This document shows positions 1 through 64,000 of a DNA stretch of 64,000 nucleotides, in pieces. The notes beneath the pieces were generated by a model that saw only the letters and a list, made by a program, of their open reading frames with translations, ran no database searches and was not told where the DNA came from. The DNA lies in the NCBI RefSeq assembly GCF_008367235.1, contig NZ_VTZS01000003.1, positions 62,001 to 126,000 of the forward strand. Direction: 5' to 3'. The stretch comes from Pareuzebyella sediminis. Lineage in GTDB: Bacteria > Bacteroidota > Bacteroidia > Flavobacteriales > Flavobacteriaceae. Both the position numbers and the translations under genes were made by a program. Position 1 is the stretch's first letter; each line of letters begins with the position of its first letter.

Positions 1-915
1 ATGGCTTTTAATGTGTAAAACCCCTGTTTTTTCATCCTGATATTCCAACTCGCCCAACACATCAATAATATGATTGACTTCCTCATATTTTTCTTTGGAT
101 GATTCGGCTGAGTTTACACTTGGAATATGAATGATGGTTTTTTGATTTTCATCCAATATCTCCGCCAAAGCGGACATTTCTTTTTCAGGATGTTTCTTGA
201 AATATTTTCCTGTGTAAAAATGGTACCCGATACCCAAAGATTTTAGAAACTCGTAACCGTTCAATTGATGGTAATAGGTGTAAGTCACTTTGGTGAATTT
301 GGCCTCATCTTCCGGCATTAAAACTGGAACACTATCGCCACGAAAATAAGAACCTGTCATAGCCACAATATGAGCATTTGAGTTTGCCATAATGCTTTTT
401 AAAACTTGACCTAGAATATTGTCGCCTTCGGCTGAAACGTGATGGAATTCATCAATTGCGATCAAAGTATCGTTTAATTTCTTTACATCCAATCCGTCAA
501 ATGCAAAACGTAAGGTAGCATGGGTACAGATCAAAATTTGTTCGTCGGATTCCAAAAAGTTCAAGAATGCCGTTACTTTACTTTTCTCTTCGCCAGGCGT
601 ACAGAGATTGTATTTTGGGTTGGGATTCCAATCTGCGAAAAAGCCATATTTTTTTAGTTCGGTTGTACCAAAAGATGCTCCAATGGACTTTTCGGGTACG
701 GCGACAATTACTTTCTTAATGCCCTGGTGTTTTAGCTTGTCCAAAGCAATAAACATCAATGCCCTTGATTTACCTGACGCAGGCGGTGCTTTCAATAATA
801 AATATTGTGCAGTTCGTCCTTCATATGCCTTTTCTTGCATTTCCCGCATTCCTAAAGCATTGGTGCTTTTGCTTTTCCCCGTTTGCTCGTATTCTACGTG
901 TACTAAATTTGGCAT
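1..915 (-). CDS. DEAD/DEAH-box helicase, N-terminal part (truncated by window edge)
   Basis: About 305 residues are visible and the frame is still open at base 1. A P-loop PPASGKS sits near residues 44-50, a DEAD-box-like DEFHH near residue 155 and a motif III-like MTGS near residue 185, which is the order of a superfamily 2 helicase of the type III restriction/ERCC3 kind. The ATG at 913-915 lies 3 bp beyond the stop of the methyltransferase gene, so the two are certainly co-transcribed. Such helicases work with DNA methyltransferases in restriction or restriction-like phage defence, translocating on or remodelling DNA. Any nuclease domain would be in the unseen C-terminal part. The helicase assignment is secure; the system assignment is inferred from the neighbour. 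Confidence 0.85.
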   Translation of the reverse strand, partial: MPNLVHVEYEQTGKSKSTNALGMREMQEKAYEGRTAQYLLLKAPPASGKSRALMFIALDKLKHQGIKKVIVAVPEKSIGASFGTTELKKYGFFADWNPNPKYNLCTPGEEKSKVTAFLNFLESDEQILICTHATLRFAFDGLDVKKLNDTLIAIDEFHHVSAEGDNILGQVLKSIMANSNAHIVAMTGSYFRGDSVPVLMPEDEAKFTKVTYTYYHQLNGYEFLKSLGIGYHFYTGKYFKKHPEKEMSALAEILDENQKTIIHIPSVNSAESSKEKYEEVNHIIDVLGELEYQDEKTGVLHIKSH

Positions 916-918
916 GTC

Positions 919-3621
919 TTATTTTTTGAAGGTCCTTTTTCTTGTTTTCTTTTCCTTGGCAAAAAGCGAATCCTTTTTTAGCATTTCCTCATACTGCTTG
1001 AACAAATACTCCAGACGCTCGGTATCGTTTTTAAAAGGTTGCAAACGGTAACATTGCTCAATGGCAGTATCGAGTGCCTGATGGGCTTGTAGCAAACCTT
1101 TGGGCATTGTAGTTGGATTGTACAACTGAGCCATGGTTTTACTTGGGTGTTTGGCTCGTTCATCAAGAATATCAAACACATATTGATTTAGGTTTTCCTT
1201 TTGTTTGCTGCTTATGTCCGGGAATGGGAAGGTATTGTAACAAAGTTTTGCGGAATAGCGATAATCTGTTTTTAATTTACCACCCACATTTCTAACCCAA
1301 ACCATATGCATTCGGGAGGTTATCACAGCAAACAGCCAAGGTTCGGCATTATAAACGGCCATTGCAGAGTCCGCGATAATTGTTTCTGAAGTGAATATGC
1401 CAATCGGAATATAGTCTCTGTTTTCTGATGAATGGCGTGGTATCAGTATAGAATCCGTATCTAAATGTGATGAAAAGTAAAAATGATTAGGTGTTTTGGC
1501 TTTATCACGTGTGCTAACCTCGGTACTGTTTAATCTATGAATCTCAACTTTATCTAACCGATTTTTGATTTCAAAAACTTTAGTTGCTTCATCCAAATCT
1601 TCATCATCTATAAATAAACAAAACCTTTGTTTCCCTCTTATAAATTCAGAAGAACCAATAAATTCTTTTATCCAATAATTTTTGACATAACTATTCTTTA
1701 AAATTTCATCTTTTTCCTCTTCGGATAGTATTAGGTTTCCTCCATCATTAGGCATGTTACCATATCTCATTTCAGGAAACTTTGACAAAGGGTTACTAAC
1801 TCCTTTTACTACAATATTCGGAGCATCTACTAAATAAGGATTAATGTTTTTGACTTCTTGTTTAAATTTATCTCTAAACAGATATTTAGGTTGGTTTGAT
1901 ACGTTTCTTAATCCTAAAATTATTACTGTAACTCCTGCATTGCCCTTGGCATTGTTTACCCATTTGAATGATTGGTACGCAAAATCGATTTCTATTTTAT
2001 CCGAAAGAATTCTACTCCAGGTTAATGCTACTTGGTCACCTTGACAAACGGAATTTGTAGAAACAAAAGCACATTTTCCATTCATTCCTTTGATATAATT
2101 TGCACCTTTATAAAACCAAGCTGCGATGTAATCTAAGCTTTTATAATCCTTTGAAAAGACAAATTTCAAATCATCTTTTTGGTCTTTATCTTGATTTCGG
2201 CTTCCCAAATAGGGCGGATTACCAATTACATACACTTCATCCTTCCCGGAAATAGGGCATACCTCATTCCAATTTCTTCTTGTAGCATTTCCTTGTTGGA
2301 TTTGTCCGGCTTCCTTTAAGGGTAGAATAGGTTTTGATTTACCATAATCAAAAAGCATTTCCTCAAAAACACGGTTCATTTGGTGTTCTGCCAACCAAAG
2401 TGACAGAATCGCCATTTCGTGGGCAAAATCGTCTATCTCTATCCCGTAGAATTGAGAGAGTTGGACGGAAGTCCATTTAAAAGTTGGGGTTGCTTCTAAA
2501 TCAGTGATTTTTTGTAAAATCTTAATTTCCAATAAACGGATTTCCTTATAGGTAATAATCAAGAAATTACCACTGCCACAAGCTGGGTCAAAGAATTTGA
2601 TCTTAGAAATTCGCTTTATGAGTTTTTGAAGTTGTTTTGCTGTGGAGGCATTTTCAAATTCCTCATACATTTCATCTAAAAACAAAGGCTTTATCAGCTT
2701 TTTGATGTTTTCTACTGAGGTGTAGTGCATTCCCAAGTCACTACGGTAGTCTTTGTCTACAACGGCTTGTATCATTGAGCCAAAAATGTCTGGATTGATA
2801 TCTTTCCATTGTAACTCACCTAACTCAATAAGCGTTTTTCTCGCTTTTGAAGTGAATTTTGGTGACTTGATTTTTTGCCCGAACAAACCACCGTTCACAT
2901 ATTCGAATTTTTTTAGATAATCAGGTAGATGTTTAACATCTTCGGTATTCAACCTATCAAATAAATCATTAAGAAAGCTGTGAGTATCACTTCCATTTTC
3001 TGCTGTATGTTGTGCCAATGTATCAGTGAAAATACTTTCTTCTTTGAAGATTTCAGTGTCTTCGGCAAAAAAACAGAACAACAATCGTGATAAGAAAATA
3101 TTGAGGTGATGAATGCTTTCTTTTGAATTGTAAATAGTTGGGTTCCCCTCAATCAATACATCGTATAAGGAAGCCATTTTGTAAGAAGCATTTCTGTCGG
3201 CTTCGTTGTCGTTACTCGCATTGTATACTTCACTACCAGCCAATGGTAAAAAGAAGTCGAAGTAATTCGGTAATTCTTTTATTGTGACATCTAAGTTTTT
3301 GCCTTTTAGAAGGTCTTTGGCAACGATTTGTTTATGGTCGGTAAGAATGACAAACCTTGGTTTGTGTTTTAAGATTCGTTCTTCTTTTGAAATGGAATCA
3401 ATACTGCTGAGTAGTTTTCCTGTGGCTTCAACTTTAAAGAAGATTTTCTTTTTGTACAATATTTCACCATCTACCTTTGAGAGGTTATAATCTCCTTTTT
3501 TTAGTCGGGTTACAGAGGTTTTGGAAATGCCATAAGCAACCAAAAGGTCAAAGACAAAATTCTCTTTCGAGAAGTTGTCGATGAGATTCTGAACGTTATG
3601 TTGTATTTCGGTCGTATTCAT
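919..3621 (-). CDS. MmeI/YeeA-like class I SAM-dependent DNA adenine methyltransferase
   Basis: A 900-residue protein with the SAM-binding motif DPACGSGNF at residues 345-353 and the catalytic NPPY of an N6-adenine or N4-cytosine amino-methyltransferase at 468-471. The part between and after them corresponds to the catalytic and target-recognition regions of the MmeI family; the C-terminus is a short Lys/Arg-rich tail. The first 300 residues are the family's N-terminal/spacer portion, and I see no clear PD-(D/E)XK nuclease signature there, so this may be a pure modification enzyme. Its start overlaps the XRE stop by 4 bp, and the helicase follows after 3 bp. A methyltransferase plus helicase pair of this kind resembles Bacillus YeeA/YeeB. 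The role is probably host DNA marking in a restriction-like defence module. The family is clear; whether cleavage occurs is not. Confidence 0.88.
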   Translation of the reverse strand: MNTTEIQHNVQNLIDNFSKENFVFDLLVAYGISKTSVTRLKKGDYNLSKVDGEILYKKKIFFKVEATGKLLSSIDSISKEERILKHKPRFVILTDHKQIVAKDLLKGKNLDVTIKELPNYFDFFLPLAGSEVYNASNDNEADRNASYKMASLYDVLIEGNPTIYNSKESIHHLNIFLSRLLFCFFAEDTEIFKEESIFTDTLAQHTAENGSDTHSFLNDLFDRLNTEDVKHLPDYLKKFEYVNGGLFGQKIKSPKFTSKARKTLIELGELQWKDINPDIFGSMIQAVVDKDYRSDLGMHYTSVENIKKLIKPLFLDEMYEEFENASTAKQLQKLIKRISKIKFFDPACGSGNFLIITYKEIRLLEIKILQKITDLEATPTFKWTSVQLSQFYGIEIDDFAHEMAILSLWLAEHQMNRVFEEMLFDYGKSKPILPLKEAGQIQQGNATRRNWNEVCPISGKDEVYVIGNPPYLGSRNQDKDQKDDLKFVFSKDYKSLDYIAAWFYKGANYIKGMNGKCAFVSTNSVCQGDQVALTWSRILSDKIEIDFAYQSFKWVNNAKGNAGVTVIILGLRNVSNQPKYLFRDKFKQEVKNINPYLVDAPNIVVKGVSNPLSKFPEMRYGNMPNDGGNLILSEEEKDEILKNSYVKNYWIKEFIGSSEFIRGKQRFCLFIDDEDLDEATKVFEIKNRLDKVEIHRLNSTEVSTRDKAKTPNHFYFSSHLDTDSILIPRHSSENRDYIPIGIFTSETIIADSAMAVYNAEPWLFAVITSRMHMVWVRNVGGKLKTDYRYSAKLCYNTFPFPDISSKQKENLNQYVFDILDERAKHPSKTMAQLYNPTTMPKGLLQAHQALDTAIEQCYRLQPFKNDTERLEYLFKQYEEMLKKDSLFAKEKKTRKRTFKK

Positions 3622-3827
3622 TTGTTGGTTTGTTCAGGTTTATTGGAAACTAGCAATTCTTTGATGTCCACATTCAGAATTTCCGCAATCTTATATAGAT
3701 TATCTATACTGGGCTGTCTTTTATTCCGGGCATAGGAATGAACCATATTGTAGCTTTTTCCCAATTGCTCAGCCAACCAAATTTGCTTAATTCCTTTCCT
3801 GTCTAAAACCTCTTTAATTCGGTTCAT
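3618..3827 (-). CDS. Small XRE-family HTH regulator (control-protein-like)
   Basis: A 69-residue protein that is almost entirely a helix-turn-helix of the Cro/CI (XRE) type: the KQIWLAEQLGKS and YARNKRQPSIDNLYKIAEIL stretches match helices 2-3 and 4-5. It precedes the methyltransferase and overlaps it by 4 bp (ATGA type), giving translational coupling. This is the position and size of a controller (C) protein that times expression of a restriction-modification operon. A 7-bp inverted repeat with a 5-bp spacer lies 47-65 bp upstream and is a likely operator. DNA binding is well supported; autoregulation is inferred. Confidence 0.85.
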   Translation of the reverse strand: MNRIKEVLDRKGIKQIWLAEQLGKSYNMVHSYARNKRQPSIDNLYKIAEILNVDIKELLVSNKPEQTNK

Positions 3828-3873
3828 TTTGAATTATTTTATTCGGTTAACTAATGTAGGAAAGATTTTAGGC

Positions 3874-3892
3874 ATACTCACAGAATGAGTAT
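3874..3892. promoter_or_regulatory. Inverted-repeat operator upstream of the XRE gene
   Basis: ATACTCA-cagaa-TGAGTAT is a perfect 7-bp inverted repeat with a 5-bp spacer, 47-65 bp before the XRE start codon. A second, overlapping repeat GAATGA...TCATTC spans 3883-3906. Short overlapping dyads before a small XRE gene are typical of controller-protein operators. The remainder of the gap 3828-4063 shows no gene. Confidence 0.5.
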
Positions 3893-4063
3893 AAAAACTA
3901 TCATTCCGTTTAGGTTTTGGTACTAGGGAGAAAGCTCTTTTGGTTTTGATTTTGGATTTTTCAAGTTCCTTAATGGAATGAAAGGGAGGAAAGCAAGCGT
4001 ATCCATTGTGGCCAGTGATTTATTTGTTTACCCAAGTTTGTTAACTCAACTGTTTATGATTTG

Positions 4064-7000
4064 CTATTCGATCTCCAATTCCGAAAATATCACATAGTAG
4101 TCTTTGACCAATAGATCCTTTTCCTCAAGCTTATGGTCAAATACAATTATCTTGTCGTTTTTGACCAACCATATTTCATACGAGTCCTTTTTATCCTTCC
4201 CAAATTCATATTCCTCCCTGGTAATAATAAAAGAATCATTTGAAAAAGTTTTGACTTCTACATAAATATATTTGTTCCCATTGTCAGGGCTGTACCGTAT
4301 ATCATAGTGCAGCCCTTCATCTTCCCTTGCCTTATAGTGAACAAATTCTTTATTGTATTTATCACATAAATGTCGATATACTTTTTCCTCTGAACTTTTT
4401 CCTATCTGTGAATTGGACCCATTGAAGCTACTTTTTGGATTATATAATTCCTTTCTGTTTTTGTAGCCGGACAATTTCTTTGTTTGAAAACTGCTGATTC
4501 TGTGCTCCGTCAATGGTTTATCTTGAGTGGATGAATGGTCAGGTTTTAAGGGGATCATTGATTTGGTATCTGTAGCTGATAAATCCCTTTTGAAAGATTC
4601 GATGTCAATATCAAAGAAAAGTAAACTTTCAAGGCTTTTTGAACTCCCCAACAATTCTATTTCGGTTTCCGTTAAACAAGATTTGTTCTTTTCATAAATT
4701 AAATCAATGTCCTTAAAACCTTTAGGGTCAATCATTGTAACTTCCTTAAACTCTTTCGCCATAAATGCATTAAAATACACTTTAGGATCAACGGTGAAAA
4801 CTAATTTATTTTCAAGGGCAACCTCTTTAACATAACTGTCCAAATTAATTTCAAAGTCATGCAACCTTTGTAGAAAGGATTCTCTCAAATCCCTAGTTCC
4901 GGAAGAACTGTGCAATGATTGCTTAAAGTGAAGGAACTTGCCAATAAAATGATTGGTAAGGGTATTGAGATGATGATGATACAAATCAATGGTGTTAACG
5001 CTGTATGCATTAAAATCCACAATTGTAATCTCTAGATTGGAAAATAGATCTGCTAGGTAAGGAATATTCCTTTCATTGTTTAAAACACTGTAATCAGGCA
5101 AGTGTGAAGACAGTGACAAATTCAAATCCTTGTTTATTTGTGTGATCTCAACAGTGTTGTCCACATTGAAATCTAAATCAAGTCCTTTGATCCTATAAAT
5201 GGTGGTCCAAAATGCAATGATGGAACTTGAAAATCCCAAAATGTGCATGGTTTCATCAAGTAGGTCTTCCCCAAAATTAACTCTTGAGATATGCCTGACA
5301 TCCTCTAAGTCGGTGGATAGTAATGCCCTAAAATCGCTTTTATGGCCGGAGACATCAAAGACATGGGATAGAATATCCGTAATGGCATCCTTAAATTCAG
5401 GATGCTTTTTGAAATGACCCAAACCATCTGATTTTGGTAATTTTAAATAATAACCAGAATCTTCCAAGAAGATAAACTCATAATTGTCCAGTATGAATTG
5501 TTTGTTTCCAACCCTGGTTATTACTTCATTGCATACATTGATCACTAGCTGTTGTAATTTGGACGCCTCTTTCCTTTTAGCAGCTTCGTTGTCCAATGCA
5601 TTTATTCTATGAATCACTATGTAGGGGAACAACTCAACCAGATAGTCATGTACTAATTTGGTAATAAGGTCATCTTTTTTAAAATCATCCAATTCAATGA
5701 CAATGGTGGATAAATCATTGATGCCAAAAAACTCAATTGCTTTTTTGCCACCGGATCTTTTAGGAAAATTAAAAATCGGGAATTGGGAACGCAGTTTATT
5801 GGGTAATTTTACTTTGTCACTAAAGTAAATCTCGTCTTGGTTGTAGAGCTTTAGGCCTTCATGGTCTCTAGCAAATAACTTAAGTTCTTTCTTTAATGAT
5901 TCATCATTTTCTTCATAATGTAAATATGCTCTTCTATAATAGGTCGATGAATTCCTTCCATTATGATGAATGATATTGATTTTTTCAAGAATTTCATGGA
6001 CACGTTCAATGGTTAACTCATTAAAATCCAAACAAGCCCCTAATAACCTCAACACTATATCAATTTCCTTTCGCTTTATATGGTACTTTTTAAATAGATG
6101 GCTGGAATAATCTATTTCAATCTTGTTGATGGTTTTAAAAGTACTATCCAGTAAATGATTTCGGAAGTTATAAAATGTTTCTTCGACTTTCTCAGCCAAA
6201 TAACTTTTGTAGTCTAATCTTGATTGATTCGTACGAAACAAAAACCTGACAACTTCACCATGCTTCTTTTCTATTTGGTTCAAATTATTCAACAATGTTC
6301 CATCCTTAATGGTCCATAATAAAAATTGCTCAGCGGTTAAAGTTTTAAGAATTGACTCCCTATCTTCAAAATCCAAGACAAGCACCGAAGCTGATGTTGG
6401 GACATAGCCAACTACTCTTCTCACATATTTATGATAAGGGTCTGTAATGGCGAGTTGTTTGTACTTAACAAATCTATTGACCCCTAACCATGAAAGAAAA
6501 ATTTCCAAATTCTCCATGGAACCATCAGAAAGGCCCAATACAGTCGGTGAAGCTAATTGGCGCCTTTCTTTGTAGATGTCTTCAAATATGTCCAAACAGG
6601 TTTGGCCAATTGTATAAGAATCCGAAAAAAAAAGGTCAGATGCATTTGCAAGCTCGTTGTTCAAATCAATTAAGGGAACCTCAGCGATACCGATGGAATT
6701 GACATTAGTCTCTGGATTAAAATTGTTGAACAGGGCAGATAGCATCTTTTTTACTGCAACAGTCATCTCTTCGGGATGGGTGGAAATATATTGATTGGTA
6801 TTATTTACAATTTTTCTGGAAAGCGGAATAAATTCATATGCATGGACATTGGCAATGCTTTTTAAGTGGTTCTGTAAAGTTCTGGCCCTATCCCTTTTTG
6901 TATCCTCTTTGATTCCAAATACTCTGACCAATTCATCAAAAAGCATCGGATGTAAAACATCAATCAGACAAAAATCTGGGATTTCCAATTCGTCATTCAA

Positions 7001-8515
7001 GTGGGTGAATATTTCGTTCCTCTTGTCAATGATCTTGCTGGCACCATTCAATAAAATGTTGAAGTTATCTGAAAGCCCATCTTCCTTATTTTTTAGAATC
7101 AAATACTGGATGAGTTTCGCCCTTACAGGAATATCAGTTATGGATTCACTCCATTTATCAATTAAATCAACAAAATGAGTATAGGCATTGTATCTTGGTT
7201 TTAGCTTGGAATCATTAAAATCGACCCCTGTTACCAACGGTTTTATGTGGCTTTTAAATATATTTCCTCCATTGCCAAGTTGTATTAATTTTCCAAACTC
7301 ATCATTTAAACAAACTGCTTCTGTCAGTGGAAGGTAATAGTTACCTGCACAAGGAATGATTTTTTCATTTTGTAATATTTCATCCAACTTTTGATAAAAA
7401 CCAAGCTCTTGAAGGTTTTCATTTTCAGTTTTGTACTGCAATAACTTGTAAGCGGTCCAATCAACTTGTTCATCTGTTTTAAACAAGGCCATCTTACACA
7501 TTAAGTGCGTTAGTCTTTCAACCACATATCTGTTCTTTTCGGAATTTTCCAAATGCTTTCTGTTTTGATCTAAATCAAAGGTGGCATGGATGATATAGGG
7601 GAAAGTTAAATTAATACTTGTGGCAAAAAAGGAATAGAGCCTATAACTGGTTTTAGGATCATTTCTTGGTACGGCAATACGTATTTGGTAGTTCTCCACA
7701 ACTTCTTGGTCGTTTTGAAATTCGTCAGGTAAAACACCTTCATCATGGAAAATATCCCAAGCTTCCCCATTGCTTGTAATTTGCTGAATACTACCTTTTT
7801 TTAAGTCTTCCGAATTTCTTTCAATGTGGATATCCTTTTTATGGTCAAAACCTTCGAAGGTTATGCTCTTTATGTGATGTAAAAACAGAATCGTCTCTGG
7901 GGTAATGGCATTTATTTGTTCAATTATACTTTGTAGAAAGCGTTTTTTAAAGCCTAATTCTATTACAGTGGCATACTCCTGGTATCTTTCTGTTTCAGTG
8001 ATCTCGGGAACGGCCAACATGGGTATAGGGAAGGTGGAGTCGGAAAATTTATATTTAGTTCTGATTTCATTGCTAATAGCCTCGTCAAACATGCTGGAGA
8101 ACATTCTTTCTCGTTGTAAATCCGAATAGGATACTTTGAACCTGTTGCTGAATATGGCAATTTCGTTCGACCAATTTAGAATTGAACGAAATCCTAAGCC
8201 TTTGTTTCCAATATATTGGGTTTTATCAATTTTGGAAGATAAATTGCTTGTTGCCAAAGATCGATAACCCTCACTTGAAAATGGGACTCCTTTATTGGCT
8301 ATGGATAGAATGCAATTTTCTGTATCTATTTTAATGAAAACACTGTCCGATTTTTGATCGTCGCAATTCTGGAGGAGCTCTAAAATTTGCCGTCCGTTAT
8401 ATCCCTTTGTCGTTGCAACCTCTCCATTATAGGCTGCCACCATTTCATGATAATCCCTTTTAAAAAGGTCTACTTTACCTTCCCTTAATTTTATTACAAA
8501 TTCTTTCATGTGCAT
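4064..8515 (-). CDS. Sacsin-type HATPase and DUF3883 (NOV C-terminal) giant protein
   Basis: About 1,483 residues. The N-terminus has a GHKL/HATPase fold like that of sacsin: ELLQNCDD near residue 45 (N-box) and GNKGLGF near residue 100 (G-box). The middle, roughly residues 250-1300, is a long helical stretch without a domain I recognise. The C-terminus (about 1,370-1,470) is DUF3883/NO VEIN-type, with YDI and YVEVKTF giving a D...E-x-K pattern of a PD-(D/E)XK nuclease-like fold. HATPase plus nuclease-like architecture is common in defence islands. It lies 237 bp upstream of the XRE-methyltransferase-helicase operon on the same strand and may be part of the same module or an independent system. 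The upstream TTG at 8524 is also possible as start; I chose the ATG at 8515. Function is unproven. Confidence 0.8.
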   Translation of the reverse strand: MHMKEFVIKLREGKVDLFKRDYHEMVAAYNGEVATTKGYNGRQILELLQNCDDQKSDSVFIKIDTENCILSIANKGVPFSSEGYRSLATSNLSSKIDKTQYIGNKGLGFRSILNWSNEIAIFSNRFKVSYSDLQRERMFSSMFDEAISNEIRTKYKFSDSTFPIPMLAVPEITETERYQEYATVIELGFKKRFLQSIIEQINAITPETILFLHHIKSITFEGFDHKKDIHIERNSEDLKKGSIQQITSNGEAWDIFHDEGVLPDEFQNDQEVVENYQIRIAVPRNDPKTSYRLYSFFATSINLTFPYIIHATFDLDQNRKHLENSEKNRYVVERLTHLMCKMALFKTDEQVDWTAYKLLQYKTENENLQELGFYQKLDEILQNEKIIPCAGNYYLPLTEAVCLNDEFGKLIQLGNGGNIFKSHIKPLVTGVDFNDSKLKPRYNAYTHFVDLIDKWSESITDIPVRAKLIQYLILKNKEDGLSDNFNILLNGASKIIDKRNEIFTHLNDELEIPDFCLIDVLHPMLFDELVRVFGIKEDTKRDRARTLQNHLKSIANVHAYEFIPLSRKIVNNTNQYISTHPEEMTVAVKKMLSALFNNFNPETNVNSIGIAEVPLIDLNNELANASDLFFSDSYTIGQTCLDIFEDIYKERRQLASPTVLGLSDGSMENLEIFLSWLGVNRFVKYKQLAITDPYHKYVRRVVGYVPTSASVLVLDFEDRESILKTLTAEQFLLWTIKDGTLLNNLNQIEKKHGEVVRFLFRTNQSRLDYKSYLAEKVEETFYNFRNHLLDSTFKTINKIEIDYSSHLFKKYHIKRKEIDIVLRLLGACLDFNELTIERVHEILEKINIIHHNGRNSSTYYRRAYLHYEENDESLKKELKLFARDHEGLKLYNQDEIYFSDKVKLPNKLRSQFPIFNFPKRSGGKKAIEFFGINDLSTIVIELDDFKKDDLITKLVHDYLVELFPYIVIHRINALDNEAAKRKEASKLQQLVINVCNEVITRVGNKQFILDNYEFIFLEDSGYYLKLPKSDGLGHFKKHPEFKDAITDILSHVFDVSGHKSDFRALLSTDLEDVRHISRVNFGEDLLDETMHILGFSSSIIAFWTTIYRIKGLDLDFNVDNTVEITQINKDLNLSLSSHLPDYSVLNNERNIPYLADLFSNLEITIVDFNAYSVNTIDLYHHHLNTLTNHFIGKFLHFKQSLHSSSGTRDLRESFLQRLHDFEINLDSYVKEVALENKLVFTVDPKVYFNAFMAKEFKEVTMIDPKGFKDIDLIYEKNKSCLTETEIELLGSSKSLESLLFFDIDIESFKRDLSATDTKSMIPLKPDHSSTQDKPLTEHRISSFQTKKLSGYKNRKELYNPKSSFNGSNSQIGKSSEEKVYRHLCDKYNKEFVHYKAREDEGLHYDIRYSPDNGNKYIYVEVKTFSNDSFIITREEYEFGKDKKDSYEIWLVKNDKIIVFDHKLEEKDLLVKDYYVIFSELEIE

Positions 8516-8786
8516 AGATTCCAAGCTTTTAAAACAGAATACGACTTGTCAAAACTATTCTTGTTCCAAACCGTCTTGTGGATTTTGTTGTAAGGTTTTA
8601 CTTTATAAAGGGGGGATATAAATATACTTTCTTTTATCAAATGACCATCTATCTCCAAAAGGATAAGAAATGACTTTTTTAATGACTGACCTAGCTGGTA
8701 ATTATTGGGTTGTGGGGGACTTTACTTTCCTGTGATAATTATTATCTAATCAATATTCCCGAAAGTTAAGCTCGCATAATTTTCTT
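8516..8786. other. Divergent intergenic region without recognised gene
   Basis: This A+T-rich gap separates the minus-strand HATPase/DUF3883 gene from the plus-strand ParB leader and must carry the promoter of the former. I see no conserved RNA or repeat in it. Confidence 0.5.
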
Positions 8787-8907
8787 GGACAAGGGACGGC
8801 ATAAAGCCGTTTCGAGGGTCACTATTTATTCCGTTTCCTTGCCACTCCAAAATTTTGTCTTCCGCTTGGTCTACGCTCAAATATTGTTTAATAAAAATCC
8901 AAAAATC
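8787..8907 (+). repeat. Duplicated ICE leader, copy 1 (upstream of parB)
   Basis: About 120 bp immediately before the ParB start codon is closely similar to 15886-16004, before another ICE gene. Shared blocks include GGACAAGGGACGGCATAAA, the run TTATTCCGTTTCCTT followed by CCACTCCAAAATTTT, and TATTGTT just before the start codon. ACGGCataaaGCCGT can form a small hairpin. Because it directly abuts two different start codons, it is probably a shared promoter/leader that co-regulates both genes. Confidence 0.75.
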
Positions 8908-10704
8908 ATGGAAGCACAAACAAAACAAAGAGCGACACGAAAAAGAAATGCGAAGCAATCTTCAAAACCAAAGCGACCCACACCGCAGAAGGAACAGAAT
9001 TCCGTTCCACAGATCCAGATCTTGGAAATCGGTTCGGTTTCACCGGATCCGGTTCAGCCCCGAAAAACCTTTGATGCGCAAAGCTTGGAACATTTGGCAC
9101 ATAGCATTACTGAACATGGGGTATTACAGCCCATCACGGTCCGCAAATCCGATGATGGCTATATCATCGTCATGGGTGAACGGAGGTATCGGGCCAGTAA
9201 ATTGGCAGGGTTGACCACTATCCCGGCCATGGTGAGGGACTATGTGGATACGGAAGTTCTGGAAGTGCAGATCATTGAGAACCTGCAACGCAAGGATGTG
9301 GAACCCACAGAGGAGGCCGAGGCCATCCAGTTTCTGTTGGACCGTTACGAACCCGGTGAGATTGCAAAGCGTTTGGGGCGTTCCGAGAACTATGTCCGCC
9401 AGCGCATTAAATTGGCCGGATTGATAGAGGGATTCAAGGCCTTTGTCCGTACTGGGGAGATGACCATCTCCCTTGCGGTGGCAGTGGCACTTTTTGAGCC
9501 TGATGAGCAGCAGATGATGTTGGACAGTCTGGAAGGGGATTTTCAGGGACATCGGATCAAACGGATGATAGAGAGCCGGACCTATGATTTGACCAAAGCC
9601 TGTTTTGATGTGACCGACAAGACCTTAGTGACCAAGGCAGGGGCATGTACTCTGTGTCCCTTCAATGCCGCAAACCAAGGGAACCTGTTCGGGGAAGGCA
9701 AGATGATCTGTACCCGGACATCCTGTTTTGAGAACAAAAAGACCAAAACCTTTATGCAACTCCTGAAAAGAGTAAAAAAAGAGGGATTGAAACTGGTACC
9801 CAACATCAGCAAATATTGGGTGGACGAGGAGCGGAACCAATGGGTCATGGCCCAAATGGAAAAAGAAGGTCTTGAGGTGCATTTGACCAATGAACTGGAT
9901 ATTTTAAAGCAGCCAATTGAGCCTACCTTGGAAAACATTAAAGAGGAGCACCGACACTATGAATACACAGAGGAAGAATTGGCTGAATTCCTTTCAGAGG
10001 CTTTAGAATCCTTTACTGAGAAAAAGGAGGCATGGGATAATGCCATCGATCATGGGTTTGAAAAGGGTATTCTATTGGAAACGGATACCTACTTGACACA
10101 GGCCATTTTTGTAAGGGTCAGGGAAGAAACCAATCAGGGAAGTTCAGGTGCCAAGTCCTTGGAGAAACGAAAGATGTCCGAGTGTACCCCAGGGGAACAA
10201 ATCATCAAGATCAATGCTCGGGAAATGCGGAAAAAGCAGATTGAGAACAACAACCAGTTCAAGGAAGTCGTGGATATGGTCCGAGATACCGATTATATCA
10301 ATCGTAAAAAACCGTTGTCCACGGACGAAATGGTGGCCATTTCCATCTCATTGTTCGAGAATAACATCGGATTTTATAGTCAAAGGGAACATTTTAAGGA
10401 CTTCTTTGGGGATGATTCAAGGTTATCTCATGAAGAACTGGTGGCCCGGTTCAAAGAAAACTTCAAGAAAGAGACGTTGTACAAATTGCTCCGGTTCCTG
10501 TTGACCCGTCAGGTGCACCTCGGGGAGAGCAATCATACCAATGACTTGACCAACCGATCCTTTTATGTCGCAATGCAATCCTTCTACAATGATAAGATCT
10601 CGGTCATTGACGAAACCTATGCCGAAAGTCGGCAAAAGCGAGAAGCACGGATCAAGGAAAGGGTTACGGTCTTGGAACAGCAGGCCAAGGCGATTGAGGA
10701 TTAG
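8908..10704 (+). CDS. parB: ParB/RepB/Spo0J-family partition protein
   Basis: About 598 residues from the ATG at 8908. An upstream in-frame start at 8785 would run through the duplicated leader, so it is rejected. The N-terminal ParB nuclease-like domain shows VQPRKTF and the MGERRYRASKLAGL box, followed by IIENLQRKDVEPTEEAEA and the HTH segment AKRLGRSENYVRQRIKL. A Cys-rich patch (CTLCPFNAAN...CTRTSC, about residues 247-275) could bind metal. The long C-terminus is specific to element-encoded versions. ParB proteins bind centromere-like sites for segregation or act as regulators on ICEs. No ParA partner is visible here. Family certain, exact role inferred. Confidence 0.93.
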   Translation: MEAQTKQRATRKRNAKQSSKPKRPTPQKEQNSVPQIQILEIGSVSPDPVQPRKTFDAQSLEHLAHSITEHGVLQPITVRKSDDGYIIVMGERRYRASKLAGLTTIPAMVRDYVDTEVLEVQIIENLQRKDVEPTEEAEAIQFLLDRYEPGEIAKRLGRSENYVRQRIKLAGLIEGFKAFVRTGEMTISLAVAVALFEPDEQQMMLDSLEGDFQGHRIKRMIESRTYDLTKACFDVTDKTLVTKAGACTLCPFNAANQGNLFGEGKMICTRTSCFENKKTKTFMQLLKRVKKEGLKLVPNISKYWVDEERNQWVMAQMEKEGLEVHLTNELDILKQPIEPTLENIKEEHRHYEYTEEELAEFLSEALESFTEKKEAWDNAIDHGFEKGILLETDTYLTQAIFVRVREETNQGSSGAKSLEKRKMSECTPGEQIIKINAREMRKKQIENNNQFKEVVDMVRDTDYINRKKPLSTDEMVAISISLFENNIGFYSQREHFKDFFGDDSRLSHEELVARFKENFKKETLYKLLRFLLTRQVHLGESNHTNDLTNRSFYVAMQSFYNDKISVIDETYAESRQKREARIKERVTVLEQQAKAIED

Positions 10705-10715
10705 ACGGTAGTATT

Positions 10716-10748
10716 GGAGGAGTCTGGGAACAGGCTCCTCTTTTTTTA
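10716..10748. terminator. Bidirectional Rho-independent terminator (parB / SRAP gene)
   Basis: GAGGAG...CTCCTC hairpin followed by a run of T, located between the ParB stop and the stop of the converging SRAP gene. It serves the plus strand well; the minus strand has fewer T residues. Confidence 0.75.
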
Positions 10749-10751
10749 TGG

Positions 10752-11510
10752 TCACCCATAGGAAATGGAAACCTCTTCATAGTCCACTTTGTCAATGATT
10801 CCGGCATAGTTGGAATCCACACTTCTACTATATAGGTCCTTGGTGACTGGATAGGCTTCCAAATCCCCTTCCCAAAGATCGTCATCGATAAGATCTTGAA
10901 CATCTGATTCATTGTTGCCGTTATGTAACCAAGCATCCAAGTTTTCGTCATCAATGATGACGGGTCGCCTTTTCTTTTCATTGTGGATCTCTTCAAACAT
11001 AGGGGTGGCATCCTTGGTGAGGACAGCAAAGGTCCTCCGTCCATCGGCCGTGTTGGTATAGATACCCGCTAGGTATATGGGGTCACCATTCTTTCTATGG
11101 AAATAAAAGGGAACCTTAAAGTCTTTGCCCTTGACCTTCACTTTCGTATTGTGGGGCTCAAAGAAACCATCCACTGGAATGATGCACCGCTGGTTCTCCC
11201 AACAGTACCGGTACACGAAATGGTCAAAGAGCTTTTCGGATTTGGCATTGAGTCCTCCAAAGGTCTTCGGGTTCTTAAAATACTCCGTATAATTTTCCTG
11301 CTTTTCCTTAGGGGGCATGATGCCCCACATGGCAGGGAGCAGGTTGTTGGGCTCTTCTTGGCCCAAGGTCCACATCACAGGATGGCTCCAGCCGTTGGCG
11401 TGAAAATAAATGAGTTCCAGGTCGGTGTCAATATCACCGTACATGGCCTTGACGGATAGCAGTTTTTCCAGCTCCTTCCGTTCCCGGGTCTGTCTGGTCG
11501 AATAGCACAT
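10752..11510 (-). CDS. yedK: SOS response-associated peptidase (SRAP, YedK/HMCES family)
   Basis: A 252-residue protein beginning MCYSTRQ: the Cys directly after the initiator Met is the catalytic residue that crosslinks to abasic sites in single-stranded DNA. Further SRAP landmarks are the NAKSEKL stretch, RCIIPVDGFFEP (catalytic Glu) and FAVLTKDAT with the RRPVII segment. The enzyme protects abasic sites from cleavage and error-prone bypass. It is divergent from dinB-dnaE, an arrangement seen with imuBC-like damage-tolerance cassettes, and may protect ssDNA during transfer. Full length and intact. Confidence 0.93.
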   Translation of the reverse strand: MCYSTRQTRERKELEKLLSVKAMYGDIDTDLELIYFHANGWSHPVMWTLGQEEPNNLLPAMWGIMPPKEKQENYTEYFKNPKTFGGLNAKSEKLFDHFVYRYCWENQRCIIPVDGFFEPHNTKVKVKGKDFKVPFYFHRKNGDPIYLAGIYTNTADGRRTFAVLTKDATPMFEEIHNEKKRRPVIIDDENLDAWLHNGNNESDVQDLIDDDLWEGDLEAYPVTKDLYSRSVDSNYAGIIDKVDYEEVSISYG

Positions 11511-11629
11511 CTTGAGGTTGAATTATGCTGTATTAAGATAGTGAAAATTGTTAAAGTTTTGAAACAGCTCGTCCCTTTCCGTACATTTGGATATATTCCA
11601 AACAATAGGAAATAATCCAATATATTTTT

Positions 11630-12844
11630 ATGAAACCCACCATTCTCCATCTCGATCTGGATACCTTCTTCGTCTCCTGTGAGCGGCTGCTGGACAGCCG
11701 TCTGACGAAGCGGCCCCTTTTGGTCGGAGGGTTGGGGGACAGAGGGGTGGTCGCGGCCTGTAGTTATGAGACCCGGCGCTTTGGGGTGCATTCAGGGATG
11801 TCCATGAAAGTGGCCCGTAGGTTGTGCCCAGAGGCCACGGTGATTAAGGGCAATGCGGGGACCTATATGAAGTTCTCGGACAATGTGACCGAGATCATCA
11901 AGGAGAGTGTCCCGGTCTTTGAAAAGGCAAGCGTGGATGAGTTTTATGCTGACCTTTCCGGTATGGACCGTTTTTTTGGCTGTTATAAGTACGCCTCGGA
12001 AATGCGGCAACGGATCTTAAGGGAAACGGGACTGCCCATTTCCTTTGGGCTTTCCCAGAACAAGGTGGTCTCCAAAGTGGCCACCGGGGAGGCCAAGCCC
12101 AACAACCAGATGAAGATCGACCTTGGACTTGAAAAGGAGTTTTTGGCGCCCCTGCACATCCGTAAACTGCCCTCGGTGGGGGAAAAGACCTATGGGCTTC
12201 TCTCCAATATGGGGGTGACCACCATACAGACCGTACAGGAACTGCCCTTGGAAATGCTCGAAAGTGCCTTTGGCCTGCATGGACGGACCATCTGGATGCG
12301 GGCCCAAGGGCTGGACAATTCCCCCTTGGTCCCATTTCATGAGCGGAAGTCCATTTCCACGGAACGGACCTATGGAAAGGATACCACCGATATGGTCAAA
12401 TTGGAGACCACTTTGTTCGCCATGGCGGAGAACCTGGCCTACCAACTTCGAAGGGCCAATAAGATGACGGGTTGTGTGAGCGTCAAGATCCGATATAGTG
12501 ATTTCAAGACCTATACGAAACAGAAACGGGTTCCCTATACTTCTGCGGACCATGTGTTGGTACCCTTGGTGAAGGAACTCTTTGCCTCCCTCTATGACCG
12601 TAGGATGTTGATTCGACTTGTGGGGGTCAACTACAGTCATATCGTTGGGGGACACTATCAGATAGACCTTTTTGCCGATGATGAAAAGCTGCTTAACCTC
12701 TACCAGGCCATGGACCGAGTAAGGAACCGCTTTGGGGAATCCAGTCTGATGCGGGCCTCGGCCATGGGAGCCCATAGTATAGGAAGGGGCGGAAACCCCT
12801 TTGATGGACAACCACCCATCTTATTGGCCCATAGACAGCAATAA
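11630..12844 (+). CDS. dinB: Y-family translesion DNA polymerase (DinB/ImuB-like)
   Basis: A 404-residue Y-family polymerase. LHLDLDTFFVSCE holds the first catalytic Asp and the steric-gate region (residues 5-17); ACSYETRRFGVHSGM and SVDEFYADLSGM supply the other catalytic carboxylates (Asp-Glu), so the enzyme looks catalytically competent, unlike ImuB. A helix-hairpin-helix (KLPSVGEKTYGLL) and a little-finger domain follow. The TAATG junction shares one base with the next ATG, so it is translationally coupled to the DnaE-type polymerase. With SRAP and the C-family polymerase it forms a mobile mutagenic/lesion-bypass cassette. The naming as DinB versus ImuB relatives is less certain than the family. 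Confidence 0.92.
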   Translation: MKPTILHLDLDTFFVSCERLLDSRLTKRPLLVGGLGDRGVVAACSYETRRFGVHSGMSMKVARRLCPEATVIKGNAGTYMKFSDNVTEIIKESVPVFEKASVDEFYADLSGMDRFFGCYKYASEMRQRILRETGLPISFGLSQNKVVSKVATGEAKPNNQMKIDLGLEKEFLAPLHIRKLPSVGEKTYGLLSNMGVTTIQTVQELPLEMLESAFGLHGRTIWMRAQGLDNSPLVPFHERKSISTERTYGKDTTDMVKLETTLFAMAENLAYQLRRANKMTGCVSVKIRYSDFKTYTKQKRVPYTSADHVLVPLVKELFASLYDRRMLIRLVGVNYSHIVGGHYQIDLFADDEKLLNLYQAMDRVRNRFGESSLMRASAMGAHSIGRGGNPFDGQPPILLAHRQQ

Positions 12845-15825
12845 TGTACCTGAACTGCCATACATATTACTCTTTGAACTACGGGGTGCTCTCCGAAACC
12901 GAGCTTTTGGAGTTGGCCTGTTCCCATGGGGTGGAAACCTTGGCCCTGACCGACATCAACAACAGTTCGGCGGGCATGAACTTTGTTCGATTGGCCAATG
13001 AGCGGGGGATACGTCCCATTCTGGGCATCGATTTTCGGAACGGGAACGTACAGGAGTTTGTGGGACTGGCCCAAAACAATGAAGGGTTTCGTGAGATCAA
13101 TGCCTTTCTATCCGAACACCTGCACAAAGGAACGCCTATTCCGACTGTGGCCCCAATTTTTGAACATGTCCATGTCATCTATCCCTTCGAGAAGATCCAA
13201 GAGGAGGAACGGACGGATTTTAGGGCCTATGAATATATTGGGGTCTCGGTGGAAGAACTCCGGAAATTGCGGTTCTCACTTTATCGCGAATTTAAGGATA
13301 GGTTGGTGTTGTTGCAGCCCGTGAGCTTTCGCAGTAAAAAGGATTTCAATACCCATCGGTTGCTTCGGGCCATAGGCTTGAACACACTGTTGAGCAAACT
13401 GCCCCAGTCCGAGGAGGCCAGACCGACCGATACCCTTCGGCCCATGGAGGAACTGAAAAAAGCCTTGGCCGATGTTCAACATATCTGGGAGAATACGCAG
13501 CGGTTGATGGATTCCTGCTCCATTGCCTTTGGGTTTGGAAGTGATAGGGTTTCCCAGAACCAGTCCCGTTTTTTGGAGTCCAAAGCATTGGATGTGGAAC
13601 GGTTGCGGGAACTGGCATTGGATGGGCTGCCCAGACGCTATGCCCATCCCACGGAAAAGGTCAAGGAGCGGATGTTCCGGGAACTGCGTACCATTCAGGA
13701 ACTGGACTTCGTGTCTTATTTTTTGATCAACCATGACATTGTCTCCTATGCCAAGTCCAAAGGGTATCCCTATGTGGGCAGGGGGAGCGGGGCCAACAGT
13801 CTGGTGGCCTATCTGATTGGAATCACCGATGTGGATCCCATTGAACTGGACCTGTATTTCGAACGGTTCATCAATCCCTTTCGGGCCTCGCCCCCAGATT
13901 TTGACATTGATTTTTCCACTTGGGACCGGGACGATGTCACGGCCTATATTTTTAAACGTTTTGAGCATGTGGCCCTATTGGGCACCTACAACACCTTTAA
14001 GTACCGGGCCGCTGTTCGGGAACTGGGCAAGGTGTTCGGTCTGCCCACCGAGGAAATTGATAAGCTCAGTTCAGGTCGGTACGAGCAGGGAGCCTTGGAC
14101 GAACTGGCCCGGTTGGTACTGAAATACGCCACCTATATTCATGGCATGCCCAATTACATCAGTGTGCATTCCTCGGGGATCTTGATTTTGGACCGTTCCG
14201 AGCACTACTACTCAGCCACGACCCTGCCACCGAAAGGGTTCCCGACGGTACAGTTCGATATGATCATTGCCGAGGATGTGGGGCTGTTCAAGTTTGATAT
14301 TTTGGGCCAACGGGGATTGGCCAAGATCAAGGAGGCGGTTGAGGTGATCAAGGGCAACCAACCCGATGCCATGCTTTGGGACATCAAGAGTGTGGAGGCG
14401 ATGAAGCAGGATGCAAATATCAACCGGCTGTTGAGCCAGGGGAGGGCCATAGGGGCCTATTATGTGGAATCCCCTGCCATGCGGGGGCTGATGAAGAAAC
14501 TACGGACCCATGACTATTTGGGACTGGTAGCGGCCAGTTCCGTAATCCGTCCAGGGGTGTCCTCTTCTGGAATGAAGGATGAATACATCCGTAGGGAGCG
14601 GGAACCGGAACGCCGCAAGGAGGCCAATCCCATCCTTTTGGAGATCATGCCGGAGACTCATGGGATCATGGTCTATCAAGAGGATGTGCTGAAAGTGGCC
14701 CACCTTTTTGCAGGACTTGACCTTGGGGAGGCCGATGTGCTGCGACGGGGGATGAGTGGAAAATTCCGTTCCCGAGAGGAATTTCAGGCAGTGAAACTCA
14801 AGTTTTTTGAAAACTGCAAGCAGCGAGGGCATGATGCCGCCCTGACCCAGATGGTTTGGGAACAGATTGAGAGTTTTGCTGGTTATGCCTTTGCCAAGGG
14901 ACATTCCGCTTCCTATGCGGTGGAAAGCTACCAAAGCCTTTACCTAAAATGCTACTTCCCTTTGGAGTTTATGGTGGCCGTGCTCAACAATGGGGGAGGG
15001 TTCTACGATACCGAACTTTATGTGCATGAGATCAAGATGTGGGGCGGTGTCATCCATCCGCCATGTATCAACCGCAGTGACCATGTCAATACCATTTATG
15101 GAAAGCACATCTATTTGGGACTGGGACAGCTTCGGAGTCTGGAACGTTTGGTCATCCAACGCATTTTGAACGAAAGGCAACTCCATGGCAAGTTCAAGGA
15201 TTTTGATGATTTCATTGATCGTGTCCCCATTGCCATTGAACAGTTGACCATCTTGGTGCGTATTGATGCCTTTCGTGACTTTGGGGTGCCCAAGAAACAA
15301 GTGCTTTGGCAGGCCGTGTTCAAGACCAAGGCCCATCGAAAGGATACGGTCCAGAAACTACTCTTTAAACCCAACCACAGGCATTTTACATTGCCAAATT
15401 TACCTTCCCATCCTATTGAGGATGCCTATGACCAAATGGAACTCTTAGGATTTCCGCTATGTGGGTATTACGAACTCATGGACGGCAAGGTAAGGAGCCG
15501 ATTGACCGCCGGTGATTTTGAGGCCCATGTCAACCAAAAGATATGGATATATGGTTCCCTAGTGCATACCCGATTGAACACCACATCTAAAGGAGACACC
15601 ATGCGCTTTACCACCATGCTCGATCTCGAAGGGCATTTTTTTGACTGTGTGCACTTTCCCCAAACCATGTTGTCCACACCCATTCATGGAAAGGGTATCT
15701 ATCTATGCCACGGAACGGTGACCGAAGAGTTCGGTCATTTTAGTTTGGAGGTGATTTCGACCCTCAAGCAACCTTTAAAACCCGACCCAAGGCAGGTAGG
15801 TACGGGTGCACTGATGGCCAAATAA
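12844..15825 (+). CDS. dnaE2: C-family DNA polymerase III alpha subunit (DnaE2/ImuC-like)
   Basis: A 993-residue DnaE-type polymerase. The N-terminal PHP domain (HTYYSLNYG, LTDINNS) is followed by the palm with VGRGSGANSLVAYLIGITDVDPIELDLYFERF and the catalytic PPDFDIDFS (near residue 355), then YQEDVLKVAH, GYAFAKGHSASYA and a C-terminal OB-fold region. At about 1,000 residues it is shorter than the replicative enzyme (the chromosome's own dnaE is at the right window edge), matching the error-prone DnaE2/ImuC class. It overlaps dinB by one base. Likely inserts opposite or extends from lesions with the coupled Y-family polymerase. Intact. Confidence 0.92.
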   Translation: MYLNCHTYYSLNYGVLSETELLELACSHGVETLALTDINNSSAGMNFVRLANERGIRPILGIDFRNGNVQEFVGLAQNNEGFREINAFLSEHLHKGTPIPTVAPIFEHVHVIYPFEKIQEEERTDFRAYEYIGVSVEELRKLRFSLYREFKDRLVLLQPVSFRSKKDFNTHRLLRAIGLNTLLSKLPQSEEARPTDTLRPMEELKKALADVQHIWENTQRLMDSCSIAFGFGSDRVSQNQSRFLESKALDVERLRELALDGLPRRYAHPTEKVKERMFRELRTIQELDFVSYFLINHDIVSYAKSKGYPYVGRGSGANSLVAYLIGITDVDPIELDLYFERFINPFRASPPDFDIDFSTWDRDDVTAYIFKRFEHVALLGTYNTFKYRAAVRELGKVFGLPTEEIDKLSSGRYEQGALDELARLVLKYATYIHGMPNYISVHSSGILILDRSEHYYSATTLPPKGFPTVQFDMIIAEDVGLFKFDILGQRGLAKIKEAVEVIKGNQPDAMLWDIKSVEAMKQDANINRLLSQGRAIGAYYVESPAMRGLMKKLRTHDYLGLVAASSVIRPGVSSSGMKDEYIRREREPERRKEANPILLEIMPETHGIMVYQEDVLKVAHLFAGLDLGEADVLRRGMSGKFRSREEFQAVKLKFFENCKQRGHDAALTQMVWEQIESFAGYAFAKGHSASYAVESYQSLYLKCYFPLEFMVAVLNNGGGFYDTELYVHEIKMWGGVIHPPCINRSDHVNTIYGKHIYLGLGQLRSLERLVIQRILNERQLHGKFKDFDDFIDRVPIAIEQLTILVRIDAFRDFGVPKKQVLWQAVFKTKAHRKDTVQKLLFKPNHRHFTLPNLPSHPIEDAYDQMELLGFPLCGYYELMDGKVRSRLTAGDFEAHVNQKIWIYGSLVHTRLNTTSKGDTMRFTTMLDLEGHFFDCVHFPQTMLSTPIHGKGIYLCHGTVTEEFGHFSLEVISTLKQPLKPDPRQVGTGALMAK

Positions 15826-15885
15826 TAGGGTGTGGAAGGTATTCCGATCAATACTGCCCAAAGATAAACCCGGAAAATATTTCTC

Positions 15886-16004
15886 GGACAAGGGACGGCA
15901 TAAAACCGTTGCCGATGTCACTTTTTATTCCGTTTCCTTCCCACTCCAAAATTTTCCCTTGCGTTTGGCGGTCTGTCACTATTGTTCAATTTAAAACGCA
16001 GATC
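15886..16004 (+). repeat. Duplicated ICE leader, copy 2
   Basis: Second copy of the leader at 8787-8907, again ending at the start codon (ATG 16005). It conserves GGACAAGGGACGGCATAAA, the TTATTCCGTTTCCTT and CCACTCCAAAATTTT blocks, and TATTGTTCAAT. The ACGG...CCGT stem is kept with one pair fewer. Confidence 0.75.
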
Positions 16005-16565
16005 ATGGAAAAACAAAACGTAGTGCAACTGGATTTTGGCTTTGACCTGGAGCCAGCGAAAACGTCAATTCCAAACCTAAGCCCCAAGTCTTTCAAAAAG
16101 GCCAAATCCGATTTTGTCCTTGACTTTATGGACCTATTGCAAAGTCCCATCATTGTGTATCCATCACAATGGCAGGATGCCGTTCCCAAAGACCTTTTAA
16201 ACAATATCACCATGGCCCGGATGTTGACCCAGATGCGTGGGGAACAGATGGCCTCCTTGACAGAGGTAGTGGCCTACATGATGCCCAGGACCTTCGAATC
16301 TCCCATGCCCAGTGAATGGGTGAACATCTATACCTGGTGTGGGATGCAGTATGCCAAGACCTTTAAGAAGGATGCACAAATCGAGGCCATGGAGGAAGTG
16401 GCTCCCAAACAACTGTCCGAATATGAGATGGGTCTTTTGAAAAGGTTAAGGGTCTGGATCTATGAGAAACGGAGACAAGCCTTAAAGGACAGTATGAAAA
16501 CTTCAATGCCCAAGTTGGGCGGATCTTCCACTAACGATCAACGAGAGCTGTTCCAGAAAGACTAA
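16005..16565 (+). CDS. Conserved ICE hypothetical protein sharing the parB leader
   Basis: A 186-residue soluble protein of unknown function; I recognise no domain. The ATG at 16005 is chosen because the leader repeat stops there just as it does at ParB. The N-terminal part carries a LDFGFDLEP stretch, the middle is helical, and the C-terminus is basic and then Ser/Gln-rich. The shared leader with parB suggests co-expression with element-maintenance functions such as partition or replication. It is preceded by the translesion cassette and followed by a 600-bp structured non-coding region. Confidence 0.7.
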   Translation: MEKQNVVQLDFGFDLEPAKTSIPNLSPKSFKKAKSDFVLDFMDLLQSPIIVYPSQWQDAVPKDLLNNITMARMLTQMRGEQMASLTEVVAYMMPRTFESPMPSEWVNIYTWCGMQYAKTFKKDAQIEAMEEVAPKQLSEYEMGLLKRLRVWIYEKRRQALKDSMKTSMPKLGGSSTNDQRELFQKD

Positions 16566-17169
16566 AAAGAAACCAAGTTCTAGGATTACTGACCCATTAC
16601 TATCACAATAGTTGATGTATTGTCATTTGGCCAATATGGAAGTCGTCCAAACGGATTTTTGGTGCGTCCTTCCTTTGCAAACCCTTCTTGGGGCTTTGCC
16701 GGGAAAGGACGCAAATCCGTCCGTCCGCCCATCAAATTTTAAGGGGTCCATAATAAAAGAAGCCCTGGTTGTTTTTCGGGGCATCGAAAAACAGGGCAGT
16801 GCCCAAGGACTTCCAATCAGGACACCATCGCCCTCGGTCGCTTAACTTCCCGTACACTCCCTTGCCAATGGGTCGGATGGAATTCCTAAGGCCCTCATAG
16901 AACCTGTCAAGGCCAAGACAGGTTTTGTCCACAAATAGGGTTTCCACTTCCTTGAAAATCCTAGGATTTTGCTACGTCGCGGAGCCTCCCGATTTCCGTC
17001 CAAAAGCCTTGACAGAACCCCCTTCTTTTATTGTGCTACGCACGTAAGAAGCAAACAAACGCCCCTTAAAATTTGGGAAACAATGACCAAAAAAATAGAG
17101 GGGGAATTTTAACCCTGTTTGCCAATCTATCCAATAAAGGAAGACGGCAGGCTTTTAAAACTTTTTATC
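16566..17169. repeat. Non-coding region with nested inverted repeats
   Basis: A 600-bp gap without a convincing gene but full of dyads. A perfect 14-bp pair CAAATTTTAAGGGG (16733-16746) / CCCCTTAAAATTTG (17062-17075) brackets it. Nested inside are AATAAAAGAAG with its complement near 17025, and a GAACCTGTCAAGGC-like arm at 16900-16914 against GCCTTGACAGAACC at 17006-17019. AAAATCCTAGGATTTT (16955-16970) is a perfect 16-bp palindrome. A GCGTCCTT/AAGGACGC hairpin lies at about 16660-16715. This could be a structured RNA, a plectoneme-like protein-binding site or a replication origin; I cannot choose between them. Confidence 0.5.
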
Positions 17170-17511
17170 ATGAGTACATTGAGAAACAAAGTGCAACTTA
17201 TCGGAAACGTGGGGCAGGATCCCACCATCACAGACCTTGACAAAGGCAAACGTGTGGCACGGTTCACTATGGCCACCAATGAACATTACAAGAACTCCGA
17301 AGGGGAACGGGTGACCAACACCGAATGGCACACGATTATCGCATGGGGGAAACTGGCCGACATCATCGAAGGTTTTGTGACCAAGGGCAAGGAAGTTGCC
17401 ATCGAAGGGAAATTGACCTCCCGATCCTATGAGGACAAAGAGGGCAATAAAAAGTATGTGACCGAAGTGGTGGCCAGTGAAATCCTATTGTTGGGCGGTA
17501 ACAACGATTGA
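17170..17511 (+). CDS. ssb: Single-stranded DNA-binding protein
   Basis: A 113-residue OB-fold SSB: LRNKVQLIGNVGQDPTI, VARFTMATNE, TEWHTIIAWGKLADI and KEVAIEGKLTSRSY are the usual strands. The ATG at 17170 fits the family start exactly. The C-terminus ends in LGGNND and lacks the long disordered linker and the acidic DDDIPF-type tip that recruits host replication proteins, which is usual for mobile-element SSBs. It probably coats transferred or excised single-stranded DNA. It is followed by the radC-like gene 61 bp downstream. Confidence 0.93.
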   Translation: MSTLRNKVQLIGNVGQDPTITDLDKGKRVARFTMATNEHYKNSEGERVTNTEWHTIIAWGKLADIIEGFVTKGKEVAIEGKLTSRSYEDKEGNKKYVTEVVASEILLLGGNND

Positions 17512-17572
17512 TGGAATAGGGGTGTCCAACTATTGGGCATCCCTTTCTTTTTTCATCTTTAAAACATATGAA

Positions 17573-18022
17573 ATGGAACACCGTGTCAATGAAATACAGA
17601 TCAGTTATAGGGAAAAGCTCAGCACGCTGAAATCCCTTTCCGTGACCAATTCCAACGAGGTGGCGAATCTATTGTTCCAAAATTGGGACAACAAGACCAT
17701 AGGCCTGCATGAAACCTTTAAAATCGTGCTGCTCAACCAGTCCAACAAGGTAAAGGGCATTTACCCCTTATCCCATGGAGGCATCACGGGAACCTTGGTA
17801 GATCTGCGCATCCTTTTTGCCATTACGCTAAAGACCCTATCCGTGGGGATCATACTCGCCCATAACCATCCTTCTGGACAACTCAAGGCCAGTTATCAGG
17901 ACAAACAATTGACCCAAAAGATCAAAGAGGCGGCGCAGCTTTTTGATGTCAAGATTTTGGATCATATCATCCTTGCCCCTGATGGACGATACTACAGTTT
18001 TGCAGATAATGGAATCTTATAA
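17573..18022 (+). CDS. radC: RadC-like JAB-domain protein
   Basis: A 149-residue protein containing the RadC/JAB1-MPN domain; the metal-binding signature HNHPSG-x-x-x-x-S-x-x-D (AHNHPSGQLKASYQD) is complete. The N-terminal HhH part of chromosomal RadC is absent, as is common on ICEs and plasmids. The biochemical role is unresolved; such proteins accompany ssb and anti-restriction genes on conjugative elements. The ATG at 17573 is preferred over earlier frame starts that overlap ssb. Co-directional with ssb and the small ORFs that follow. Confidence 0.9.
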   Translation: MEHRVNEIQISYREKLSTLKSLSVTNSNEVANLLFQNWDNKTIGLHETFKIVLLNQSNKVKGIYPLSHGGITGTLVDLRILFAITLKTLSVGIILAHNHPSGQLKASYQDKQLTQKIKEAAQLFDVKILDHIILAPDGRYYSFADNGIL

Positions 18023-18137
18023 TCCAATGTTCATGGAAGCGAATATGGAAATGACCGATCTTGAAATGGGGTCGGAACTGCAACAAAATCTTGGGGATTA
18101 TCCCGATGGATTTGATCCTAGTCTTTACGATTTGTGA
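18009..18137 (+). CDS. Small acidic ORF overlapping radC end
   Basis: A possible 42-residue, Met- and Asp/Glu-rich protein overlapping the last 14 bases of radC and ending 26 bp before the next small gene. Its position in a tight row of co-directional genes supports it. The composition offers no domain and the start could also be a later Met. Low certainty. Confidence 0.35.
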   Translation: MESYNPMFMEANMEMTDLEMGSELQQNLGDYPDGFDPSLYDL

Positions 18138-18163
18138 ACAATGAATATCCTAAGCATTGAATT

Positions 18164-18361
18164 ATGGTCTATTTGAATTTTACAAACCTTGATAGCGAAA
18201 CCCAGGAACGTTTGCTTTCCGATTCCAAAGAAGATGTGGAAAGTCGTTCCGGGACCGAATTGCGCCAATTTGCAAAAATCCATGATAAGGACTATGAAGC
18301 CCTCTTGGAAGATGAAGCGATGCGAAATCTATACAATTATGATTTTGTATTCAATATGTGA
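18164..18361 (+). CDS. Small acidic hypothetical protein
   Basis: A 65-residue acidic, helical protein (MVYLNFTNLDSETQ..., ending YDFVFNM) with no domain I recognise. It is co-directional with ssb and radC and is followed directly by a strong terminator, so it is the last gene of that transcript. Small acidic proteins of this kind in ICE leading regions are sometimes DNA mimics, but nothing here proves that. Confidence 0.6.
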   Translation: MVYLNFTNLDSETQERLLSDSKEDVESRSGTELRQFAKIHDKDYEALLEDEAMRNLYNYDFVFNM

Positions 18362-18381
18362 ACCTTAATACACACCATCGA

Positions 18382-18409
18382 AGCCCATCCATTATGATGG
18401 GCTTTTTTT
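18382..18409 (+). terminator. Rho-independent terminator after ssb-radC operon
   Basis: AGCCCATC-cattat-GATGGGCT followed by TTTTTT, 20 bp after the stop of the small acidic protein. Confidence 0.85.
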
Positions 18410-18484
18410 ATGTTCAACGTATTAAATTCCATAAATTTAGGGTATTGGTAAACACCATAATTTGAGTGCGGCAATCCATTTGAT

Positions 18485-18780
18485 CTGCCCCGGCAGACAG
18501 GTTTGACTTTCCCTAAGTCCGTACCCATCAATTTGACATGTACATAAAAAGGCAACCGGCCTAGGCCAAGTTGTTCGAGTTTTTGGTCCCGCATCGCGGG
18601 ACTAAGGAGAAGCAAGAGGGTAACAGGCTGACGCCATGTTACAGGTTTGCGGTTTTTGTCAAAACATTGATTTATAGCTGATTGTATAATTTTTGCAACT
18701 AATTTTTGGGGAGTTGCTGTGCATTTTTCACGGAAAAACACCGCCAGCCCCCTAAAACTGGCAAATTTTTCACGGAAAAA
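18485..18780 (+). other. oriT: Candidate origin of transfer (oriT) upstream of bfmA
   Basis: A 400-bp gene-free stretch just before the mobilization genes, with several dyads: CTGCC-cc-GGCAG (18485-18496), GGCCTAGGCC (18558-18567), GTCCCGC-atc-GCGGGAC (18586-18602), GCCAG...CTGGC (about 18743-18762), and two copies of TTTTTCACGGAAAAA. Non-coding, hairpin-rich DNA immediately upstream of relaxosome genes is where oriT normally lies. The nick site cannot be placed by eye. Confidence 0.55.
18724..18780 (+). promoter_or_regulatory. Two palindromic 15-mers abutting the bfmA start codon
   Basis: TTTTTCACGGAAAAA occurs at 18724-18738 and 18766-18780, 42 bp apart (four helical turns). Each is a dyad TTTTTC-acg-GAAAAA. 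The second copy ends on the A of the bfmA ATG, so a protein bound there would block translation or transcription of bfmA. The likely ligand is BfmA itself, as autorepressor and oriT-binding accessory protein. Confidence 0.6.
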
Positions 18781-19202
18781 TGGATAAAGGATATGAAAAG
18801 GAACGGTTTGAGAGCTTGAGCATCAAAACATCGATTGCCCAGAAATTCAAGAAATTCAGTAAGCGGATGGGCGCTTCCCAATCCATGACCTTGTTGTTGA
18901 TGTTGGACTTTTTCGAGGCCAATGGGATATCCCCAAAAGAATCCCTGGGACCCCATATCCATACCTTGGAGAGCCTGATCAAAAAACGAATCAATGCGGT
19001 GATGGCCGTGATCAAGGACATCGAAAAGAACCAGACCAAACCCACCGCAGCCATGATGCATGCCCTCTTTGAAGGAGAGGACCCTTCCGAAAAGAAGCCC
19101 CTGTTGACGGAACGCAAGCAAACGGCCAAGACCCTGGAATCCGAACTGCAGAACTGGATAAAGAAGAAGGAGGCACAAAAACACCAAGAACCTAAAAAAT
19201 GA
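18780..19202 (+). CDS. bfmA: BfmA/BtgA-family mobilization protein
   Basis: A 140-residue basic protein. Residues 10-60 (FESLSIKTSIAQKFKKFSKR...MTLLLMLDFFEANG) look like the ribbon-helix-helix/DNA-binding start typical of Bacteroidetes BfmA/BtgA accessory proteins, followed by a helical, Lys-rich tail. These proteins bind oriT and assist the relaxase in relaxosome assembly. The start codon lies on the edge of a palindromic 15-mer. The relaxase-like DUF5712 gene follows after 6 bp. Family identified from sequence character and context. Confidence 0.8.
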   Translation: MDKGYEKERFESLSIKTSIAQKFKKFSKRMGASQSMTLLLMLDFFEANGISPKESLGPHIHTLESLIKKRINAVMAVIKDIEKNQTKPTAAMMHALFEGEDPSEKKPLLTERKQTAKTLESELQNWIKKKEAQKHQEPKK

Positions 19203-19208
19203 ATCGCT

Positions 19209-20237
19209 ATGTATATCACCATCACCCCACAGCAAACCAAGGGTAATTTCAGCCAAAGTGCGGCGGATTATGTGGCCTATCTGGAAAAGGAAAACGAGTC
19301 CCTTTCCCTTCCTGAACAGGAACACTTTTTCAATCAGCACGGGGATAAGATCACCGCCGAAAAGGTCATATCGGAAATCGATGGCAATACCAAAAAACTC
19401 AGCAAGCACGAACCCAAGTTCTATGCCATTACGGTCAGTCCGAGCCAAGCGGAACTGAGGCGGTTAAAGGACCATTCCAAGGACCTGAAGGCCTATACCC
19501 GGGAACTGATGAAGGTCTATGCCCAATCCTTCCATCGGGAAATCCATGGTCGGGCACCCAACGTGAATGACATAAAATACTTTGCCAAAGTGGAACACCA
19601 ACGCTATTACAAGGGCAAGGATCGAGAGGTCAGGGAGAACCAGCCCATGGCCTCAAAGATTCTGGAACTTCAACATCAAAAACGCAGGATAGTGCGAGGG
19701 GAGGAAACAGGTAATCTAGAGCAGATCAAAGAAAAGATATCCGAATTGGAACAATCCGCTCCGCACCAACTGGACGGCAAACGTATTGTCCAGGGGATGG
19801 CCAAACCGGGCCACCAGACCCATGTGCACCTTATTGTCAGCCGAAGGGATGCCAGTAACTCCGTCAGCCTTTCCCCAGGGAGCAAGTACCGGGCATCGGA
19901 AGTGATGCTCCACGGAAAGATGGTCAAACGGGGTTTTGATAGGGACCAGTTTTTTACCCAAGCGGAGAAAGTATTCGATGCAAAATTTGAATACCAACGG
20001 AATTTTGTGGAATACTACCCGTCTCGGAAACTGATGGTACAGAACCCAAAACTGTACTACAGTACCATCTTAGGGTTGCCGACCAATGAAAAGGCCCTTG
20101 CCCTTAAGTTGCTGGGCAAATCAGGTGTCCATCTCCCACAGATTCCGACCAACAAGGTACAGCTGGCCCTAAAGACCATCAAGGCCCTGAAGCGGGGCGT
20201 GGACGTGGCCATTAAATCAGGATCGATCGGTATTTAA
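19209..20237 (+). CDS. DUF5712-family relaxase/mobilization protein
   Basis: A 342-residue protein matching the Bacteroidetes DUF5712 mobilization family: MYITITPQQTKGNFSQSAADYV at the start, KFYAITVSPSQ in the middle, and HQTHVHLIVSRRD (near residue 200), whose HxHxxVxR pattern is the metal-binding triad style of relaxases. A Tyr-rich stretch lies near residues 135-140 (HQRYYKGKDR). It is probably the DNA-nicking relaxase of the element, working with BfmA upstream and the coupling protein downstream. Intact and in one operon with both. Confidence 0.8.
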   Translation: MYITITPQQTKGNFSQSAADYVAYLEKENESLSLPEQEHFFNQHGDKITAEKVISEIDGNTKKLSKHEPKFYAITVSPSQAELRRLKDHSKDLKAYTRELMKVYAQSFHREIHGRAPNVNDIKYFAKVEHQRYYKGKDREVRENQPMASKILELQHQKRRIVRGEETGNLEQIKEKISELEQSAPHQLDGKRIVQGMAKPGHQTHVHLIVSRRDASNSVSLSPGSKYRASEVMLHGKMVKRGFDRDQFFTQAEKVFDAKFEYQRNFVEYYPSRKLMVQNPKLYYSTILGLPTNEKALALKLLGKSGVHLPQIPTNKVQLALKTIKALKRGVDVAIKSGSIGI

Positions 20238-20248
20238 ATACATGGCTT

Positions 20249-21823
20249 ATGGAAGTAGAATGGAACATACTTATTGCAATCACAGTCGTGGGGGCTTTGC
20301 TTTCACTTGCACTTTATCGCTGGATACGGTTTGCTTTGGGAATCGGTTTGTTGTTCATGGTCTGCTTGGGCATATGTCTTTATGTTTTTGCAGGATTCCC
20401 TGGACCGCAGTTGATTCTGGGATGGGTCTGTCCACTGCTTTTGATCAATGTGGTAGGTTATGTCTTTGTAAAGCCGGAAGCCCTTACGATCAAACCCACT
20501 CCTTTTCTGGTCAATATACCCTTGCAAAAGGGAAAACTCGTTTTGCAGAACATCCGTAGGGGCATCTCCATCATAGGGGCCGCGGGCAGTGGCAAAACGG
20601 AAAGTGTGGTTGCACCCCTGTTGGACCATTTTGTCCAAAACGGGTTTTCAGGGGTCATCCATGATTACAAGGATTTTGAGCTTACCGAAATCGCCTATCC
20701 CTTGATTGATGCTGAAAAGGTGGACTTTTACCCCGTCGGTTTTGATCCCATCCATTACCGGGTCAATCCCATTGCTCCCCGGTATATGGACTCGGAGGAA
20801 AGTGTCAATGAACTCTCCCGTGTATTGGTCGAAAACCTTTTGGAACAAAAGGAATCCGGTGCTACGGGCAGCGGCAAGTTTTTTACCGATGCAGTGGAGG
20901 GACTGTTGGGCGGGATGATCTGGAAACTGAAATCGGACTATCCTGACTATTGTACCCTGCCCCATTTGATGGCCCTTTACCAATATCTGGACATGGAAAG
21001 TCTGGAAGCCTTTCTCAAGGGAAACCATACGGCCAAGGCTATGGCCGATGCCTTTGTCAATGGCATCAAGTCGGAACGCCAGACCGCCGGGGTCCGCAGT
21101 ACGCTCTCCAATGCCCTGAAGAAAATCTCAACCCAACGGAATTTTTATGTGCTTTCAGCGGATGAAGTACCCCTTGATATTAAGGAACAAAAACGTCCCG
21201 TTATCGTTTCCGTGGTCAACAATCCCAAGTATGAAACGGCCTATAGTCCTGCTATTGCCACCATCATCCATACCTTGACCAAACAGATGGCCATACGCAA
21301 CGCCAAGCCATCCTTTCTCTTGATGGAGGAGGCACCGACCTTACGGCTATTGAATATGCATCGCATCCCAGCTACCTTAAGGAGTTATGATATTGCCACG
21401 GTATATGTGATGCAGGACAAGGTACAGAACGATATCCTCTATGGGGACAAGGCCAGTCGTGCCATTTTAAGTAACCTATCCTACCAGTTTTTTGGGAAGG
21501 TGAACGACCCAGAGACGGCCAAATACTATGAGCGGTTTTTTGAACTCGTAAAGAAACCCACCACCAGCATCAATCGTAGCCATACCATTAATTTTGATAC
21601 CCGTGTGACCACAGGCGAACGGGAGGTGAGCAAAATACGGGCCGATGTGTTCTTTCGGTTGCAACAAGGGGAATTCATTGCCTTTGCGGATGGGAAGGAA
21701 AAAAAGGTGCAGTTCAAAAGGCCCCAGCTCCAAAAGGGGTTACCTGAACCACCTAAGGATATAGATTTGGAGGGGAACTTTTATCGCATCCATGCGGAAA
21801 TCAGGGCCCTGTTCGGGAAATGA
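20249..21823 (+). CDS. VirD4/TraG-type conjugative coupling ATPase
   Basis: A 524-residue type IV coupling protein. Two or three membrane helices occupy residues 8-75. The Walker A is GAAGSGKT (110-117), with HDYKDFE shortly after, and Walker B is LLMEEAP near residue 357. It recruits the relaxase-DNA complex to the mating channel at the inner membrane. It sits 11 bp after the DUF5712 gene. Its TGA stop is immediately next to the opposing TraN stop (TGATCA), with no terminator between the two convergent operons. Confidence 0.93.
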   Translation: MEVEWNILIAITVVGALLSLALYRWIRFALGIGLLFMVCLGICLYVFAGFPGPQLILGWVCPLLLINVVGYVFVKPEALTIKPTPFLVNIPLQKGKLVLQNIRRGISIIGAAGSGKTESVVAPLLDHFVQNGFSGVIHDYKDFELTEIAYPLIDAEKVDFYPVGFDPIHYRVNPIAPRYMDSEESVNELSRVLVENLLEQKESGATGSGKFFTDAVEGLLGGMIWKLKSDYPDYCTLPHLMALYQYLDMESLEAFLKGNHTAKAMADAFVNGIKSERQTAGVRSTLSNALKKISTQRNFYVLSADEVPLDIKEQKRPVIVSVVNNPKYETAYSPAIATIIHTLTKQMAIRNAKPSFLLMEEAPTLRLLNMHRIPATLRSYDIATVYVMQDKVQNDILYGDKASRAILSNLSYQFFGKVNDPETAKYYERFFELVKKPTTSINRSHTINFDTRVTTGEREVSKIRADVFFRLQQGEFIAFADGKEKKVQFKRPQLQKGLPEPPKDIDLEGNFYRIHAEIRALFGK

Positions 21824-22630
21824 TCAGCGTAGTTTTAAGGTAAGGTTTCGGCTTCCTTTGGCCTCCAATACCTTTACTTGTAGGCGTTCCTCCGAGTTCA
21901 AGGTAAACTTGGGATAGACCATCACAAAGCGAACCGAACTATTTTTGCTTATTCGTTTGGGCATTTGGAATTCGAAGAGGGGAGTTATGGGCAATTCCTG
22001 ATAAGAGGCTTTCCGTTTTGGGGTACCCAATACCTTGGATAATTGGAACTGCCCAAGTGCATAGGGAATAGTGGAACGATTCTTCAATTCATAAACCATA
22101 AAGACATGGTCATCATGGTATACGCGTTGCATGAGTTTGACCTGAATGCCTTTTTGATGTTTGCTGTGGCGGGTGGATGATTTTTTGTGAAGCAATTGAG
22201 TACAGAAAAGTGTAAAGTGTTCTTCTTTGGTAGAATCGGTTTTCTTTATAGAATCTTGGGCAGAGGTACCATTGGAAGAATGTTGAAAAGGGTCTTTTAA
22301 GCATTGTTCCGGGGCTATGAAATAATGCAATTGGGAGAGGTCTTCCCGATAGGCGAGGATGAAGGTGTAGAGGTCTCCTGAGGTGGTCCGCACCAATAGA
22401 TTGCTTTCTTTGTCTTTTTCTGCCTGCAGCAATCCCAAGTTGTCCGCTTGTTCCCTATTGAAATTGAAGGCAAAGTTAGGGGAACCGGTTATGCCCGTTT
22501 GGATGGGATCCGTAAAGGAAAGGGCCACCACCTGATGGTCGTTGGCATAGATGGTGTCCAAGGTTTGACCTAGGGCTTGGATAGAGAAAAGGAGACATGA
22601 GATGATGGGGAAAAGGATATGATTTTTCAT
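21824..22630 (-). CDS. traN: Conjugative transposon protein TraN (DUF4138)
   Basis: A 268-residue exported protein: an N-terminal signal peptide (hydrophobic LFPIISCLLFSIQALGQ), then the TraN core (VVALSFTDPIQTGITGSPNFAFNFNRE..., LLVRTTSGDLYTFIL). TraN is the VirB9-like outer component of the Bacteroidetes mating channel. It is the last gene of the minus-strand tra operon, 16 bp after traM. A divergent, Ser/Lys-rich segment occupies residues 110-155. Confidence 0.9.
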   Translation of the reverse strand: MKNHILFPIISCLLFSIQALGQTLDTIYANDHQVVALSFTDPIQTGITGSPNFAFNFNREQADNLGLLQAEKDKESNLLVRTTSGDLYTFILAYREDLSQLHYFIAPEQCLKDPFQHSSNGTSAQDSIKKTDSTKEEHFTLFCTQLLHKKSSTRHSKHQKGIQVKLMQRVYHDDHVFMVYELKNRSTIPYALGQFQLSKVLGTPKRKASYQELPITPLFEFQMPKRISKNSSVRFVMVYPKFTLNSEERLQVKVLEAKGSRNLTLKLR

Positions 22631-22646
22631 GGTTTTGCTTTTTATG

Positions 22647-23564
22647 TTACTGTTTTGGTTTTAGAAGCAGGCGATGACCATCCAAAACGGTTACTTTCTG
22701 CTTGCGATGGCTGCGTTGGAAAACACTTTTTAGGCCCCTTACTTGGGGCAAACCGGCAATATTGATATCCTGTACCATATCGTCCATGACCTCTTGGGCT
22801 GCTTCCTCCCGCAGGGAGTTTTCCAAATAGAGGCCTGGAAGGCCATCCTGGAGTTCAAAGGCTTCCCATTGCAAGGGAACATGGTCAATTTGGGTGATGT
22901 TCAGGATGGTCCGATTGGGTCGGAAACGCACGGTGCCGAACAAAGTCGAGTATTTGGGAAATCTTTGGCCGTTGATCATGGTAGGTTCCACTAAGCGCAA
23001 CCGGATGCGGCTGTTTTTTCGTAAGACCTGTTTGCCGTCCACTTCAACCAAAATACCTTTAGTAGTCTCACTTTCCGGAACCTTAGGATGGGAGGCAAAG
23101 AACAATTGATGTTCCAAGGCCAGTTCGGTAGCACTTATGGAATTGTCTTTTAATGGCTCTTTGATAGGTTTTTGTTCTGTTTCGGGTTCCTTGTTCGGTT
23201 TTGTATCCAATGCTTGCACAGGTTTACTATGTGGGGCCAAATTGCCCGTACTGTAGACACTATCGATGATACGATGTTTCTCATATTCCATATAGTCCGG
23301 ATTGAAATAGCCCTTGTCATCGACCATATGATCGGGATAAATCTGGGGAGGGGTGGACTCGCGCTCCTCCTTGAGGGCATCCAGGGCCTCCATCTTGGAT
23401 TCATACACTTTTTGGTTTTCCTCCAGATCGGGCATCGGAATGCGGTCTGGTTTCAGTTCGGTTTTCTTGTCCTTACCAAGAGTGAAGATGGAATAGGCCA
23501 CGATAAAAAGGACTACCCCTACCAGGACCAATACAAATACAATCTTATTCTTCTGTGGTTTCAT
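22647..23564 (-). CDS. traM: Conjugative transposon protein TraM
   Basis: A 305-residue protein with one N-terminal membrane helix (residues 7-27) and a long Pro/Glu-rich periplasmic linker. The C-terminal domain (about 165-305; GILVEVDGKQVLRKNSRIRLRL, LFGTVRFRPNRTILNITQI) is conserved among TraM proteins, the VirB10-like bridge between the membranes. It overlaps traK by 20 bp and is 16 bp ahead of traN. Confidence 0.92.
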   Translation of the reverse strand: MKPQKNKIVFVLVLVGVVLFIVAYSIFTLGKDKKTELKPDRIPMPDLEENQKVYESKMEALDALKEERESTPPQIYPDHMVDDKGYFNPDYMEYEKHRIIDSVYSTGNLAPHSKPVQALDTKPNKEPETEQKPIKEPLKDNSISATELALEHQLFFASHPKVPESETTKGILVEVDGKQVLRKNSRIRLRLVEPTMINGQRFPKYSTLFGTVRFRPNRTILNITQIDHVPLQWEAFELQDGLPGLYLENSLREEAAQEVMDDMVQDINIAGLPQVRGLKSVFQRSHRKQKVTVLDGHRLLLKPKQ

Positions 23565-24171
23565 AGTCTTCTATTTTACGGAGGGAGTTTTCAAAAAAAT
23601 CAGTAATCAACAACCCATGGGGGTTGTGGGGGAAATGGCGGGCCACTTGGATGAGTTTGCCCGTGGTAACCAACTCATAGGTGTCGGTAACAGCAACCCG
23701 ATTGATGCGGATCACGGTACGGGTCTGGAAGGCATAGGGTTCCTGGGTCATATCGATCTGGGATTCGATGCGTTCCACCTGTTGGACCAAGGAATATTGC
23801 AACAATCGGTTATAGAAGCCATCGGCCTTTTTTTGCCGGTATACGGCATCCACGGAAGCATTGCCCAACCATAGGGCCTTTTCCATGTTTTTTTCATAGC
23901 TGTTGGCCTCCACGCCGTAGAACCAGTTATGGAACTGCTCTAAATGCGCGAGGGCCTCAACTTCTAAGCTTTCGCGTTGGGAAGTCAGTTGAAGGGGAAT
24001 GACAGTTCCACTGGAACTCACCACAAAAGCCTTTTCCTGGCTTTCCCTGTGTATCTTGACAACCAGTGTGACTGATATGATACAGACCAACCCTGTCATG
24101 ATGACCAAGGCCAAGACCACAAATCGGTTCAGCTGTAAAACCTGTTGGATGTTTTTAAAAGGTGTTTTCAT
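23545..24171 (-). CDS. traK: Conjugative transposon protein TraK (VirB8-like)
   Basis: A 208-residue inner-membrane protein: one helix at residues 16-38, then a VirB8-like NTF2-fold periplasmic domain with the HLEQFHNWFYGVE segment typical of TraK and the repeated Tyr/Gln-rich strands. It is an assembly factor of the type IV channel. It starts 12 bp after traJ and overlaps traM. Confidence 0.92.
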   Translation of the reverse strand: MKTPFKNIQQVLQLNRFVVLALVIMTGLVCIISVTLVVKIHRESQEKAFVVSSSGTVIPLQLTSQRESLEVEALAHLEQFHNWFYGVEANSYEKNMEKALWLGNASVDAVYRQKKADGFYNRLLQYSLVQQVERIESQIDMTQEPYAFQTRTVIRINRVAVTDTYELVTTGKLIQVARHFPHNPHGLLITDFFENSLRKIEDYETTEE

Positions 24172-24183
24172 TTTGATAGGGAT

Positions 24184-25023
24184 TTATCCGGTAAACAAGC
24201 GCAACGTGAAACTTGTGGCCTTCCGGTACAGTTTGAATTTGAGCAACACGATAAATCCGATGGACCCCAGCTGGATGACCGGGGCAAAGAATTCACTGCC
24301 CCAATCAGTGCCAAACAAGCTGCCCCAAAAGTTGGTGTTGATCTCGGTATAAAGGTTGTTCACAAAAACATTGACCAAAAAAAAGGCAGGTACCAGCATA
24401 TAGACCCCAGCATAGAGCTTGAAATAGGTGTAGGCTAGGTTTCGGAACTTTTCAAAAACGGACAGACTGATGATCAAAGGAAAAAAAGCCTGAAGGATTC
24501 CCAAAAGAAAATAACGCTCCGCTAGAAAGAGGGGATAGATAAAAATATCCAACAACCATAAGATGACGCCTATGATAAAAGCGAGCATTTTTAGGCCGTA
24601 CAAGGGAGTAACAAGGGCCTCATATAATATGGCCATGGCCTTTTTGGCGGCTTCCAAGGCACCCACATCCCGTTCCAGGTCCACATCCTGTAGCTGTAAG
24701 GGGAGGAGTGCCGGAGCCGTGTCCCGGTACTGGGATTCGATGGCGACCAAGATACCGTCAAAGACGCTCAACACCTCTGTGGAAAAAATGACTAATACCA
24801 CAATCGCAAAGTTCTTGGCCAGTTCGGTAGGGGTCAATCCCCAGGTATGGCCATCGGTGGTTGCGATGCCCTCATTGTATTTTTTGAGGATGTTGATCAG
24901 AAAGAACAGCACGGCCAAGGTTTTCATCCCAACAATGGTGTATTGGGAAAAATCACTGCTCTTGATGGTCTGAAAGACCGCGTCCACATATTCCAATCCG
25001 ATACCTAAGAATATACCTGCCAT
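24184..25023 (-). CDS. traJ: Conjugative transposon protein TraJ (VirB6-like)
   Basis: A 279-residue polytopic membrane protein with about six hydrophobic segments, an Asp/Glu-containing loop (residues 90-110), and the FLAERYFLLGILQAFFPLIISLSVF core of TraJ. It is the VirB6-like inner-membrane channel component. Its ATG shares one base with the stop of the DUF4141 gene (TAATG), giving tight coupling. Confidence 0.92.
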   Translation of the reverse strand: MAGIFLGIGLEYVDAVFQTIKSSDFSQYTIVGMKTLAVLFFLINILKKYNEGIATTDGHTWGLTPTELAKNFAIVVLVIFSTEVLSVFDGILVAIESQYRDTAPALLPLQLQDVDLERDVGALEAAKKAMAILYEALVTPLYGLKMLAFIIGVILWLLDIFIYPLFLAERYFLLGILQAFFPLIISLSVFEKFRNLAYTYFKLYAGVYMLVPAFFLVNVFVNNLYTEINTNFWGSLFGTDWGSEFFAPVIQLGSIGFIVLLKFKLYRKATSFTLRLFTG

Positions 25024-25610
25024 TAATAGTTGGTTTCGCGGTTATTTATGATGTCCTGCATTTTCCGAAAGGAGATGATTTCCCAGTAGCGTTTGGTCTT
25101 TACCTCCAGTTCGGCCACCATTTCCTGGGATTGGACTTTCTTATCCATCAAGATGGCAGTACGCTCAGCGTCGGTCATCTTCAAAAAGTCGCTGGAAAGG
25201 ATCTGGTTGACAAAGTCCAAATCATCAATGGCCGTATCCATGATTTGCTCAAAGGAGCGTGATACTTGTTCCACTTCCCCTGCCTTTATATAGGGGGAGT
25301 TCAATATCTCCCTGAGATCCATCTGTACGGTACGGAAAAGAATCTCATTGTTCTTGGTCAACTCCTGAAGGGCCTTCAATTGTTTGATTGTGTTGTTGAC
25401 CTTGACGATGTTGTCTTTTTGTTCCTTTAAAAACTGTACGGTCTTCAACAGTTCCGAGGTCTGTTTGGCAGATTCGGCTAAAGATTTGGCCATGCTGATG
25501 AAGTTCGTATTGTCATATACTGGCATCCCCTGGCAGGCAGCGCCTGCTGGCAGTAATAGGGTAGTGGTTAGGGCCAATAGTAGGATTAGGGCGTTTTTCC
25601 TGATGGACAT
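25023..25610 (-). CDS. traI: DUF4141 conjugative transposon protein (TraI-like)
   Basis: A secreted protein of about 195 residues: signal peptide with basic N-terminus and the hydrophobic ALILLLALTTTLLLPAGAAC, then a long helical, coiled-coil-rich body (TSELLKTVQFLKEQKDNIVK). This is the DUF4141/VirB5-like component usually next to TraG and TraJ. I chose the ATG at 25610 because it follows the traG stop; an ATG at 25628, overlapping traG by 14 bp, is equally possible. Longer reading frames deep into traG are not credible. Confidence 0.85.
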   Translation of the reverse strand: MSIRKNALILLLALTTTLLLPAGAACQGMPVYDNTNFISMAKSLAESAKQTSELLKTVQFLKEQKDNIVKVNNTIKQLKALQELTKNNEILFRTVQMDLREILNSPYIKAGEVEQVSRSFEQIMDTAIDDLDFVNQILSSDFLKMTDAERTAILMDKKVQSQEMVAELEVKTKRYWEIISFRKMQDIINNRETNY

Positions 25611-25614
25611 ATTC

Positions 25615-28035
25615 TTAATTGTTTTCATAAGAATTCTTTTTGAGGTGAATAAATGCTTTGATGGCTTGCTCCATATCCTGGGTTTCTTCATAGCGTTCCA
25701 TAATTTGGGTGTTTTCTTTACCATCAGTCAGGTAGGCAGCATAGACTTCGAGTGGAACTTCCAAGCGGAAGATGTTGCTCTCCTTCCCGATTTTGATGAA
25801 GATTTCAGTGTATTTCCGTTCACCTGTAAGGTTGTTGCGGATGGACTTCAATTGGTTCAGGTCATGGCTTGAGAGGTTGAGGCGCTTTTGAAGTGTGTCG
25901 TAACCTTTCTCATTCCGCAGACTGTAGATGACCTGGGTGTTTTCAAGTATACTGGCCGAAGTGGAATTCTGGGGCAATTGGTTGATGGATTGCAGGATGA
26001 TCCCAATGGCCCCGTTTTGTTTCCGGATGGCCTGATAGTAGAATTCGACACTTTCCAAGACATTAGGAAACTTCAACTGCTTGGCAAACTCATCGAACAG
26101 GATGATGCCCTTTTCGGAACGGTTTTGCCAGATGGTCCGTTGGATGGCCGACTTGATGAGCTTGAGCATCACGGATAGGATTTCCTTGTTGTCCCTGACC
26201 TCATCCAGTTCAAAGATGATGAGCCGTTTGTCCTCGATGGTATAAGTTTGGTCAGTCCCCGAATTAAATAGAAAGCTGTAGGGACCACCTTCCACATATT
26301 CCGATAGGATATGAAGGAAATCATAGGTGCTAAAATGTGCTTCTTTAATCTGCAGTTCTTGGATCAGGTTGTCTTTCCGGTCATCCACAAACTGATAGAG
26401 GGAAGCCAAGGAATGATTCTGTCTGACTTTTTTGTAATAAAGCAGCAACACCTTTTTGATGGCTACTTCTTGCGATTTGGAAGGCCTGTCCGCCGCAAGG
26501 AGTTCCAAGAGAAAAACAGCGAGGTCTTCCAAACGCTCTGGGTTCAGGTCGGATTCCTCAGAGATATAAAAAGGATTGATGCCCAGGTTTTTTCCCTGCT
26601 CGTAACGCAGGATGATATGTTGGTCGGGATAAAGCTTTGCGAATTTGGCATAGGAGCCGCCCAAATCGATAAGTACCAGCCGAACACCCTGCTCAAAATA
26701 CTGTCGTAAGATATTGTTCGCCAAAAAGGATTTGCCTTCCCCTGTTGGGGCGAAAATGGCAAAGTTCCGGGCCTTGATGCGTTTCTTTTGTTCGTCCCAT
26801 ACATCCTTCAGTACCGGGATGTTGTACTGACGGTCATTGAATATGATACCTGTGGCATCGGATGTATAGTTCGTGTTGTTGATATAGAGACATAAGGCAT
26901 GCTTCAAATCTGTTACATAGAGATCTTCGTTGGAAAAGTTGGTGGCATGGCAGGGATGGGAATTCAAAAAGTAATGCTTGCGTTCCGCGCCATTTGGGTA
27001 ATAGGGAAGGATGTCCAACTCCTTAAAACCCGCCTTGATTTGGGATGCAATCCGTTTTACATGTTCGGATTCCGAATGCCAGAAGATGATATTGAGATGT
27101 CCCCGGATGATGCGTGACGAATCATCAGTATTGATTTGGTCAAGAATATGCTGGACCTTTTTGAGGATTACCTTGTTTTGGGAACCGAAATTGGAACTTT
27201 TGCTGAGCTCCTCCACTTTTTTGTCCAAGAGCTTGCGCCATTTGTGTTTGTCATCCAGGTAGAGGATATGATTCACCATGTGGTTCTCGTTAAGGTCAAG
27301 ACCCAGGTCGTCTATAAAACCTTGGTGAAAGTTAAAATCGTCTGAAGTAAACCGCTCATTGGTCTTGCTGCTCTGGACCGCTCCACTAAAACAAGCTTCG
27401 TTGTTGACGGCAATGGCATCAAAGAAATGGTTGCCGATTTCGATTTGTTTCTTATCCAGTAGTACATCGGTATCAAAACCAACATTGAAACCATTGTAAT
27501 AATCGTTTGTATGGTTGAGAATGTCATCAGGTACCATAGGCACCAATGACACGCGTTGGCTGTTATTGACAAAGGAAACGGCATCATTGACGGAAGAGAT
27601 GAACTCCGCCACTTGGACATCTAGTTTTCGATGAAAGCCTTTTTCCGTTTTTCTGAATGGATTGACATATTTGTTGGCGTTGAGAGTTTTGTCCAAGGGC
27701 AGTATAAAGGATAGATAGCTTTGATGGTTCAGGTGTTCCCTGCCCTGAAAATAGTCATGGGTCGCCTTTTCCAAAAAAGTTCGGTTAGGCAATTGTTCGG
27801 CATCGTATCCCACTTTTTGGTAAATGTCCTGTTTATGGATGACCGTGCCCATGGGAAGTGACTTGAATGCTTGAAACCACATGCTGTGCAGTTCCTCGAA
27901 ATCTTGCTTGGAGAGGGAATGGATTTCGGGAAGGACTACTTCATAGCACAAGACCACATTCCCATTGTTTGCAAAGACCACATGGTTTTGGATGTCCAGG
28001 ATGGGATGATGGGAATTCAGGTTGATTTTATGCAT
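25615..28035 (-). CDS. traG: TraG conjugation ATPase (VirB4-like)
   Basis: An 806-residue ATPase that energises the mating channel. Walker A is APTGEGKS (about residue 430) and Walker B is IILFDEFA (about residue 643); the N-terminal half (LDIQNHVVFANNGNVVLCYEV) is the CagE/TrbE/VirB4-like part. It follows traF with an 8-bp overlap and precedes the DUF4141 gene. Length and motifs match complete Bacteroidetes TraG. Confidence 0.95.
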   Translation of the reverse strand: MHKINLNSHHPILDIQNHVVFANNGNVVLCYEVVLPEIHSLSKQDFEELHSMWFQAFKSLPMGTVIHKQDIYQKVGYDAEQLPNRTFLEKATHDYFQGREHLNHQSYLSFILPLDKTLNANKYVNPFRKTEKGFHRKLDVQVAEFISSVNDAVSFVNNSQRVSLVPMVPDDILNHTNDYYNGFNVGFDTDVLLDKKQIEIGNHFFDAIAVNNEACFSGAVQSSKTNERFTSDDFNFHQGFIDDLGLDLNENHMVNHILYLDDKHKWRKLLDKKVEELSKSSNFGSQNKVILKKVQHILDQINTDDSSRIIRGHLNIIFWHSESEHVKRIASQIKAGFKELDILPYYPNGAERKHYFLNSHPCHATNFSNEDLYVTDLKHALCLYINNTNYTSDATGIIFNDRQYNIPVLKDVWDEQKKRIKARNFAIFAPTGEGKSFLANNILRQYFEQGVRLVLIDLGGSYAKFAKLYPDQHIILRYEQGKNLGINPFYISEESDLNPERLEDLAVFLLELLAADRPSKSQEVAIKKVLLLYYKKVRQNHSLASLYQFVDDRKDNLIQELQIKEAHFSTYDFLHILSEYVEGGPYSFLFNSGTDQTYTIEDKRLIIFELDEVRDNKEILSVMLKLIKSAIQRTIWQNRSEKGIILFDEFAKQLKFPNVLESVEFYYQAIRKQNGAIGIILQSINQLPQNSTSASILENTQVIYSLRNEKGYDTLQKRLNLSSHDLNQLKSIRNNLTGERKYTEIFIKIGKESNIFRLEVPLEVYAAYLTDGKENTQIMERYEETQDMEQAIKAFIHLKKNSYENN

Positions 28036-28306
28036 AGGAAAGAGGGCTTAGTTTTTTGTTGCTGATGATGCGTGGGAAAACCTTTTGAACGGAAAGTAAT
28101 TGAGGGGTTTTGGCCCACCGCACCAATACCCCATATAAGAAGGTATTGGTGACAAGCAGGACCACGATGACACTAAAGCTGAAAGAAAATATGATGATTA
28201 ATAGGGAGCCGATTACGGATACCATCATCAGGGCAAAGAGGGAGATGGGAAGTCCCATAATCATGGCCCCCTTACGGATGTTTCGATAGATCTCGTACTT
28301 CTTCAT
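28028..28306 (-). CDS. traF: Conjugative transposon protein TraF (DUF4133)
   Basis: A 92-residue protein with two membrane helices and the typical TraF start KKYEIYRNIRKGAMIMGLP and ending. It resembles VirB3, the partner of the VirB4-like TraG. The ATG at 28306 is preferred, because longer frames extend into traE. It overlaps traG by 8 bp. Confidence 0.9.
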   Translation of the reverse strand: MKKYEIYRNIRKGAMIMGLPISLFALMMVSVIGSLLIIIFSFSFSVIVVLLVTNTFLYGVLVRWAKTPQLLSVQKVFPRIISNKKLSPLSYA

Positions 28307-28307
28307 T

Positions 28308-28595
28308 TTACACCACAATTCCGATGAGGTAGGCAAAGATGCCCACAACCGCCCCGGCAATTAGAACAAAGACCAATACCCGGGTAATGCCTTTTTTAAG
28401 ATCGGCATTTTCGCCGAAGAAGTGTCCGGCATTGAACAGGAAACCTACTAAAAAGATGACACCAAGGATGATGGGGAAGATGGTCCGTATAGTACCAGAA
28501 ATATCATTGACGGAATCCTCGATACCACCGATCTGGGCCAAAATGGAACTGGAAACAAATAATAAAAGAATAGTGATGAAATGTGATTTTCGCAT
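28308..28595 (-). CDS. traE: Conjugative transposon protein TraE (DUF4134)
   Basis: A 95-residue protein with a signal peptide ending near SILA-Q and two further hydrophobic helices (GTIRTIFPIILGVIFLVGF and ITRVLVFVLIAGAVVGIFA), the layout of VirB2-like pilin TraE. It is the first visible gene of the minus-strand tra operon; traF starts 1 bp after its stop. Confidence 0.9.
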   Translation of the reverse strand: MRKSHFITILLLFVSSSILAQIGGIEDSVNDISGTIRTIFPIILGVIFLVGFLFNAGHFFGENADLKKGITRVLVFVLIAGAVVGIFAYLIGIVV

Positions 28596-28905
28596 ATCGT
28601 AAACTGTTTGGGATTACACGGTTTTTGATATGTGAAAAGTAGTGGATAATAAATTTTAAAAAATTGATTATCAGTTATTTGTGAATAAAATAAAATATAG
28701 TTTCGAATGGTTCAATATAGTGTCAGTTGAGATGAAAATGAATGAAATTCCGAAGGTTGATGTTGATAACCACAAAATTTGAGCAAGGAAGGACTTGGGA
28801 AAAAGCCCGATTCAGGCCGTTCCCATGGCTTATAGTGTCCATAAATCTTCAAGAATTAAGTAATCGGTAGACCATTGAATTCATATGACAATCAGAATCA
28901 TTAGA
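28596..28905. other. tra operon promoter region
   Basis: A 310-bp A+T-rich gap between traE and the next minus-strand gene. It must hold the tra operon promoter or be a run-through zone from upstream genes. I find no clear TAnnTTTG box, terminator or repeat in it. Confidence 0.4.
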
Positions 28906-29652
28906 CTATTCATGATCCTTTTTTAAAGGATCGATCTCGTTGGCCTTTTGGGAAGCCCAATTCAAGTATTCCTGAAGTTTTTGTCCCTGGAATTCTTCCT
29001 TATGGTTTAGATTTTTGCCCAGTGTGTTCAAGTAACTCCTAATCATAATAGCTTTTTGATGTTTTTCGGCGTCTAGTATCAATTGATTGAACTTTTCTGC
29101 TTCAAGTGCTTTCTTCTTGGCAATCTCAGCTTCTTTCTCCTTTTGGATACGATTTCTTTCCTCTTGGATGCGCTGCTCTTCCCTGAGATCCGCCCATTGT
29201 CTGCTGTCCTTGTCCAGATATTCATAAATGGTCATCAGGTAATCCTCCAACCTTTTAGTTTTTTTATCCATCCACCCCTTTCGGGCATAGGACCCAATCT
29301 GGAATTCGAGCAGTTCACTTTTTTCATAGCGTTCGCTACCATACCCCAATGCATCCTTGTCCCTTTTCCTGAAATATTTTTGCCTTAGGTTGATCTCAGT
29401 AAGTTGTCCGTACATTTCAATATGGCATCGATTATATTCGAAAGTGATACCATGGCCATTTTCCTCCAAAAGGAAGATTATATCGCTCATGAACCTAAGG
29501 GCTCTCCCCCTCAATTTAGGCTCAACGGATATCGGTAAAAATGAACCATTGTATTTTTGCTTTTCCTCCCAGCTCCTTCGCTCTTTTATTTTATCTAATC
29601 TTTTTAATTCGATTTTTGTTTTTTGAACGAGTGGGTGTAAAGTTTTTTTCAT
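28906..29652 (-). CDS. Hypothetical protein with C-terminal coiled coil
   Basis: A 248-residue basic, charged protein. The N-terminal half has mixed secondary structure (PKLRGRALRFMSDIIFLLEENGH, KGWMDKKTKRLEDYLMTIYEYL). Residues 155-205 form a Glu/Lys/Arg-rich coiled coil (EEQRIQEERNRIQKEKEAEI). No domain recognised. It lies between the Wadjet-like operon and the tra operon on the same strand, 133 bp downstream of jetD. It may be an accessory of that operon or unrelated. Confidence 0.65.
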   Translation of the reverse strand: MKKTLHPLVQKTKIELKRLDKIKERRSWEEKQKYNGSFLPISVEPKLRGRALRFMSDIIFLLEENGHGITFEYNRCHIEMYGQLTEINLRQKYFRKRDKDALGYGSERYEKSELLEFQIGSYARKGWMDKKTKRLEDYLMTIYEYLDKDSRQWADLREEQRIQEERNRIQKEKEAEIAKKKALEAEKFNQLILDAEKHQKAIMIRSYLNTLGKNLNHKEEFQGQKLQEYLNWASQKANEIDPLKKDHE

Positions 29653-29786
29653 AAGTGTAATCCTATAAAATTTTATTAATATGTATTTTCGGGAAGCAAC
29701 TTAAATCGTAAATTTTTTGGATTAGCCAGGCGCAGAAAATATAGAATCAATTTATTGAGAGAGGGTACAAAAATGTTAAAATGGAT

Positions 29787-30746
29787 TTATAAAAGGTCCT
29801 TTATTATTCTAATCAAATCGAATGATTCCTCTTCAATCCACTCCTCCTTTTCAATTAGGGTTTTGATAAGTTGTATATCTCTCTTAGAAAAGTTTTCAAT
29901 TTTGAGTCCAGAAAAGGTTTTTGTTAAATCCCAATGACTGTCATGATAATCAATATAAGTACTTCTTCTTTTATGGGGCTCATTTGGATATAGAAGCTGA
30001 ATATTCTTATTACGTTCCTTAAGTTTCTCGTTAATTCTGGTAAAAATCTCAAGCCCAACTTTATCCCAATCGCAAGAATAATAGATGGGTTTCATTAATT
30101 CATATTCGTCGATATCGTCAATGATCGCGATATTGTTCCCCCCTACATACCACATTTTTACTTGTGCTTCTTTAGCAATCCAAGGTTGCTTTAGAAAGGA
30201 TTTGTTCTCACACATCACAATGGCTTTAGGGCTCTTATTATCAACAACTAATCGCCATTGATTCTCTTTTTTATCTAAGGAGAACCTTTCTATATTTAAT
30301 ATCTTAAATACTGCATCTCTTACGCTTTTTTTGTTTTTTAAATATTTGGATATATCAAAAAATTCGTTTGAGAAATCTTCTATCGTAGTCGGGTTATTTT
30401 TTAACTCTTCTTTATTTTCAGCGATGAGCATTAGGGTTTTAATGTCTTCAATCGAAAACCCTTTATTAGCTGTAGGTTTTATATCATTTTCTATAAGAAA
30501 CCTTTTGGCCTCATCATGAGTTTTTTTAAACTCCTGCTCGTAAAAATCCTCATATTTTTCGGTTGGAATTATAACTTTTATATTATCTGGTTTTAAATCC
30601 AGAATACCCTTATCATGGATTAGGTAGTTAATATATGGATGGCTTTGAATGACTGCTCTTGTTCTTTTAAGATGATACAAATCATCAAGTGCTTTCAACT
30701 CTTTCCAAGTAATATTCTTATTCATCATCTGATAAGGATTGGACAT
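29787..30746 (-). CDS. jetD: Wadjet JetD-like Toprim endonuclease subunit
   Basis: A 319-residue protein whose C-terminal half has a topoisomerase VI-like Toprim pattern: AIVMCENKSFL (catalytic Glu) and YYSCDWDKVGLEIF (DxD), as in the DUF2220 domain of JetD. JetD cleaves circular DNA trapped by the JetABC condensin-like complex. It is shorter than many type I JetD proteins, with a reduced N-terminal arm domain. It overlaps jetC by 29 bp and is the last gene of the operon. Alternative ATGs lie at 30728 and 30725. Confidence 0.8.
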   Translation of the reverse strand: MSNPYQMMNKNITWKELKALDDLYHLKRTRAVIQSHPYINYLIHDKGILDLKPDNIKVIIPTEKYEDFYEQEFKKTHDEAKRFLIENDIKPTANKGFSIEDIKTLMLIAENKEELKNNPTTIEDFSNEFFDISKYLKNKKSVRDAVFKILNIERFSLDKKENQWRLVVDNKSPKAIVMCENKSFLKQPWIAKEAQVKMWYVGGNNIAIIDDIDEYELMKPIYYSCDWDKVGLEIFTRINEKLKERNKNIQLLYPNEPHKRRSTYIDYHDSHWDLTKTFSGLKIENFSKRDIQLIKTLIEKEEWIEEESFDLIRIIKDLL

Positions 30747-33700
30747 ATAGGTCTATATCCTCAGTCACTTCATCTGAAAATATTCCTAGGGGAGGTACAA
30801 AACTATCTACATCTGCCAAATTGTTTTCATTCATAATATAGATATATTGACCATTATAGGTGATTTCTCCAGCAGTTTCAATGGCCATGGTAACAATTTG
30901 ATATTTTTCCTCTTTCGCTAGTTCATGTAGCATATCATAATTACTTCCTAAGCCTTCTGCTTCATCTATTGGCATGATTTTTAATCCATCCCTGCCTTCT
31001 TCCTCAATTAACGAAAGTCTTGCCAGGCATAATAGTGCGTTAGCTGCATAAGTTTGACCATTACTACCAGAATTTACTTCTTCGTTTTCGAGTTTAAGCT
31101 CAAAAACCAAGTCGAAATAAGATTTGGGATTCATTAAATCTTCTGGTTCCACTTTAGTACTACCTCCAAGTTTTCGAAACGCTTTGATCATCATTTCATT
31201 AATGTCAATTTCCTCTCTGAGTTCACTAAACAAACCTGTATAGCTCAACTGGTTGTGCAGCTGCTTCCTGAAAGTTGTCAGCCAATTATCTGGGTAGTGA
31301 ATTGACTTTTTAGATGTCAATGATGCCTTGTTACCGCCGGTTATACCTCTTTTTCCCTTTTTGAGAAAGCTGTCAATTTCATTAATCTTTGTTAGATAAC
31401 CAGAATAGATTTTATAAACATCATTGAATATGCTTCCCAAAATTTCTACTTTTCTGGATCCAATTTCCTGAATGTCTTGAGTTAGTTTATTTAATCTATC
31501 AACTATATCATTTTCAATTAGATCTTCATTGACTTTGGTGCTAGGAAATACAGTTGGTAAAAGATGATTTGCCAATTGCCCAATTGAAGCCGTTTCATCA
31601 TAGGGAAGATCTTTGGTTATCATTTTTAAATACTCGATATAGGAAAGTTGCGCCGAGTTTGCCTTAGATTGAAAAGAATCCCTCCCATCATCTGGATTCT
31701 CATTTTCTTCAATTTTTTCATCAAACTTAAGTGACGATTTAAGTAGTTGTTCGTTTAACCTTTTCGCTTCATCGATTTCATCTTCTGCCAAGCTAAGCTG
31801 CTTCTCTTTCTTCTGAATTTCTACATCCAATTCCTTGATAGTGCCTGAAAATTTATATTTTAATTCGGATAGTTTTTGTTGATTGATTGTGTTTTTATTG
31901 TACGCATTAAAAAATGATTTTTCATCAAAACATTGTTCTTTCAAATACTCAAAGTTCTCAGCCAACCGTTTTTCTTCCACCATAATTTGTTCTTCTATTA
32001 ATTGGTCATCAATAGAAATATCATCTTCAAAAAGTTCGGTCTCTAATTGTTTGGCTCTTTTTTGGTAATTTTCCTGTTGGCTCTTTCTGCTAGTATATTC
32101 TTCATACTGCTTCTTTAAAGAATCATGTTTTAGGAGAATTTTGGTTTTGTTTTTATGTACCTGCAGGTGATATGTAAAAGAATCTTCCGTAATACCTTTC
32201 AAACCTTCATCAATTTTGAATTTGAGTAATTCATCTTTTCTGTTGAAAAGGCCAATATGCTTTTCAAGATTACTATGTTCAAAAAGTTTGTTTTTAAGGT
32301 GTTCTTTATTTTTCTTTTTAACTTTTAGCTTTGACAATTTCTTTTCAACACCTTCCTTTAATTTAGATAGAGAATTTTCAACCTCACTTGGATCTTCAAT
32401 ATTTAAAACTTGATACTCTGAATATGTAATGAACTCATAGACACCATCTAAATTGAGCCAAAATCCATTTTTGGTTCTGTCCTTGATGTTTGAGTCAATA
32501 TTCTGAAATAGATGCTCCGGATACGGGACATACCTTTTGGAATTTTCCTCTAGAGGCTTGATTTTACCGAATTTTTGGAAGTAAATTAAAATACTTTCAA
32601 GGGTATGTGATAGAGGAAATTTTAGATTATCAATAGCCCAATTTACCAAAGTTTCAGGATTGTTCAAATCAGAAAATCTTGATAATGATTCGAGTTCTTC
32701 TATTTCCTTTTCAAGCTCTTTAATTTTTTCGGGGTATTCATTTATTTCTTTTCTGTATTCGGTTAACCAATTGGACACTTTAAAGGAATCCAGAATAGTG
32801 TTGTCAGAAAGGAATTTTATGAATTCTTGTAATTCCGATTTATCATTATTCTTTACCCGCTGAGACGTATACCATTGATTGACTTTTTGTATATCATTAC
32901 CATGAGTAGAAAGCCATTTTTCTACAACTTCAATTTGCAGTTTAGATTGACTAACATCAAAAAATTGTTTTTCCATGTCATCTCCACTTTCATCCTCCTT
33001 AGTCAATTGCTTTACTTTGATTCTAAAATCAAGCAACTCTTTGAAGTTATTTATTTTTAACTTCAAAAGCTCATTTTCAACAAATCTAAGTTCGTCTCTT
33101 TTAATTCTTAGATCTTTAATAATTCTAAGCTTTTCCTCGGTACATTTCCTCTTAAAGCTATTCCAATAGCTGAACTTTTTTATTAGGTAATCTGAGTAGA
33201 TAGTTTTATAGTTTTTTTGTTTTTCAAGAACAGTTTTCAATAATGTCTGCTTTTCATTTATTAGTCTGATTTCTTCAGAATATCTTTTATGCTCATGGAA
33301 ATCATTACTTATATTTTCAACTTCTTCATTGTATTTTTCTTTTATGGCATTTTTATCATCATCACCAAAAAGAAATCTTTTTAAATCCTCGGATTCAGTC
33401 TTAAAACCTTTACCCCTTGAGAAAGACCTTAGAATACTTGCATAAGTTTTGAGAGTTTCATTTTTAGTTATGTCTAACGACAGGATATTATTTGCATAAA
33501 GGATTTGATGGTAGTTTTTTCTTTTGAAGGATTTCATTCTAGCAAACTCAACCTTTTCGCACAGATTCTTTAAGGTATCAATCTTATTATCTATGAGTAG
33601 TTCCTTATTCAAAACAGGCTTGTCCAAAACAGTTAGATTATCCCAATCATAACCATTTTGAATGATGAACATTTCAACCACATTACTTGTTCCTTCAATA

Positions 33701-34014
33701 TAAACTCCAATGACTAGATATTTTTTTGGACTAACTTCAATATTTAGAAATACGTAACCTCTAGATACTGAATGTCCTTTTTTGGAAATTAGCATTCCTT
33801 TGACATCTCTCTGCTTATTATTTCCTTCGGTTGCAGATTTAAATTCACTAGAGCCAATTAAAACCAATTGGATCATATCTGCTATCATACTCTTTCCACT
33901 TCCACTCTCGCCACTGAAATCTGTTCTATAGGGATGGAAAAGATAATCGGCATTAAAATGCTGCTTAATGCCAATGGTGGAAAGACTATATATACGAGGG
34001 TAATTATTCTGCAT
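30718..34014 (-). CDS. jetC: Wadjet JetC-like SMC/MukB-type ATPase
   Basis: A 1,098-residue SMC-like protein. The head is split: Walker A GESGSGKS at residues 35-42, an ABC signature-like SNGQTYAANALLCLARL near 985 and Walker B IMPIDEAEGL near 1015. The middle (about 230-870) is long charged coiled coil with a short hinge. This is the motor that extrudes loops of plasmid DNA in Wadjet. It overlaps jetB by 11 bp and jetD by 29 bp. Confidence 0.88.
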   Translation of the reverse strand: MQNNYPRIYSLSTIGIKQHFNADYLFHPYRTDFSGESGSGKSMIADMIQLVLIGSSEFKSATEGNNKQRDVKGMLISKKGHSVSRGYVFLNIEVSPKKYLVIGVYIEGTSNVVEMFIIQNGYDWDNLTVLDKPVLNKELLIDNKIDTLKNLCEKVEFARMKSFKRKNYHQILYANNILSLDITKNETLKTYASILRSFSRGKGFKTESEDLKRFLFGDDDKNAIKEKYNEEVENISNDFHEHKRYSEEIRLINEKQTLLKTVLEKQKNYKTIYSDYLIKKFSYWNSFKRKCTEEKLRIIKDLRIKRDELRFVENELLKLKINNFKELLDFRIKVKQLTKEDESGDDMEKQFFDVSQSKLQIEVVEKWLSTHGNDIQKVNQWYTSQRVKNNDKSELQEFIKFLSDNTILDSFKVSNWLTEYRKEINEYPEKIKELEKEIEELESLSRFSDLNNPETLVNWAIDNLKFPLSHTLESILIYFQKFGKIKPLEENSKRYVPYPEHLFQNIDSNIKDRTKNGFWLNLDGVYEFITYSEYQVLNIEDPSEVENSLSKLKEGVEKKLSKLKVKKKNKEHLKNKLFEHSNLEKHIGLFNRKDELLKFKIDEGLKGITEDSFTYHLQVHKNKTKILLKHDSLKKQYEEYTSRKSQQENYQKRAKQLETELFEDDISIDDQLIEEQIMVEEKRLAENFEYLKEQCFDEKSFFNAYNKNTINQQKLSELKYKFSGTIKELDVEIQKKEKQLSLAEDEIDEAKRLNEQLLKSSLKFDEKIEENENPDDGRDSFQSKANSAQLSYIEYLKMITKDLPYDETASIGQLANHLLPTVFPSTKVNEDLIENDIVDRLNKLTQDIQEIGSRKVEILGSIFNDVYKIYSGYLTKINEIDSFLKKGKRGITGGNKASLTSKKSIHYPDNWLTTFRKQLHNQLSYTGLFSELREEIDINEMMIKAFRKLGGSTKVEPEDLMNPKSYFDLVFELKLENEEVNSGSNGQTYAANALLCLARLSLIEEEGRDGLKIMPIDEAEGLGSNYDMLHELAKEEKYQIVTMAIETAGEITYNGQYIYIMNENNLADVDSFVPPLGIFSDEVTEDIDLYVQSLSDDE

Positions 34015-34684
34015 TTTTCATCTCATTTATCAAATCATCAATGGTTTCAATTTGAGGTAGGTAGATAATTCGCAGGCGTTCAAACGATGGCATTACTTTG
34101 AATTTATCTTTCTCATCTTCGTTTTCCCACATTAACCAACCCAAGTCCCCAAATTTTTCAAAGGACTTGGATATTACTGCTTCAAATCTTTGGTCACTCA
34201 AGTCCGTTCCCTTATCGGAAGAATTATCATTAATGAGTTTTCTCAATGCATTTTTTTGTTCCTCATATTCTTCATGCAATAGGGTCGTGAATTCAGTTAC
34301 ACTATCTAACTCTATATTTCCATCTAGCTTGGACATTTTTAGGAACAACATTCCTATAATAATATATTCACTCTTTAAATAATCCCTATTGTCGGAAGGT
34401 ACATTTCCTCTCCCATCTTCGTTGAAGTTTAAATAGTAGTAATTGTTAAAATCGGTACCCTCTTTTATGAGATTTAGGTTGAAAAAATCTTTATAATAGT
34501 CCTTTAAGGATTCGTAGTTATCGGACTCGTTTAAAAACCGATATAGATTCACGTTCAATGGATATTCTCTTTGAATATGGATACCACTTCTGAGTGTATA
34601 ATCAAGCTTTGCGAAAACACTTTTTGACTTTCTGTTGCTCAAAAAGGCGTACGGTACTATTTTTTCTGAATTATCATTTTCCAT
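34004..34684 (-). CDS. jetB: Wadjet JetB-like subunit (DUF4194/MukE-like)
   Basis: A 226-residue acidic protein at the position of JetB, the MukE/winged-helix (KITE) subunit: between the kleisin-like and SMC genes, overlapping both by 28 and 11 bp. Sequence features agree with a tandem winged-helix protein (KSEYIIIGMLFLKMSKLDGNIELDSVTEFTTLL; C-terminal RIIYLPQIETIDDLINEM). Identification rests mainly on context and size. Confidence 0.75.
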   Translation of the reverse strand: MENDNSEKIVPYAFLSNRKSKSVFAKLDYTLRSGIHIQREYPLNVNLYRFLNESDNYESLKDYYKDFFNLNLIKEGTDFNNYYYLNFNEDGRGNVPSDNRDYLKSEYIIIGMLFLKMSKLDGNIELDSVTEFTTLLHEEYEEQKNALRKLINDNSSDKGTDLSDQRFEAVISKSFEKFGDLGWLMWENEDEKDKFKVMPSFERLRIIYLPQIETIDDLINEMKNAE

Positions 34685-35976
34685 AAGGATATTCCATTAT
34701 TTATCACGTCATGCACAGGTTCTGTTTCAATGCTCAATTTGTATTGATTCCTATACGTTGCGTTTTTTCTAATGATATTGTGGGCTGTCTTAACGGCGAT
34801 TGGAAGTTGGTCTTCTTCAAGAATTTTGAAGAAAAGGCGGGTGAAGTCCAGATAATGTTTTTCCTCCACTTCTTTAAATATAAAATCGGTCCAGTATCCT
34901 ATTCTTTCTTTATCCCTTTTCCATTTTAGTGTTTTTTCCAATAATTCTTTCCTCTTTTTGAAATCAACTGTTCTTTGAGTGACTTCAATAGGCAGTTTTG
35001 GACTTATTTCTCTTGAGGGAACAACATTGAACTTTAAATTGTCTATAGTAGATTTTACGATTACCCCTGAAAGACTATTGGGAAACTGTATTCGTTTTGT
35101 TCCTTCTTCTTTAACCACAACCGAATGTTGAAGTAAATAGTCAATAAACTTATTAGTTTTTCTATCGAAATTCTTTTTGTTGAAATCGTAAATAAACTCT
35201 CTAATTCTTGGCTTTATTTTTTCTATTCTTTTACTTACTTGCTCTAATTGGCTTCTAGAATTATCATGAAATTTTTGAACCCTGTGAATATTTGAAATGT
35301 TGTTTTCCGCTTTATTCTCTTCAAGAAGACCTATCAAGAGGTCATCTATGTCATAAGAAATTTGAAATGCATTCCTGAGCTCTGATGCTTGTTCCTTGAT
35401 TATTTCCAAACGTATCTCAATACCTTTGAGAATTTCCAATATATTTTGGTCTTCTGAATTTATTCCTGTTTTAAAATCTTTTACGGACTCGTTTACCTGT
35501 TGGTCCAATATTTCGATTTGGGAAGTAAGTTCAGGAAGCCTAATCTCAAAATGGTCTTCAATCCATTCATTGAAATCCCTATTTTCTTCGATATTTTCAG
35601 TGAGACTTTTATGTAATTCTGCAAAGAATCGCTTAATCTTTGCTGGATTATACTTTTCGATTAATCGTTTTTCGATATTCTGACAAAGCTCTAATCCATA
35701 TTTTTTGAATTGGTAGGTTTTCTTTGAGGCATTGCGCCACAGGAAGGACTCTTGAAACCTAAGTATTATTGAATTGTTTCTGTTGTATTCTGTCCGAGAA
35801 CTTTCGTTGCCTTGGTCTTTGTAAACCTTAGTAATAGTTGAAATAATATTCTCTTCTGTAAAGTCTTTATCCTTATATTTTGCATATAGAGAGAGAAGAA
35901 TCAATCCATCATTTTTCTCTGGAATTAATTTTTCATATTGCTCTTTTGCTTCTCTATAGAGGTCAAAGGTATCCAT
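34657..35976 (-). CDS. jetA: Wadjet JetA-like kleisin subunit
   Basis: A 439-residue protein at the position of JetA (MukF-like kleisin): winged-helix-like N-terminus (LILLSLYAKYKDKDFTEENIIS), a central helical bundle with repeated Glu/Lys heptads (residues 150-290) and a C-terminal domain. It does not look like the DUF3375 form of type I JetA, so the system may belong to another Wadjet type. It overlaps jetB by 28 bp and starts 2 bp after the TrlF stop, so trlF-jetABCD is one transcript. Confidence 0.75.
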   Translation of the reverse strand: MDTFDLYREAKEQYEKLIPEKNDGLILLSLYAKYKDKDFTEENIISTITKVYKDQGNESSRTEYNRNNSIILRFQESFLWRNASKKTYQFKKYGLELCQNIEKRLIEKYNPAKIKRFFAELHKSLTENIEENRDFNEWIEDHFEIRLPELTSQIEILDQQVNESVKDFKTGINSEDQNILEILKGIEIRLEIIKEQASELRNAFQISYDIDDLLIGLLEENKAENNISNIHRVQKFHDNSRSQLEQVSKRIEKIKPRIREFIYDFNKKNFDRKTNKFIDYLLQHSVVVKEEGTKRIQFPNSLSGVIVKSTIDNLKFNVVPSREISPKLPIEVTQRTVDFKKRKELLEKTLKWKRDKERIGYWTDFIFKEVEEKHYLDFTRLFFKILEEDQLPIAVKTAHNIIRKNATYRNQYKLSIETEPVHDVINNGISLWKMIIQKK

Positions 35977-35978
35977 GA

Positions 35979-38798
35979 TTAAAAATTATATTTTTTCTTA
36001 CGTTTGTCAAACGCTTCTGGCCCTCCTTCCAAAATATCACAAATATGTTCTTGAATACCCCTTTTATGTAATACTTCTTTAATTATATCGTTTTCAGGAA
36101 TTGTATTTTCTATGGAACCGGATACATATTCAAAATCAAATGTTTTATTTTTAGTATCTTCTCCATTTTGATTAGCTATTATTACGAGTTCGGCATCAGC
36201 ACCAAGAACAAGATTGGGATTGTGGGTAACTATAATTATTTGTCGTTTTCTTTTGCGTTTTCTGATAAATTTTACTACCTGATTGTAAATTGATCTATTA
36301 TCCAAATCATCTTCAGGTTGATCGATAAGAATTGGACATTGACTATCATCCAAATCAATTAATAGTCTAAGAAGGACAAATGATTTTTTGCCAGGGGACA
36401 TGTCAGATATGCTATCTCCCTGATATGTAACCTTATAATCATGTCCAAACCAATTTTGAAAGAGAGCTGTTACTGCTTCTCTATTAGTGATAGCCTCCCT
36501 TTTTTTAAGTTCATTTTTGATAATCTTCCAAGTTTCCGCTGCCAGAAATTTTTTATGTTCCTCAACATTTTTGAAGTTATACCCGGTCAAGTAATCAAAT
36601 TCCTTGCTTCTTATGGCACGTCCATCGAAGCACTTGTTCACAAAAGACTCTTGAAAGCCTTCCTTCTTGAACTTGGTGACAATTTCAAAGGCTAATTCAT
36701 CATCAAAACCAGATAGGTCTACCCTTTCTTTTGCCTCTATATAAATTAGATAATATTCTGCGTTTATCTGAGACAGTGATTTTATGAGCAAAGTAATTTG
36801 TTCGTAAGAGTTACTTATTTCTTTTAGCAGTTCTATGATGTCATTCAACTTCTTCTCTTCTTCAGCTTTACTCTTTAAAAGAGTTTCAAGAAAATTTTGT
36901 TCAGTAAGTGCACTTTGAATAGTTACAATTCTTTCTTCCAATCCTTGTATTTCAATTGATAACTGATAAATGGCAGCTTCTATTCTGTTAACAATTATAT
37001 CAATGGAATTTGACCAATCCAGTTTATATTGACTGCTTTTTTGGCTGTATAAATTTTGAACCTCTGATCTCAATGCCTCATTTAGAAGGTTAAGCAAATC
37101 ATTTTCATGGATTGAAATAGAAATTTTCTTAAGGTTCTTAAGCCTTTCAACATCCTTTTTAAAGGTGTCGATACTCATTCTTTTCACTTTTATCTCATCA
37201 GAAACAGTGTTAAAGGTTTTTAGATCATCCTCGCTGACTTTAGAATTCTGTTGTTGTTTTTTAATTTCATCGTCAAGCCGTTGGATTTCCTTCCTGATTC
37301 CATTTTCATCACCTAATTCTTTTTTCTTTTGATTTTTTTCAATGTTCAAAAGAATATTTTGAAATAAGTTTTTAATTGCTGACTCTGTTCTATCCTGTAT
37401 ATCTGAAATTCTTTCTTTAACCGAATCATTCCAAGATTTGAAATCTTTTTTTTGCAGTAGAACGTCTTGTATAATCTGATCGATATCACTTCCATTTTCA
37501 CCCTCATCAACAACTCGATTCAAATACGATTGGGGGATGTAGATTATTTTCTTGCTTGGATTTTTATCAGACCCTAGTTGACTTATTTGCCCATCCTTCC
37601 ATAATACTTCAAAACCTTTAACAGGTCTTTTGTCTTCTATTCCTGCAGAATCGTTTCGACGTTCATATTCAAGTTTGTCCGCAGTACTGGCTATACTTCT
37701 AAGCAAGATGGATTTGCCAGTTGATTTGCCGCCAATTATAGAACTTAGGTTTTGATTCATTTGAATGAAACCATTGGTGAATGAGGAATCTAAAAAGCGT
37801 ACTTTATCTATTATTTCGTATATCTTTTTATCGTCAGGTTTTTGATTAGAAATCCTAACCCTTTCTTCAGGCTCATATGTTATCTGTTTCAATCCCTCAA
37901 ATGTTGGATCTGCTTTTATCCAGCATAAACGATTTGAATTTTTTGTAAAGAGCTCTTCGAAAGTATGTGCATCACTTCCCCATAGACATGGTTTCAATGA
38001 TTTGAATTCTTTTATATAGTTAGCCTCAGAGTCATAAGTTTTGCCCAACCCCCAACTAATTGTTTTTGGATTTGAGGCAAAAAGGCAGTCTGCTTTTTGA
38101 ATCAAAACTTTTCTAGTATGGTGGCCTTGACCATTCCATTCAACATCGCTCAAATCTTCATCACTTGGTAGTACAATCAGATACTTACCTTTAAAAATAG
38201 AAGGCTTATTAAGGATTTCGCTTATTTTTTCATCGGAAACCACTGCATTCATCATTCCTGTATATAGCGGATTAGAATGCTTTGCAAATTCAGCATGTTC
38301 TTTTTGCAGTTGTTCTCCTAGAGCCATGAGATTATGAAGTGTAAGCGGACGTTTTTCTTCCTGAGCCTGAATATTTCCTTGGTATACGAATTTTAGTTCC
38401 CTGAGGAAGTTTTCTTCAATGTCTTTTATTGACACTTCATTTGAAAAGATGATATGAAAATTCACTCTGTTACTGTTCACCAATTTATCAAGTCTGAATT
38501 CTATATTAGGCAGTATTAGAATTTCTTTAATTCTTATGATTTCACCTTCTGAGAATCCCAGATGGGCAAATTTCCCTTCACTTTCAATATAATCTTCCCT
38601 TAACTTTTTATAACCTTCAATAGTAAAGTAATCGGTGATGCCAATTGTGTAAATATCATTGTCCAGCGCTCTTCTAAACAATTCTTTGACATATATGTCC
38701 CAATCATTGCCAAATCCATTATTTAAAACAGATTCAGGTGTATGTACATGAAGGTCCCATTTTCTCCATTCCGAACCTTTCGGATACAATTTATTCAT
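35979..38798 (-). CDS. TrlF-family PHP-domain SMC-like ATPase
   Basis: A 939-residue protein with two parts. The N-terminal PHP phosphoesterase domain has DLHVHTP (residues 15-21), GITDYF and GSDAH (274-278), which bind catalytic metals. The second part is an SMC/ABC-type ATPase: Walker A GGKSTGKS (356-363), coiled coil (about 450-700), signature DMSPGKKSF and Walker B PILIDQPEDDLDN with the THNPN switch near residue 870. This is the TrlF architecture, linked in other bacteria with tRNA-repair or defence. Here it precedes jetA by 2 bp, so it probably adds a nuclease-like sensor or effector to the Wadjet-like complex. That functional link is inferred. Confidence 0.88.
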   Translation of the reverse strand: MNKLYPKGSEWRKWDLHVHTPESVLNNGFGNDWDIYVKELFRRALDNDIYTIGITDYFTIEGYKKLREDYIESEGKFAHLGFSEGEIIRIKEILILPNIEFRLDKLVNSNRVNFHIIFSNEVSIKDIEENFLRELKFVYQGNIQAQEEKRPLTLHNLMALGEQLQKEHAEFAKHSNPLYTGMMNAVVSDEKISEILNKPSIFKGKYLIVLPSDEDLSDVEWNGQGHHTRKVLIQKADCLFASNPKTISWGLGKTYDSEANYIKEFKSLKPCLWGSDAHTFEELFTKNSNRLCWIKADPTFEGLKQITYEPEERVRISNQKPDDKKIYEIIDKVRFLDSSFTNGFIQMNQNLSSIIGGKSTGKSILLRSIASTADKLEYERRNDSAGIEDKRPVKGFEVLWKDGQISQLGSDKNPSKKIIYIPQSYLNRVVDEGENGSDIDQIIQDVLLQKKDFKSWNDSVKERISDIQDRTESAIKNLFQNILLNIEKNQKKKELGDENGIRKEIQRLDDEIKKQQQNSKVSEDDLKTFNTVSDEIKVKRMSIDTFKKDVERLKNLKKISISIHENDLLNLLNEALRSEVQNLYSQKSSQYKLDWSNSIDIIVNRIEAAIYQLSIEIQGLEERIVTIQSALTEQNFLETLLKSKAEEEKKLNDIIELLKEISNSYEQITLLIKSLSQINAEYYLIYIEAKERVDLSGFDDELAFEIVTKFKKEGFQESFVNKCFDGRAIRSKEFDYLTGYNFKNVEEHKKFLAAETWKIIKNELKKREAITNREAVTALFQNWFGHDYKVTYQGDSISDMSPGKKSFVLLRLLIDLDDSQCPILIDQPEDDLDNRSIYNQVVKFIRKRKRKRQIIIVTHNPNLVLGADAELVIIANQNGEDTKNKTFDFEYVSGSIENTIPENDIIKEVLHKRGIQEHICDILEGGPEAFDKRKKKYNF

Positions 38799-38960
38799 GA
38801 ATTATAAACTCGTTTATGGCCATAAATGCCGATTAATAAATTATTATTGGGGGGAGATATTTTATGTGGATTTTAAATTTAAGAAAAATATCATGCCTGA
38901 TTCAGAAATATTACTATTAATTGTAAGACATTCAATAGCAGGAATAATTTGCTGATATTG

Positions 38961-38998
38961 AGTGTTAACTATTTTAGGTACAAAACCCTATTAACACT
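38961..38998. promoter_or_regulatory. Inverted repeat in the trlF-KAP divergent promoter region
   Basis: AGTGTTAA (38961-38968) and TTAACACT (38991-38998) form a perfect 8-bp dyad, with TAGG/CCTA inside it, 17 bp before the KAP start codon. It could be an operator for the KAP gene or a leader hairpin. The remaining gap 38799-38960 is A+T-rich with no visible gene. Confidence 0.4.
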
Positions 38999-39014
38999 TA
39001 TAAATAATTGATTG

Positions 39015-41156
39015 ATGGGCAACAAAAATGTAATCCTCAACGAAGTAGCGGTAAGGTCAAAAAGCGATGATCTTTTGAATTATTATCCTTTTGCCGAAAA
39101 AGTAAAGGAAATAATTCAAGGCTACTCCAGTAATCCTGAGCCATTGACCATCGGAATTTATGGAAAATGGGGAGTGGGCAAAACCTCATTGTTGAACTTG
39201 ATTGAGAAACACATAGAGGTGTTTCAAAAGGACAAGAAGGACAAACCTTACATAAAATTTCATTACAACCCGTGGTTATACCAGACCAAAGAGGAGATGC
39301 TCTTTGATTTCTTTACGATATTAAGCAAAAAGTTACATTATAGCGGGAATGAATACCTAAAGAAAGCTGGAGAACAAATCCTCAAATACAGTCGTTACCT
39401 AAAGTCGGTAAGGCTATCCGTTTCGGGCGGAATTCCAGGTGTTTTCAATCTAGGGGTCAAGGTTGAACCCCATGATATACTCAAGGCATTGGGAGAAGAT
39501 CTTAAGGGACAGGACAAAAGTCTTGACGAAATGAAAAAGGACATAAATTTAGCTTTACGTGATTCTGGAAAGAAAATAATCATTTTTATTGATGATGTTG
39601 ACAGGCTTGACCGTAATGAAATATATACGCTCCTAAAGCTTGTTAAAATCAATGCTGATTTTAAAAACTTGGTTTTCCTCATTTGCTTGGACCCAGAGCA
39701 TGTTGCCAAAGCAATCCATAAAAGATACGGGCCCAACATCGAATCCGGGAAATTTTTTTTGGAGAAAATCATCAACATACCATTAGAGCTTCCCTTGGTG
39801 GAGAAGGCAGACTTGGATCTGTTCATCAAGGAAAAGGTCAAGTCCGCAATTAAGAGCAGACTTATCAGAAAAGATGAGTCTGATGAATTGATCAGAAGCC
39901 TGAATGTTTCCTATTTTGGTTCACCACGGGAAGTAATCCGAATCGTCAATTCATTCTCCATCTCCCTTTATGCGATCGGTGACGAAGTAAATGCCCACGA
40001 TTTGTTTTGGATCGAATATTTAAAAGTAAAGCATCCCGAATCCTATGAAACTATAAAAAACTATGCCCGGGACCACATCTCAAACTACATATTAACCTCT
40101 GTTATTACCTTCAACAACGAGTTTGATAAAAGTAAAAGCGAAAGTGGTGTGCGGTCAATTCTAAAAGACCAAAGCGAAAAGGCCTATGATATCATTGATA
40201 AGCTATTTCCGATGGATAGAACTGGAACCGTTTACGGATATCGATCGAAAAACATCAAATCTGAAAAAGAATTGAACAAACAACTCAGGATCAACCATAT
40301 TTCCCATTTTGAGAAATACTTTTCATTCCACACCAAAGGGAAAATCTCAGAAATTAAATTCTCCACTTTAAAAAGCCATATCCAAGATGGCAATAAAGAT
40401 GGGGCTCTGACTGTTTTGAAAGATTTGCTGTCAAATTCAGATGAATATAAAGTTGTCTATCGTCTGGGTTCAGAGTTGGATGGCATGAAAACCCCGGATT
40501 ATGAAAAATATATCCCTTTTATTATTGATAATATCCAGGTTTTCAAAGAGGGACAAGGGTATTCCAATGCCATTCAGCTGATCCAAAATATTGGAGAAAA
40601 ATTGAGAACGGATGAAGCCTCTGGGAACAGAGAAATCTGTCTCAACATAGCTAAAAAACTTGACTATTACCAACTAAGTTATTTTTTGGGACGCTTACAG
40701 GAAAATCCTAATATACCGTATTTAAAAGACTTGGAATCAGTACTCATCGAAAAAGTCAGGGAGCCTGATTCACCTCTATTCTACAAACAAAGAAATGTTT
40801 CCAATATGATAATGGAAATTTGGTCAAAGCACGATAGCGGTCAATTTCAGCAATTCATTTTGGACAGCCTTTCATCCAAGGAAAATGTATTTAGTTTTAT
40901 AACAAGCTTTCCGTATCTATGGAACGACCACATACAAGGAATTTTCAAAAAAGAGGACTATACATTTTTGAAAGAACATCTAAATCTGGATATGGGCTCT
41001 ATCTACGCTAAAATAGAAGACCTGATTCCCGATAAATTCGACTTAAAGGAATTGGAGGTCAAGGCCAAAGGATGGGATGATAAGACCAATAATTCGGAAA
41101 AGCAGAATATCGATCAATTCGTCTATTGGTACCTGATGGACAAAGAAAAAGAATGA
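39015..41156 (+). CDS. KAP-family P-loop NTPase
   Basis: A 713-residue KAP NTPase: Walker A GKWGVGKT (residues 50-57), FHYNPWLYQ (KAP-typical), Walker B FIDDVDRLD (191-199) and LVFLICLD. The C-terminal half (about 400-710) is helical and family-specific. No membrane helices interrupt the NTPase domain, unlike many KAP proteins. KAP NTPases occur in defence islands and in PifA-type phage exclusion. It is monocistronic and divergent from trlF-jet. The ATG at 39015 is used; the preceding TTG is not needed. Confidence 0.88.
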   Translation: MGNKNVILNEVAVRSKSDDLLNYYPFAEKVKEIIQGYSSNPEPLTIGIYGKWGVGKTSLLNLIEKHIEVFQKDKKDKPYIKFHYNPWLYQTKEEMLFDFFTILSKKLHYSGNEYLKKAGEQILKYSRYLKSVRLSVSGGIPGVFNLGVKVEPHDILKALGEDLKGQDKSLDEMKKDINLALRDSGKKIIIFIDDVDRLDRNEIYTLLKLVKINADFKNLVFLICLDPEHVAKAIHKRYGPNIESGKFFLEKIINIPLELPLVEKADLDLFIKEKVKSAIKSRLIRKDESDELIRSLNVSYFGSPREVIRIVNSFSISLYAIGDEVNAHDLFWIEYLKVKHPESYETIKNYARDHISNYILTSVITFNNEFDKSKSESGVRSILKDQSEKAYDIIDKLFPMDRTGTVYGYRSKNIKSEKELNKQLRINHISHFEKYFSFHTKGKISEIKFSTLKSHIQDGNKDGALTVLKDLLSNSDEYKVVYRLGSELDGMKTPDYEKYIPFIIDNIQVFKEGQGYSNAIQLIQNIGEKLRTDEASGNREICLNIAKKLDYYQLSYFLGRLQENPNIPYLKDLESVLIEKVREPDSPLFYKQRNVSNMIMEIWSKHDSGQFQQFILDSLSSKENVFSFITSFPYLWNDHIQGIFKKEDYTFLKEHLNLDMGSIYAKIEDLIPDKFDLKELEVKAKGWDDKTNNSEKQNIDQFVYWYLMDKEKE

Positions 41157-41161
41157 GGTGT

Positions 41162-41824
41162 TCATTTCCTCTTATCCTTGCTCGCCCTATCAAATGCAAC
41201 CAGATTAAATAACTCCCGCATCCTTGATCTCACGCGAGTGCCATACCGTTCCTCCAGCTCCTGGGCATTGAGGTTGGTGGTGGCGTGGGTCTTGCGTTTG
41301 TCTTCAATAAAGAGTTCATGACGGGAGAGCAATATTTCACCCATGACGTTGCAGTCTTGCCCAAAGTGCCGTCCGGTGGGTTCTACACCTAGGTCATCGA
41401 AACAGAAGAATTGGGAAGTGCCATAATCTTCGATGGTCTTATAACCTATATGGTTAAAACCAAAAACAATGTTCCGGCAGGGTATGATCTCATAGGGTCG
41501 TTGATGTGGGACGATGTGTTTCATTAGTTTCATGAGGCTGGTCTTGCCACAGCCTACAGGTCCCGAGAGTAAGAGTCCTTTGTGGATATCAATGCCCATT
41601 TGGGTACAACGGGCTTTGTCCTGGATGAAGTAGAGGCTGAGTTTATATAGGATATCCCGGTCCTCTCGGTGGATTTTGAATTTTTTCCCGAATAGAAGTT
41701 TTCCCTTGGCATCAAGATAGATGAGGATTTTTTCAAAATCATAGTGGATTTCCTTGTCCTTCAGGGTGCCCAGTGGATATTGGACGGCTCCCTCGGTGAT
41801 GATATGTGGGGTATTGTACTTCAC
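41162..41824 (-). CDS. DnaC/IstB-like AAA ATPase (helicase loader-like)
   Basis: A 220-residue AAA protein: Walker A GPVGCGKT (residues 88-95), Walker B FFCFDDLG (near 140), sensor-like TTNLNAQEL and arginine finger region RYGTRVRSRMREL. This is the DnaC/IstB loader type; on the ICE it probably loads replicative helicase on the excised circle. It starts with GTG at 41824, 1 bp after the winged-helix gene, so the pair forms a replication module. The KAP gene converges 5 bp away. Confidence 0.85.
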   Translation of the reverse strand: MKYNTPHIITEGAVQYPLGTLKDKEIHYDFEKILIYLDAKGKLLFGKKFKIHREDRDILYKLSLYFIQDKARCTQMGIDIHKGLLLSGPVGCGKTSLMKLMKHIVPHQRPYEIIPCRNIVFGFNHIGYKTIEDYGTSQFFCFDDLGVEPTGRHFGQDCNVMGEILLSRHELFIEDKRKTHATTNLNAQELEERYGTRVRSRMRELFNLVAFDRASKDKRK

Positions 41825-41825
41825 G

Positions 41826-42365
41826 TTACAAAGGTTCGTTGTAGTTTTTGTGGGTCTTGGTCTTTAGGTTGTCCCGAAATGGGACACCGGCCTTCTGTTT
41901 GTTTCCGTTTTCCAAATCCTCAACATCCAAAATTTTAAAATCTGCCTGTTTGTTATTGTTTTTTTGGTTTTCCAAGGTTTGTATATGTTTGTTTATAGGT
42001 ACCACTGCTTGTCCATTGCTTGTCCTGATATTGGTACGGCTTGGGTCCACCACTTGTCCAGTACTTGTCCCAAAATCGAACATCTTGATACGGCTTCCCT
42101 TAAAAGGGTTGTGGGATGGAGTATAGACGATATAGCTCCAATGGGCGAGTTCCTTGATGCATCGATGGTAGGTGGATTTGGACCCAATCTTGGCACACTG
42201 CATGACTTCGTCCCGGTTGATAAAAAATTCCGGTTTAAAGTAGTTGGTGTTCCAGAACTGGAACAACGCCACATAAAGACTGATATGGGTTGGGTTCAGT
42301 CGGCTGTCCTTGGAGAATTGATCAAAAACCCCATTGAGATGTTTTATATAATTGACTTCTTCCAA
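41826..42365 (-). CDS. Winged-helix (DnaD/RepA N-terminal-like) replication protein
   Basis: A 179-residue protein. Residues 1-110 look like a winged-helix replication initiator domain (SRLNPTHISLYVALFQFWNTNYF, REEV-like INRDEVMQCAKIGSKSTYHRCIKEL, WSYIVYTPSHNPFKGSRI); the C-terminal 70 residues are polar and probably disordered. It is coupled with the AAA loader and the HTH gene. No ATG is available after the upstream in-frame stop, so it starts at TTG 42365, 2 bp after the HTH stop, suggesting translational coupling. Role inferred. Confidence 0.7.
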   Translation of the reverse strand: MEEVNYIKHLNGVFDQFSKDSRLNPTHISLYVALFQFWNTNYFKPEFFINRDEVMQCAKIGSKSTYHRCIKELAHWSYIVYTPSHNPFKGSRIKMFDFGTSTGQVVDPSRTNIRTSNGQAVVPINKHIQTLENQKNNNKQADFKILDVEDLENGNKQKAGVPFRDNLKTKTHKNYNEPL

Positions 42366-42367
42366 AC

Positions 42368-42646
42368 CTAGATCCGGTTATGGATTTTGTTCTGCTCCAA
42401 TACCTCCATAATTTCATGGTACTCGTAATAGAGGACCCCGCCGACCTTGGTGTAGGGGAGGGTGCCGTTGATCCGAAGGTTCTGCAATGTGCCAGGCGAG
42501 ATGCCCAGCAGTTCTCGGACCTCGTTGGATCTGAGCCATTTTTTGTTCGATTGCTTGTTTTGGTTGTTCAATAAATCCTTGATGTCCTCCAGCAGTTCGA
42601 CTTTGAACTCCATGAGGTCTTCGGTGGTAATAATGGTCGCTCCCAT
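42368..42646 (-). CDS. Excisionase-like HTH (HTH_17/MerR-type) protein
   Basis: A 92-residue protein with the HTH_17 DNA-binding pattern KKWLRSNEVRELLGISPGTL, then GTLPYTKVGGVLYYEYHEI. Such proteins act as recombination directionality factors or regulators in Bacteroidetes conjugative transposons. It follows RteC, separated by a 280-bp region with two 26-bp palindromes, and precedes the replication genes directly. Confidence 0.82.
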   Translation of the reverse strand: MGATIITTEDLMEFKVELLEDIKDLLNNQNKQSNKKWLRSNEVRELLGISPGTLQNLRINGTLPYTKVGGVLYYEYHEIMEVLEQNKIHNRI

Positions 42647-42754
42647 GTGTTTTGTGTTTTAAAGGAAGGACCACCTCCTGAATACCATGTCATTTGATGG
42701 CCCATCCATAGATTTGACTTTCATCACAAAACTGAAAAAGCATTTTGGAAAAAC

Positions 42755-42780
42755 TTCCCAAGTTGGTACCAACTTGGGAA
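42755..42780. repeat. Perfect 26-bp palindrome, copy 1
   Basis: TTCCCAAGTTGGT and its exact reverse complement ACCAACTTGGGAA, joined without spacer. It lies 109 bp before the start of the excisionase-like gene and is identical to the copy at 42893-42918. No T-run marks it as a terminator on this strand, so it is probably an operator for RteC or the HTH protein. Confidence 0.85.
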
Positions 42781-42892
42781 CGATTTTTTTGACATACAAT
42801 TTGGATGGATTTGGGTACAATTGAACTTTTCAATGGTGCTAAAAAGGCTAGAAACTGTAAAAATACGGCCTCAAAACGGCTGAAAACCAAAA

Positions 42893-42918
42893 TTCCCAAG
42901 TTGGTACCAACTTGGGAA
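42893..42918. repeat. Perfect 26-bp palindrome, copy 2
   Basis: Identical to the palindrome at 42755-42780, 138 bp away start to start, and 12 bp downstream of the rteC stop. The interval holds A+T-rich sequence suited to a promoter for the excisionase-like gene. Two identical operators flanking a promoter could allow DNA looping. Confidence 0.85.
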
Positions 42919-42929
42919 AAATCAAGGTG

Positions 42930-43769
42930 CTATTCTTCCAAGGATTCCATCCGCTGGTTTAACAGCTCGATAAGCCGATCCAGAAACCGCGTCCGACTGC
43001 TCTTCCGCGAGCGGATATCAATAAAGGTGTGATAGTAATTGCCCAGGTCCACATTGTAAAAGTACTCGAAATGTGAGGCCAGTTCCTTGATATCAACGGT
43101 ACCGCCGTTGATGCATTTGCTGGTGTGCAGGGCATATAGGAGCTCGATAAGCTCCGTTTTGCCCCCGGTCCAAAATAATTTTGATGGCTTTTCCATAGGT
43201 GTGTTCTTAGTAGGTTCCATATTGTTGTTGAGATCGTCCACTTCCTTTCTCAGGTAAACGATGAGCATGTCATAGGCCATGATGGTGGCCACAGTACCGT
43301 CCTGACAGGTGGAAAACTGGTCATCGATCAAAAAGTGAAAGGATTCCAAGGGCATGCGCAGGTCCCGATTGCCCCGGACAAAATACTGTTCGTCCATGGA
43401 CATGGCCCCACGCCTGTAATAATTATAGAATTCCAAATTATCGTTAAAGAAGGTCTGAAGCTTATCTATCTGTTGCTGGAGGTATTTGATCTGGGCTACA
43501 TCCTTTCCACGGGGCCGTTTGCTCTCAATGCTGAAAAGCTTGATGTAATAGATGAGCTTGCTAAAGATCTGGGGTTTTACATGCTTAAAAAAATAGATCT
43601 CATCGGCCTGTGTTTCAAAATCCTGGCCCACTATCTGCTTTTGCAGTTTACGGATACATTTCTCCACCAGTGCAATGCCCTTCTCCGCCTTGAAGAGAAT
43701 ATCACCGTTCCCGCTTTCCAGGGTTTCCAATTGGCCCTCAAATTCCAATAGCAACTTTTGGTATTTCAT
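42930..43769 (-). CDS. rteC: RteC-family regulator
   Basis: A 279-residue RteC protein: the typical helical N-terminal half with TQADEIYFFKHVKPQIFSKLIYYIKLF and a C-terminal winged-helix-like domain (FWTGGKTELIELLYALHTS, LASHFEYFYNVDLGNYYHTFIDIRSRK). In CTnDOT, RteC activates excision-gene transcription by binding inverted-repeat sites. Here two perfect palindromes lie just downstream, before the excisionase-like gene, which fits the same job. It is 12 bp downstream of the synthase-GNAT gene, so control may couple the two. Confidence 0.9.
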   Translation of the reverse strand: MKYQKLLLEFEGQLETLESGNGDILFKAEKGIALVEKCIRKLQKQIVGQDFETQADEIYFFKHVKPQIFSKLIYYIKLFSIESKRPRGKDVAQIKYLQQQIDKLQTFFNDNLEFYNYYRRGAMSMDEQYFVRGNRDLRMPLESFHFLIDDQFSTCQDGTVATIMAYDMLIVYLRKEVDDLNNNMEPTKNTPMEKPSKLFWTGGKTELIELLYALHTSKCINGGTVDIKELASHFEYFYNVDLGNYYHTFIDIRSRKSSRTRFLDRLIELLNQRMESLEE

Positions 43770-43781
43770 GACATTGTACCA

Positions 43782-46187
43782 TTACTGCTGCCCTTCCATG
43801 ACCCCGATCATTTCCAAGATGAAATTGTCATTGGTCTGGAGATAGGCATATTTCTCATGTACCATCGCTCCCAGCTTTCTTTTTTCAAAAGAGGCGGTCA
43901 TCCCAAAATCGATTTTGGGGATTTTGATGGCAATTGCCCGTTCAATGGTTCGATATAGCAATTGACGGTAGGTCGCATAATTTTCCAATAGGTCGTAATC
44001 CATACCCACGAAGGCAGGAACATAGACATTGTTCTGATTGGTATAACAGAACATCACCCCGAGAATGATATTGGGTTCCCCGTTAGGGGTCAGTACGATA
44101 AATTCCCAAAGTTCATTATCGTTCATTTCTTCAAACAGCTTATCGGGAAATGAAAAGGTGTTCAGACCAAGGTTCCGTTTTTGCACTTCTCCAAAAAGAC
44201 GTTTGAATTCCTGTATTTGGAAAGCATTGGTCTTGGAGATGATTTCGGATTGCGTCAATTCCAAAAAGGGTTGGATGTCCTTCCGGAAATGCCTTCGGTT
44301 TCTGGAGGATAATTGTTCAATATACTTCGTCATGGAATCGACCCCCGTTAAGTCCAGGGTACAGGAGTTGGGCATCTGCACCCGCAAGAACCCATGGCCA
44401 TACAGCGTTTCATGCCAAGAGGTCTTTGCCTCAAAGTCTCGTAAAACGGTCATTTTTGCCCCGAATTGGTGTTCCATTTTTTCAAGGAGTTCCAATAGGG
44501 CATCAATGGCTTCTTTATTGGATGGATGTGATTCGTCCCAATAACGGTGGTTGCCTTCGGTGAATAAACACCCCAAGGATAGGACCATGGACGATAAATG
44601 ATATGGATTTTCTTTCCGCTCTTGTTCAATGACAGCCGATATTGATGCTTGGGCGAGCATATCATCTTTCCACGGAGAAAGGGTCATAAAGGTTACCAAG
44701 ATGGGAAAGCCGTTGGAGTCCTTTATGATCACATATCGGAACGACCAATTGTGTTCCTTTTGGGAGTTTCCTTGAAAAGCCTTTTCCAAAAATTTCAGTC
44801 CTTCCCAATCGTAGACACCTTGTCCTCCCATGTACTTGTTCCACATGGTTTTATCAACTTGATGAATAGTATCGAAAATTTCGATGGTCAGTTCGGATGA
44901 CTCTTGCGGTTTGCTTTGGGACTTGTGTTCCAATTTAAAGGCATAGAAGACCCTTTCGGCATTTGTTTGGGTGTCTTCCAGGGCTAGTGGAAAATGATAT
45001 TCCATGGCTTCTGCCAGTCCTTTGATTTCTTTCTTTTGGTTATGTCTTGAAATGGTGATTCGTACCCCGGTGTTTTTTACCGGTACTGCGGGAAAAATAC
45101 CCAAATTGACATAGTAGCCCTCACGGATCAATCGGTTCACAAAATTGTAACCGGTCTTGGGCATTCCTGTGCCAATGTAAAATACCGGTGATTCGTTTTG
45201 GTCTATTAATGGTAGCTCGGTTGTGGACAGGCATGCATTGAAATAATCAATCCGTTCCCGCAAATCTTGCTGTAGGTCATAGATCTCGGGGGAAAGATGA
45301 ATCTGCGCGGAGGCCATGGCAGCGGCCACAGAAGCGGGTTCCAATTGGGCAGAAAAGGTCAAGGGACCCCCAAAGGTCTTTATTTTATCGTATAGTTGTG
45401 GGTTGGAACAGACCAATACAGCACCACTGGCTCCAAAGGTCTTGCTCAATGTGCCGAAGAGTAGCACATTTTCCGGTAATTCCCCTAATTGGTCCAGTAC
45501 ATAACCAGTACCATTTTTACCGACCCAACTCATCCCGTGGACATCGTCAAAATAAAAATGGAGTTGTGGGTATTTTTCAGAAAGCGCCATCAATTCTGTG
45601 ACAGGGGCATAGTCCCCGTACATGGAATAGATGCCATCGGCCATATACCAGATGTGTCTTTTGGAATGTTGGTACTTCTTGATTTTGTCCTCCAACATCT
45701 CCAAATTATTGTGGCGTATCATTTCGATGGGAACACTTCGTGTCTTTAACATCTTGGCCGCATTCTGTACACTCCAATGCACCTGATGGTCCAAAATGAT
45801 TACATCATTGTCATCCACCGCGCTGGGAATGACGCCCAGATGACCGAGTGTACTGTTCTTGGTGATGACAATGGGTTGACCGTACATCTCCTTGATATAG
45901 CCTTCAAGTTCCTTATAAAGTGGATTGGAGATATAGGACTTGGAGAGTGGAAATTGAGTGCCGTATTTCTCTATGGCATTCATGGCGGCCTCCTTTAAGC
46001 GGGAATCCTGTTCCAGTCCTAAATAACCCGTGGTCCCAAAATGGTATAGTTCCCTACCGCCGACTTCTATCGTCCTTCCCGAAAAGGACTTTCCCCCGGC
46101 ATAAAGGTGCAATACCCCAGCTTGTTTTGCATCGGTGAATACTTCATGTACGGTGTTCAAAAAATTGTGGTGTTTGATCTTGGCCAT
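43782..46187 (-). CDS. Alpha-oxoamine synthase-like PLP enzyme fused to GNAT acyltransferase domain
   Basis: About 801 residues from the ATG at 46187. Residues 1-395 form a fold-type I PLP enzyme of the alpha-oxoamine synthase family (KBL/SPT/BioF): YHFGTTGYLGLEQDSRL, KNSTLGHLG, YFDDVHGMSW (Asp and His) and GTLSKTFGASG with the Schiff-base Lys. Residues about 420-801 form a GNAT/peptidoglycan-biosynthesis-type N-acyltransferase domain. Such a fusion could condense an acyl-CoA with an amino acid and then acylate the product, giving an acylated amine lipid. The substrate is not known. Tandem AraC-type sites precede it, and rteC follows after 12 bp. Confidence 0.8.
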   Translation of the reverse strand: MAKIKHHNFLNTVHEVFTDAKQAGVLHLYAGGKSFSGRTIEVGGRELYHFGTTGYLGLEQDSRLKEAAMNAIEKYGTQFPLSKSYISNPLYKELEGYIKEMYGQPIVITKNSTLGHLGVIPSAVDDNDVIILDHQVHWSVQNAAKMLKTRSVPIEMIRHNNLEMLEDKIKKYQHSKRHIWYMADGIYSMYGDYAPVTELMALSEKYPQLHFYFDDVHGMSWVGKNGTGYVLDQLGELPENVLLFGTLSKTFGASGAVLVCSNPQLYDKIKTFGGPLTFSAQLEPASVAAAMASAQIHLSPEIYDLQQDLRERIDYFNACLSTTELPLIDQNESPVFYIGTGMPKTGYNFVNRLIREGYYVNLGIFPAVPVKNTGVRITISRHNQKKEIKGLAEAMEYHFPLALEDTQTNAERVFYAFKLEHKSQSKPQESSELTIEIFDTIHQVDKTMWNKYMGGQGVYDWEGLKFLEKAFQGNSQKEHNWSFRYVIIKDSNGFPILVTFMTLSPWKDDMLAQASISAVIEQERKENPYHLSSMVLSLGCLFTEGNHRYWDESHPSNKEAIDALLELLEKMEHQFGAKMTVLRDFEAKTSWHETLYGHGFLRVQMPNSCTLDLTGVDSMTKYIEQLSSRNRRHFRKDIQPFLELTQSEIISKTNAFQIQEFKRLFGEVQKRNLGLNTFSFPDKLFEEMNDNELWEFIVLTPNGEPNIILGVMFCYTNQNNVYVPAFVGMDYDLLENYATYRQLLYRTIERAIAIKIPKIDFGMTASFEKRKLGAMVHEKYAYLQTNDNFILEMIGVMEGQQ

Positions 46188-46262
46188 TTTATTTGTTTTT
46201 ATTTGTGATAAAAAGAAACGGATTTTGTAAGCTGATAAAGCATACATATTCCAGTTAATCCT

Positions 46263-46303
46263 TTTCAGATAACAAATACTCCTTTTCGGATAACAGAAAG
46301 CCC
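46263..46303. promoter_or_regulatory. Tandem AraC-type binding sites, divergent synthase/STAS promoter
   Basis: TTTCAGATAACAAATACTCC at 46263-46282 is followed by a related half site TTTCGGATAACAGAAAGCC at 46284-46302: a direct repeat with a 21-bp period (two helical turns), the classic AraC layout. The first half site recurs exactly at 47745-47764. It stands between the divergent synthase gene and the STAS-like/AraC genes. A TAATTTTG (TAnnTTTG) box at 46347-46354 precedes the latter. Confidence 0.75.
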
Positions 46304-46385
46304 TTTATTACAAATAACTGCCCTCCAGTGAAAACTTCAATTGCAGTAATTTTGTAAATTGATTTTGCTAACCAGTTTTCCAGAG

Positions 46386-46772
46386 ATGAAAAAAACACAT
46401 GAAAACACCTTTGCCGTATATCTGTTGACCGATGATCTGTTACACATCATATATAAGAAAGTGCCTTGTATCAATGTTAAGGCAGCAGAGCTCATTGTCA
46501 AGGATCGGATGGAATTACAAGAAGGCAAAGTGATGCCTGTGCTCTGCGATATACGGGAGGTCAGGAATATCGATAAGGCCGCTAGGGACTATTTGGCACT
46601 GGAAGGTTCCCTTTGGATCAAAAAACTGGCCTTCTTGATCTATCCACCGGTTACTGACATGATCAGCGCCATTTATCTGGACACCCATTCCCAAAAGGTG
46701 CCTACACAATCTTTTACCAAAAAATCGGAGGCCTTGGCCTATTTGGGCATTAAGGAAACCGATGATAACTAA
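46386..46772 (+). CDS. STAS/SpoIIAA-like protein (DUF7793-like)
   Basis: A 128-residue protein with a compact alpha/beta pattern (FAVYLLTDDLLHIIYK, VMPVLCDIREVRNID, FLIYPPVTDMISAIYLD) resembling SpoIIAA-like STAS proteins of Bacteroidetes. STAS domains sense or bind regulators or lipids. The ATG at 46386 gives the usual start. It is 18 bp ahead of the PAS-AraC gene, so it may modulate that regulator. The family assignment is moderate. Confidence 0.65.
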   Translation: MKKTHENTFAVYLLTDDLLHIIYKKVPCINVKAAELIVKDRMELQEGKVMPVLCDIREVRNIDKAARDYLALEGSLWIKKLAFLIYPPVTDMISAIYLDTHSQKVPTQSFTKKSEALAYLGIKETDDN

Positions 46773-46790
46773 TCAATTTAATGAAAGGAT

Positions 46791-47717
46791 ATGCCGAACA
46801 GCGATGACTTTAGGGTAAAACGGATACAAAAGATGCTCTTGGAAATGGCCAAGGGCAATTTCTTCTATTCCATTGAACCCATGGACAAGAATGACAATAT
46901 CGCCTCCCTGGTGGTCATGCTGAACATGGTCAATGAGGAAATAGGGGCGGCCTTTATCCATCAAGGTTTTGCAAATGCGCACAACACCCCACAATGTGTC
47001 ATCCAACTGTCCATGATCTTAGATGGGAATGGTCAAATCGAATTGCTCACCAACGGCACCTGTTCTCTATTGTCCTATCCCCCTATGGATCTTTTCGGAA
47101 AACACATCACTGAATTCATGACGGAAAGGTCCCGGGAAAGATGGACCAAGAAGATGGCCAAACATCTGAAGCGGGAGCGGTCTGAAACGGTATTGTTCCT
47201 GGAATTCATTACGAACGATGGTCTTTTGCTGGCCAAGGATTGTCAAATATCGGTGTACCAGGCCCTGGATGGGGGTGGTCAAAAAACCCTGTTGAACTCC
47301 GTCTTCTTTTCCAAGGGGGAACCCTTTGAAACGGGGTTGCCCAAAAATAAACTCAAAGTGACCAAGGGCATCAAGGAACACAAGGTCACGTTGACCCCAG
47401 AGGACATCCAAATCATCAGGGATGTCCATGATATGATCATCAACAACTTGGACAAGGATCTCCCCACCTTAAAGGATCTTGCACATCAAGAGGGCACCAA
47501 TGAGTACAAACTGAAATATGGTTTCAAACAGATCTACGGTACGACCATTTTTAGATTTCTGATCAGGGAACGTCTTCGAATGGCTAGGACCCTCATCCAA
47601 CACAGCACCTTAACGATAAAGCAAATCATCCAAATGACAGGATTCAAGAGCAAAACACATTTTTCAAGGGCATTCAAGGACAAATATGGAATGTCTCCTA
47701 CGGATTTAAGGTTATAA
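46791..47717 (+). CDS. PAS-domain AraC-family transcriptional regulator
   Basis: A 308-residue regulator: an N-terminal helical stretch, a PAS-like sensor (CVIQLSMILDGNGQIELLTNGTCSLLSYPP, residues about 65-165), and a C-terminal AraC HTH pair (LKDLAHQEGTNEYKLKYGFKQIYGTTIFRFLIRERL..., ending KSKTHFSRAFKDKYGMSPTDLR). It likely binds the 21-bp-phased tandem sites at 46263 and 47745, controlling the synthase, itself and the mauE-like operon. The ligand is unknown. Confidence 0.88.
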   Translation: MPNSDDFRVKRIQKMLLEMAKGNFFYSIEPMDKNDNIASLVVMLNMVNEEIGAAFIHQGFANAHNTPQCVIQLSMILDGNGQIELLTNGTCSLLSYPPMDLFGKHITEFMTERSRERWTKKMAKHLKRERSETVLFLEFITNDGLLLAKDCQISVYQALDGGGQKTLLNSVFFSKGEPFETGLPKNKLKVTKGIKEHKVTLTPEDIQIIRDVHDMIINNLDKDLPTLKDLAHQEGTNEYKLKYGFKQIYGTTIFRFLIRERLRMARTLIQHSTLTIKQIIQMTGFKSKTHFSRAFKDKYGMSPTDLRL

Positions 47718-47744
47718 AACCCTTAAAATCATGTATTTACTCCG

Positions 47745-47786
47745 TTTCAGATAACAAATACTCCCTTAGAGATACATCAGACTCCC
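47745..47786 (+). promoter_or_regulatory. Tandem AraC-type binding sites upstream of the mauE-like gene
   Basis: TTTCAGATAACAAATACTCC (47745-47764) exactly matches 46263-46282, and a degenerate half site AGATACATCAGACTCC follows with the same 21-bp period. It ends 28 bp before the mauE-like start codon, a position suited to activation. Confidence 0.75.
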
Positions 47787-47813
47787 GAACTTTGTCATAT
47801 CAAATCAAATGAT

Positions 47814-48263
47814 ATGTCATTCAAAGGAATTCACTCCAAGCTTGTTACCCTCTTCAGCCTTTTGCTGACCATCCTTTTTGTTTATACAGCGGTAAGCAAA
47901 TTGGTCCATTTGGATCTCTTTCAATGGCGCTTGGAGCGGATGCCCTATATTTCCCCCTATGCCTCTTTGATTTCATGGGTCGTTCCTTTTCTGGAATTGG
48001 TCATTGCTGGCATATTGTGGTTTCCTAAATACCAAACCATGGCATTTTATGCCAGCTTTATTCTATTGGGGCTATTCACCACCTATATCATTATAGTTCT
48101 TAAATACAGTGATTCCATCCCATGTTCTTGTGGCGGGGTCATATCGGCCTTGGGATGGAAGCACCATATCCTATTGAATATCACTTTTATGGTCCTTGCC
48201 TTATTGGGGATCCTGTGGACAAAGAAACAATACAACATGCAATCACATCAAAATACTACGTAG
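47814..48263 (+). CDS. MauE/DoxX-like redox-associated membrane protein
   Basis: A 149-residue protein with four membrane helices (residues about 10-30, 47-68, 75-97, 118-136) and a SIPCSCGGVISALGW motif in the loop, as in the MauE family. MauE-like proteins shuttle thiol redox power or support disulfide formation in exported proteins. The next gene encodes a secreted protein with paired Cys residues, which would be a natural substrate. AraC-type sites precede it. Confidence 0.82.
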   Translation: MSFKGIHSKLVTLFSLLLTILFVYTAVSKLVHLDLFQWRLERMPYISPYASLISWVVPFLELVIAGILWFPKYQTMAFYASFILLGLFTTYIIIVLKYSDSIPCSCGGVISALGWKHHILLNITFMVLALLGILWTKKQYNMQSHQNTT

Positions 48264-48322
48264 TCACAGGGGAAGCCGAAAACCTATAAAAGAGTAGGCA
48301 TTAACTTTTAATACCAAGTATT

Positions 48323-48577
48323 ATGAAATCTAATTTTTTAAAACTTGTTTTACCGGCCTTCGCCATTTTGTTGGCGGTTGGCCTGGCCTTTGCAACGGAG
48401 GAAAAGGTTACTTTTCAACAAGGCCATTATTATGACACTTCAGTGCAACAATGGAAATCCATTCCAGCTGAAGCGGGTTGTGATGAGGATGGGGAATACC
48501 CTTGCCTTCATGACGGTTACCAATTGTATTCCTTGCCAAGTTTTGGGAGTACCCCTTTGGCCAAGGATGAACCTTAA
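48323..48577 (+). CDS. DUF6520-family small secreted protein
   Basis: An 84-residue protein with a signal peptide (LVLPAFAILLAVGLAFATEE) and a short mature region with two Cys (GCDEDGEYPC, then LHDGYQLY), the DUF6520 pattern common in Bacteroidetes next to MauE-like and SusCD genes. The exported peptide probably forms a disulfide or is a substrate of the adjacent transport/protease genes. It ends 21 bp before a strong terminator. Confidence 0.8.
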   Translation: MKSNFLKLVLPAFAILLAVGLAFATEEKVTFQQGHYYDTSVQQWKSIPAEAGCDEDGEYPCLHDGYQLYSLPSFGSTPLAKDEP

Positions 48578-48597
48578 TGGTTCTTATGTCTAAACTA

Positions 48598-48627
48598 AAA
48601 GGTGCCTTGGAAAAGGCACCTTTTTCA
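48598..48627 (+). terminator. Rho-independent terminator after the DUF6520 gene
   Basis: AAAGGTGCC...GGCACCTTT hairpin followed by T residues, 21 bp after the DUF6520 stop. It ends the mauE-DUF6520 transcript; the metalloprotease gene converges from the other side. Confidence 0.85.
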
Positions 48628-48694
48628 CTAATTCAAAATACTTTCATGAACCAAGTGTATTGAGCTATGTCCATGAAGTTTCTTCAACGAGGGC

Positions 48695-50998
48695 TTACAT
48701 CCTATTGATTTTTTGCAGACATCGTTGCCAATGCGATTTAGTGGTTGTGTCCCATCGCTGTTCCAGTCCTTTTTCAATCCCCTTTTTTAAATCGATCAAT
48801 CGCCCAAGGATCAGGGCTTTCATATAATCGGAATGTGCAAAAAACCGTTGTTGGGGGTCCAATCCAGATCGTTGCTGTTCTACAATCATAATCAATTGAT
48901 CTATATAAAGGGTTTGTAGGGCCTGTCTTCTCCGGTCCACTTCGGTATACCCAGATTGCAATTCCAAAAACAGCCCTGATTGCAATTGGTCGAGATAGGT
49001 TTGGACCAAATTTTCTGAGTCAAGGCTGTACTCCATATACTCCAGTCGCTTCAAGCGAGGTGCCATAATCAGTTCCGGTAAAATCCTTTGTTGGTATTCC
49101 ATGACCTTGTCAGGAAAAGTGGAATACCTTGTTTTTTCTTCAAATTCGGGATGGGTCAACCATTTGGGTGGATCAAAGGCATTGACCAATAGAAAATCAA
49201 TTGCCTCCGATTGCTTTTTCCAAGGAATAGGGGTGTACATCTTCCCTTCATGCCCCAAAGGTTTGTAGTGAATGTCATATCCTCCGATCAGGGTCGAAAC
49301 ATGGACCATATGGTTGTACCACAATTCCATGGTCTTTTCATACAATCGACCCAAAAGCGCATTATCGTTTTGGTCTTGGGTCACCTTGGGCAAAAGGGAG
49401 ATTACCCTTTCGACATTTTTTAAGGCCAATTCGGTACTACGGACAGGATTGTTGGTTTCGACCACTTCGTTCGAAGCTGCGGGACCAAGGGTTTCGAATA
49501 TGGCGTTGTGGAAACGATACCAGGGTACAGAATCCTGCCACCGGATCATTTTTTCCAAGGCCAAGCTTTCCTGCTCCGTTGACGTATCCTCTTCAAATTC
49601 AGTATAGGCCCACATGATATTGTACCTATCGGCAGGACCCACTTTTTGAACCAAAAGTGAAGGAGAAATACTGTCCTCTGGTTGGGGAATATTCGATGGT
49701 CTCGCATAATTCATGATGCTTGGGGTATAACCCATGTTCCTGAGCCATATACTATCGTTCATTTTATCCCACGGATAGGTATATTCTCCATAGTTGGCAT
49801 CCTTAAGCCCAAAAATATGACCTGCTTCATGAGCAACTGTTACTTGGAACATGGAACCAACAATTTCATCGGGTAACGGAAATTGTTGGGCCCTTTTGTC
49901 CAATGGTGCTAGACGGACAAAGTACCTTTCCATGGCGGTCCGTTCCGAGGCTCCTATAAAGATGTCACCACGCAAAATTTCCCCGGTCCTCAAGTCAATG
50001 ATCCTTGCCACAGTGGCCCCATAATCCTCATATTCGGAACCCCTCATGTATTTTCCCATTGACCAATACACAATGTTGGAGTGGAGGCTGTGGGTCGTCC
50101 ATTCATCCAGACTGTCAACTTCTTTGACCACAAGGGCATTCTTGAAACCTGCCGCCTCAAAGGCTGGTAACCATTCCTCAATTCCTGCTTTGACATAGGG
50201 CCTCCACTTCTTGGGGACATCAGGAGAAATGATAAAGGTGATGGGTTTTACCGGAGCACTGATCTCTAGGTCCTTATGCTTCTTTTCCAAACGCCATCTG
50301 GCTATGTTGGCGAGGCTATTTCTCATATGGAAATGAATACCAGTGGTCTCCTCATCATAGAATCCCATCCGATAATCAAACCTTCTTGCCTTCATTGGCT
50401 CCGGCAACAGAGCGAATCCATAAAAGGTAGGTATGGATATTTTAGATCCTCCCTTGACCAATCCTCTTCGGACCTTGATGATCACTTCATCGGTTAGGTT
50501 TTTGGCACCCAACAACAAGGAGATTTCGGGAACCAGTTTTTCCGAAAAGCCTGGTTCCCATTCAATCATTTGTTGCAGTAAAAGATCAGTTATGTTCACT
50601 GTATAGTTTCCCGGTTTTTCCTTCCCCTTTTCACGGGGAAAGATACCGAGGATATTATCGGAAAGGGAAATGTTTGGTTGAATGGGAATGGAAATCCCTG
50701 CAGTAGAATGGATTACGGGTGCCTTCAAGAGTAATTTGTCCCCATGCAGTGACCAGACCACTTGTAAAAACAAGCGATCATTTCCGTTATCATAACGAAC
50801 AAATAGAACCGGTCTATCCAAAACCTTCTCAGGTACGTTTAGATAAACCTGATCTTGCTCCATGGTAACCGTCAAAAAGTGGTTCTCTTTTTCAAGAAAT
50901 CCGCCGTACTGACCATTTGCCAGAATTACCGAAGTATTCCTTGCAAAAGTCGTAATCGGAAGAATCGCTATACAAGCCAAAACGAGTAACCGTCCCAT
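48695..50998 (-). CDS. Zinc-dependent metalloprotease (DUF4953/DUF5117 type)
   Basis: About 767 residues from the ATG at 50998, which gives a clean signal peptide (MGRLLVLACIAILPITTFA); an earlier start at 51085, overlapping susD by 14 bp, is possible. The central HEAGHIFGLKD is a zinc-binding HExxHxxGxxD motif, with a Met-turn-like SIMNYAR about 45 residues later, as in metzincins. Such secreted Bacteroidetes proteases sit in SusCD operons and degrade or mature extracellular peptides. It is last in the susC-susD operon. Confidence 0.85.
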   Translation of the reverse strand: MGRLLVLACIAILPITTFARNTSVILANGQYGGFLEKENHFLTVTMEQDQVYLNVPEKVLDRPVLFVRYDNGNDRLFLQVVWSLHGDKLLLKAPVIHSTAGISIPIQPNISLSDNILGIFPREKGKEKPGNYTVNITDLLLQQMIEWEPGFSEKLVPEISLLLGAKNLTDEVIIKVRRGLVKGGSKISIPTFYGFALLPEPMKARRFDYRMGFYDEETTGIHFHMRNSLANIARWRLEKKHKDLEISAPVKPITFIISPDVPKKWRPYVKAGIEEWLPAFEAAGFKNALVVKEVDSLDEWTTHSLHSNIVYWSMGKYMRGSEYEDYGATVARIIDLRTGEILRGDIFIGASERTAMERYFVRLAPLDKRAQQFPLPDEIVGSMFQVTVAHEAGHIFGLKDANYGEYTYPWDKMNDSIWLRNMGYTPSIMNYARPSNIPQPEDSISPSLLVQKVGPADRYNIMWAYTEFEEDTSTEQESLALEKMIRWQDSVPWYRFHNAIFETLGPAASNEVVETNNPVRSTELALKNVERVISLLPKVTQDQNDNALLGRLYEKTMELWYNHMVHVSTLIGGYDIHYKPLGHEGKMYTPIPWKKQSEAIDFLLVNAFDPPKWLTHPEFEEKTRYSTFPDKVMEYQQRILPELIMAPRLKRLEYMEYSLDSENLVQTYLDQLQSGLFLELQSGYTEVDRRRQALQTLYIDQLIMIVEQQRSGLDPQQRFFAHSDYMKALILGRLIDLKKGIEKGLEQRWDTTTKSHWQRCLQKINRM

Positions 50999-51071
50999 GG
51001 TCAATATCAATTTGGAAAAGGTTCCATTAGAGTTAGGTTCTGGACCTAAATGCACTGCATAAACATTTTGT

Positions 51072-52511
51072 TCAATATCCATCATTTTGTGGCTTTAGAT
51101 TGGGATTGGCCTCCAACTCTGACTCTGGTATGGGCATGAGGACATCCGTTGCCTGCCAATTGGATTTCATTAGGCTCATTGTCTGGTTAGCCAAACCTGT
51201 ACGTTTGAGATCGAACCAGCGTAGCCCCTGTTCGGTAAATAGTTCTATTCTTCGTTCTTGGAGAATGGCATCCAGTAGCTCGTCCTTGGTATTGGCCGTA
51301 GATTTTGGAAGTCCAGCACGGTTTCGGATAACATTAAGGTCCGACTGCGAACCAGCGATATTGCCTAAATGGGCCCTGGCTTCAGCTCGGATCAAATACT
51401 GTTCCGCCAAACGGAACAGAATGGAATACTCCAAGGATTCGGATTCGTTGATATCGGCTTTGTACTTTTGTGCAAAGAATAACTTAATGGTGTTGTCCAA
51501 ATCCGACATACTACCCACCCAATAAACCCTTCTCAGGTCATTGGTTTCAAAAGCCATCAAGAAATCGTCTGTCAAAGCATAAGACTGTCCCGGAATGGAC
51601 TTGATGATCAACTGTTCCCCTTCCAAGGTGTTCAAAGGAAATTCGGTATCTGCCTTAAGCTGCCAAATCGTTTCCGGAGAGGCTTTAACGAAAACCTTGT
51701 CCAAATCGTCTTCCAAGCCATAGGAGGTAATAAGGTCAGAGGCCAAGGATTCCGCCATCTCCCAGTCCTCAATATATTGGTACATCCTCGCCAATAATGC
51801 CTTGGCCACGTCTCTATCTGCGTAAACCCTTTCAGTTGAAGTAAAATCATTGCCATCCAACGCTGTTGCTGACTCCGTTAAATCTGTAATGACATTTTGA
51901 TAAACTTCTGATGCAGGAGTTCGGGATACCTTGCCATTCTCCAAATAATTGGTAGAAGTGATGTAAGGTATGTTCCCAAAGGCAAATACCAATTGACTGT
52001 GCAGATAAGCACGGATGAACAATGCCTGCCCAATGAACCTGTTTTTTTCACTTATAGTCAATGCCTCTGATTCACCCACACCCCGGATTATATCGTTGGC
52101 TCCATAAATCAGATGGTAGGCCTGGCGCCACCAATTCGTTGTAATGCCGTTTGCAGCCGGTACATCATTCTGATACAATTGGATTAAATCGGCACTAAAG
52201 CCATAATAATCCAATTCGTCCCCATAAATGCCCAACACGGGTGTCACTCCCGTTGTCCCGGACACGATTCCCTCTTCACGCATACCAAAATAGAGATTGG
52301 AAAGTGCGGATTCCACCGTGGACGCGTTGTCAAACACGGTTTCTGATACCAAGTTGTTCTTAGGGGGGTCTACATCCACAAAATCAGTACATCCCACTAC
52401 GGTTAGAGCCAGTATAAAAAATTGGGCCACTCGTTTCCTCCATTGATGGGCACCATCTAGAACTGTGCATGGGAGGTGTATTTTATAGGTTATATGTTTA
52501 AATCGTTTCAT
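51072..52511 (-). CDS. SusD/RagB-family outer-membrane lipoprotein
   Basis: A 479-residue SusD-like lipoprotein. After a long basic N-terminus, the lipobox ALTVVGC leads to the mature Cys near residue 41. The SusD fold shows NNLVSETVFDNASTVESALSNLY, ALLARMYQYIEDWEMAESLASDLI and LDAILQERRIELFTEQGLRWFDLKR. It caps the SusC pore and captures nutrient, here probably peptides. 15 bp after susC. Confidence 0.93.
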   Translation of the reverse strand: MKRFKHITYKIHLPCTVLDGAHQWRKRVAQFFILALTVVGCTDFVDVDPPKNNLVSETVFDNASTVESALSNLYFGMREEGIVSGTTGVTPVLGIYGDELDYYGFSADLIQLYQNDVPAANGITTNWWRQAYHLIYGANDIIRGVGESEALTISEKNRFIGQALFIRAYLHSQLVFAFGNIPYITSTNYLENGKVSRTPASEVYQNVITDLTESATALDGNDFTSTERVYADRDVAKALLARMYQYIEDWEMAESLASDLITSYGLEDDLDKVFVKASPETIWQLKADTEFPLNTLEGEQLIIKSIPGQSYALTDDFLMAFETNDLRRVYWVGSMSDLDNTIKLFFAQKYKADINESESLEYSILFRLAEQYLIRAEARAHLGNIAGSQSDLNVIRNRAGLPKSTANTKDELLDAILQERRIELFTEQGLRWFDLKRTGLANQTMSLMKSNWQATDVLMPIPESELEANPNLKPQNDGY

Positions 52512-52526
52512 GTTATGGGTTTAAGG

Positions 52527-55500
52527 TTAAAAACTGAGTTGGAATCCAAGGGTTATCTGACGCAATGACGGCAATCGGGTACTGGTTGGCTGCTCTGGGT
52601 CAGGTCCCTTATAGCCTGTAATGGTCCAGAGATTCTGCCCTTGTAGGTATACATCGATATCAAGGCCTTCCTGCAATTTAGGGATGCTATAATTCAGTGA
52701 AATGTTTCGTAACCGAACAAAGGAGGCATCCGAAACCGAGGCATTGCTTTGCTGTTGGAAATTGTCCAGCCCGCCTGTGGGTACCAAGCCACTATAGGCT
52801 CGTGAGAAGCTTGTTATGTCCCCAGGTTGTCGCCAACGATCATATAGGTCCATGGGTATATTCCCCTTACGACCCGGTATAACACCGAATTGAAGTGTAT
52901 TGAAGGTCCTTTGTTTTTTGAACTGGAAAAAGAAATCCAACGTCAGGTTTCCAAAATTTAAGGTATTGCCCAATCCCCCATAAAACTTAGGGGCCAGGTC
53001 CTCGACCCATTCCTTGTCTTCCTGGCTATTGATATTCCCATCATCGTTATAATCCTCAAACATATAAACCCCTGTTTCAGGATCAACTCCAAGGGAATGG
53101 TATAATTTTACAATGGATAGGGGCTTACCTATTATATATCTATTGGCAAACGTGGAGTTCTCCAATCCATCAAAATCCACTAATCTATTTTTGGGAACCG
53201 TCAGATTAATAATCGTGGACCACTTGAATTTTTTGGATTCTATATTTACGGTTCTTAGGTCCAATTCAAATCCTGTATTCTCTACTATGGCATCGAAATT
53301 TCCGGTCAGTTCTGAAAACCCCGTAGTGGCTGCCAAAGGAATTCCCACCAATTGATTGGATGAGCGGTTGCGGTACCAAGAGGCATTGAGCAATAATTTG
53401 TCCTTGAAGAAGCCTAGCTCCAAGGCCGCCTCCAATTTCCTGTTCTCTTCCCATCCGAACAAGGGATTGAAAAGCCCTGTGGGTTCTATGATGGTTACTC
53501 CATTATAATCGTTCCCTGTAACGGAATAGGTGTCCAAGAACCGATAATCACCAATATTGTCACTCCCTGTTGTTCCGTAGCTTGTCCTCAATTTACCATA
53601 GCTCAATACAGAACCGTCGCCCATAAAGTGTTCCTCTGAAAAAAGCCACGCTATCCCGACGGCACAAAAGTTTCCAAACTGTTTGCCCGGTCCAAACCTG
53701 GATGACCCATCCCGACGTCCCGTCAGGTTAATGAAATACTTATCCAAGAATTTAAGGTTTACCCGTCCAAACACAGCGTTGTAGTTGTATTCACTGTCCG
53801 CATTGGAAAGGATATCCAAATTTTCGGCGGCCCCAATGTTAAAGATCAGTTCATTGTTAGGAAAGCCGCGCCCCCGCAAAGCGAGCTGTTCCGTGGTCTC
53901 CTGTTGAAAGGTCGCGCCCAAAAGAATATCCAAGGAAAATGGGCTCCATTGTTTGTTCCAGTTGAGTTGTGGTTCCACAATCCATGATTCCCGCTTGGAA
54001 GTATTGGTCATAAGGTAGGAGTAGTTTTGGGGGGTAAGACCATATTGTGGATTTCTTGCCGAGGAAGGCATGGCCCGTTGGGCATCCAGCCGATAGCTGG
54101 TAAAGCCCATACTGGATTTAAATTCCAAGTTGTTAAAGACTTTATAGGATACCACTGCATTGGATATAAGGGTATTGGATAGTACCATATATTTCTCCTC
54201 CAGTGCAGCCATGGGGTTTTCCCATGTATTACCTTCCCAGTTGATATTTCCTTCCGCATCATATAGAGCAGGAGCATTGGGTTCCAATGAATATGCCTTA
54301 GGACTAAAGTCCGTGCTGGGTAAAAAATTGTCTTCTTTGGTATAGGAAGTTGTTAGATTGACACTAAACTTTCCATCTTTGGAATGATGGTTCAAGCTAC
54401 TGTTCAAACTCGCTCCTTTGTATCTAAAATCCCCAGGGAATACTGTTGTCTCTTTTTGATAGGCCCCGCTGATCAAAAATTGGGTTCGTTCACTCCCACC
54501 CGATACGGAAAATTGGGCATTGTTCCTGTAGGCTGTACCACCTATCAGTTCTTTTTGCCAATCGGTATACCTGTCTTGGTCCCATAGGGTCACATCAGGC
54601 CAAAAGAAGTCCAACCCTGGATTGCCCAATAAATTGTCCACTCCATCATTTATGATTCCTTCCCTTCGAAGCTCTAAATATTCCTTTGTTTTCATCAGGT
54701 CCAGAAAATGGGACACTTGACCTAGGGATGTACTCAATTGGGCATCGAATCTGGTCTTTCCCGCCTTGCCTTTTTTAGTGGTGATAAGGACTACACCATT
54801 GGCTCCGCGGGAACCATAAATGGCAGTGGCATCGGCATCCTTCAGGACCTCGATGCTCTCAATATCATTGGGATTTATGGCATTCAAGGGACTGATGTTG
54901 CCCCCGACAATCTGGTTTGACAAACGTGCGACTCCCATAGATTGGGAACTAAAGGACACCCCGTCTACTATGAATAGTGGATTTGCAGCCCCATTGAGGA
55001 AGTTCCTGCCTCGGATCTCAATGGAGAATCCTCCTCCAGGCACTCCAGTATCTTGGACAATATTCACTCCCGACAAATGTCCCTGCATGGCCGCCAAGGG
55101 ATTGGCCACGGGTTGTTTTTCTATGATGCCCGCTTTGATGGTGGCAATGTTCCCAGTGCGTTCCTTTTCGGAAACACTATAATAGCCTGCATTGAGCACC
55201 ACTTCTCCCAATTGGGTGACATCTTCTTCCAGTTGTACATTGATAACGCTTCTTCCATCCATACGGACATTTAGAGATTCGAAGCCCACTATGGAAAAAA
55301 CCAGTATGTCATTTGGATTTGCTTGAATGTTATAGGTGCCGTCCATGTCGGAAATGGTGCCTCTATTCGTGGACTCTACTACAATATTGACTCCAGCAAG
55401 GGGTTCTCCTGTGCTATCGGTCACGGTGCCGGAAATGGTGGACTGTGGTGGCTCCAAGATATTGCCCGCTTGCATTTGTTGGGCCAGTAGGGGAGATATA

Positions 55501-55559
55501 AGGATATATAAGAGCAAGAAAAGCTTATCCCTGCCTAAACGTATTGGTGATTTCTTCAT
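52527..55559 (-). CDS. SusC/RagA-family TonB-linked outer-membrane transporter
   Basis: A 1,010-residue SusC-like transporter: signal peptide, an N-terminal carboxypeptidase-regulatory-like domain (about 40-112; ISGTVTDSTGEPLAGVNIVV), a plug with the signature AIYGSRGANGVVLITTKKGK near residue 255, and a 22-strand barrel ending ITLGFQLSF. With SusD it imports oligomers using TonB energy; the protease partner suggests peptide substrates. No clear AraC site was found upstream of it, unlike the mauE-like operon. Confidence 0.93.
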   Translation of the reverse strand: MKKSPIRLGRDKLFLLLYILISPLLAQQMQAGNILEPPQSTISGTVTDSTGEPLAGVNIVVESTNRGTISDMDGTYNIQANPNDILVFSIVGFESLNVRMDGRSVINVQLEEDVTQLGEVVLNAGYYSVSEKERTGNIATIKAGIIEKQPVANPLAAMQGHLSGVNIVQDTGVPGGGFSIEIRGRNFLNGAANPLFIVDGVSFSSQSMGVARLSNQIVGGNISPLNAINPNDIESIEVLKDADATAIYGSRGANGVVLITTKKGKAGKTRFDAQLSTSLGQVSHFLDLMKTKEYLELRREGIINDGVDNLLGNPGLDFFWPDVTLWDQDRYTDWQKELIGGTAYRNNAQFSVSGGSERTQFLISGAYQKETTVFPGDFRYKGASLNSSLNHHSKDGKFSVNLTTSYTKEDNFLPSTDFSPKAYSLEPNAPALYDAEGNINWEGNTWENPMAALEEKYMVLSNTLISNAVVSYKVFNNLEFKSSMGFTSYRLDAQRAMPSSARNPQYGLTPQNYSYLMTNTSKRESWIVEPQLNWNKQWSPFSLDILLGATFQQETTEQLALRGRGFPNNELIFNIGAAENLDILSNADSEYNYNAVFGRVNLKFLDKYFINLTGRRDGSSRFGPGKQFGNFCAVGIAWLFSEEHFMGDGSVLSYGKLRTSYGTTGSDNIGDYRFLDTYSVTGNDYNGVTIIEPTGLFNPLFGWEENRKLEAALELGFFKDKLLLNASWYRNRSSNQLVGIPLAATTGFSELTGNFDAIVENTGFELDLRTVNIESKKFKWSTIINLTVPKNRLVDFDGLENSTFANRYIIGKPLSIVKLYHSLGVDPETGVYMFEDYNDDGNINSQEDKEWVEDLAPKFYGGLGNTLNFGNLTLDFFFQFKKQRTFNTLQFGVIPGRKGNIPMDLYDRWRQPGDITSFSRAYSGLVPTGGLDNFQQQSNASVSDASFVRLRNISLNYSIPKLQEGLDIDVYLQGQNLWTITGYKGPDPEQPTSTRLPSLRQITLGFQLSF

Positions 55560-56096
55560 TATGTTGAGTTCGTTTGATTAAAAGAGTTTATTGGAATTTT
55601 ATTTCCCATAGGGCAATTGTTGGACTGCCCAAAGGGTTTTAGCCACACTGCCCGAAAAGTCAAGACAAAGTCGTAACTTCCCTAGGGGCGTTTAGGTTCG
55701 GATATAGGCCACCCTGTCCAAGCAGTAAAGACCGTTGGAAATAGGATTCCTAGATGGAAAATGACTAAGATTTCGTGATTGGGCCGGTTGCCTTGAAAGT
55801 GTTTGCGTCAGTTATGGGAAAAGTGATATCGTGAACCGGAAAAATGTTGCGTATATCCCATAGCTCTAGTCTTAGGGTTAAATTGGATTCTTGGGCTTTT
55901 TTTTAAAGAGAATATCAAATAGGGTCAGGCCCGCTCTAAAACTAGAACCGACCGAAGATGAATACTCTACTAAAAAAATAAGCCTTTTGTTTCCCATAAC
56001 CCTTTGGTTGGGCGATGCCTCAAAATGATAAAGAAACCAAACGCTATGAAGAAAGTTGTAATAAACCAAAACCAAAAAGGCGCGGAACTTAACTTA
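55560..56096. other. susC upstream region, no recognised gene
   Basis: A 537-bp gap that must contain the susC promoter. A 65-codon open frame at 55878-56075 is uncharacteristic and rejected. No operator, tRNA or IS end is visible. Confidence 0.5.
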
Positions 56097-56204
56097 TCGA
56101 CTAGAGGGTACTGGTATACCTGTGTACGATAAGCAAGCCCACGCCCGGGTCGTGAGCAATCTGCTTATGGTCTCGTACACATAAAATTACCAGTTTTCTA
56201 GTCG
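56097..56204. ncRNA. Long imperfect stem-loop, about 108 nt
   Basis: Four nested arms pair in order: TCGACTAGA/TCTAGTCGA (9 bp), ACTGGTA/TACCAGT (7), TGTGTACGA/TCGTACACA (9) and TAAGCA/TGCTTA (6), with small internal loops and a G+C-rich apex. Such a regular structure points to a structured RNA or a folded DNA recombination site rather than a terminator (no T-run follows). It lies 137 bp before the XRE gene. Identity unknown. Confidence 0.55.
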
Positions 56205-56285
56205 AGACTCCAAGCGAAAGCTTCAAATATGTTCTAAACGAAGAATCGCAAATTATGTATTTCTTGGGCAAGATACCAAATTACT

Positions 56286-56313
56286 TTATTCGATACAAAT
56301 ATGTATCGAATAA
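56286..56313. promoter_or_regulatory. Perfect 12-bp inverted-repeat operator before the XRE gene
   Basis: TTATTCGATACA-aata-TGTATCGAATAA, ending 28 bp before the XRE start codon. Perfect dyads of this size directly before XRE genes are typical autoregulatory operators. Confidence 0.7.
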
Positions 56314-56341
56314 ATATTCCTCATTTCTAAATTTTTGCTGA

Positions 56342-56710
56342 ATGAGGAAATACAGCGATGTTGAAATAGAATTAATTAATATTCAAATTGGCTGTCTTAT
56401 AAGATTGGCCAGATTGAGAAAAGGGCTTTCTCAGCTTGATTTGGGACACCAAATAGATTCGAATTCAACCCTTGTGGGTAGAATTGAAAGAGCGGAGGGC
56501 AAAACAAGTTGGGAAAAAATTTTCATGTTAAGTAAACAATTAGATGTTAACTTTTACGATCTTTTTGAATTAAAGAAAAAGGATGTTTTGCTATCAATTG
56601 TTGATGAAGCGTTTCAATTGGAGAATAAACTTACTCAAGAGAAGAGGGAATTCTATGATTCTCTTAAAATAAAAATTGAGAAAACTTATAGTGACTTTAA
56701 TAGGGAATAA
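56342..56710 (+). CDS. XRE-family transcriptional regulator
   Basis: A 122-residue protein: residues 10-70 are an XRE HTH (IRLARLRKGLSQLDLGHQI, STLVGRIERAEGKTSWEKIFMLSKQL), followed by a charged helical tail. A perfect 12-bp dyad precedes it. It is 153 bp ahead of the RES gene and may be the antitoxin/regulator of that gene, or control the whole retron cluster. The DNA-binding role is secure. Confidence 0.85.
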   Translation: MRKYSDVEIELINIQIGCLIRLARLRKGLSQLDLGHQIDSNSTLVGRIERAEGKTSWEKIFMLSKQLDVNFYDLFELKKKDVLLSIVDEAFQLENKLTQEKREFYDSLKIKIEKTYSDFNRE

Positions 56711-56817
56711 AATTCAAATTAACCACTCGCATATATTTCCCCAAGTATATTTTATACTAGAATTTTCTTATATTTAATTCTCACACTCCCCCCATAGATT
56801 TATTGAATTTTAAGAAA

Positions 56818-56855
56818 ACTATGCTTTGCATTTAATTGCAAAAGTTATGCATAGT
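56818..56855 (+). promoter_or_regulatory. Hairpin just upstream of the RES gene
   Basis: ACTATGC-TTTGCA-tttaat-TGCAAA-agttat-GCATAGT: two stacked stems ending 8 bp before the TTG start of the RES gene. It could hinder ribosome access or be an operator. The rest of 56711-56863 is A+T-rich promoter-like sequence. Confidence 0.45.
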
Positions 56856-56863
56856 CAACGAAA

Positions 56864-57853
56864 TTGGTGGTAAATGCTGAATATAGTTGGGTATATAAAC
56901 AAGTTGTGCAACATTTGAGAGAATTAACGCAAATCGAAATAAACGAATTCAATTTATTGCTGAATACTTGCAATCAAATTTCGATGCGTGGAATTGACGA
57001 AAATTGGGAAAAGTGGATTTTAGAAAATATGTCAAAATTTTTACCTCTATTTACACATCTTATTGCCTTTTTACATTTTGACAAACTGGAACGTATTACA
57101 ATTAATAAACGGATTTTAGGAACTAACAAACGAATTAGAAACATTGATTTTCTAAAATACCCACCAGCTGATAAAGTAAAAAAATATGGAAGATGTAATT
57201 TAAAAGGAGAAAGCATATTTTACGGAGCACCTTTGATAACTACTGCATTATCAGAAATGCGCCCAAAAGTTGGAGATTTAATTACAAAATCAATATGGAG
57301 ATTAAAAGAAGAGCATACTTTTAAAGTTTGTCCGATTTTCCATATCCAGCCAACAAATGGAACTTTTAATCCGAGAACCTTTGAAATGCAACAAAGTTTC
57401 TATAAAGAAATCAATAAAAATTTTAAGGGCAACAATCGAGAAGCGGTAATCAACTTAACAAAATTTATTGCTTTTCAATTTAGTAAACCAGTTAATCCAG
57501 AAAATGATAGAGATTATATTTTCAGTGCATTTTTTGCTAACAAACTATTAAATGAATTAGATGATGGGACAATTGAGGGAATTTATTATCCAAGTGTAAA
57601 AGAAAAACTATCATTTGAAAATGTAGCATTGAAAGCAGAAATATTTGACAAGTATTATAAATTGGATGAAGTCAAAGACTCAATAGTATTTAAAGACCCT
57701 TCAGATGGTGGTGGCGGACTTTTACAATACGGATTGACAGACTGTAAGGAATTTGACTTTGAAAAAAATGAAATTCTTTGGAGCGACAATATTATGCAAC
57801 CGCAAGAGAGAATAGATTTTTATTTAAATGAATTTAAATTAGACTTAAACTAA
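56864..57853 (+). CDS. RES-domain protein with HEPN/RES N-terminal region
   Basis: About 329 residues. The C-terminal two thirds carry RES landmarks: YGRCNLKGESIFYGAP (Arg), ITTALSEMRPKVGD (Glu) and IEGIYYPSVKEKL...NVAL (Ser region). RES domains resemble ADP-ribosyltransferases and toxins of the RES-Xre class consume NAD. The N-terminal 100 residues look like the helical HEPN/RES N-terminal domain. No ATG exists after the upstream stop, so it starts with TTG 56864 or GTG 56867, implying low translation. The PRTase-like gene follows after 19 bp. Family clear; toxicity inferred. Confidence 0.8.
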   Translation: MVVNAEYSWVYKQVVQHLRELTQIEINEFNLLLNTCNQISMRGIDENWEKWILENMSKFLPLFTHLIAFLHFDKLERITINKRILGTNKRIRNIDFLKYPPADKVKKYGRCNLKGESIFYGAPLITTALSEMRPKVGDLITKSIWRLKEEHTFKVCPIFHIQPTNGTFNPRTFEMQQSFYKEINKNFKGNNREAVINLTKFIAFQFSKPVNPENDRDYIFSAFFANKLLNELDDGTIEGIYYPSVKEKLSFENVALKAEIFDKYYKLDEVKDSIVFKDPSDGGGGLLQYGLTDCKEFDFEKNEILWSDNIMQPQERIDFYLNEFKLDLN

Positions 57854-57872
57854 TGAAATTAGTTGTACAAAA

Positions 57873-58727
57873 ATGACAATAGTAGAATCAATTACATATT
57901 TAAACAAAGTATTCAAAGCTAAAAAATGGACTGATAGGGACATTGACGAGTATGTATTTGATAATTTCTGCACTCTTCTAGATAACTTAAATGAAAGGGA
58001 ACGGGAACTAATAATTGAATTGGTTGAACGATATCAATGGATTACATCATTGGAATACCAAGAAAAAATTCTTTCGACTTTAGAAAGTGTAGAAGATGAA
58101 AAAATAGAGAAATTAAAAACAGTTTACCTTTTTCCGATAATTAAATTCGAAGATGAGGGAAAGGTTAAAAGTGGTACATTCTTAATGTATCAAATAAAAG
58201 CATTTAAAAAATTTTTAAAAAAATACTCGAAAGTCGAATTTAAATATGTCACAAAATTTGAATACTTGACCGATGCTCAATTCGAACTTAAAGATAATGA
58301 AACACTTTACCTAATCGATGATTATATTGGCTCTGGTGAAACTTTAAATGATTGTTTAGAGGAATTAAGGAAAAATAAGAACATTACAAATGATAAATTA
58401 AATATTATTGCTATAGCCATCCAACAACATACATCAGATTTGATTAGTAAGGAGGGAATCTCCATTTATGCCGGTTATTTTTCACCCAAAGGATTAAGTG
58501 ATTTTAATGATTCGCCTATTCGTGAAGAAAAAATTGCCTTAATGCTAGAAATTGAAAAGCTAATTCCTGGTGGTAGCCACTTTAGTTTGGGCTATAATGG
58601 ATGCGAAGCTTTAATAACCTTAGCTAGAACACCAGATAATACTTTCCCTATTTTTTGGATGAAACATAGGATTGGAAAAAAATATTTTGACGCCCCTTTT
58701 TCAAGAGAAGAAACATTTGAAATATGA
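57873..58727 (+). CDS. Phosphoribosyltransferase-like protein (retron effector candidate)
   Basis: A 284-residue protein with a PRTase-type PRPP loop LYLIDDYIGSGETL (near residues 145-160) and a following alpha/beta region. The N-terminal half is helical. It overlaps the winged-helix gene by 4 bp (ATGA). PRTase-like plus winged-helix proteins are the effectors of one retron class (type III in the published scheme, from memory). This agrees with the reverse transcriptase downstream. The substrate is unknown. Confidence 0.8.
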   Translation: MTIVESITYLNKVFKAKKWTDRDIDEYVFDNFCTLLDNLNERERELIIELVERYQWITSLEYQEKILSTLESVEDEKIEKLKTVYLFPIIKFEDEGKVKSGTFLMYQIKAFKKFLKKYSKVEFKYVTKFEYLTDAQFELKDNETLYLIDDYIGSGETLNDCLEELRKNKNITNDKLNIIAIAIQQHTSDLISKEGISIYAGYFSPKGLSDFNDSPIREEKIALMLEIEKLIPGGSHFSLGYNGCEALITLARTPDNTFPIFWMKHRIGKKYFDAPFSREETFEI

Positions 58728-59038
58728 CAAAAAGGAAAGAAATTTTAGTACTCAATATGGTTGAGAATTTGGGCAATGTTAAAAGACTGTTGAGGGAAGG
58801 TTTATCTTATAGGGAAATTTCAGATATTACAAATAAACTAGTTCAAGATGAATTGCTTTCCTATTATGAAAAGAGGATTATTCTAACCGAAAAAGGCAAA
58901 GTAGTTCTGGATCAAAACAAACTCCTAATAAAGGAAACTAACAAAGAGAATTGGATACAACCAGAAAACAAAAGTAGAGTTAAAAAACACGAAAGGAATT
59001 TTATATATTTACCAAACCAAACAGAGCTTGATTTTTAA
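58724..59038 (+). CDS. Winged-helix DNA-binding protein of retron cluster
   Basis: A 104-residue protein with a winged-helix pattern (ILVLNMVENLGNVKRLLREGLSYREI, EKRIILTEKGKVVLDQNKLL) and a basic C-terminal tail. It is translationally coupled to the PRTase gene. In PRTase-type retrons the HTH partner accompanies the effector; it may hold the effector inactive or bind the msDNA complex. Confidence 0.75.
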   Translation: MTKRKEILVLNMVENLGNVKRLLREGLSYREISDITNKLVQDELLSYYEKRIILTEKGKVVLDQNKLLIKETNKENWIQPENKSRVKKHERNFIYLPNQTELDF

Positions 59039-59040
59039 AG

Positions 59041-59226
59041 AATTGGTTGGTGAAGTCACCATTCCAAATAGTGAACATTCTTTCAAGCTAGCGAATTTTG
59101 AAAAGGCAAAATCGGAGATATTTCCCTTTTCAAAATTCTTATTCCGAACAGGGGCTCTGAGTAGTCCCCTGTTCTTAAGGACTTAAGGGCAGATCTTCCA
59201 AAATGAAATATGAACAACCAACAATT
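59041..59226 (+). ncRNA. Candidate retron non-coding RNA (msr-msd)
   Basis: The 170-bp gap before the reverse transcriptase holds a strong pair of hairpins: GAATTTTGAAAAGG (59093-59106) / CCTTTTCAAAATTC (59125-59138) and GAACAGGGG (59146-59154) / CCCCTGTTC (59166-59174). A TAGCGA directly before the first hairpin (about 59090) matches the branch-guanosine context of known retrons such as Ec86. AATTGGTTGG (59041-59050) can pair, with one bulge, to CCAACAATT (59218-59226), a possible a1/a2. Ends are uncertain. Confidence 0.65.
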
Positions 59227-60229
59227 ATATGTCAGAAAGTTTACTGAAAAAGCATCTGAAAATGGCTTTTCTTCTGATTATATAAAAAAGTGTTTGTCAT
59301 ATGCCAACCCACTATTGGAAAAAAATCTTCCAGTTGTATATAATATCAATCACTTAAGTGGTTTAGTAGGCTACAGTGTTTCCTATCTAAAACGCGCAGT
59401 AAAATTTCAAAAATATTTCTATCGCGAGTTTCAAATTGAAAAACGTAATGAACAAAAAAGAACATTATATGAGCCTTTACCCAGTCTTAAGGAAATCCAA
59501 TTATGGATTTTAGATGAAATTCTATATAAGCTTAAAGTCAGTAGATATGCAAAAGCATATGTGCCAAAAAGGAGTATTAAAGAGCATACGATGTATCATA
59601 CTGACGAACCATTTGTACTTACCTTAGATATTAAGGAATTCTTTAAATCTATAAAATTTGAATCTGTAGAATCTCTTTTTAGGAATATTGGGTACTCGGA
59701 AAAAATGTCAAATTTGTTCACAAAACTTTGTTTTCGAGAAAATGAACTGCCACAAGGAGCCCCAACGAGTCCGTGTATTTCAAACTTAATATTAAAAGAT
59801 TTTGATAATGCAATTTCTGGTTATTGTATTAAAAACGAAGTGAAATTTACGAGATATGCTGATGATTTGGCATTCTCTGGTAATTTGAATGCTGAAGAAA
59901 TTGAAAAATTAGTTAAAGACGAATTGTCTAAAATTGGGCTAGTACTAAATGATGAAAAAAGAAGGTTGATGAAGCCAAATCAACCACAATTGATTTCTGG
60001 TATCATAGTTAATAAAAAACCTCAGTTACCAAAGAAGGTCCGTAATTCATTGAGAAATGAAATTTACTATATCAAAAAATTTGGACTTACTGATCATCTT
60101 GAACGAACCAACCAAAAAAAGCCTAATTACTTGAAACATCTTATGGGTAGAATTAACTATGTTTTACAAATTAATCCAAGAGATGAAGAGTTCATTGAAT
60201 ATAAAAAGTATTTACACGAATTGAGATAA
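59210..60229 (+). CDS. ret: Retron-type reverse transcriptase
   Basis: A 339-residue reverse transcriptase: VLTLDIKEFFKSI (first catalytic Asp), LPQGAPTSPCISNLIL (motif 4) and RYADDLAFSG, whose YADD carries the other two Asps. The N-terminal region (LYEPLPSLKEIQLWILDEIL) and a VTG-like C-terminal thumb fit retron RTs; no maturase or endonuclease domain is present. It synthesises msDNA from the preceding non-coding RNA. It lies next to PRTase and winged-helix genes, so a complete retron. Confidence 0.92.
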   Translation: MNNQQLYVRKFTEKASENGFSSDYIKKCLSYANPLLEKNLPVVYNINHLSGLVGYSVSYLKRAVKFQKYFYREFQIEKRNEQKRTLYEPLPSLKEIQLWILDEILYKLKVSRYAKAYVPKRSIKEHTMYHTDEPFVLTLDIKEFFKSIKFESVESLFRNIGYSEKMSNLFTKLCFRENELPQGAPTSPCISNLILKDFDNAISGYCIKNEVKFTRYADDLAFSGNLNAEEIEKLVKDELSKIGLVLNDEKRRLMKPNQPQLISGIIVNKKPQLPKKVRNSLRNEIYYIKKFGLTDHLERTNQKKPNYLKHLMGRINYVLQINPRDEEFIEYKKYLHELR

Positions 60230-60370
60230 AGTCGGAAGGCAATTAAATGTTGGGTTAAAAGTATGTTCTTTTGGGCTAGTTTTTGCCACTTGAATTTAGT
60301 TATCGCGAGCAGGTTTACAAACATAAATTCATATCTACCTTCCACCAAATAGGACAGTTCAAGAATAGTT

Positions 60371-61606
60371 TCAAATAGATTTGGCAAATTCTAATAAAGC
60401 AGGGTCATTCTTCAGTTTTTCCATATCGTCAGAAATTTTACAGTCCAAAACCTTAGCGTAGATTTGGGTTGTTTTCAAAGAGGTGTGACCAAGCATTTTG
60501 CTTACTGACTCGATTGGCACTCCATTGGAAAGTGTCACTGTGGTTGCAAAGGTATGTCTGGCCAAATGAGTGGTCAATGTTTTTTTGATCTTGCATGCCG
60601 TGGCAATTTCCTTCAGATAAGAATTGGTGCGTTGATTGGTGTAAACGGGGAGCAATGTCTTTTTTTCGATTACCCTGGGATGTTCTTTGTACTTTTCTAT
60701 GATGGCCTCTGGGATGCTCAATAGTGGAATGCTGCTCAATACCTTGGTTTTCTTCCTTTTGGTCTTGATCCACTTATTTCCCTTGATGTCCTTGACCAGA
60801 TCGTCCTTGGTCAGCTTTTCTATATCGGCAAAGGCCAATCCGGTGTAACAGCAGAACAAGAACATATCCCGAACCGTATCTAGTCTTTCGAATTCAAATT
60901 CTTGTTTTAGCATGGCCTCCAGTTCCTCATGCGTCAAAAACTCCCGTTCTTTTTGTTTCCAACTGGCGGACCAGTGGAAGAACGGGTCCCTGTCAATCCA
61001 TTGATTGGCATAGGCGATACGTACAATTTTCTTGAAATTGACAATATATTTGGTCGCTGTATTGTGGGAGCAATTTTTTTTGCTCTTCAAAAAGTAATCA
61101 AAACCCGTTATAAACTCATAATCGAGCTTTTTAAGAGGAAAATCCCTTTTTTGGTACTTGTATACTATGTAATCGAAGATATGCGATTTGGCGGCTTTAT
61201 ATCGTTGAAGTGTTCCAGCGGAATATTCCTTGCCCACCAAACTTTCCATTTCATCATTGTGATCTTGGAATATTTCCAAGATCATATACTGTTTCTGCCC
61301 CTTGCCCAAAAAGATGTTCTTAACGGTTTCTGCATCCACATATTCTTCGTTGCGAACCAGCTCATCATAGATGGTTACACATTTGTTTTTCAATGTGTCG
61401 AAAAATCGGTTCAGTACCAGTGTTTCTGGGGTTTTTCCTCGTAATCGACCAGTGTTGACATCCCACTTCAAGGGGTCGACCTGTTTGCCTGTGCTGAACT
61501 CTGAACGCTTGCTGTCCAATGTAATTCGGGCATAGATGGGCACTAATTTATTGTTGCTTGATTTTCTTTTTTTTGGATAAAAAATGACATTGATTGTACT
61601 GAACAT
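60371..61606 (-). CDS. int: Tyrosine recombinase (ICE integrase)
   Basis: A 411-residue phage-integrase-family recombinase: Arm-type and SAM-like N-terminal domains, then the catalytic core with TGLAFADIEKL (the first Arg is replaced, as in CTnDOT IntDOT), HLARHTFAT (His, Arg), MLGHTSLKTTQIYAKV (His, nucleophilic Tyr). It lies 254 bp from the 3' end of tRNA-Asp, the likely attachment site. The ATG at 61606 is preferred over an upstream TTG. Confidence 0.95.
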   Translation of the reverse strand: MFSTINVIFYPKKRKSSNNKLVPIYARITLDSKRSEFSTGKQVDPLKWDVNTGRLRGKTPETLVLNRFFDTLKNKCVTIYDELVRNEEYVDAETVKNIFLGKGQKQYMILEIFQDHNDEMESLVGKEYSAGTLQRYKAAKSHIFDYIVYKYQKRDFPLKKLDYEFITGFDYFLKSKKNCSHNTATKYIVNFKKIVRIAYANQWIDRDPFFHWSASWKQKEREFLTHEELEAMLKQEFEFERLDTVRDMFLFCCYTGLAFADIEKLTKDDLVKDIKGNKWIKTKRKKTKVLSSIPLLSIPEAIIEKYKEHPRVIEKKTLLPVYTNQRTNSYLKEIATACKIKKTLTTHLARHTFATTVTLSNGVPIESVSKMLGHTSLKTTQIYAKVLDCKISDDMEKLKNDPALLEFAKSI

Positions 61607-61802
61607 GGCAAAAGGTTTTGATTTAACACTTTGAAGGTACAAAAAGAGGTCTTAAATAAATGTTAACAAATCCTTGCAATAAATTATAAAACAGACAATT
61701 ACAGTGATGTCGGTGAGCATTTTTTTGGAGATGGAATGCGCACCGAATTGCTCACCTTTTATATGGCGTTTTTTGCTATTCTTTGGTGCCAATGGAAATG
61801 AA

Positions 61803-61835
61803 AAAAGCCTGTAAACATTTCATTTACAGGCTTTT
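61803..61835. terminator. Terminator behind tRNA-Asp
   Basis: AAAAGCCTGTAAA and TTTACAGGCTTTT pair around a short loop, T-runs on both strands. It stops the minus-strand tRNA transcript and could serve the other direction. It lies between the integrase and the tRNA, so the attachment junction may fall on either side of it. Confidence 0.8.
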
Positions 61836-61859
61836 GCATAAATTTGGAAATATTCCAAG

Positions 61860-61933
61860 CGGTCTGGACGGGACTCGAACCCGCGACCCCCTGCGTGACA
61901 GGCAGGTATTCTAACCAACTGAACTACCAGACC
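61860..61933 (-). tRNA. tRNA-Asp (anticodon GTC)
   Basis: Reverse strand folds into a cloverleaf: acceptor GGTCTGG/CCAGACC, anticodon stem CCTGC/GCAGG with loop CTGTCAC (anticodon GTC), and T arm CGGGTTCGAGTCCCG. The CCA is not encoded. Its 3' end faces the integrase. It is preceded by a textbook Bacteroidetes promoter. Confidence 0.95.
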
Positions 61934-61950
61934 GTGGCGTTTAGCGTGTG

Positions 61951-61981
61951 CAAATATACACCGCTATTCCAATTCCGCAAA
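61951..61981 (-). promoter_or_regulatory. Bacteroidetes housekeeping promoter of tRNA-Asp
   Basis: On the minus strand, TTTG and TATATTTG (TAnnTTTG) are 19 bp apart, the consensus -33/-7 for Bacteroidota primary sigma factor, ending 17 bp before the tRNA 5' end. Confidence 0.8.
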
Positions 61982-62009
61982 CAATTTTTTCCAAAATTAC
62001 ATGGACACC

Positions 62010-62939
62010 TCATAGAAATTTCTGACGCTCGGTCATAAAAGTATTCAAGACCTTAGCAAAATTGGAGCTGATATCTACATTCACATACTTTATTCGATAC
62101 TGGATACACTTAAGTTTTAAGGTCTCCAAATACTCTGTTATCCCTTTCTCGTAGTTCTCTTTGACCGCATCGGAATATAAATCGATATGCTCCCCTGTTT
62201 CCACATCGATGAAACGTTTGGGCGTATTTTCAAAATCAAAATGTAATTCCGTGGCTTTGTCCATTAGATGGAACAGAACAACTTCGTGCTTATTGTACTT
62301 CAAATGTCGTAAGGCCTCAAACAGTTTTTGATCGTCTGTCTTGGTCTGGAACATATCGGTAAAAAGAAAGATCAGGCTTCTTCTTTTTATCTTTTCGGCA
62401 ATCAAGTGCAAATTGGTGTACGTATCCGTATCGCGGTCCGGTTCGCTGTCACGACTTATTTCACTGAGCTTGGCCAATAACATCTGATGGTGACGTTCAC
62501 TGCCCTTTTCCGGGTAATAATCGTGATACGAATTCGAATAAACACTGAGTCCAACAGCATCACGCTGCCTTTTAAGAATGTTCATGAGCGCGGCAATCGC
62601 CAATACACCAAAGCCAATCTTGTTCAAATGTTCGATATCTAAATGCTTTACTTCGGGATAGTACATCGATGCCGAGCTATCTAAAATCATATGACATCGC
62701 AGATTGGTTTCTTCTTCATACCGTTTTGTATACAGCTTATCGGTCTTTGCAAACAGTTTCCAGTCGATATGCTTTGTACTTTCCCCAGCATTATAGATTT
62801 TATGTTCGGCAAATTCCGCTGAAAATCCATGAAATGGACTTTTATGTATACCACTAATGAAGCCTTCGACCACCTGATTGGCCAAAAGTTCAAGGTTCTT
62901 AAAAAGAGAGGCCCGGTTTAATTCCGATTGTAGGTCCAT
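62010..62939 (-). CDS. DUF58 domain-containing protein
   Basis: A 309-residue core-genome protein with the DUF58 signature (HIDWKLFAKTDKLYTKRYEEE) and a VWA-like domain: MILDSSASM and LIFLFTDMF supply the MIDAS-like metal site. DUF58 proteins of Bacteroidetes are part of the MoxR-VWA-CHP complex (BatA/B neighbours). The start at 62939 is a clear ATG. It is the first chromosomal gene beyond the tRNA, on the minus strand. Confidence 0.88.
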   Translation of the reverse strand: MDLQSELNRASLFKNLELLANQVVEGFISGIHKSPFHGFSAEFAEHKIYNAGESTKHIDWKLFAKTDKLYTKRYEEETNLRCHMILDSSASMYYPEVKHLDIEHLNKIGFGVLAIAALMNILKRQRDAVGLSVYSNSYHDYYPEKGSERHHQMLLAKLSEISRDSEPDRDTDTYTNLHLIAEKIKRRSLIFLFTDMFQTKTDDQKLFEALRHLKYNKHEVVLFHLMDKATELHFDFENTPKRFIDVETGEHIDLYSDAVKENYEKGITEYLETLKLKCIQYRIKYVNVDISSNFAKVLNTFMTERQKFL

Positions 62940-63012
62940 AGTACTAAGATAGCGATAAATTGAGGTTAAGGGATAGGGGAAAAGAGTATGTTTTAAAAAT
63001 GGCTCAAAAATA

Positions 63013-63038
63013 AAAGGCCCGACTTTCGTCGGGCCTTT
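63013..63038 (-). terminator. Terminator of trxA
   Basis: AAAGGCCCGAC-gaa-GTCGGGCCTTT hairpin with a T-run on the minus strand, just after the thioredoxin stop. Confidence 0.85.
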
Positions 63039-63067
63039 AGAAATTCGTATCGCTACGTATGACTGGA

Positions 63068-63385
63068 CTACAATACTGCGTCAATCGCGTCCGTATAGGC
63101 TTTTTTCGGAGAAACACCTACTTTTCTATCTACGATTTCGCCATTTTTAAATACGAGTACCGTGGGGATGTTCCGTACCCCATATTTCGCCGCATATTCT
63201 TGATTTGCGTCTACATCGACTTTTCCTACGACGGCTTTGCCTTCGTATTCGTCGCTTACTTCTTCTATCACCGGACCGACCATGCGACATGGGCCACACC
63301 AAGCCGCCCAAAAATCTACAACAACGGGTTTATCACTTTTTAAGACAACTTCGTCAAAAGTTGCGTCTGTAATTTCTAATGCCAT
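63068..63385 (-). CDS. trxA: Thioredoxin
   Basis: A 105-residue thioredoxin with the redox motif WCGPC (WAAWCGPCRM), cis-Pro in RNIPTVLVFKNG and the usual fold. It reduces disulfides in the cytoplasm. Intact, core genome. A TAAATTTG box (63409-63416, minus strand) is a likely -7 promoter element. Confidence 0.95.
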   Translation of the reverse strand: MALEITDATFDEVVLKSDKPVVVDFWAAWCGPCRMVGPVIEEVSDEYEGKAVVGKVDVDANQEYAAKYGVRNIPTVLVFKNGEIVDRKVGVSPKKAYTDAIDAVL

Positions 63386-63408
63386 GTTATTTCCTTTTAT
63401 TGATTATG

Positions 63409-63416
63409 CAAATTTA
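63409..63416 (-). promoter_or_regulatory. Probable -7 element of trxA promoter
   Basis: TAAATTTG (TAnnTTTG) on the minus strand, 24 bp before the thioredoxin start. No matching TTTG was found at the usual distance. Confidence 0.4.
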
Positions 63417-63541
63417 GTCAATAATTCAACGCTTTTCTTACAGAATATACATTCATTTTGGTTATAGCGCTATTACTTGAATTTATAGAATTAGGTATGT
63501 ATCTCCCTGAGAGTCCGTTTTTGGACACCGAAACTATCCTC

Positions 63542-64000
63542 TCAATTTAGTTTATAATGTACCTGCTGTTCCTCCAAATGGGAAAGAAGCTCGCTTGATA
63601 TTTGCACCTTTTGTTTTCTACTCGATAAATTCACCTTGATTTCGGCTTCCATTTCATAGATTACAAAATTCAGCGCGTGGTTACCTTTATGCGACACCAA
63701 GGTATCCTTTAGTTGGTGAACGTCTTCTTCCCTTAGTTCGTCTATATTTAGCTTGATGGTCAATTTTTTGGCATAGGCTTCCATGACGTCCTGCAATTGC
63801 ATAAAGCTGTTATACTGTATTCTAGGATCACCTTTCTTGCCGGTGTCGCGATTGACCCATCCTTCGCGAACAAAAACCTTGACGTGAACAAAGGAGTTGA
63901 TCATCAGAAAATGCCTGAATTTCAAATAATCCTCTCCAAAAATGCGAAACTCAAAAGAATCGGTATAGTCTTCCATCATAAAGGCGGCCCATCCCTTACC
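63542..64000 (-). CDS. dnaE: DNA polymerase III alpha subunit, C-terminal end (partial)
   Basis: The last about 152 residues of the replicative DnaE: the OB-fold (FRIFGEDYLKFRHFLMINSFVHVKVFVREG) and C-terminal domain ending in SHLEEQQVHYKLN. The frame is open to base 64000. It is the chromosomal replicative enzyme, distinct from the element's own C-family polymerase at 12844-15825. Confidence 0.85.
   Translation of the reverse strand, partial: GKGWAAFMMEDYTDSFEFRIFGEDYLKFRHFLMINSFVHVKVFVREGWVNRDTGKKGDPRIQYNSFMQLQDVMEAYAKKLTIKLNIDELREEDVHQLKDTLVSHKGNHALNFVIYEMEAEIKVNLSSRKQKVQISSELLSHLEEQQVHYKLN

Follow-up and report, generated by a model that had tools for sequence, protein, structure and literature searches.

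A synthase–GNAT fusion enzyme recurs with rteC in Flavobacteriaceae integrative and conjugative elements and may couple a small molecule to element transfer

Why should a biosynthetic enzyme be encoded immediately in front of rteC, the gene of a likely excision activator, in an integrative and conjugative element (ICE)? This arrangement is found in a 64,000-nucleotide stretch of DNA of the marine bacterium Pareuzebyella sediminis (the window), which holds most of an ICE of about 70.7 kb in a tRNA-Asp gene. A tyrosine integrase lies at the right end of the element (about 60371–61642, minus strand; Pfam), and the 23-nt right attachment repeat (61858–61880) sits at the 3' end of the tRNA-Asp gene (61859–61933, minus strand), with an identical second copy about 70.7 kb away (G000:C14:53177-53199). 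TraM, DUF4138 and TraG P-loop genes of the Bacteroidota type are found at 21.8–28 kb of the window, and an RteC-family regulator (42930–43769, minus strand; Pfam E 2.2e-82) is encoded 12 bp downstream of the enzyme. Judged by this gene content (tyrosine integrase, attachment repeats, Tra genes and RteC), the element is a CTnDOT-like ICE. CTnDOT itself carries tyrosine integrase, TraG, TraM and DUF4138 genes. Elements of the CTnDOT/CTnERL type (tetQ-rteA-rteB, rteC) share RteC, the tyrosine integrase and TraG/TraM/DUF4138 with the window ICE and have rteC under a regulated switch; the window ICE differs from CTnDOT in that its rteC locus carries a PAS-AraC/STAS pair plus a biosynthetic enzyme, and in being inserted in tRNA-Asp. 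In CTnDOT, as described in PMC1976400, RteC controls excision and transfer genes, and rteC is activated by RteB under tetracycline.

A sequence-only reading of positions 43782–48577 had proposed a mobile pathway for a possible acylated-amine lipid, in which a fusion enzyme lying against rteC is co-regulated with a STAS protein, a MauE-like redox protein and a DUF6520 Cys-peptide; the product, a lipid or a signal, might link the state of the cell to ICE transfer. Pfam and Foldseek recovered all of these genes in their places, as well as a fifth one that had been overlooked, encoding a PAS-AraC regulator. The enzyme comprises 801 residues (43782–46187, minus strand; Pfam, start conservation and fold), with an Aminotran_1_2 match (Pfam E 4.6e-25) ahead of Acetyltransf_6 (E 4.4e-6); the alpha-oxoamine synthase spans about residues 1–410 and the acyltransferase about residues 432–801. 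While the originally listed reading frame (43782–46247, minus strand) was correct in its place and both domains, we moved its start from 46247 to 46187 (MAKIKHHN), because M1-A2-K3 is invariant in 29/29 aligned sequences and the letters preceding M1 vary.

In the PLP active site of alpha-oxoamine synthases, Lys, Asp and His residues have established roles. The corresponding residues of the synthase half (K249, D214, H217 and H137) are invariant in all 29 aligned sequences and align to the same letters in serine palmitoyltransferase. The enzyme is like other PLP-dependent alpha-oxoamine synthases (BioF, KBL, serine palmitoyltransferase, CqsA, PRK07505) in its conserved Lys, Asp and His, and unlike them in being fused to a tandem GNAT and in scoring under the cut-offs of all 11 NCBIfam models matched. 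The best of these was PRK07505, a hypothetical-protein subfamily (271 bits versus a cut-off of 342), with lower scores for bioF (165/426), serine palmitoyltransferase (149/640) and the CqsA type (72/428). The proposed fusion of a PLP synthase with a GNAT acyltransferase was confirmed, and the latter could be refined to a tandem GNAT of FemX fold (predicted model, pLDDT 90.8), for which Foldseek returned 1xf8 (E 2.9e-14, TM 0.55/0.60), 7z5y and 1xe4 as the best PDB matches. The tandem-GNAT fold is common among FemX/Fem-like transferases; the window protein differs in its fusion to a PLP synthase, and identity to the matches is 14–15%. The Q/R-x-x-G-x-G/A motif, which forms the acyl-CoA loop of canonical CoA-using GNAT proteins, is missing from 24 of the 29 GNAT halves, including that of the window, and occurs at three differing places in the other five.

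Across five pairs with the window enzyme, dN/dS was 0.03–0.05 for the synthase half and 0.10–0.14 for the GNAT half, several pairs being near saturation with dS above 1; by these sequence comparisons, the enzyme is under purifying selection. The GNAT half evolves faster (mean identity 56%, versus 79% for the synthase half). The product is probably a small modified-amino-acid molecule. A synthase and a GNAT also work in one natural-product pathway elsewhere: alaremycin involves an AlmA synthase and an AlmB GNAT, which are encoded by separate genes in place of a fusion, and saxitoxin SxtA combines synthase and GNAT in one protein in a polyketide context, in a domain order that differs from that of the window enzyme. 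The open-licence PMC literature yielded no paper on an alpha-oxoamine synthase–GNAT fusion, no description of the synthase–FemX enzyme family and, among the matches listed, no alaremycin paper. A plasmid search with the whole enzyme matched 639 records, among whose listed matches no single place covered 80% of its length; two plasmid contexts (Pantoea with ATP-grasp genes; Rhizobium) gave no product identity, and three distant enzymes (L149–L151) lie in unrelated gene contexts that did not help toward function.

Divergent to the enzyme lie the genes of the DUF7793 protein (46386–46772, plus strand; Pfam E 5.1e-39) and the PAS-AraC transcription regulator (46791–47717, plus strand; Pfam). Modeling indicates that DUF7793 has a STAS/SpoIIAA fold: the best of five AlphaFold2 models reached a pLDDT of 86.5 (worst, 64.1), and Foldseek matched 2q3l (E 1.8e-5), 4xs5 (E 3.5e-4) and 1thn (TM 0.68/0.76, E 3.1e-3). 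Among 25 aligned PAS-AraC members, HTH_18 was detected in all and PAS_9 (E up to 0.01) in 24; in the window protein, the PAS_9 match is under the Pfam curated cut-off. Repeat-word analysis revealed direct repeats that resemble operators, with a spacing of 21 bp, in the promoter region from which enzyme and DUF7793 diverge (46255–46313, plus strand) and a matching repeat upstream of MauE (47737–47774, plus strand). Matching words recur at the enzyme and MauE promoters in other loci, the best shared 17-mer reaching 14 or more in 40/58 loci, as compared to 6/58 after shuffling and 4/58 after reverse complementation. It reached 14–17 in four tested enzyme loci without rteC; in loci lacking the enzyme, the operator word exceeded all 20 shuffles at L190, tied with the highest at L189 and did not stand out at L188. 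Because the repeats match, the sequences suggest that one regulator serves both the enzyme and the MauE promoters, in support of the earlier idea that the enzyme is co-regulated with its neighbors.

Conservation of the cluster on other ICEs had been named as a check of the initial proposal. In 74 related loci, DUF7793 always lies within 800 bp of, and divergent to, the enzyme, PAS-AraC is present in 73, and in 72 (all but L063 and L067) RteC follows directly downstream on the enzyme's strand, no more than 500 bp away, a recurrence far above chance. The gap between enzyme and rteC measures -4 to 35 bp in 68/73 loci, and no further conserved gene was found between AraC and RteC in the related loci. 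Downstream of rteC (41162–42646, minus strand; Pfam and linkage), a third block holds genes for an HTH_17/excisionase-like protein (92 aa), a 179-aa protein, labeled Rep here, and an AAA-like ATPase (220 aa).

Over all loci, pairwise identities of AraC, DUF7793, enzyme and RteC correlate at 0.69–0.84 among themselves, as opposed to 0.32 for RteC-HTH17, 0.28 for AraC-MauE and 0.22 for RteC-MauE; all four correlation contrasts were above 0 in 200/200 subsamples, with physical linkage inflating such correlations. By these values, the enzyme groups with AraC, DUF7793 and RteC, separate from SusC-SusD-DUF6520-MauE. Among close relatives (enzyme identity 72–95%), enzyme-RteC (0.47), enzyme-HTH17 (0.56) and RteC-HTH17 (0.51) correlate similarly, while the enzyme or RteC reaches only 0.07–0.32 with the SusCD block. 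Thus, the apparent block limit behind rteC, clear over all loci, is gone among close relatives, where the SusCD limit alone persists, and we lowered our confidence in the explanation favored below for this reason. In an RteC tree with many long branches (35 enzyme-linked rows chosen from 75 loci, plus 33 others), the enzyme label required 2 changes versus a shuffled mean of 22.9, and one clade (SH-aLRT 99) holds 33 of the 35 enzyme-linked RteCs; an "other cargo" label was also clustered (5 changes versus 20.1). Together, the close coupling to rteC, the shared clade and the correlated identities over all loci strengthen the originally suspected tie to ICE transfer.

The correlation analysis does not support the proposed union of enzyme, MauE and Cys-peptide, as MauE and DUF6520 go with the separate SusCD block; a single enzyme-MauE-peptide pathway was rejected on these grounds. 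The block comprises a MauE-family membrane redox protein (47814–48263, plus strand; Pfam E 8.6e-30, linkage), a small DUF6520 protein (48323–48577, plus strand; Pfam E 4.3e-14) with two Cys after a signal-like leader that is better conserved than the remainder, and, by Pfam, a Met-zincin DUF4953 protein (48695–51085), a SusD-like lipoprotein (51072–52511) and a SusC-like TonB-dependent transporter (52527–55559), the last three on the minus strand. No papers on DUF6520 or NVEALA were found in the open-licence PMC literature. A broader pathway uniting the enzyme with MauE, DUF6520 and SusCD, for instance for the production and uptake of a modified, secreted peptide, would fit the proximity of these genes, which are neighbors in the majority of the 74 loci, as well as the operator-like repeats common to the enzyme and MauE promoters. 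We nevertheless consider it very unlikely, given the low inheritance correlation in the full set of loci as well as among close relatives, and given that two-component regulators accompany the SusCD-DUF6520 block where the enzyme is absent (L191–L196) and that the block also appears in stretches, as fetched, that lack rteC (L197–L203). Beside rteC, the SusCD block is found without the enzyme in L188–L196.

We favor, with a probability of roughly 0.45, a regulated enzyme-rteC operon through which the ICE activator and, alongside it, an acylated aminoketone would be made. At the sequence level, the domains and fold, the conserved gene order with its tight spacing, the correlated inheritance, the operator-like repeats in common and the ICE context point to a regulatory and biosynthetic unit of four genes in Flavobacteriaceae ICEs, with DUF7793(STAS)-PAS-AraC on one strand and enzyme-rteC divergent to it. 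PAS-AraC would bind the direct repeats in the divergent promoter as well as the repeat preceding the MauE-DUF6520 genes and, when active, would give rise to one transcript encoding enzyme and RteC. The synthase half would condense an amino acid and an acyl thioester to an alpha-aminoketone, whose amine the FemX-like domain would next acylate or aminoacylate. RteC may activate excision and transfer genes in this host as in CTnDOT, so that production of the molecule would be coupled to ICE activation, and the molecule may help decide when the element moves.

It is also quite possible, if not probable, that the enzyme is cargo in a common slot upstream of rteC, yielding a fitness metabolite (an antibiotic, a siderophore-like or a protective compound) and linked to transfer only by shared transcription. 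Upstream of rteC in 30 loci with DNA, we found the enzyme in 8, the SusCD block with two-component genes in 2, other genes in 19 and a contig end in 1. Most of the other rteC loci examined have unrelated same-strand genes there, so that the position resembles a general cargo slot, which counts against the operon reading. Moreover, five cassettes (L152–L155, L157) consist of enzyme, DUF7793 and AraC, the stretch fetched around them containing no rteC, and in genomes searched for both, adjacent rteC is missing at 4 of 20 enzyme copies, all four belonging to these cassettes. Three loci (L188–L190) conversely have DUF7793-AraC-RteC without the enzyme and the L156 copy is split over two frames, indicating that the switch can do without the enzyme. 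On a Nostoc plasmid, a standalone relative of the GNAT half lies in a cluster with genes for a NOS-oxygenase, a desaturase and an aminotransferase, which also favors the cargo reading. Unlike freely exchanged cargo, however, the enzyme keeps mainly to a single RteC clade and to the same regulator, and the AraC-to-RteC interval holds no further conserved gene. That interval also speaks against a membrane acylated amino-lipid (sphingolipid-, sulfonolipid- or aminolipid-like), since any other lipid step would then need to come from the host. Such a product would be in line with serine palmitoyltransferase and cysteate fatty acyltransferase appearing, along with CqsA, among the solved structures similar in sequence to the synthase half, and with Foldseek matches of the GNAT half to MprF lipid-aminoacylating domains and N-myristoyltransferases. 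Yet three serine palmitoyltransferase models score 115–158 bits against cut-offs of 500–670, and the host genome has four further synthase-like genes. We regard a lipid as improbable and set aside the initial assignment, unproven and lacking specific support, because the lipid-synthase models are under cut-off.

Returning to the operon reading, an enzyme inherited, and apparently transcribed, with a likely excision activator offers a way to test directly whether a small molecule is linked to horizontal gene transfer; to our knowledge, little is known about triggers of ICE transfer in marine or environmental Bacteroidota. VqmA of Vibrio contains a PAS domain, and CqsA resembles the synthase half; the two act in different circuits in Vibrio, whereas in the window ICE the synthase is encoded next to, and divergently from, the PAS regulator. 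PMC6451090 describes Vibrio CqsA, the CAI-1 synthase, as producing an autoinducer, and VqmA as a cytoplasmic DPO-sensing regulator. A self-signaling ICE, in which a diffusible acylated aminoketone is the ligand of the PAS-AraC protein that drives the enzyme-rteC operon, is an unlikely but consequential extension. It would amount to a loop in the manner of LuxI/LuxR, though assembled from different components, by which the element would sense its own copies in neighbors and time its excision, and the faster-evolving GNAT half and the PAS domain would set element-specific dialects. The PAS domain has a mean identity of 43%, and PAS and GNAT-half identities correlate at 0.76.

The stretch carries five genes, where the sequence-only reading had counted four: the genes it named were confirmed, a PAS-AraC regulator having been overlooked, and the order divergent from the enzyme is DUF7793, PAS-AraC, MauE, DUF6520. 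The 801-aa enzyme lies on the minus strand (46187-43782), synthase half then GNAT half. Since an M-A-K start is shared among its aligned relatives, we place its start at 46187; the earlier 46247 was 20 codons too early. Only 12 bp separate its stop from the start of RteC (42930-43769, minus strand). DUF7793 was modelled with a STAS/SpoIIAA fold, the five models spanning pLDDT 86.5 to 64.1.

The cluster proved conserved across 74 loci from named genomes. These were retrieved with peptide words taken from the query and over-represent close relatives; many of the loci are from Allomuricauda/Flagellimonas. A divergent DUF7793 adjoined the enzyme in all 74, PAS-AraC was present in 73 (in the exception, L043, the contig ends there), and RteC followed the enzyme in 72 (all except L063 and L067). 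Measured from mechanical starts, the enzyme-RteC gap fell between -4 and 35 bp in 68 of 73 loci, the window included, and was 82-406 bp in the other five. By tblastn, MauE was found in 70, SusD in 67, SusC in 65 and DUF6520 in 41 of the 74 loci; clustering placed DUF6520 in 60 of 75, the window counted. The hydrolase or thioredoxin-like gene of the SusCD block varied by locus (met-zincin, S9 peptidase, M16 peptidase or TlpA-like protein).

Spearman correlations of pairwise identity across these loci, whose pairs are not independent and to which linkage contributes, separated three blocks: SusC, SusD, DUF6520 and MauE (0.47-0.68); AraC, DUF7793, enzyme and RteC (0.69-0.84); and HTH17, Rep (our label for a 179-aa gene) and AAA (0.60-0.76), with values of 0.18-0.51 between blocks. 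RteC correlated at 0.82 with the enzyme vs 0.32 with HTH17, its neighbour on the other side, and four block contrasts were each upheld in 200 of 200 random 60% subsamples. Among pairs at 72-95% enzyme identity, enzyme-RteC fell to 0.47, not above enzyme-HTH17 (0.56) or RteC-HTH17 (0.51), which makes the limit behind rteC an old one, not a recent one; AraC-DUF7793 (0.77) and AraC-RteC (0.68) were still high. At this depth, too, the SusCD block stayed separate (0.07-0.35 with AraC, DUF7793, enzyme and RteC). The separation of the enzyme unit from MauE and DUF6520, inherited apart from it at both depths, is therefore firm, and the proposal that the three form one pathway finds no support.

In a quick tree of 68 RteCs with many long branches (35 enzyme-linked, picked from 75 loci, and 33 others picked by us, two of them identical), 33 of the 35 enzyme-linked proteins fell in one clade (SH-aLRT 99), and the other two clustered with RteCs of DUF7793-AraC loci without the enzyme. 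The enzyme label required 2 changes vs 22.9 in shuffles; the label for other cargo, which includes one locus without upstream sequence (L216), was also clustered (5 vs 20.1). Of 299 genomes from the family, 33 had relatives of the enzyme (E 1e-60 or better); in a phylum sample 9 of 395 did, eight belonging to the same family (own genome included) and one, with a synthase-only gene, to another. In genomes searched for both, rteC adjoined 16 of 20 enzyme copies (tables read by eye). As expected of a mobile element, 14 of 17 copies in eight assemblies with 2-3 copies were closer to another assembly's copy than to their own genome's, one of the 14 by 0.1% only.

The region upstream of rteC may instead be a cargo slot, with the enzyme one cargo among others. 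A same-strand gene lay directly upstream in 22 of 24 further rteC loci of our choice (L204-L227); of the remaining two, L214 has two RteC matches, one with and one without such a gene, and L216 starts at rteC. Among 30 rteC loci returned with DNA, the enzyme was upstream in eight (the window's own counted), the SusCD block with two-component genes in two (L191, L195) and other genes in 19, while one starts at a contig end. Two-component genes replaced the enzyme in six loci (L191-L196), and three (L188-L190) had DUF7793, AraC and RteC without it, two of them also lacking HTH17-Rep-AAA. From such enzyme-less and regulator-less loci, neither the enzyme nor the PAS-AraC regulator is required at rteC. 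Conversely, RteC was not found in the fetched 20 kb of L152-L155 and L157, which have enzyme, DUF7793 and AraC; the cassette thus does not need rteC. The enzyme gene of L156 is broken across two frames.

The divergent promoter region contains direct repeats with a 21-bp step at 46255-46313; a further copy, the third, precedes MauE (47737-47774). Their 12-base core occurs ten times in the window with at most one mismatch (2.3 expected) and four times exactly, three being the copies just named and one lying within the SusD gene (51322). The best 17-mer common to both promoter regions scored at least 14 in 40 of the 58 loci (from 72) that passed a length filter vs 6 shuffled and 4 on the opposite strand; the position of the best word differs in some loci. 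Mean scores were 14.2 for own pairs, 12.4 for pairs with AraC less than 45% identical and 12.0 for shuffles; the own pair scored higher than the divergent-pair mean in 51 of 58 loci. Enzyme loci without rteC (L153, L154, L155, L157) scored 17, 14, 16 and 17, against shuffle maxima (n=20) of 14, 14, 13 and 14; the enzyme-less L188, L189 and L190 scored 13, 15 and 15, against 14, 15 and 13. At sequence level, this pattern agrees with a single regulator in each locus acting on both promoters, enzyme/DUF7793 and MauE.

The SusC-SusD-peptidase-DUF6520-MauE block (L188-L203) is exchangeable, its partner at rteC being DUF7793-AraC or a TPR-histidine kinase with response regulators. Genes resembling ECF-sigma/FecR, judged by eye, adjoin SusC in L198, L200 and L202, and L198 also carries a short enzyme-like fragment. 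DUF6520 (48323-48577) and 59 relatives share a conserved leader (mean identity 0.52) and a variable remainder (0.25) with two cysteines in 32 of 60 and four in 28; they look like diversifying secreted peptides. We found no literature account of DUF6520.

The first half of the enzyme matches Aminotran_1_2 (E 4.6e-25; PLP alpha-oxoamine synthase) and the second Acetyltransf_6 (E 4.4e-6). The active-site residues K249, D214, H217 and H137 do not vary among the 29 aligned sequences and pair with identical letters of serine palmitoyltransferase. All 11 family models matched by the synthase half scored below their cut-offs, the nearest by score being PRK07505 (271 bits vs 342). An AlphaFold2 model built from 29 sequences gave the second half a tandem-GNAT fold (mean pLDDT 90.8), its best PDB match being Weissella FemX (1xf8, E 2.9e-14, 14% identity). 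This half is more variable (mean identity 56%, dN/dS 0.10-0.14) than the synthase half (79%, 0.03-0.05), and it lacks the CoA loop motif in 24 of 29 sequences, so that its donor may not be acyl-CoA. The predicted chemistry is condensation of an amino acid and an acyl thioester by the synthase half, followed by acylation or aminoacylation of the product by the FemX-like half. Sequence does not distinguish between a signal, an antibiotic and other roles for the product, and the suggested amino-lipid is unsupported. Distant synthase-GNAT fusions (33-34% identity) and one synthase-only relative (37%) occur in other contexts (L149, L150, L151), so the fused family extends beyond the ICE. A standalone relative of the GNAT half (24% identical) lies on a Nostoc plasmid (L148, NZ_CP040277.1) in a cluster with an NOS oxygenase, a desaturase, a class III aminotransferase and a DevC/DevA-type exporter.

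In CTnDOT, after exposure to tetracycline, RteB activates rteC, whose product controls the genes for excision and transfer (PMC1976400). A stimulus would, by analogy, be coupled to transfer through an inducible unit at rteC. Overall, the original interpretation is partly right: the tie of the enzyme to ICE transfer is stronger than first claimed, and the lipid and one-pathway parts lack support.

The window contains conjugation genes and a tyrosine integrase (60374-61642) adjoining tRNA-Asp, whose 3' end bears a 23-nt repeat with a second copy at G000:C14:53177-53199. Judged by these repeats, the element would span about 70.7 kb, its left end lying about 8.8 kb beyond the window. At 56342-60226, genes for an RT_III-A reverse transcriptase (E 3.6e-150) and PRTase_III-A (E 2.5e-92) probably form a type III-A retron defence system within the ICE. 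A four-gene set at 29787-35976 is perhaps Wadjet-like: one product resembles MukB/JetC (PADLOC JetC E 8.5e-8; Pfam MukB below cut-off), and PADLOC gave no match for the other three genes. L204 and L205 have similarly sized genes downstream of AAA. At 35979-41156, possible further defence genes encode a 939-aa AAA protein (PADLOC Ppl, E 5.4e-24) and a KAP NTPase (PifA, E 7e-63).
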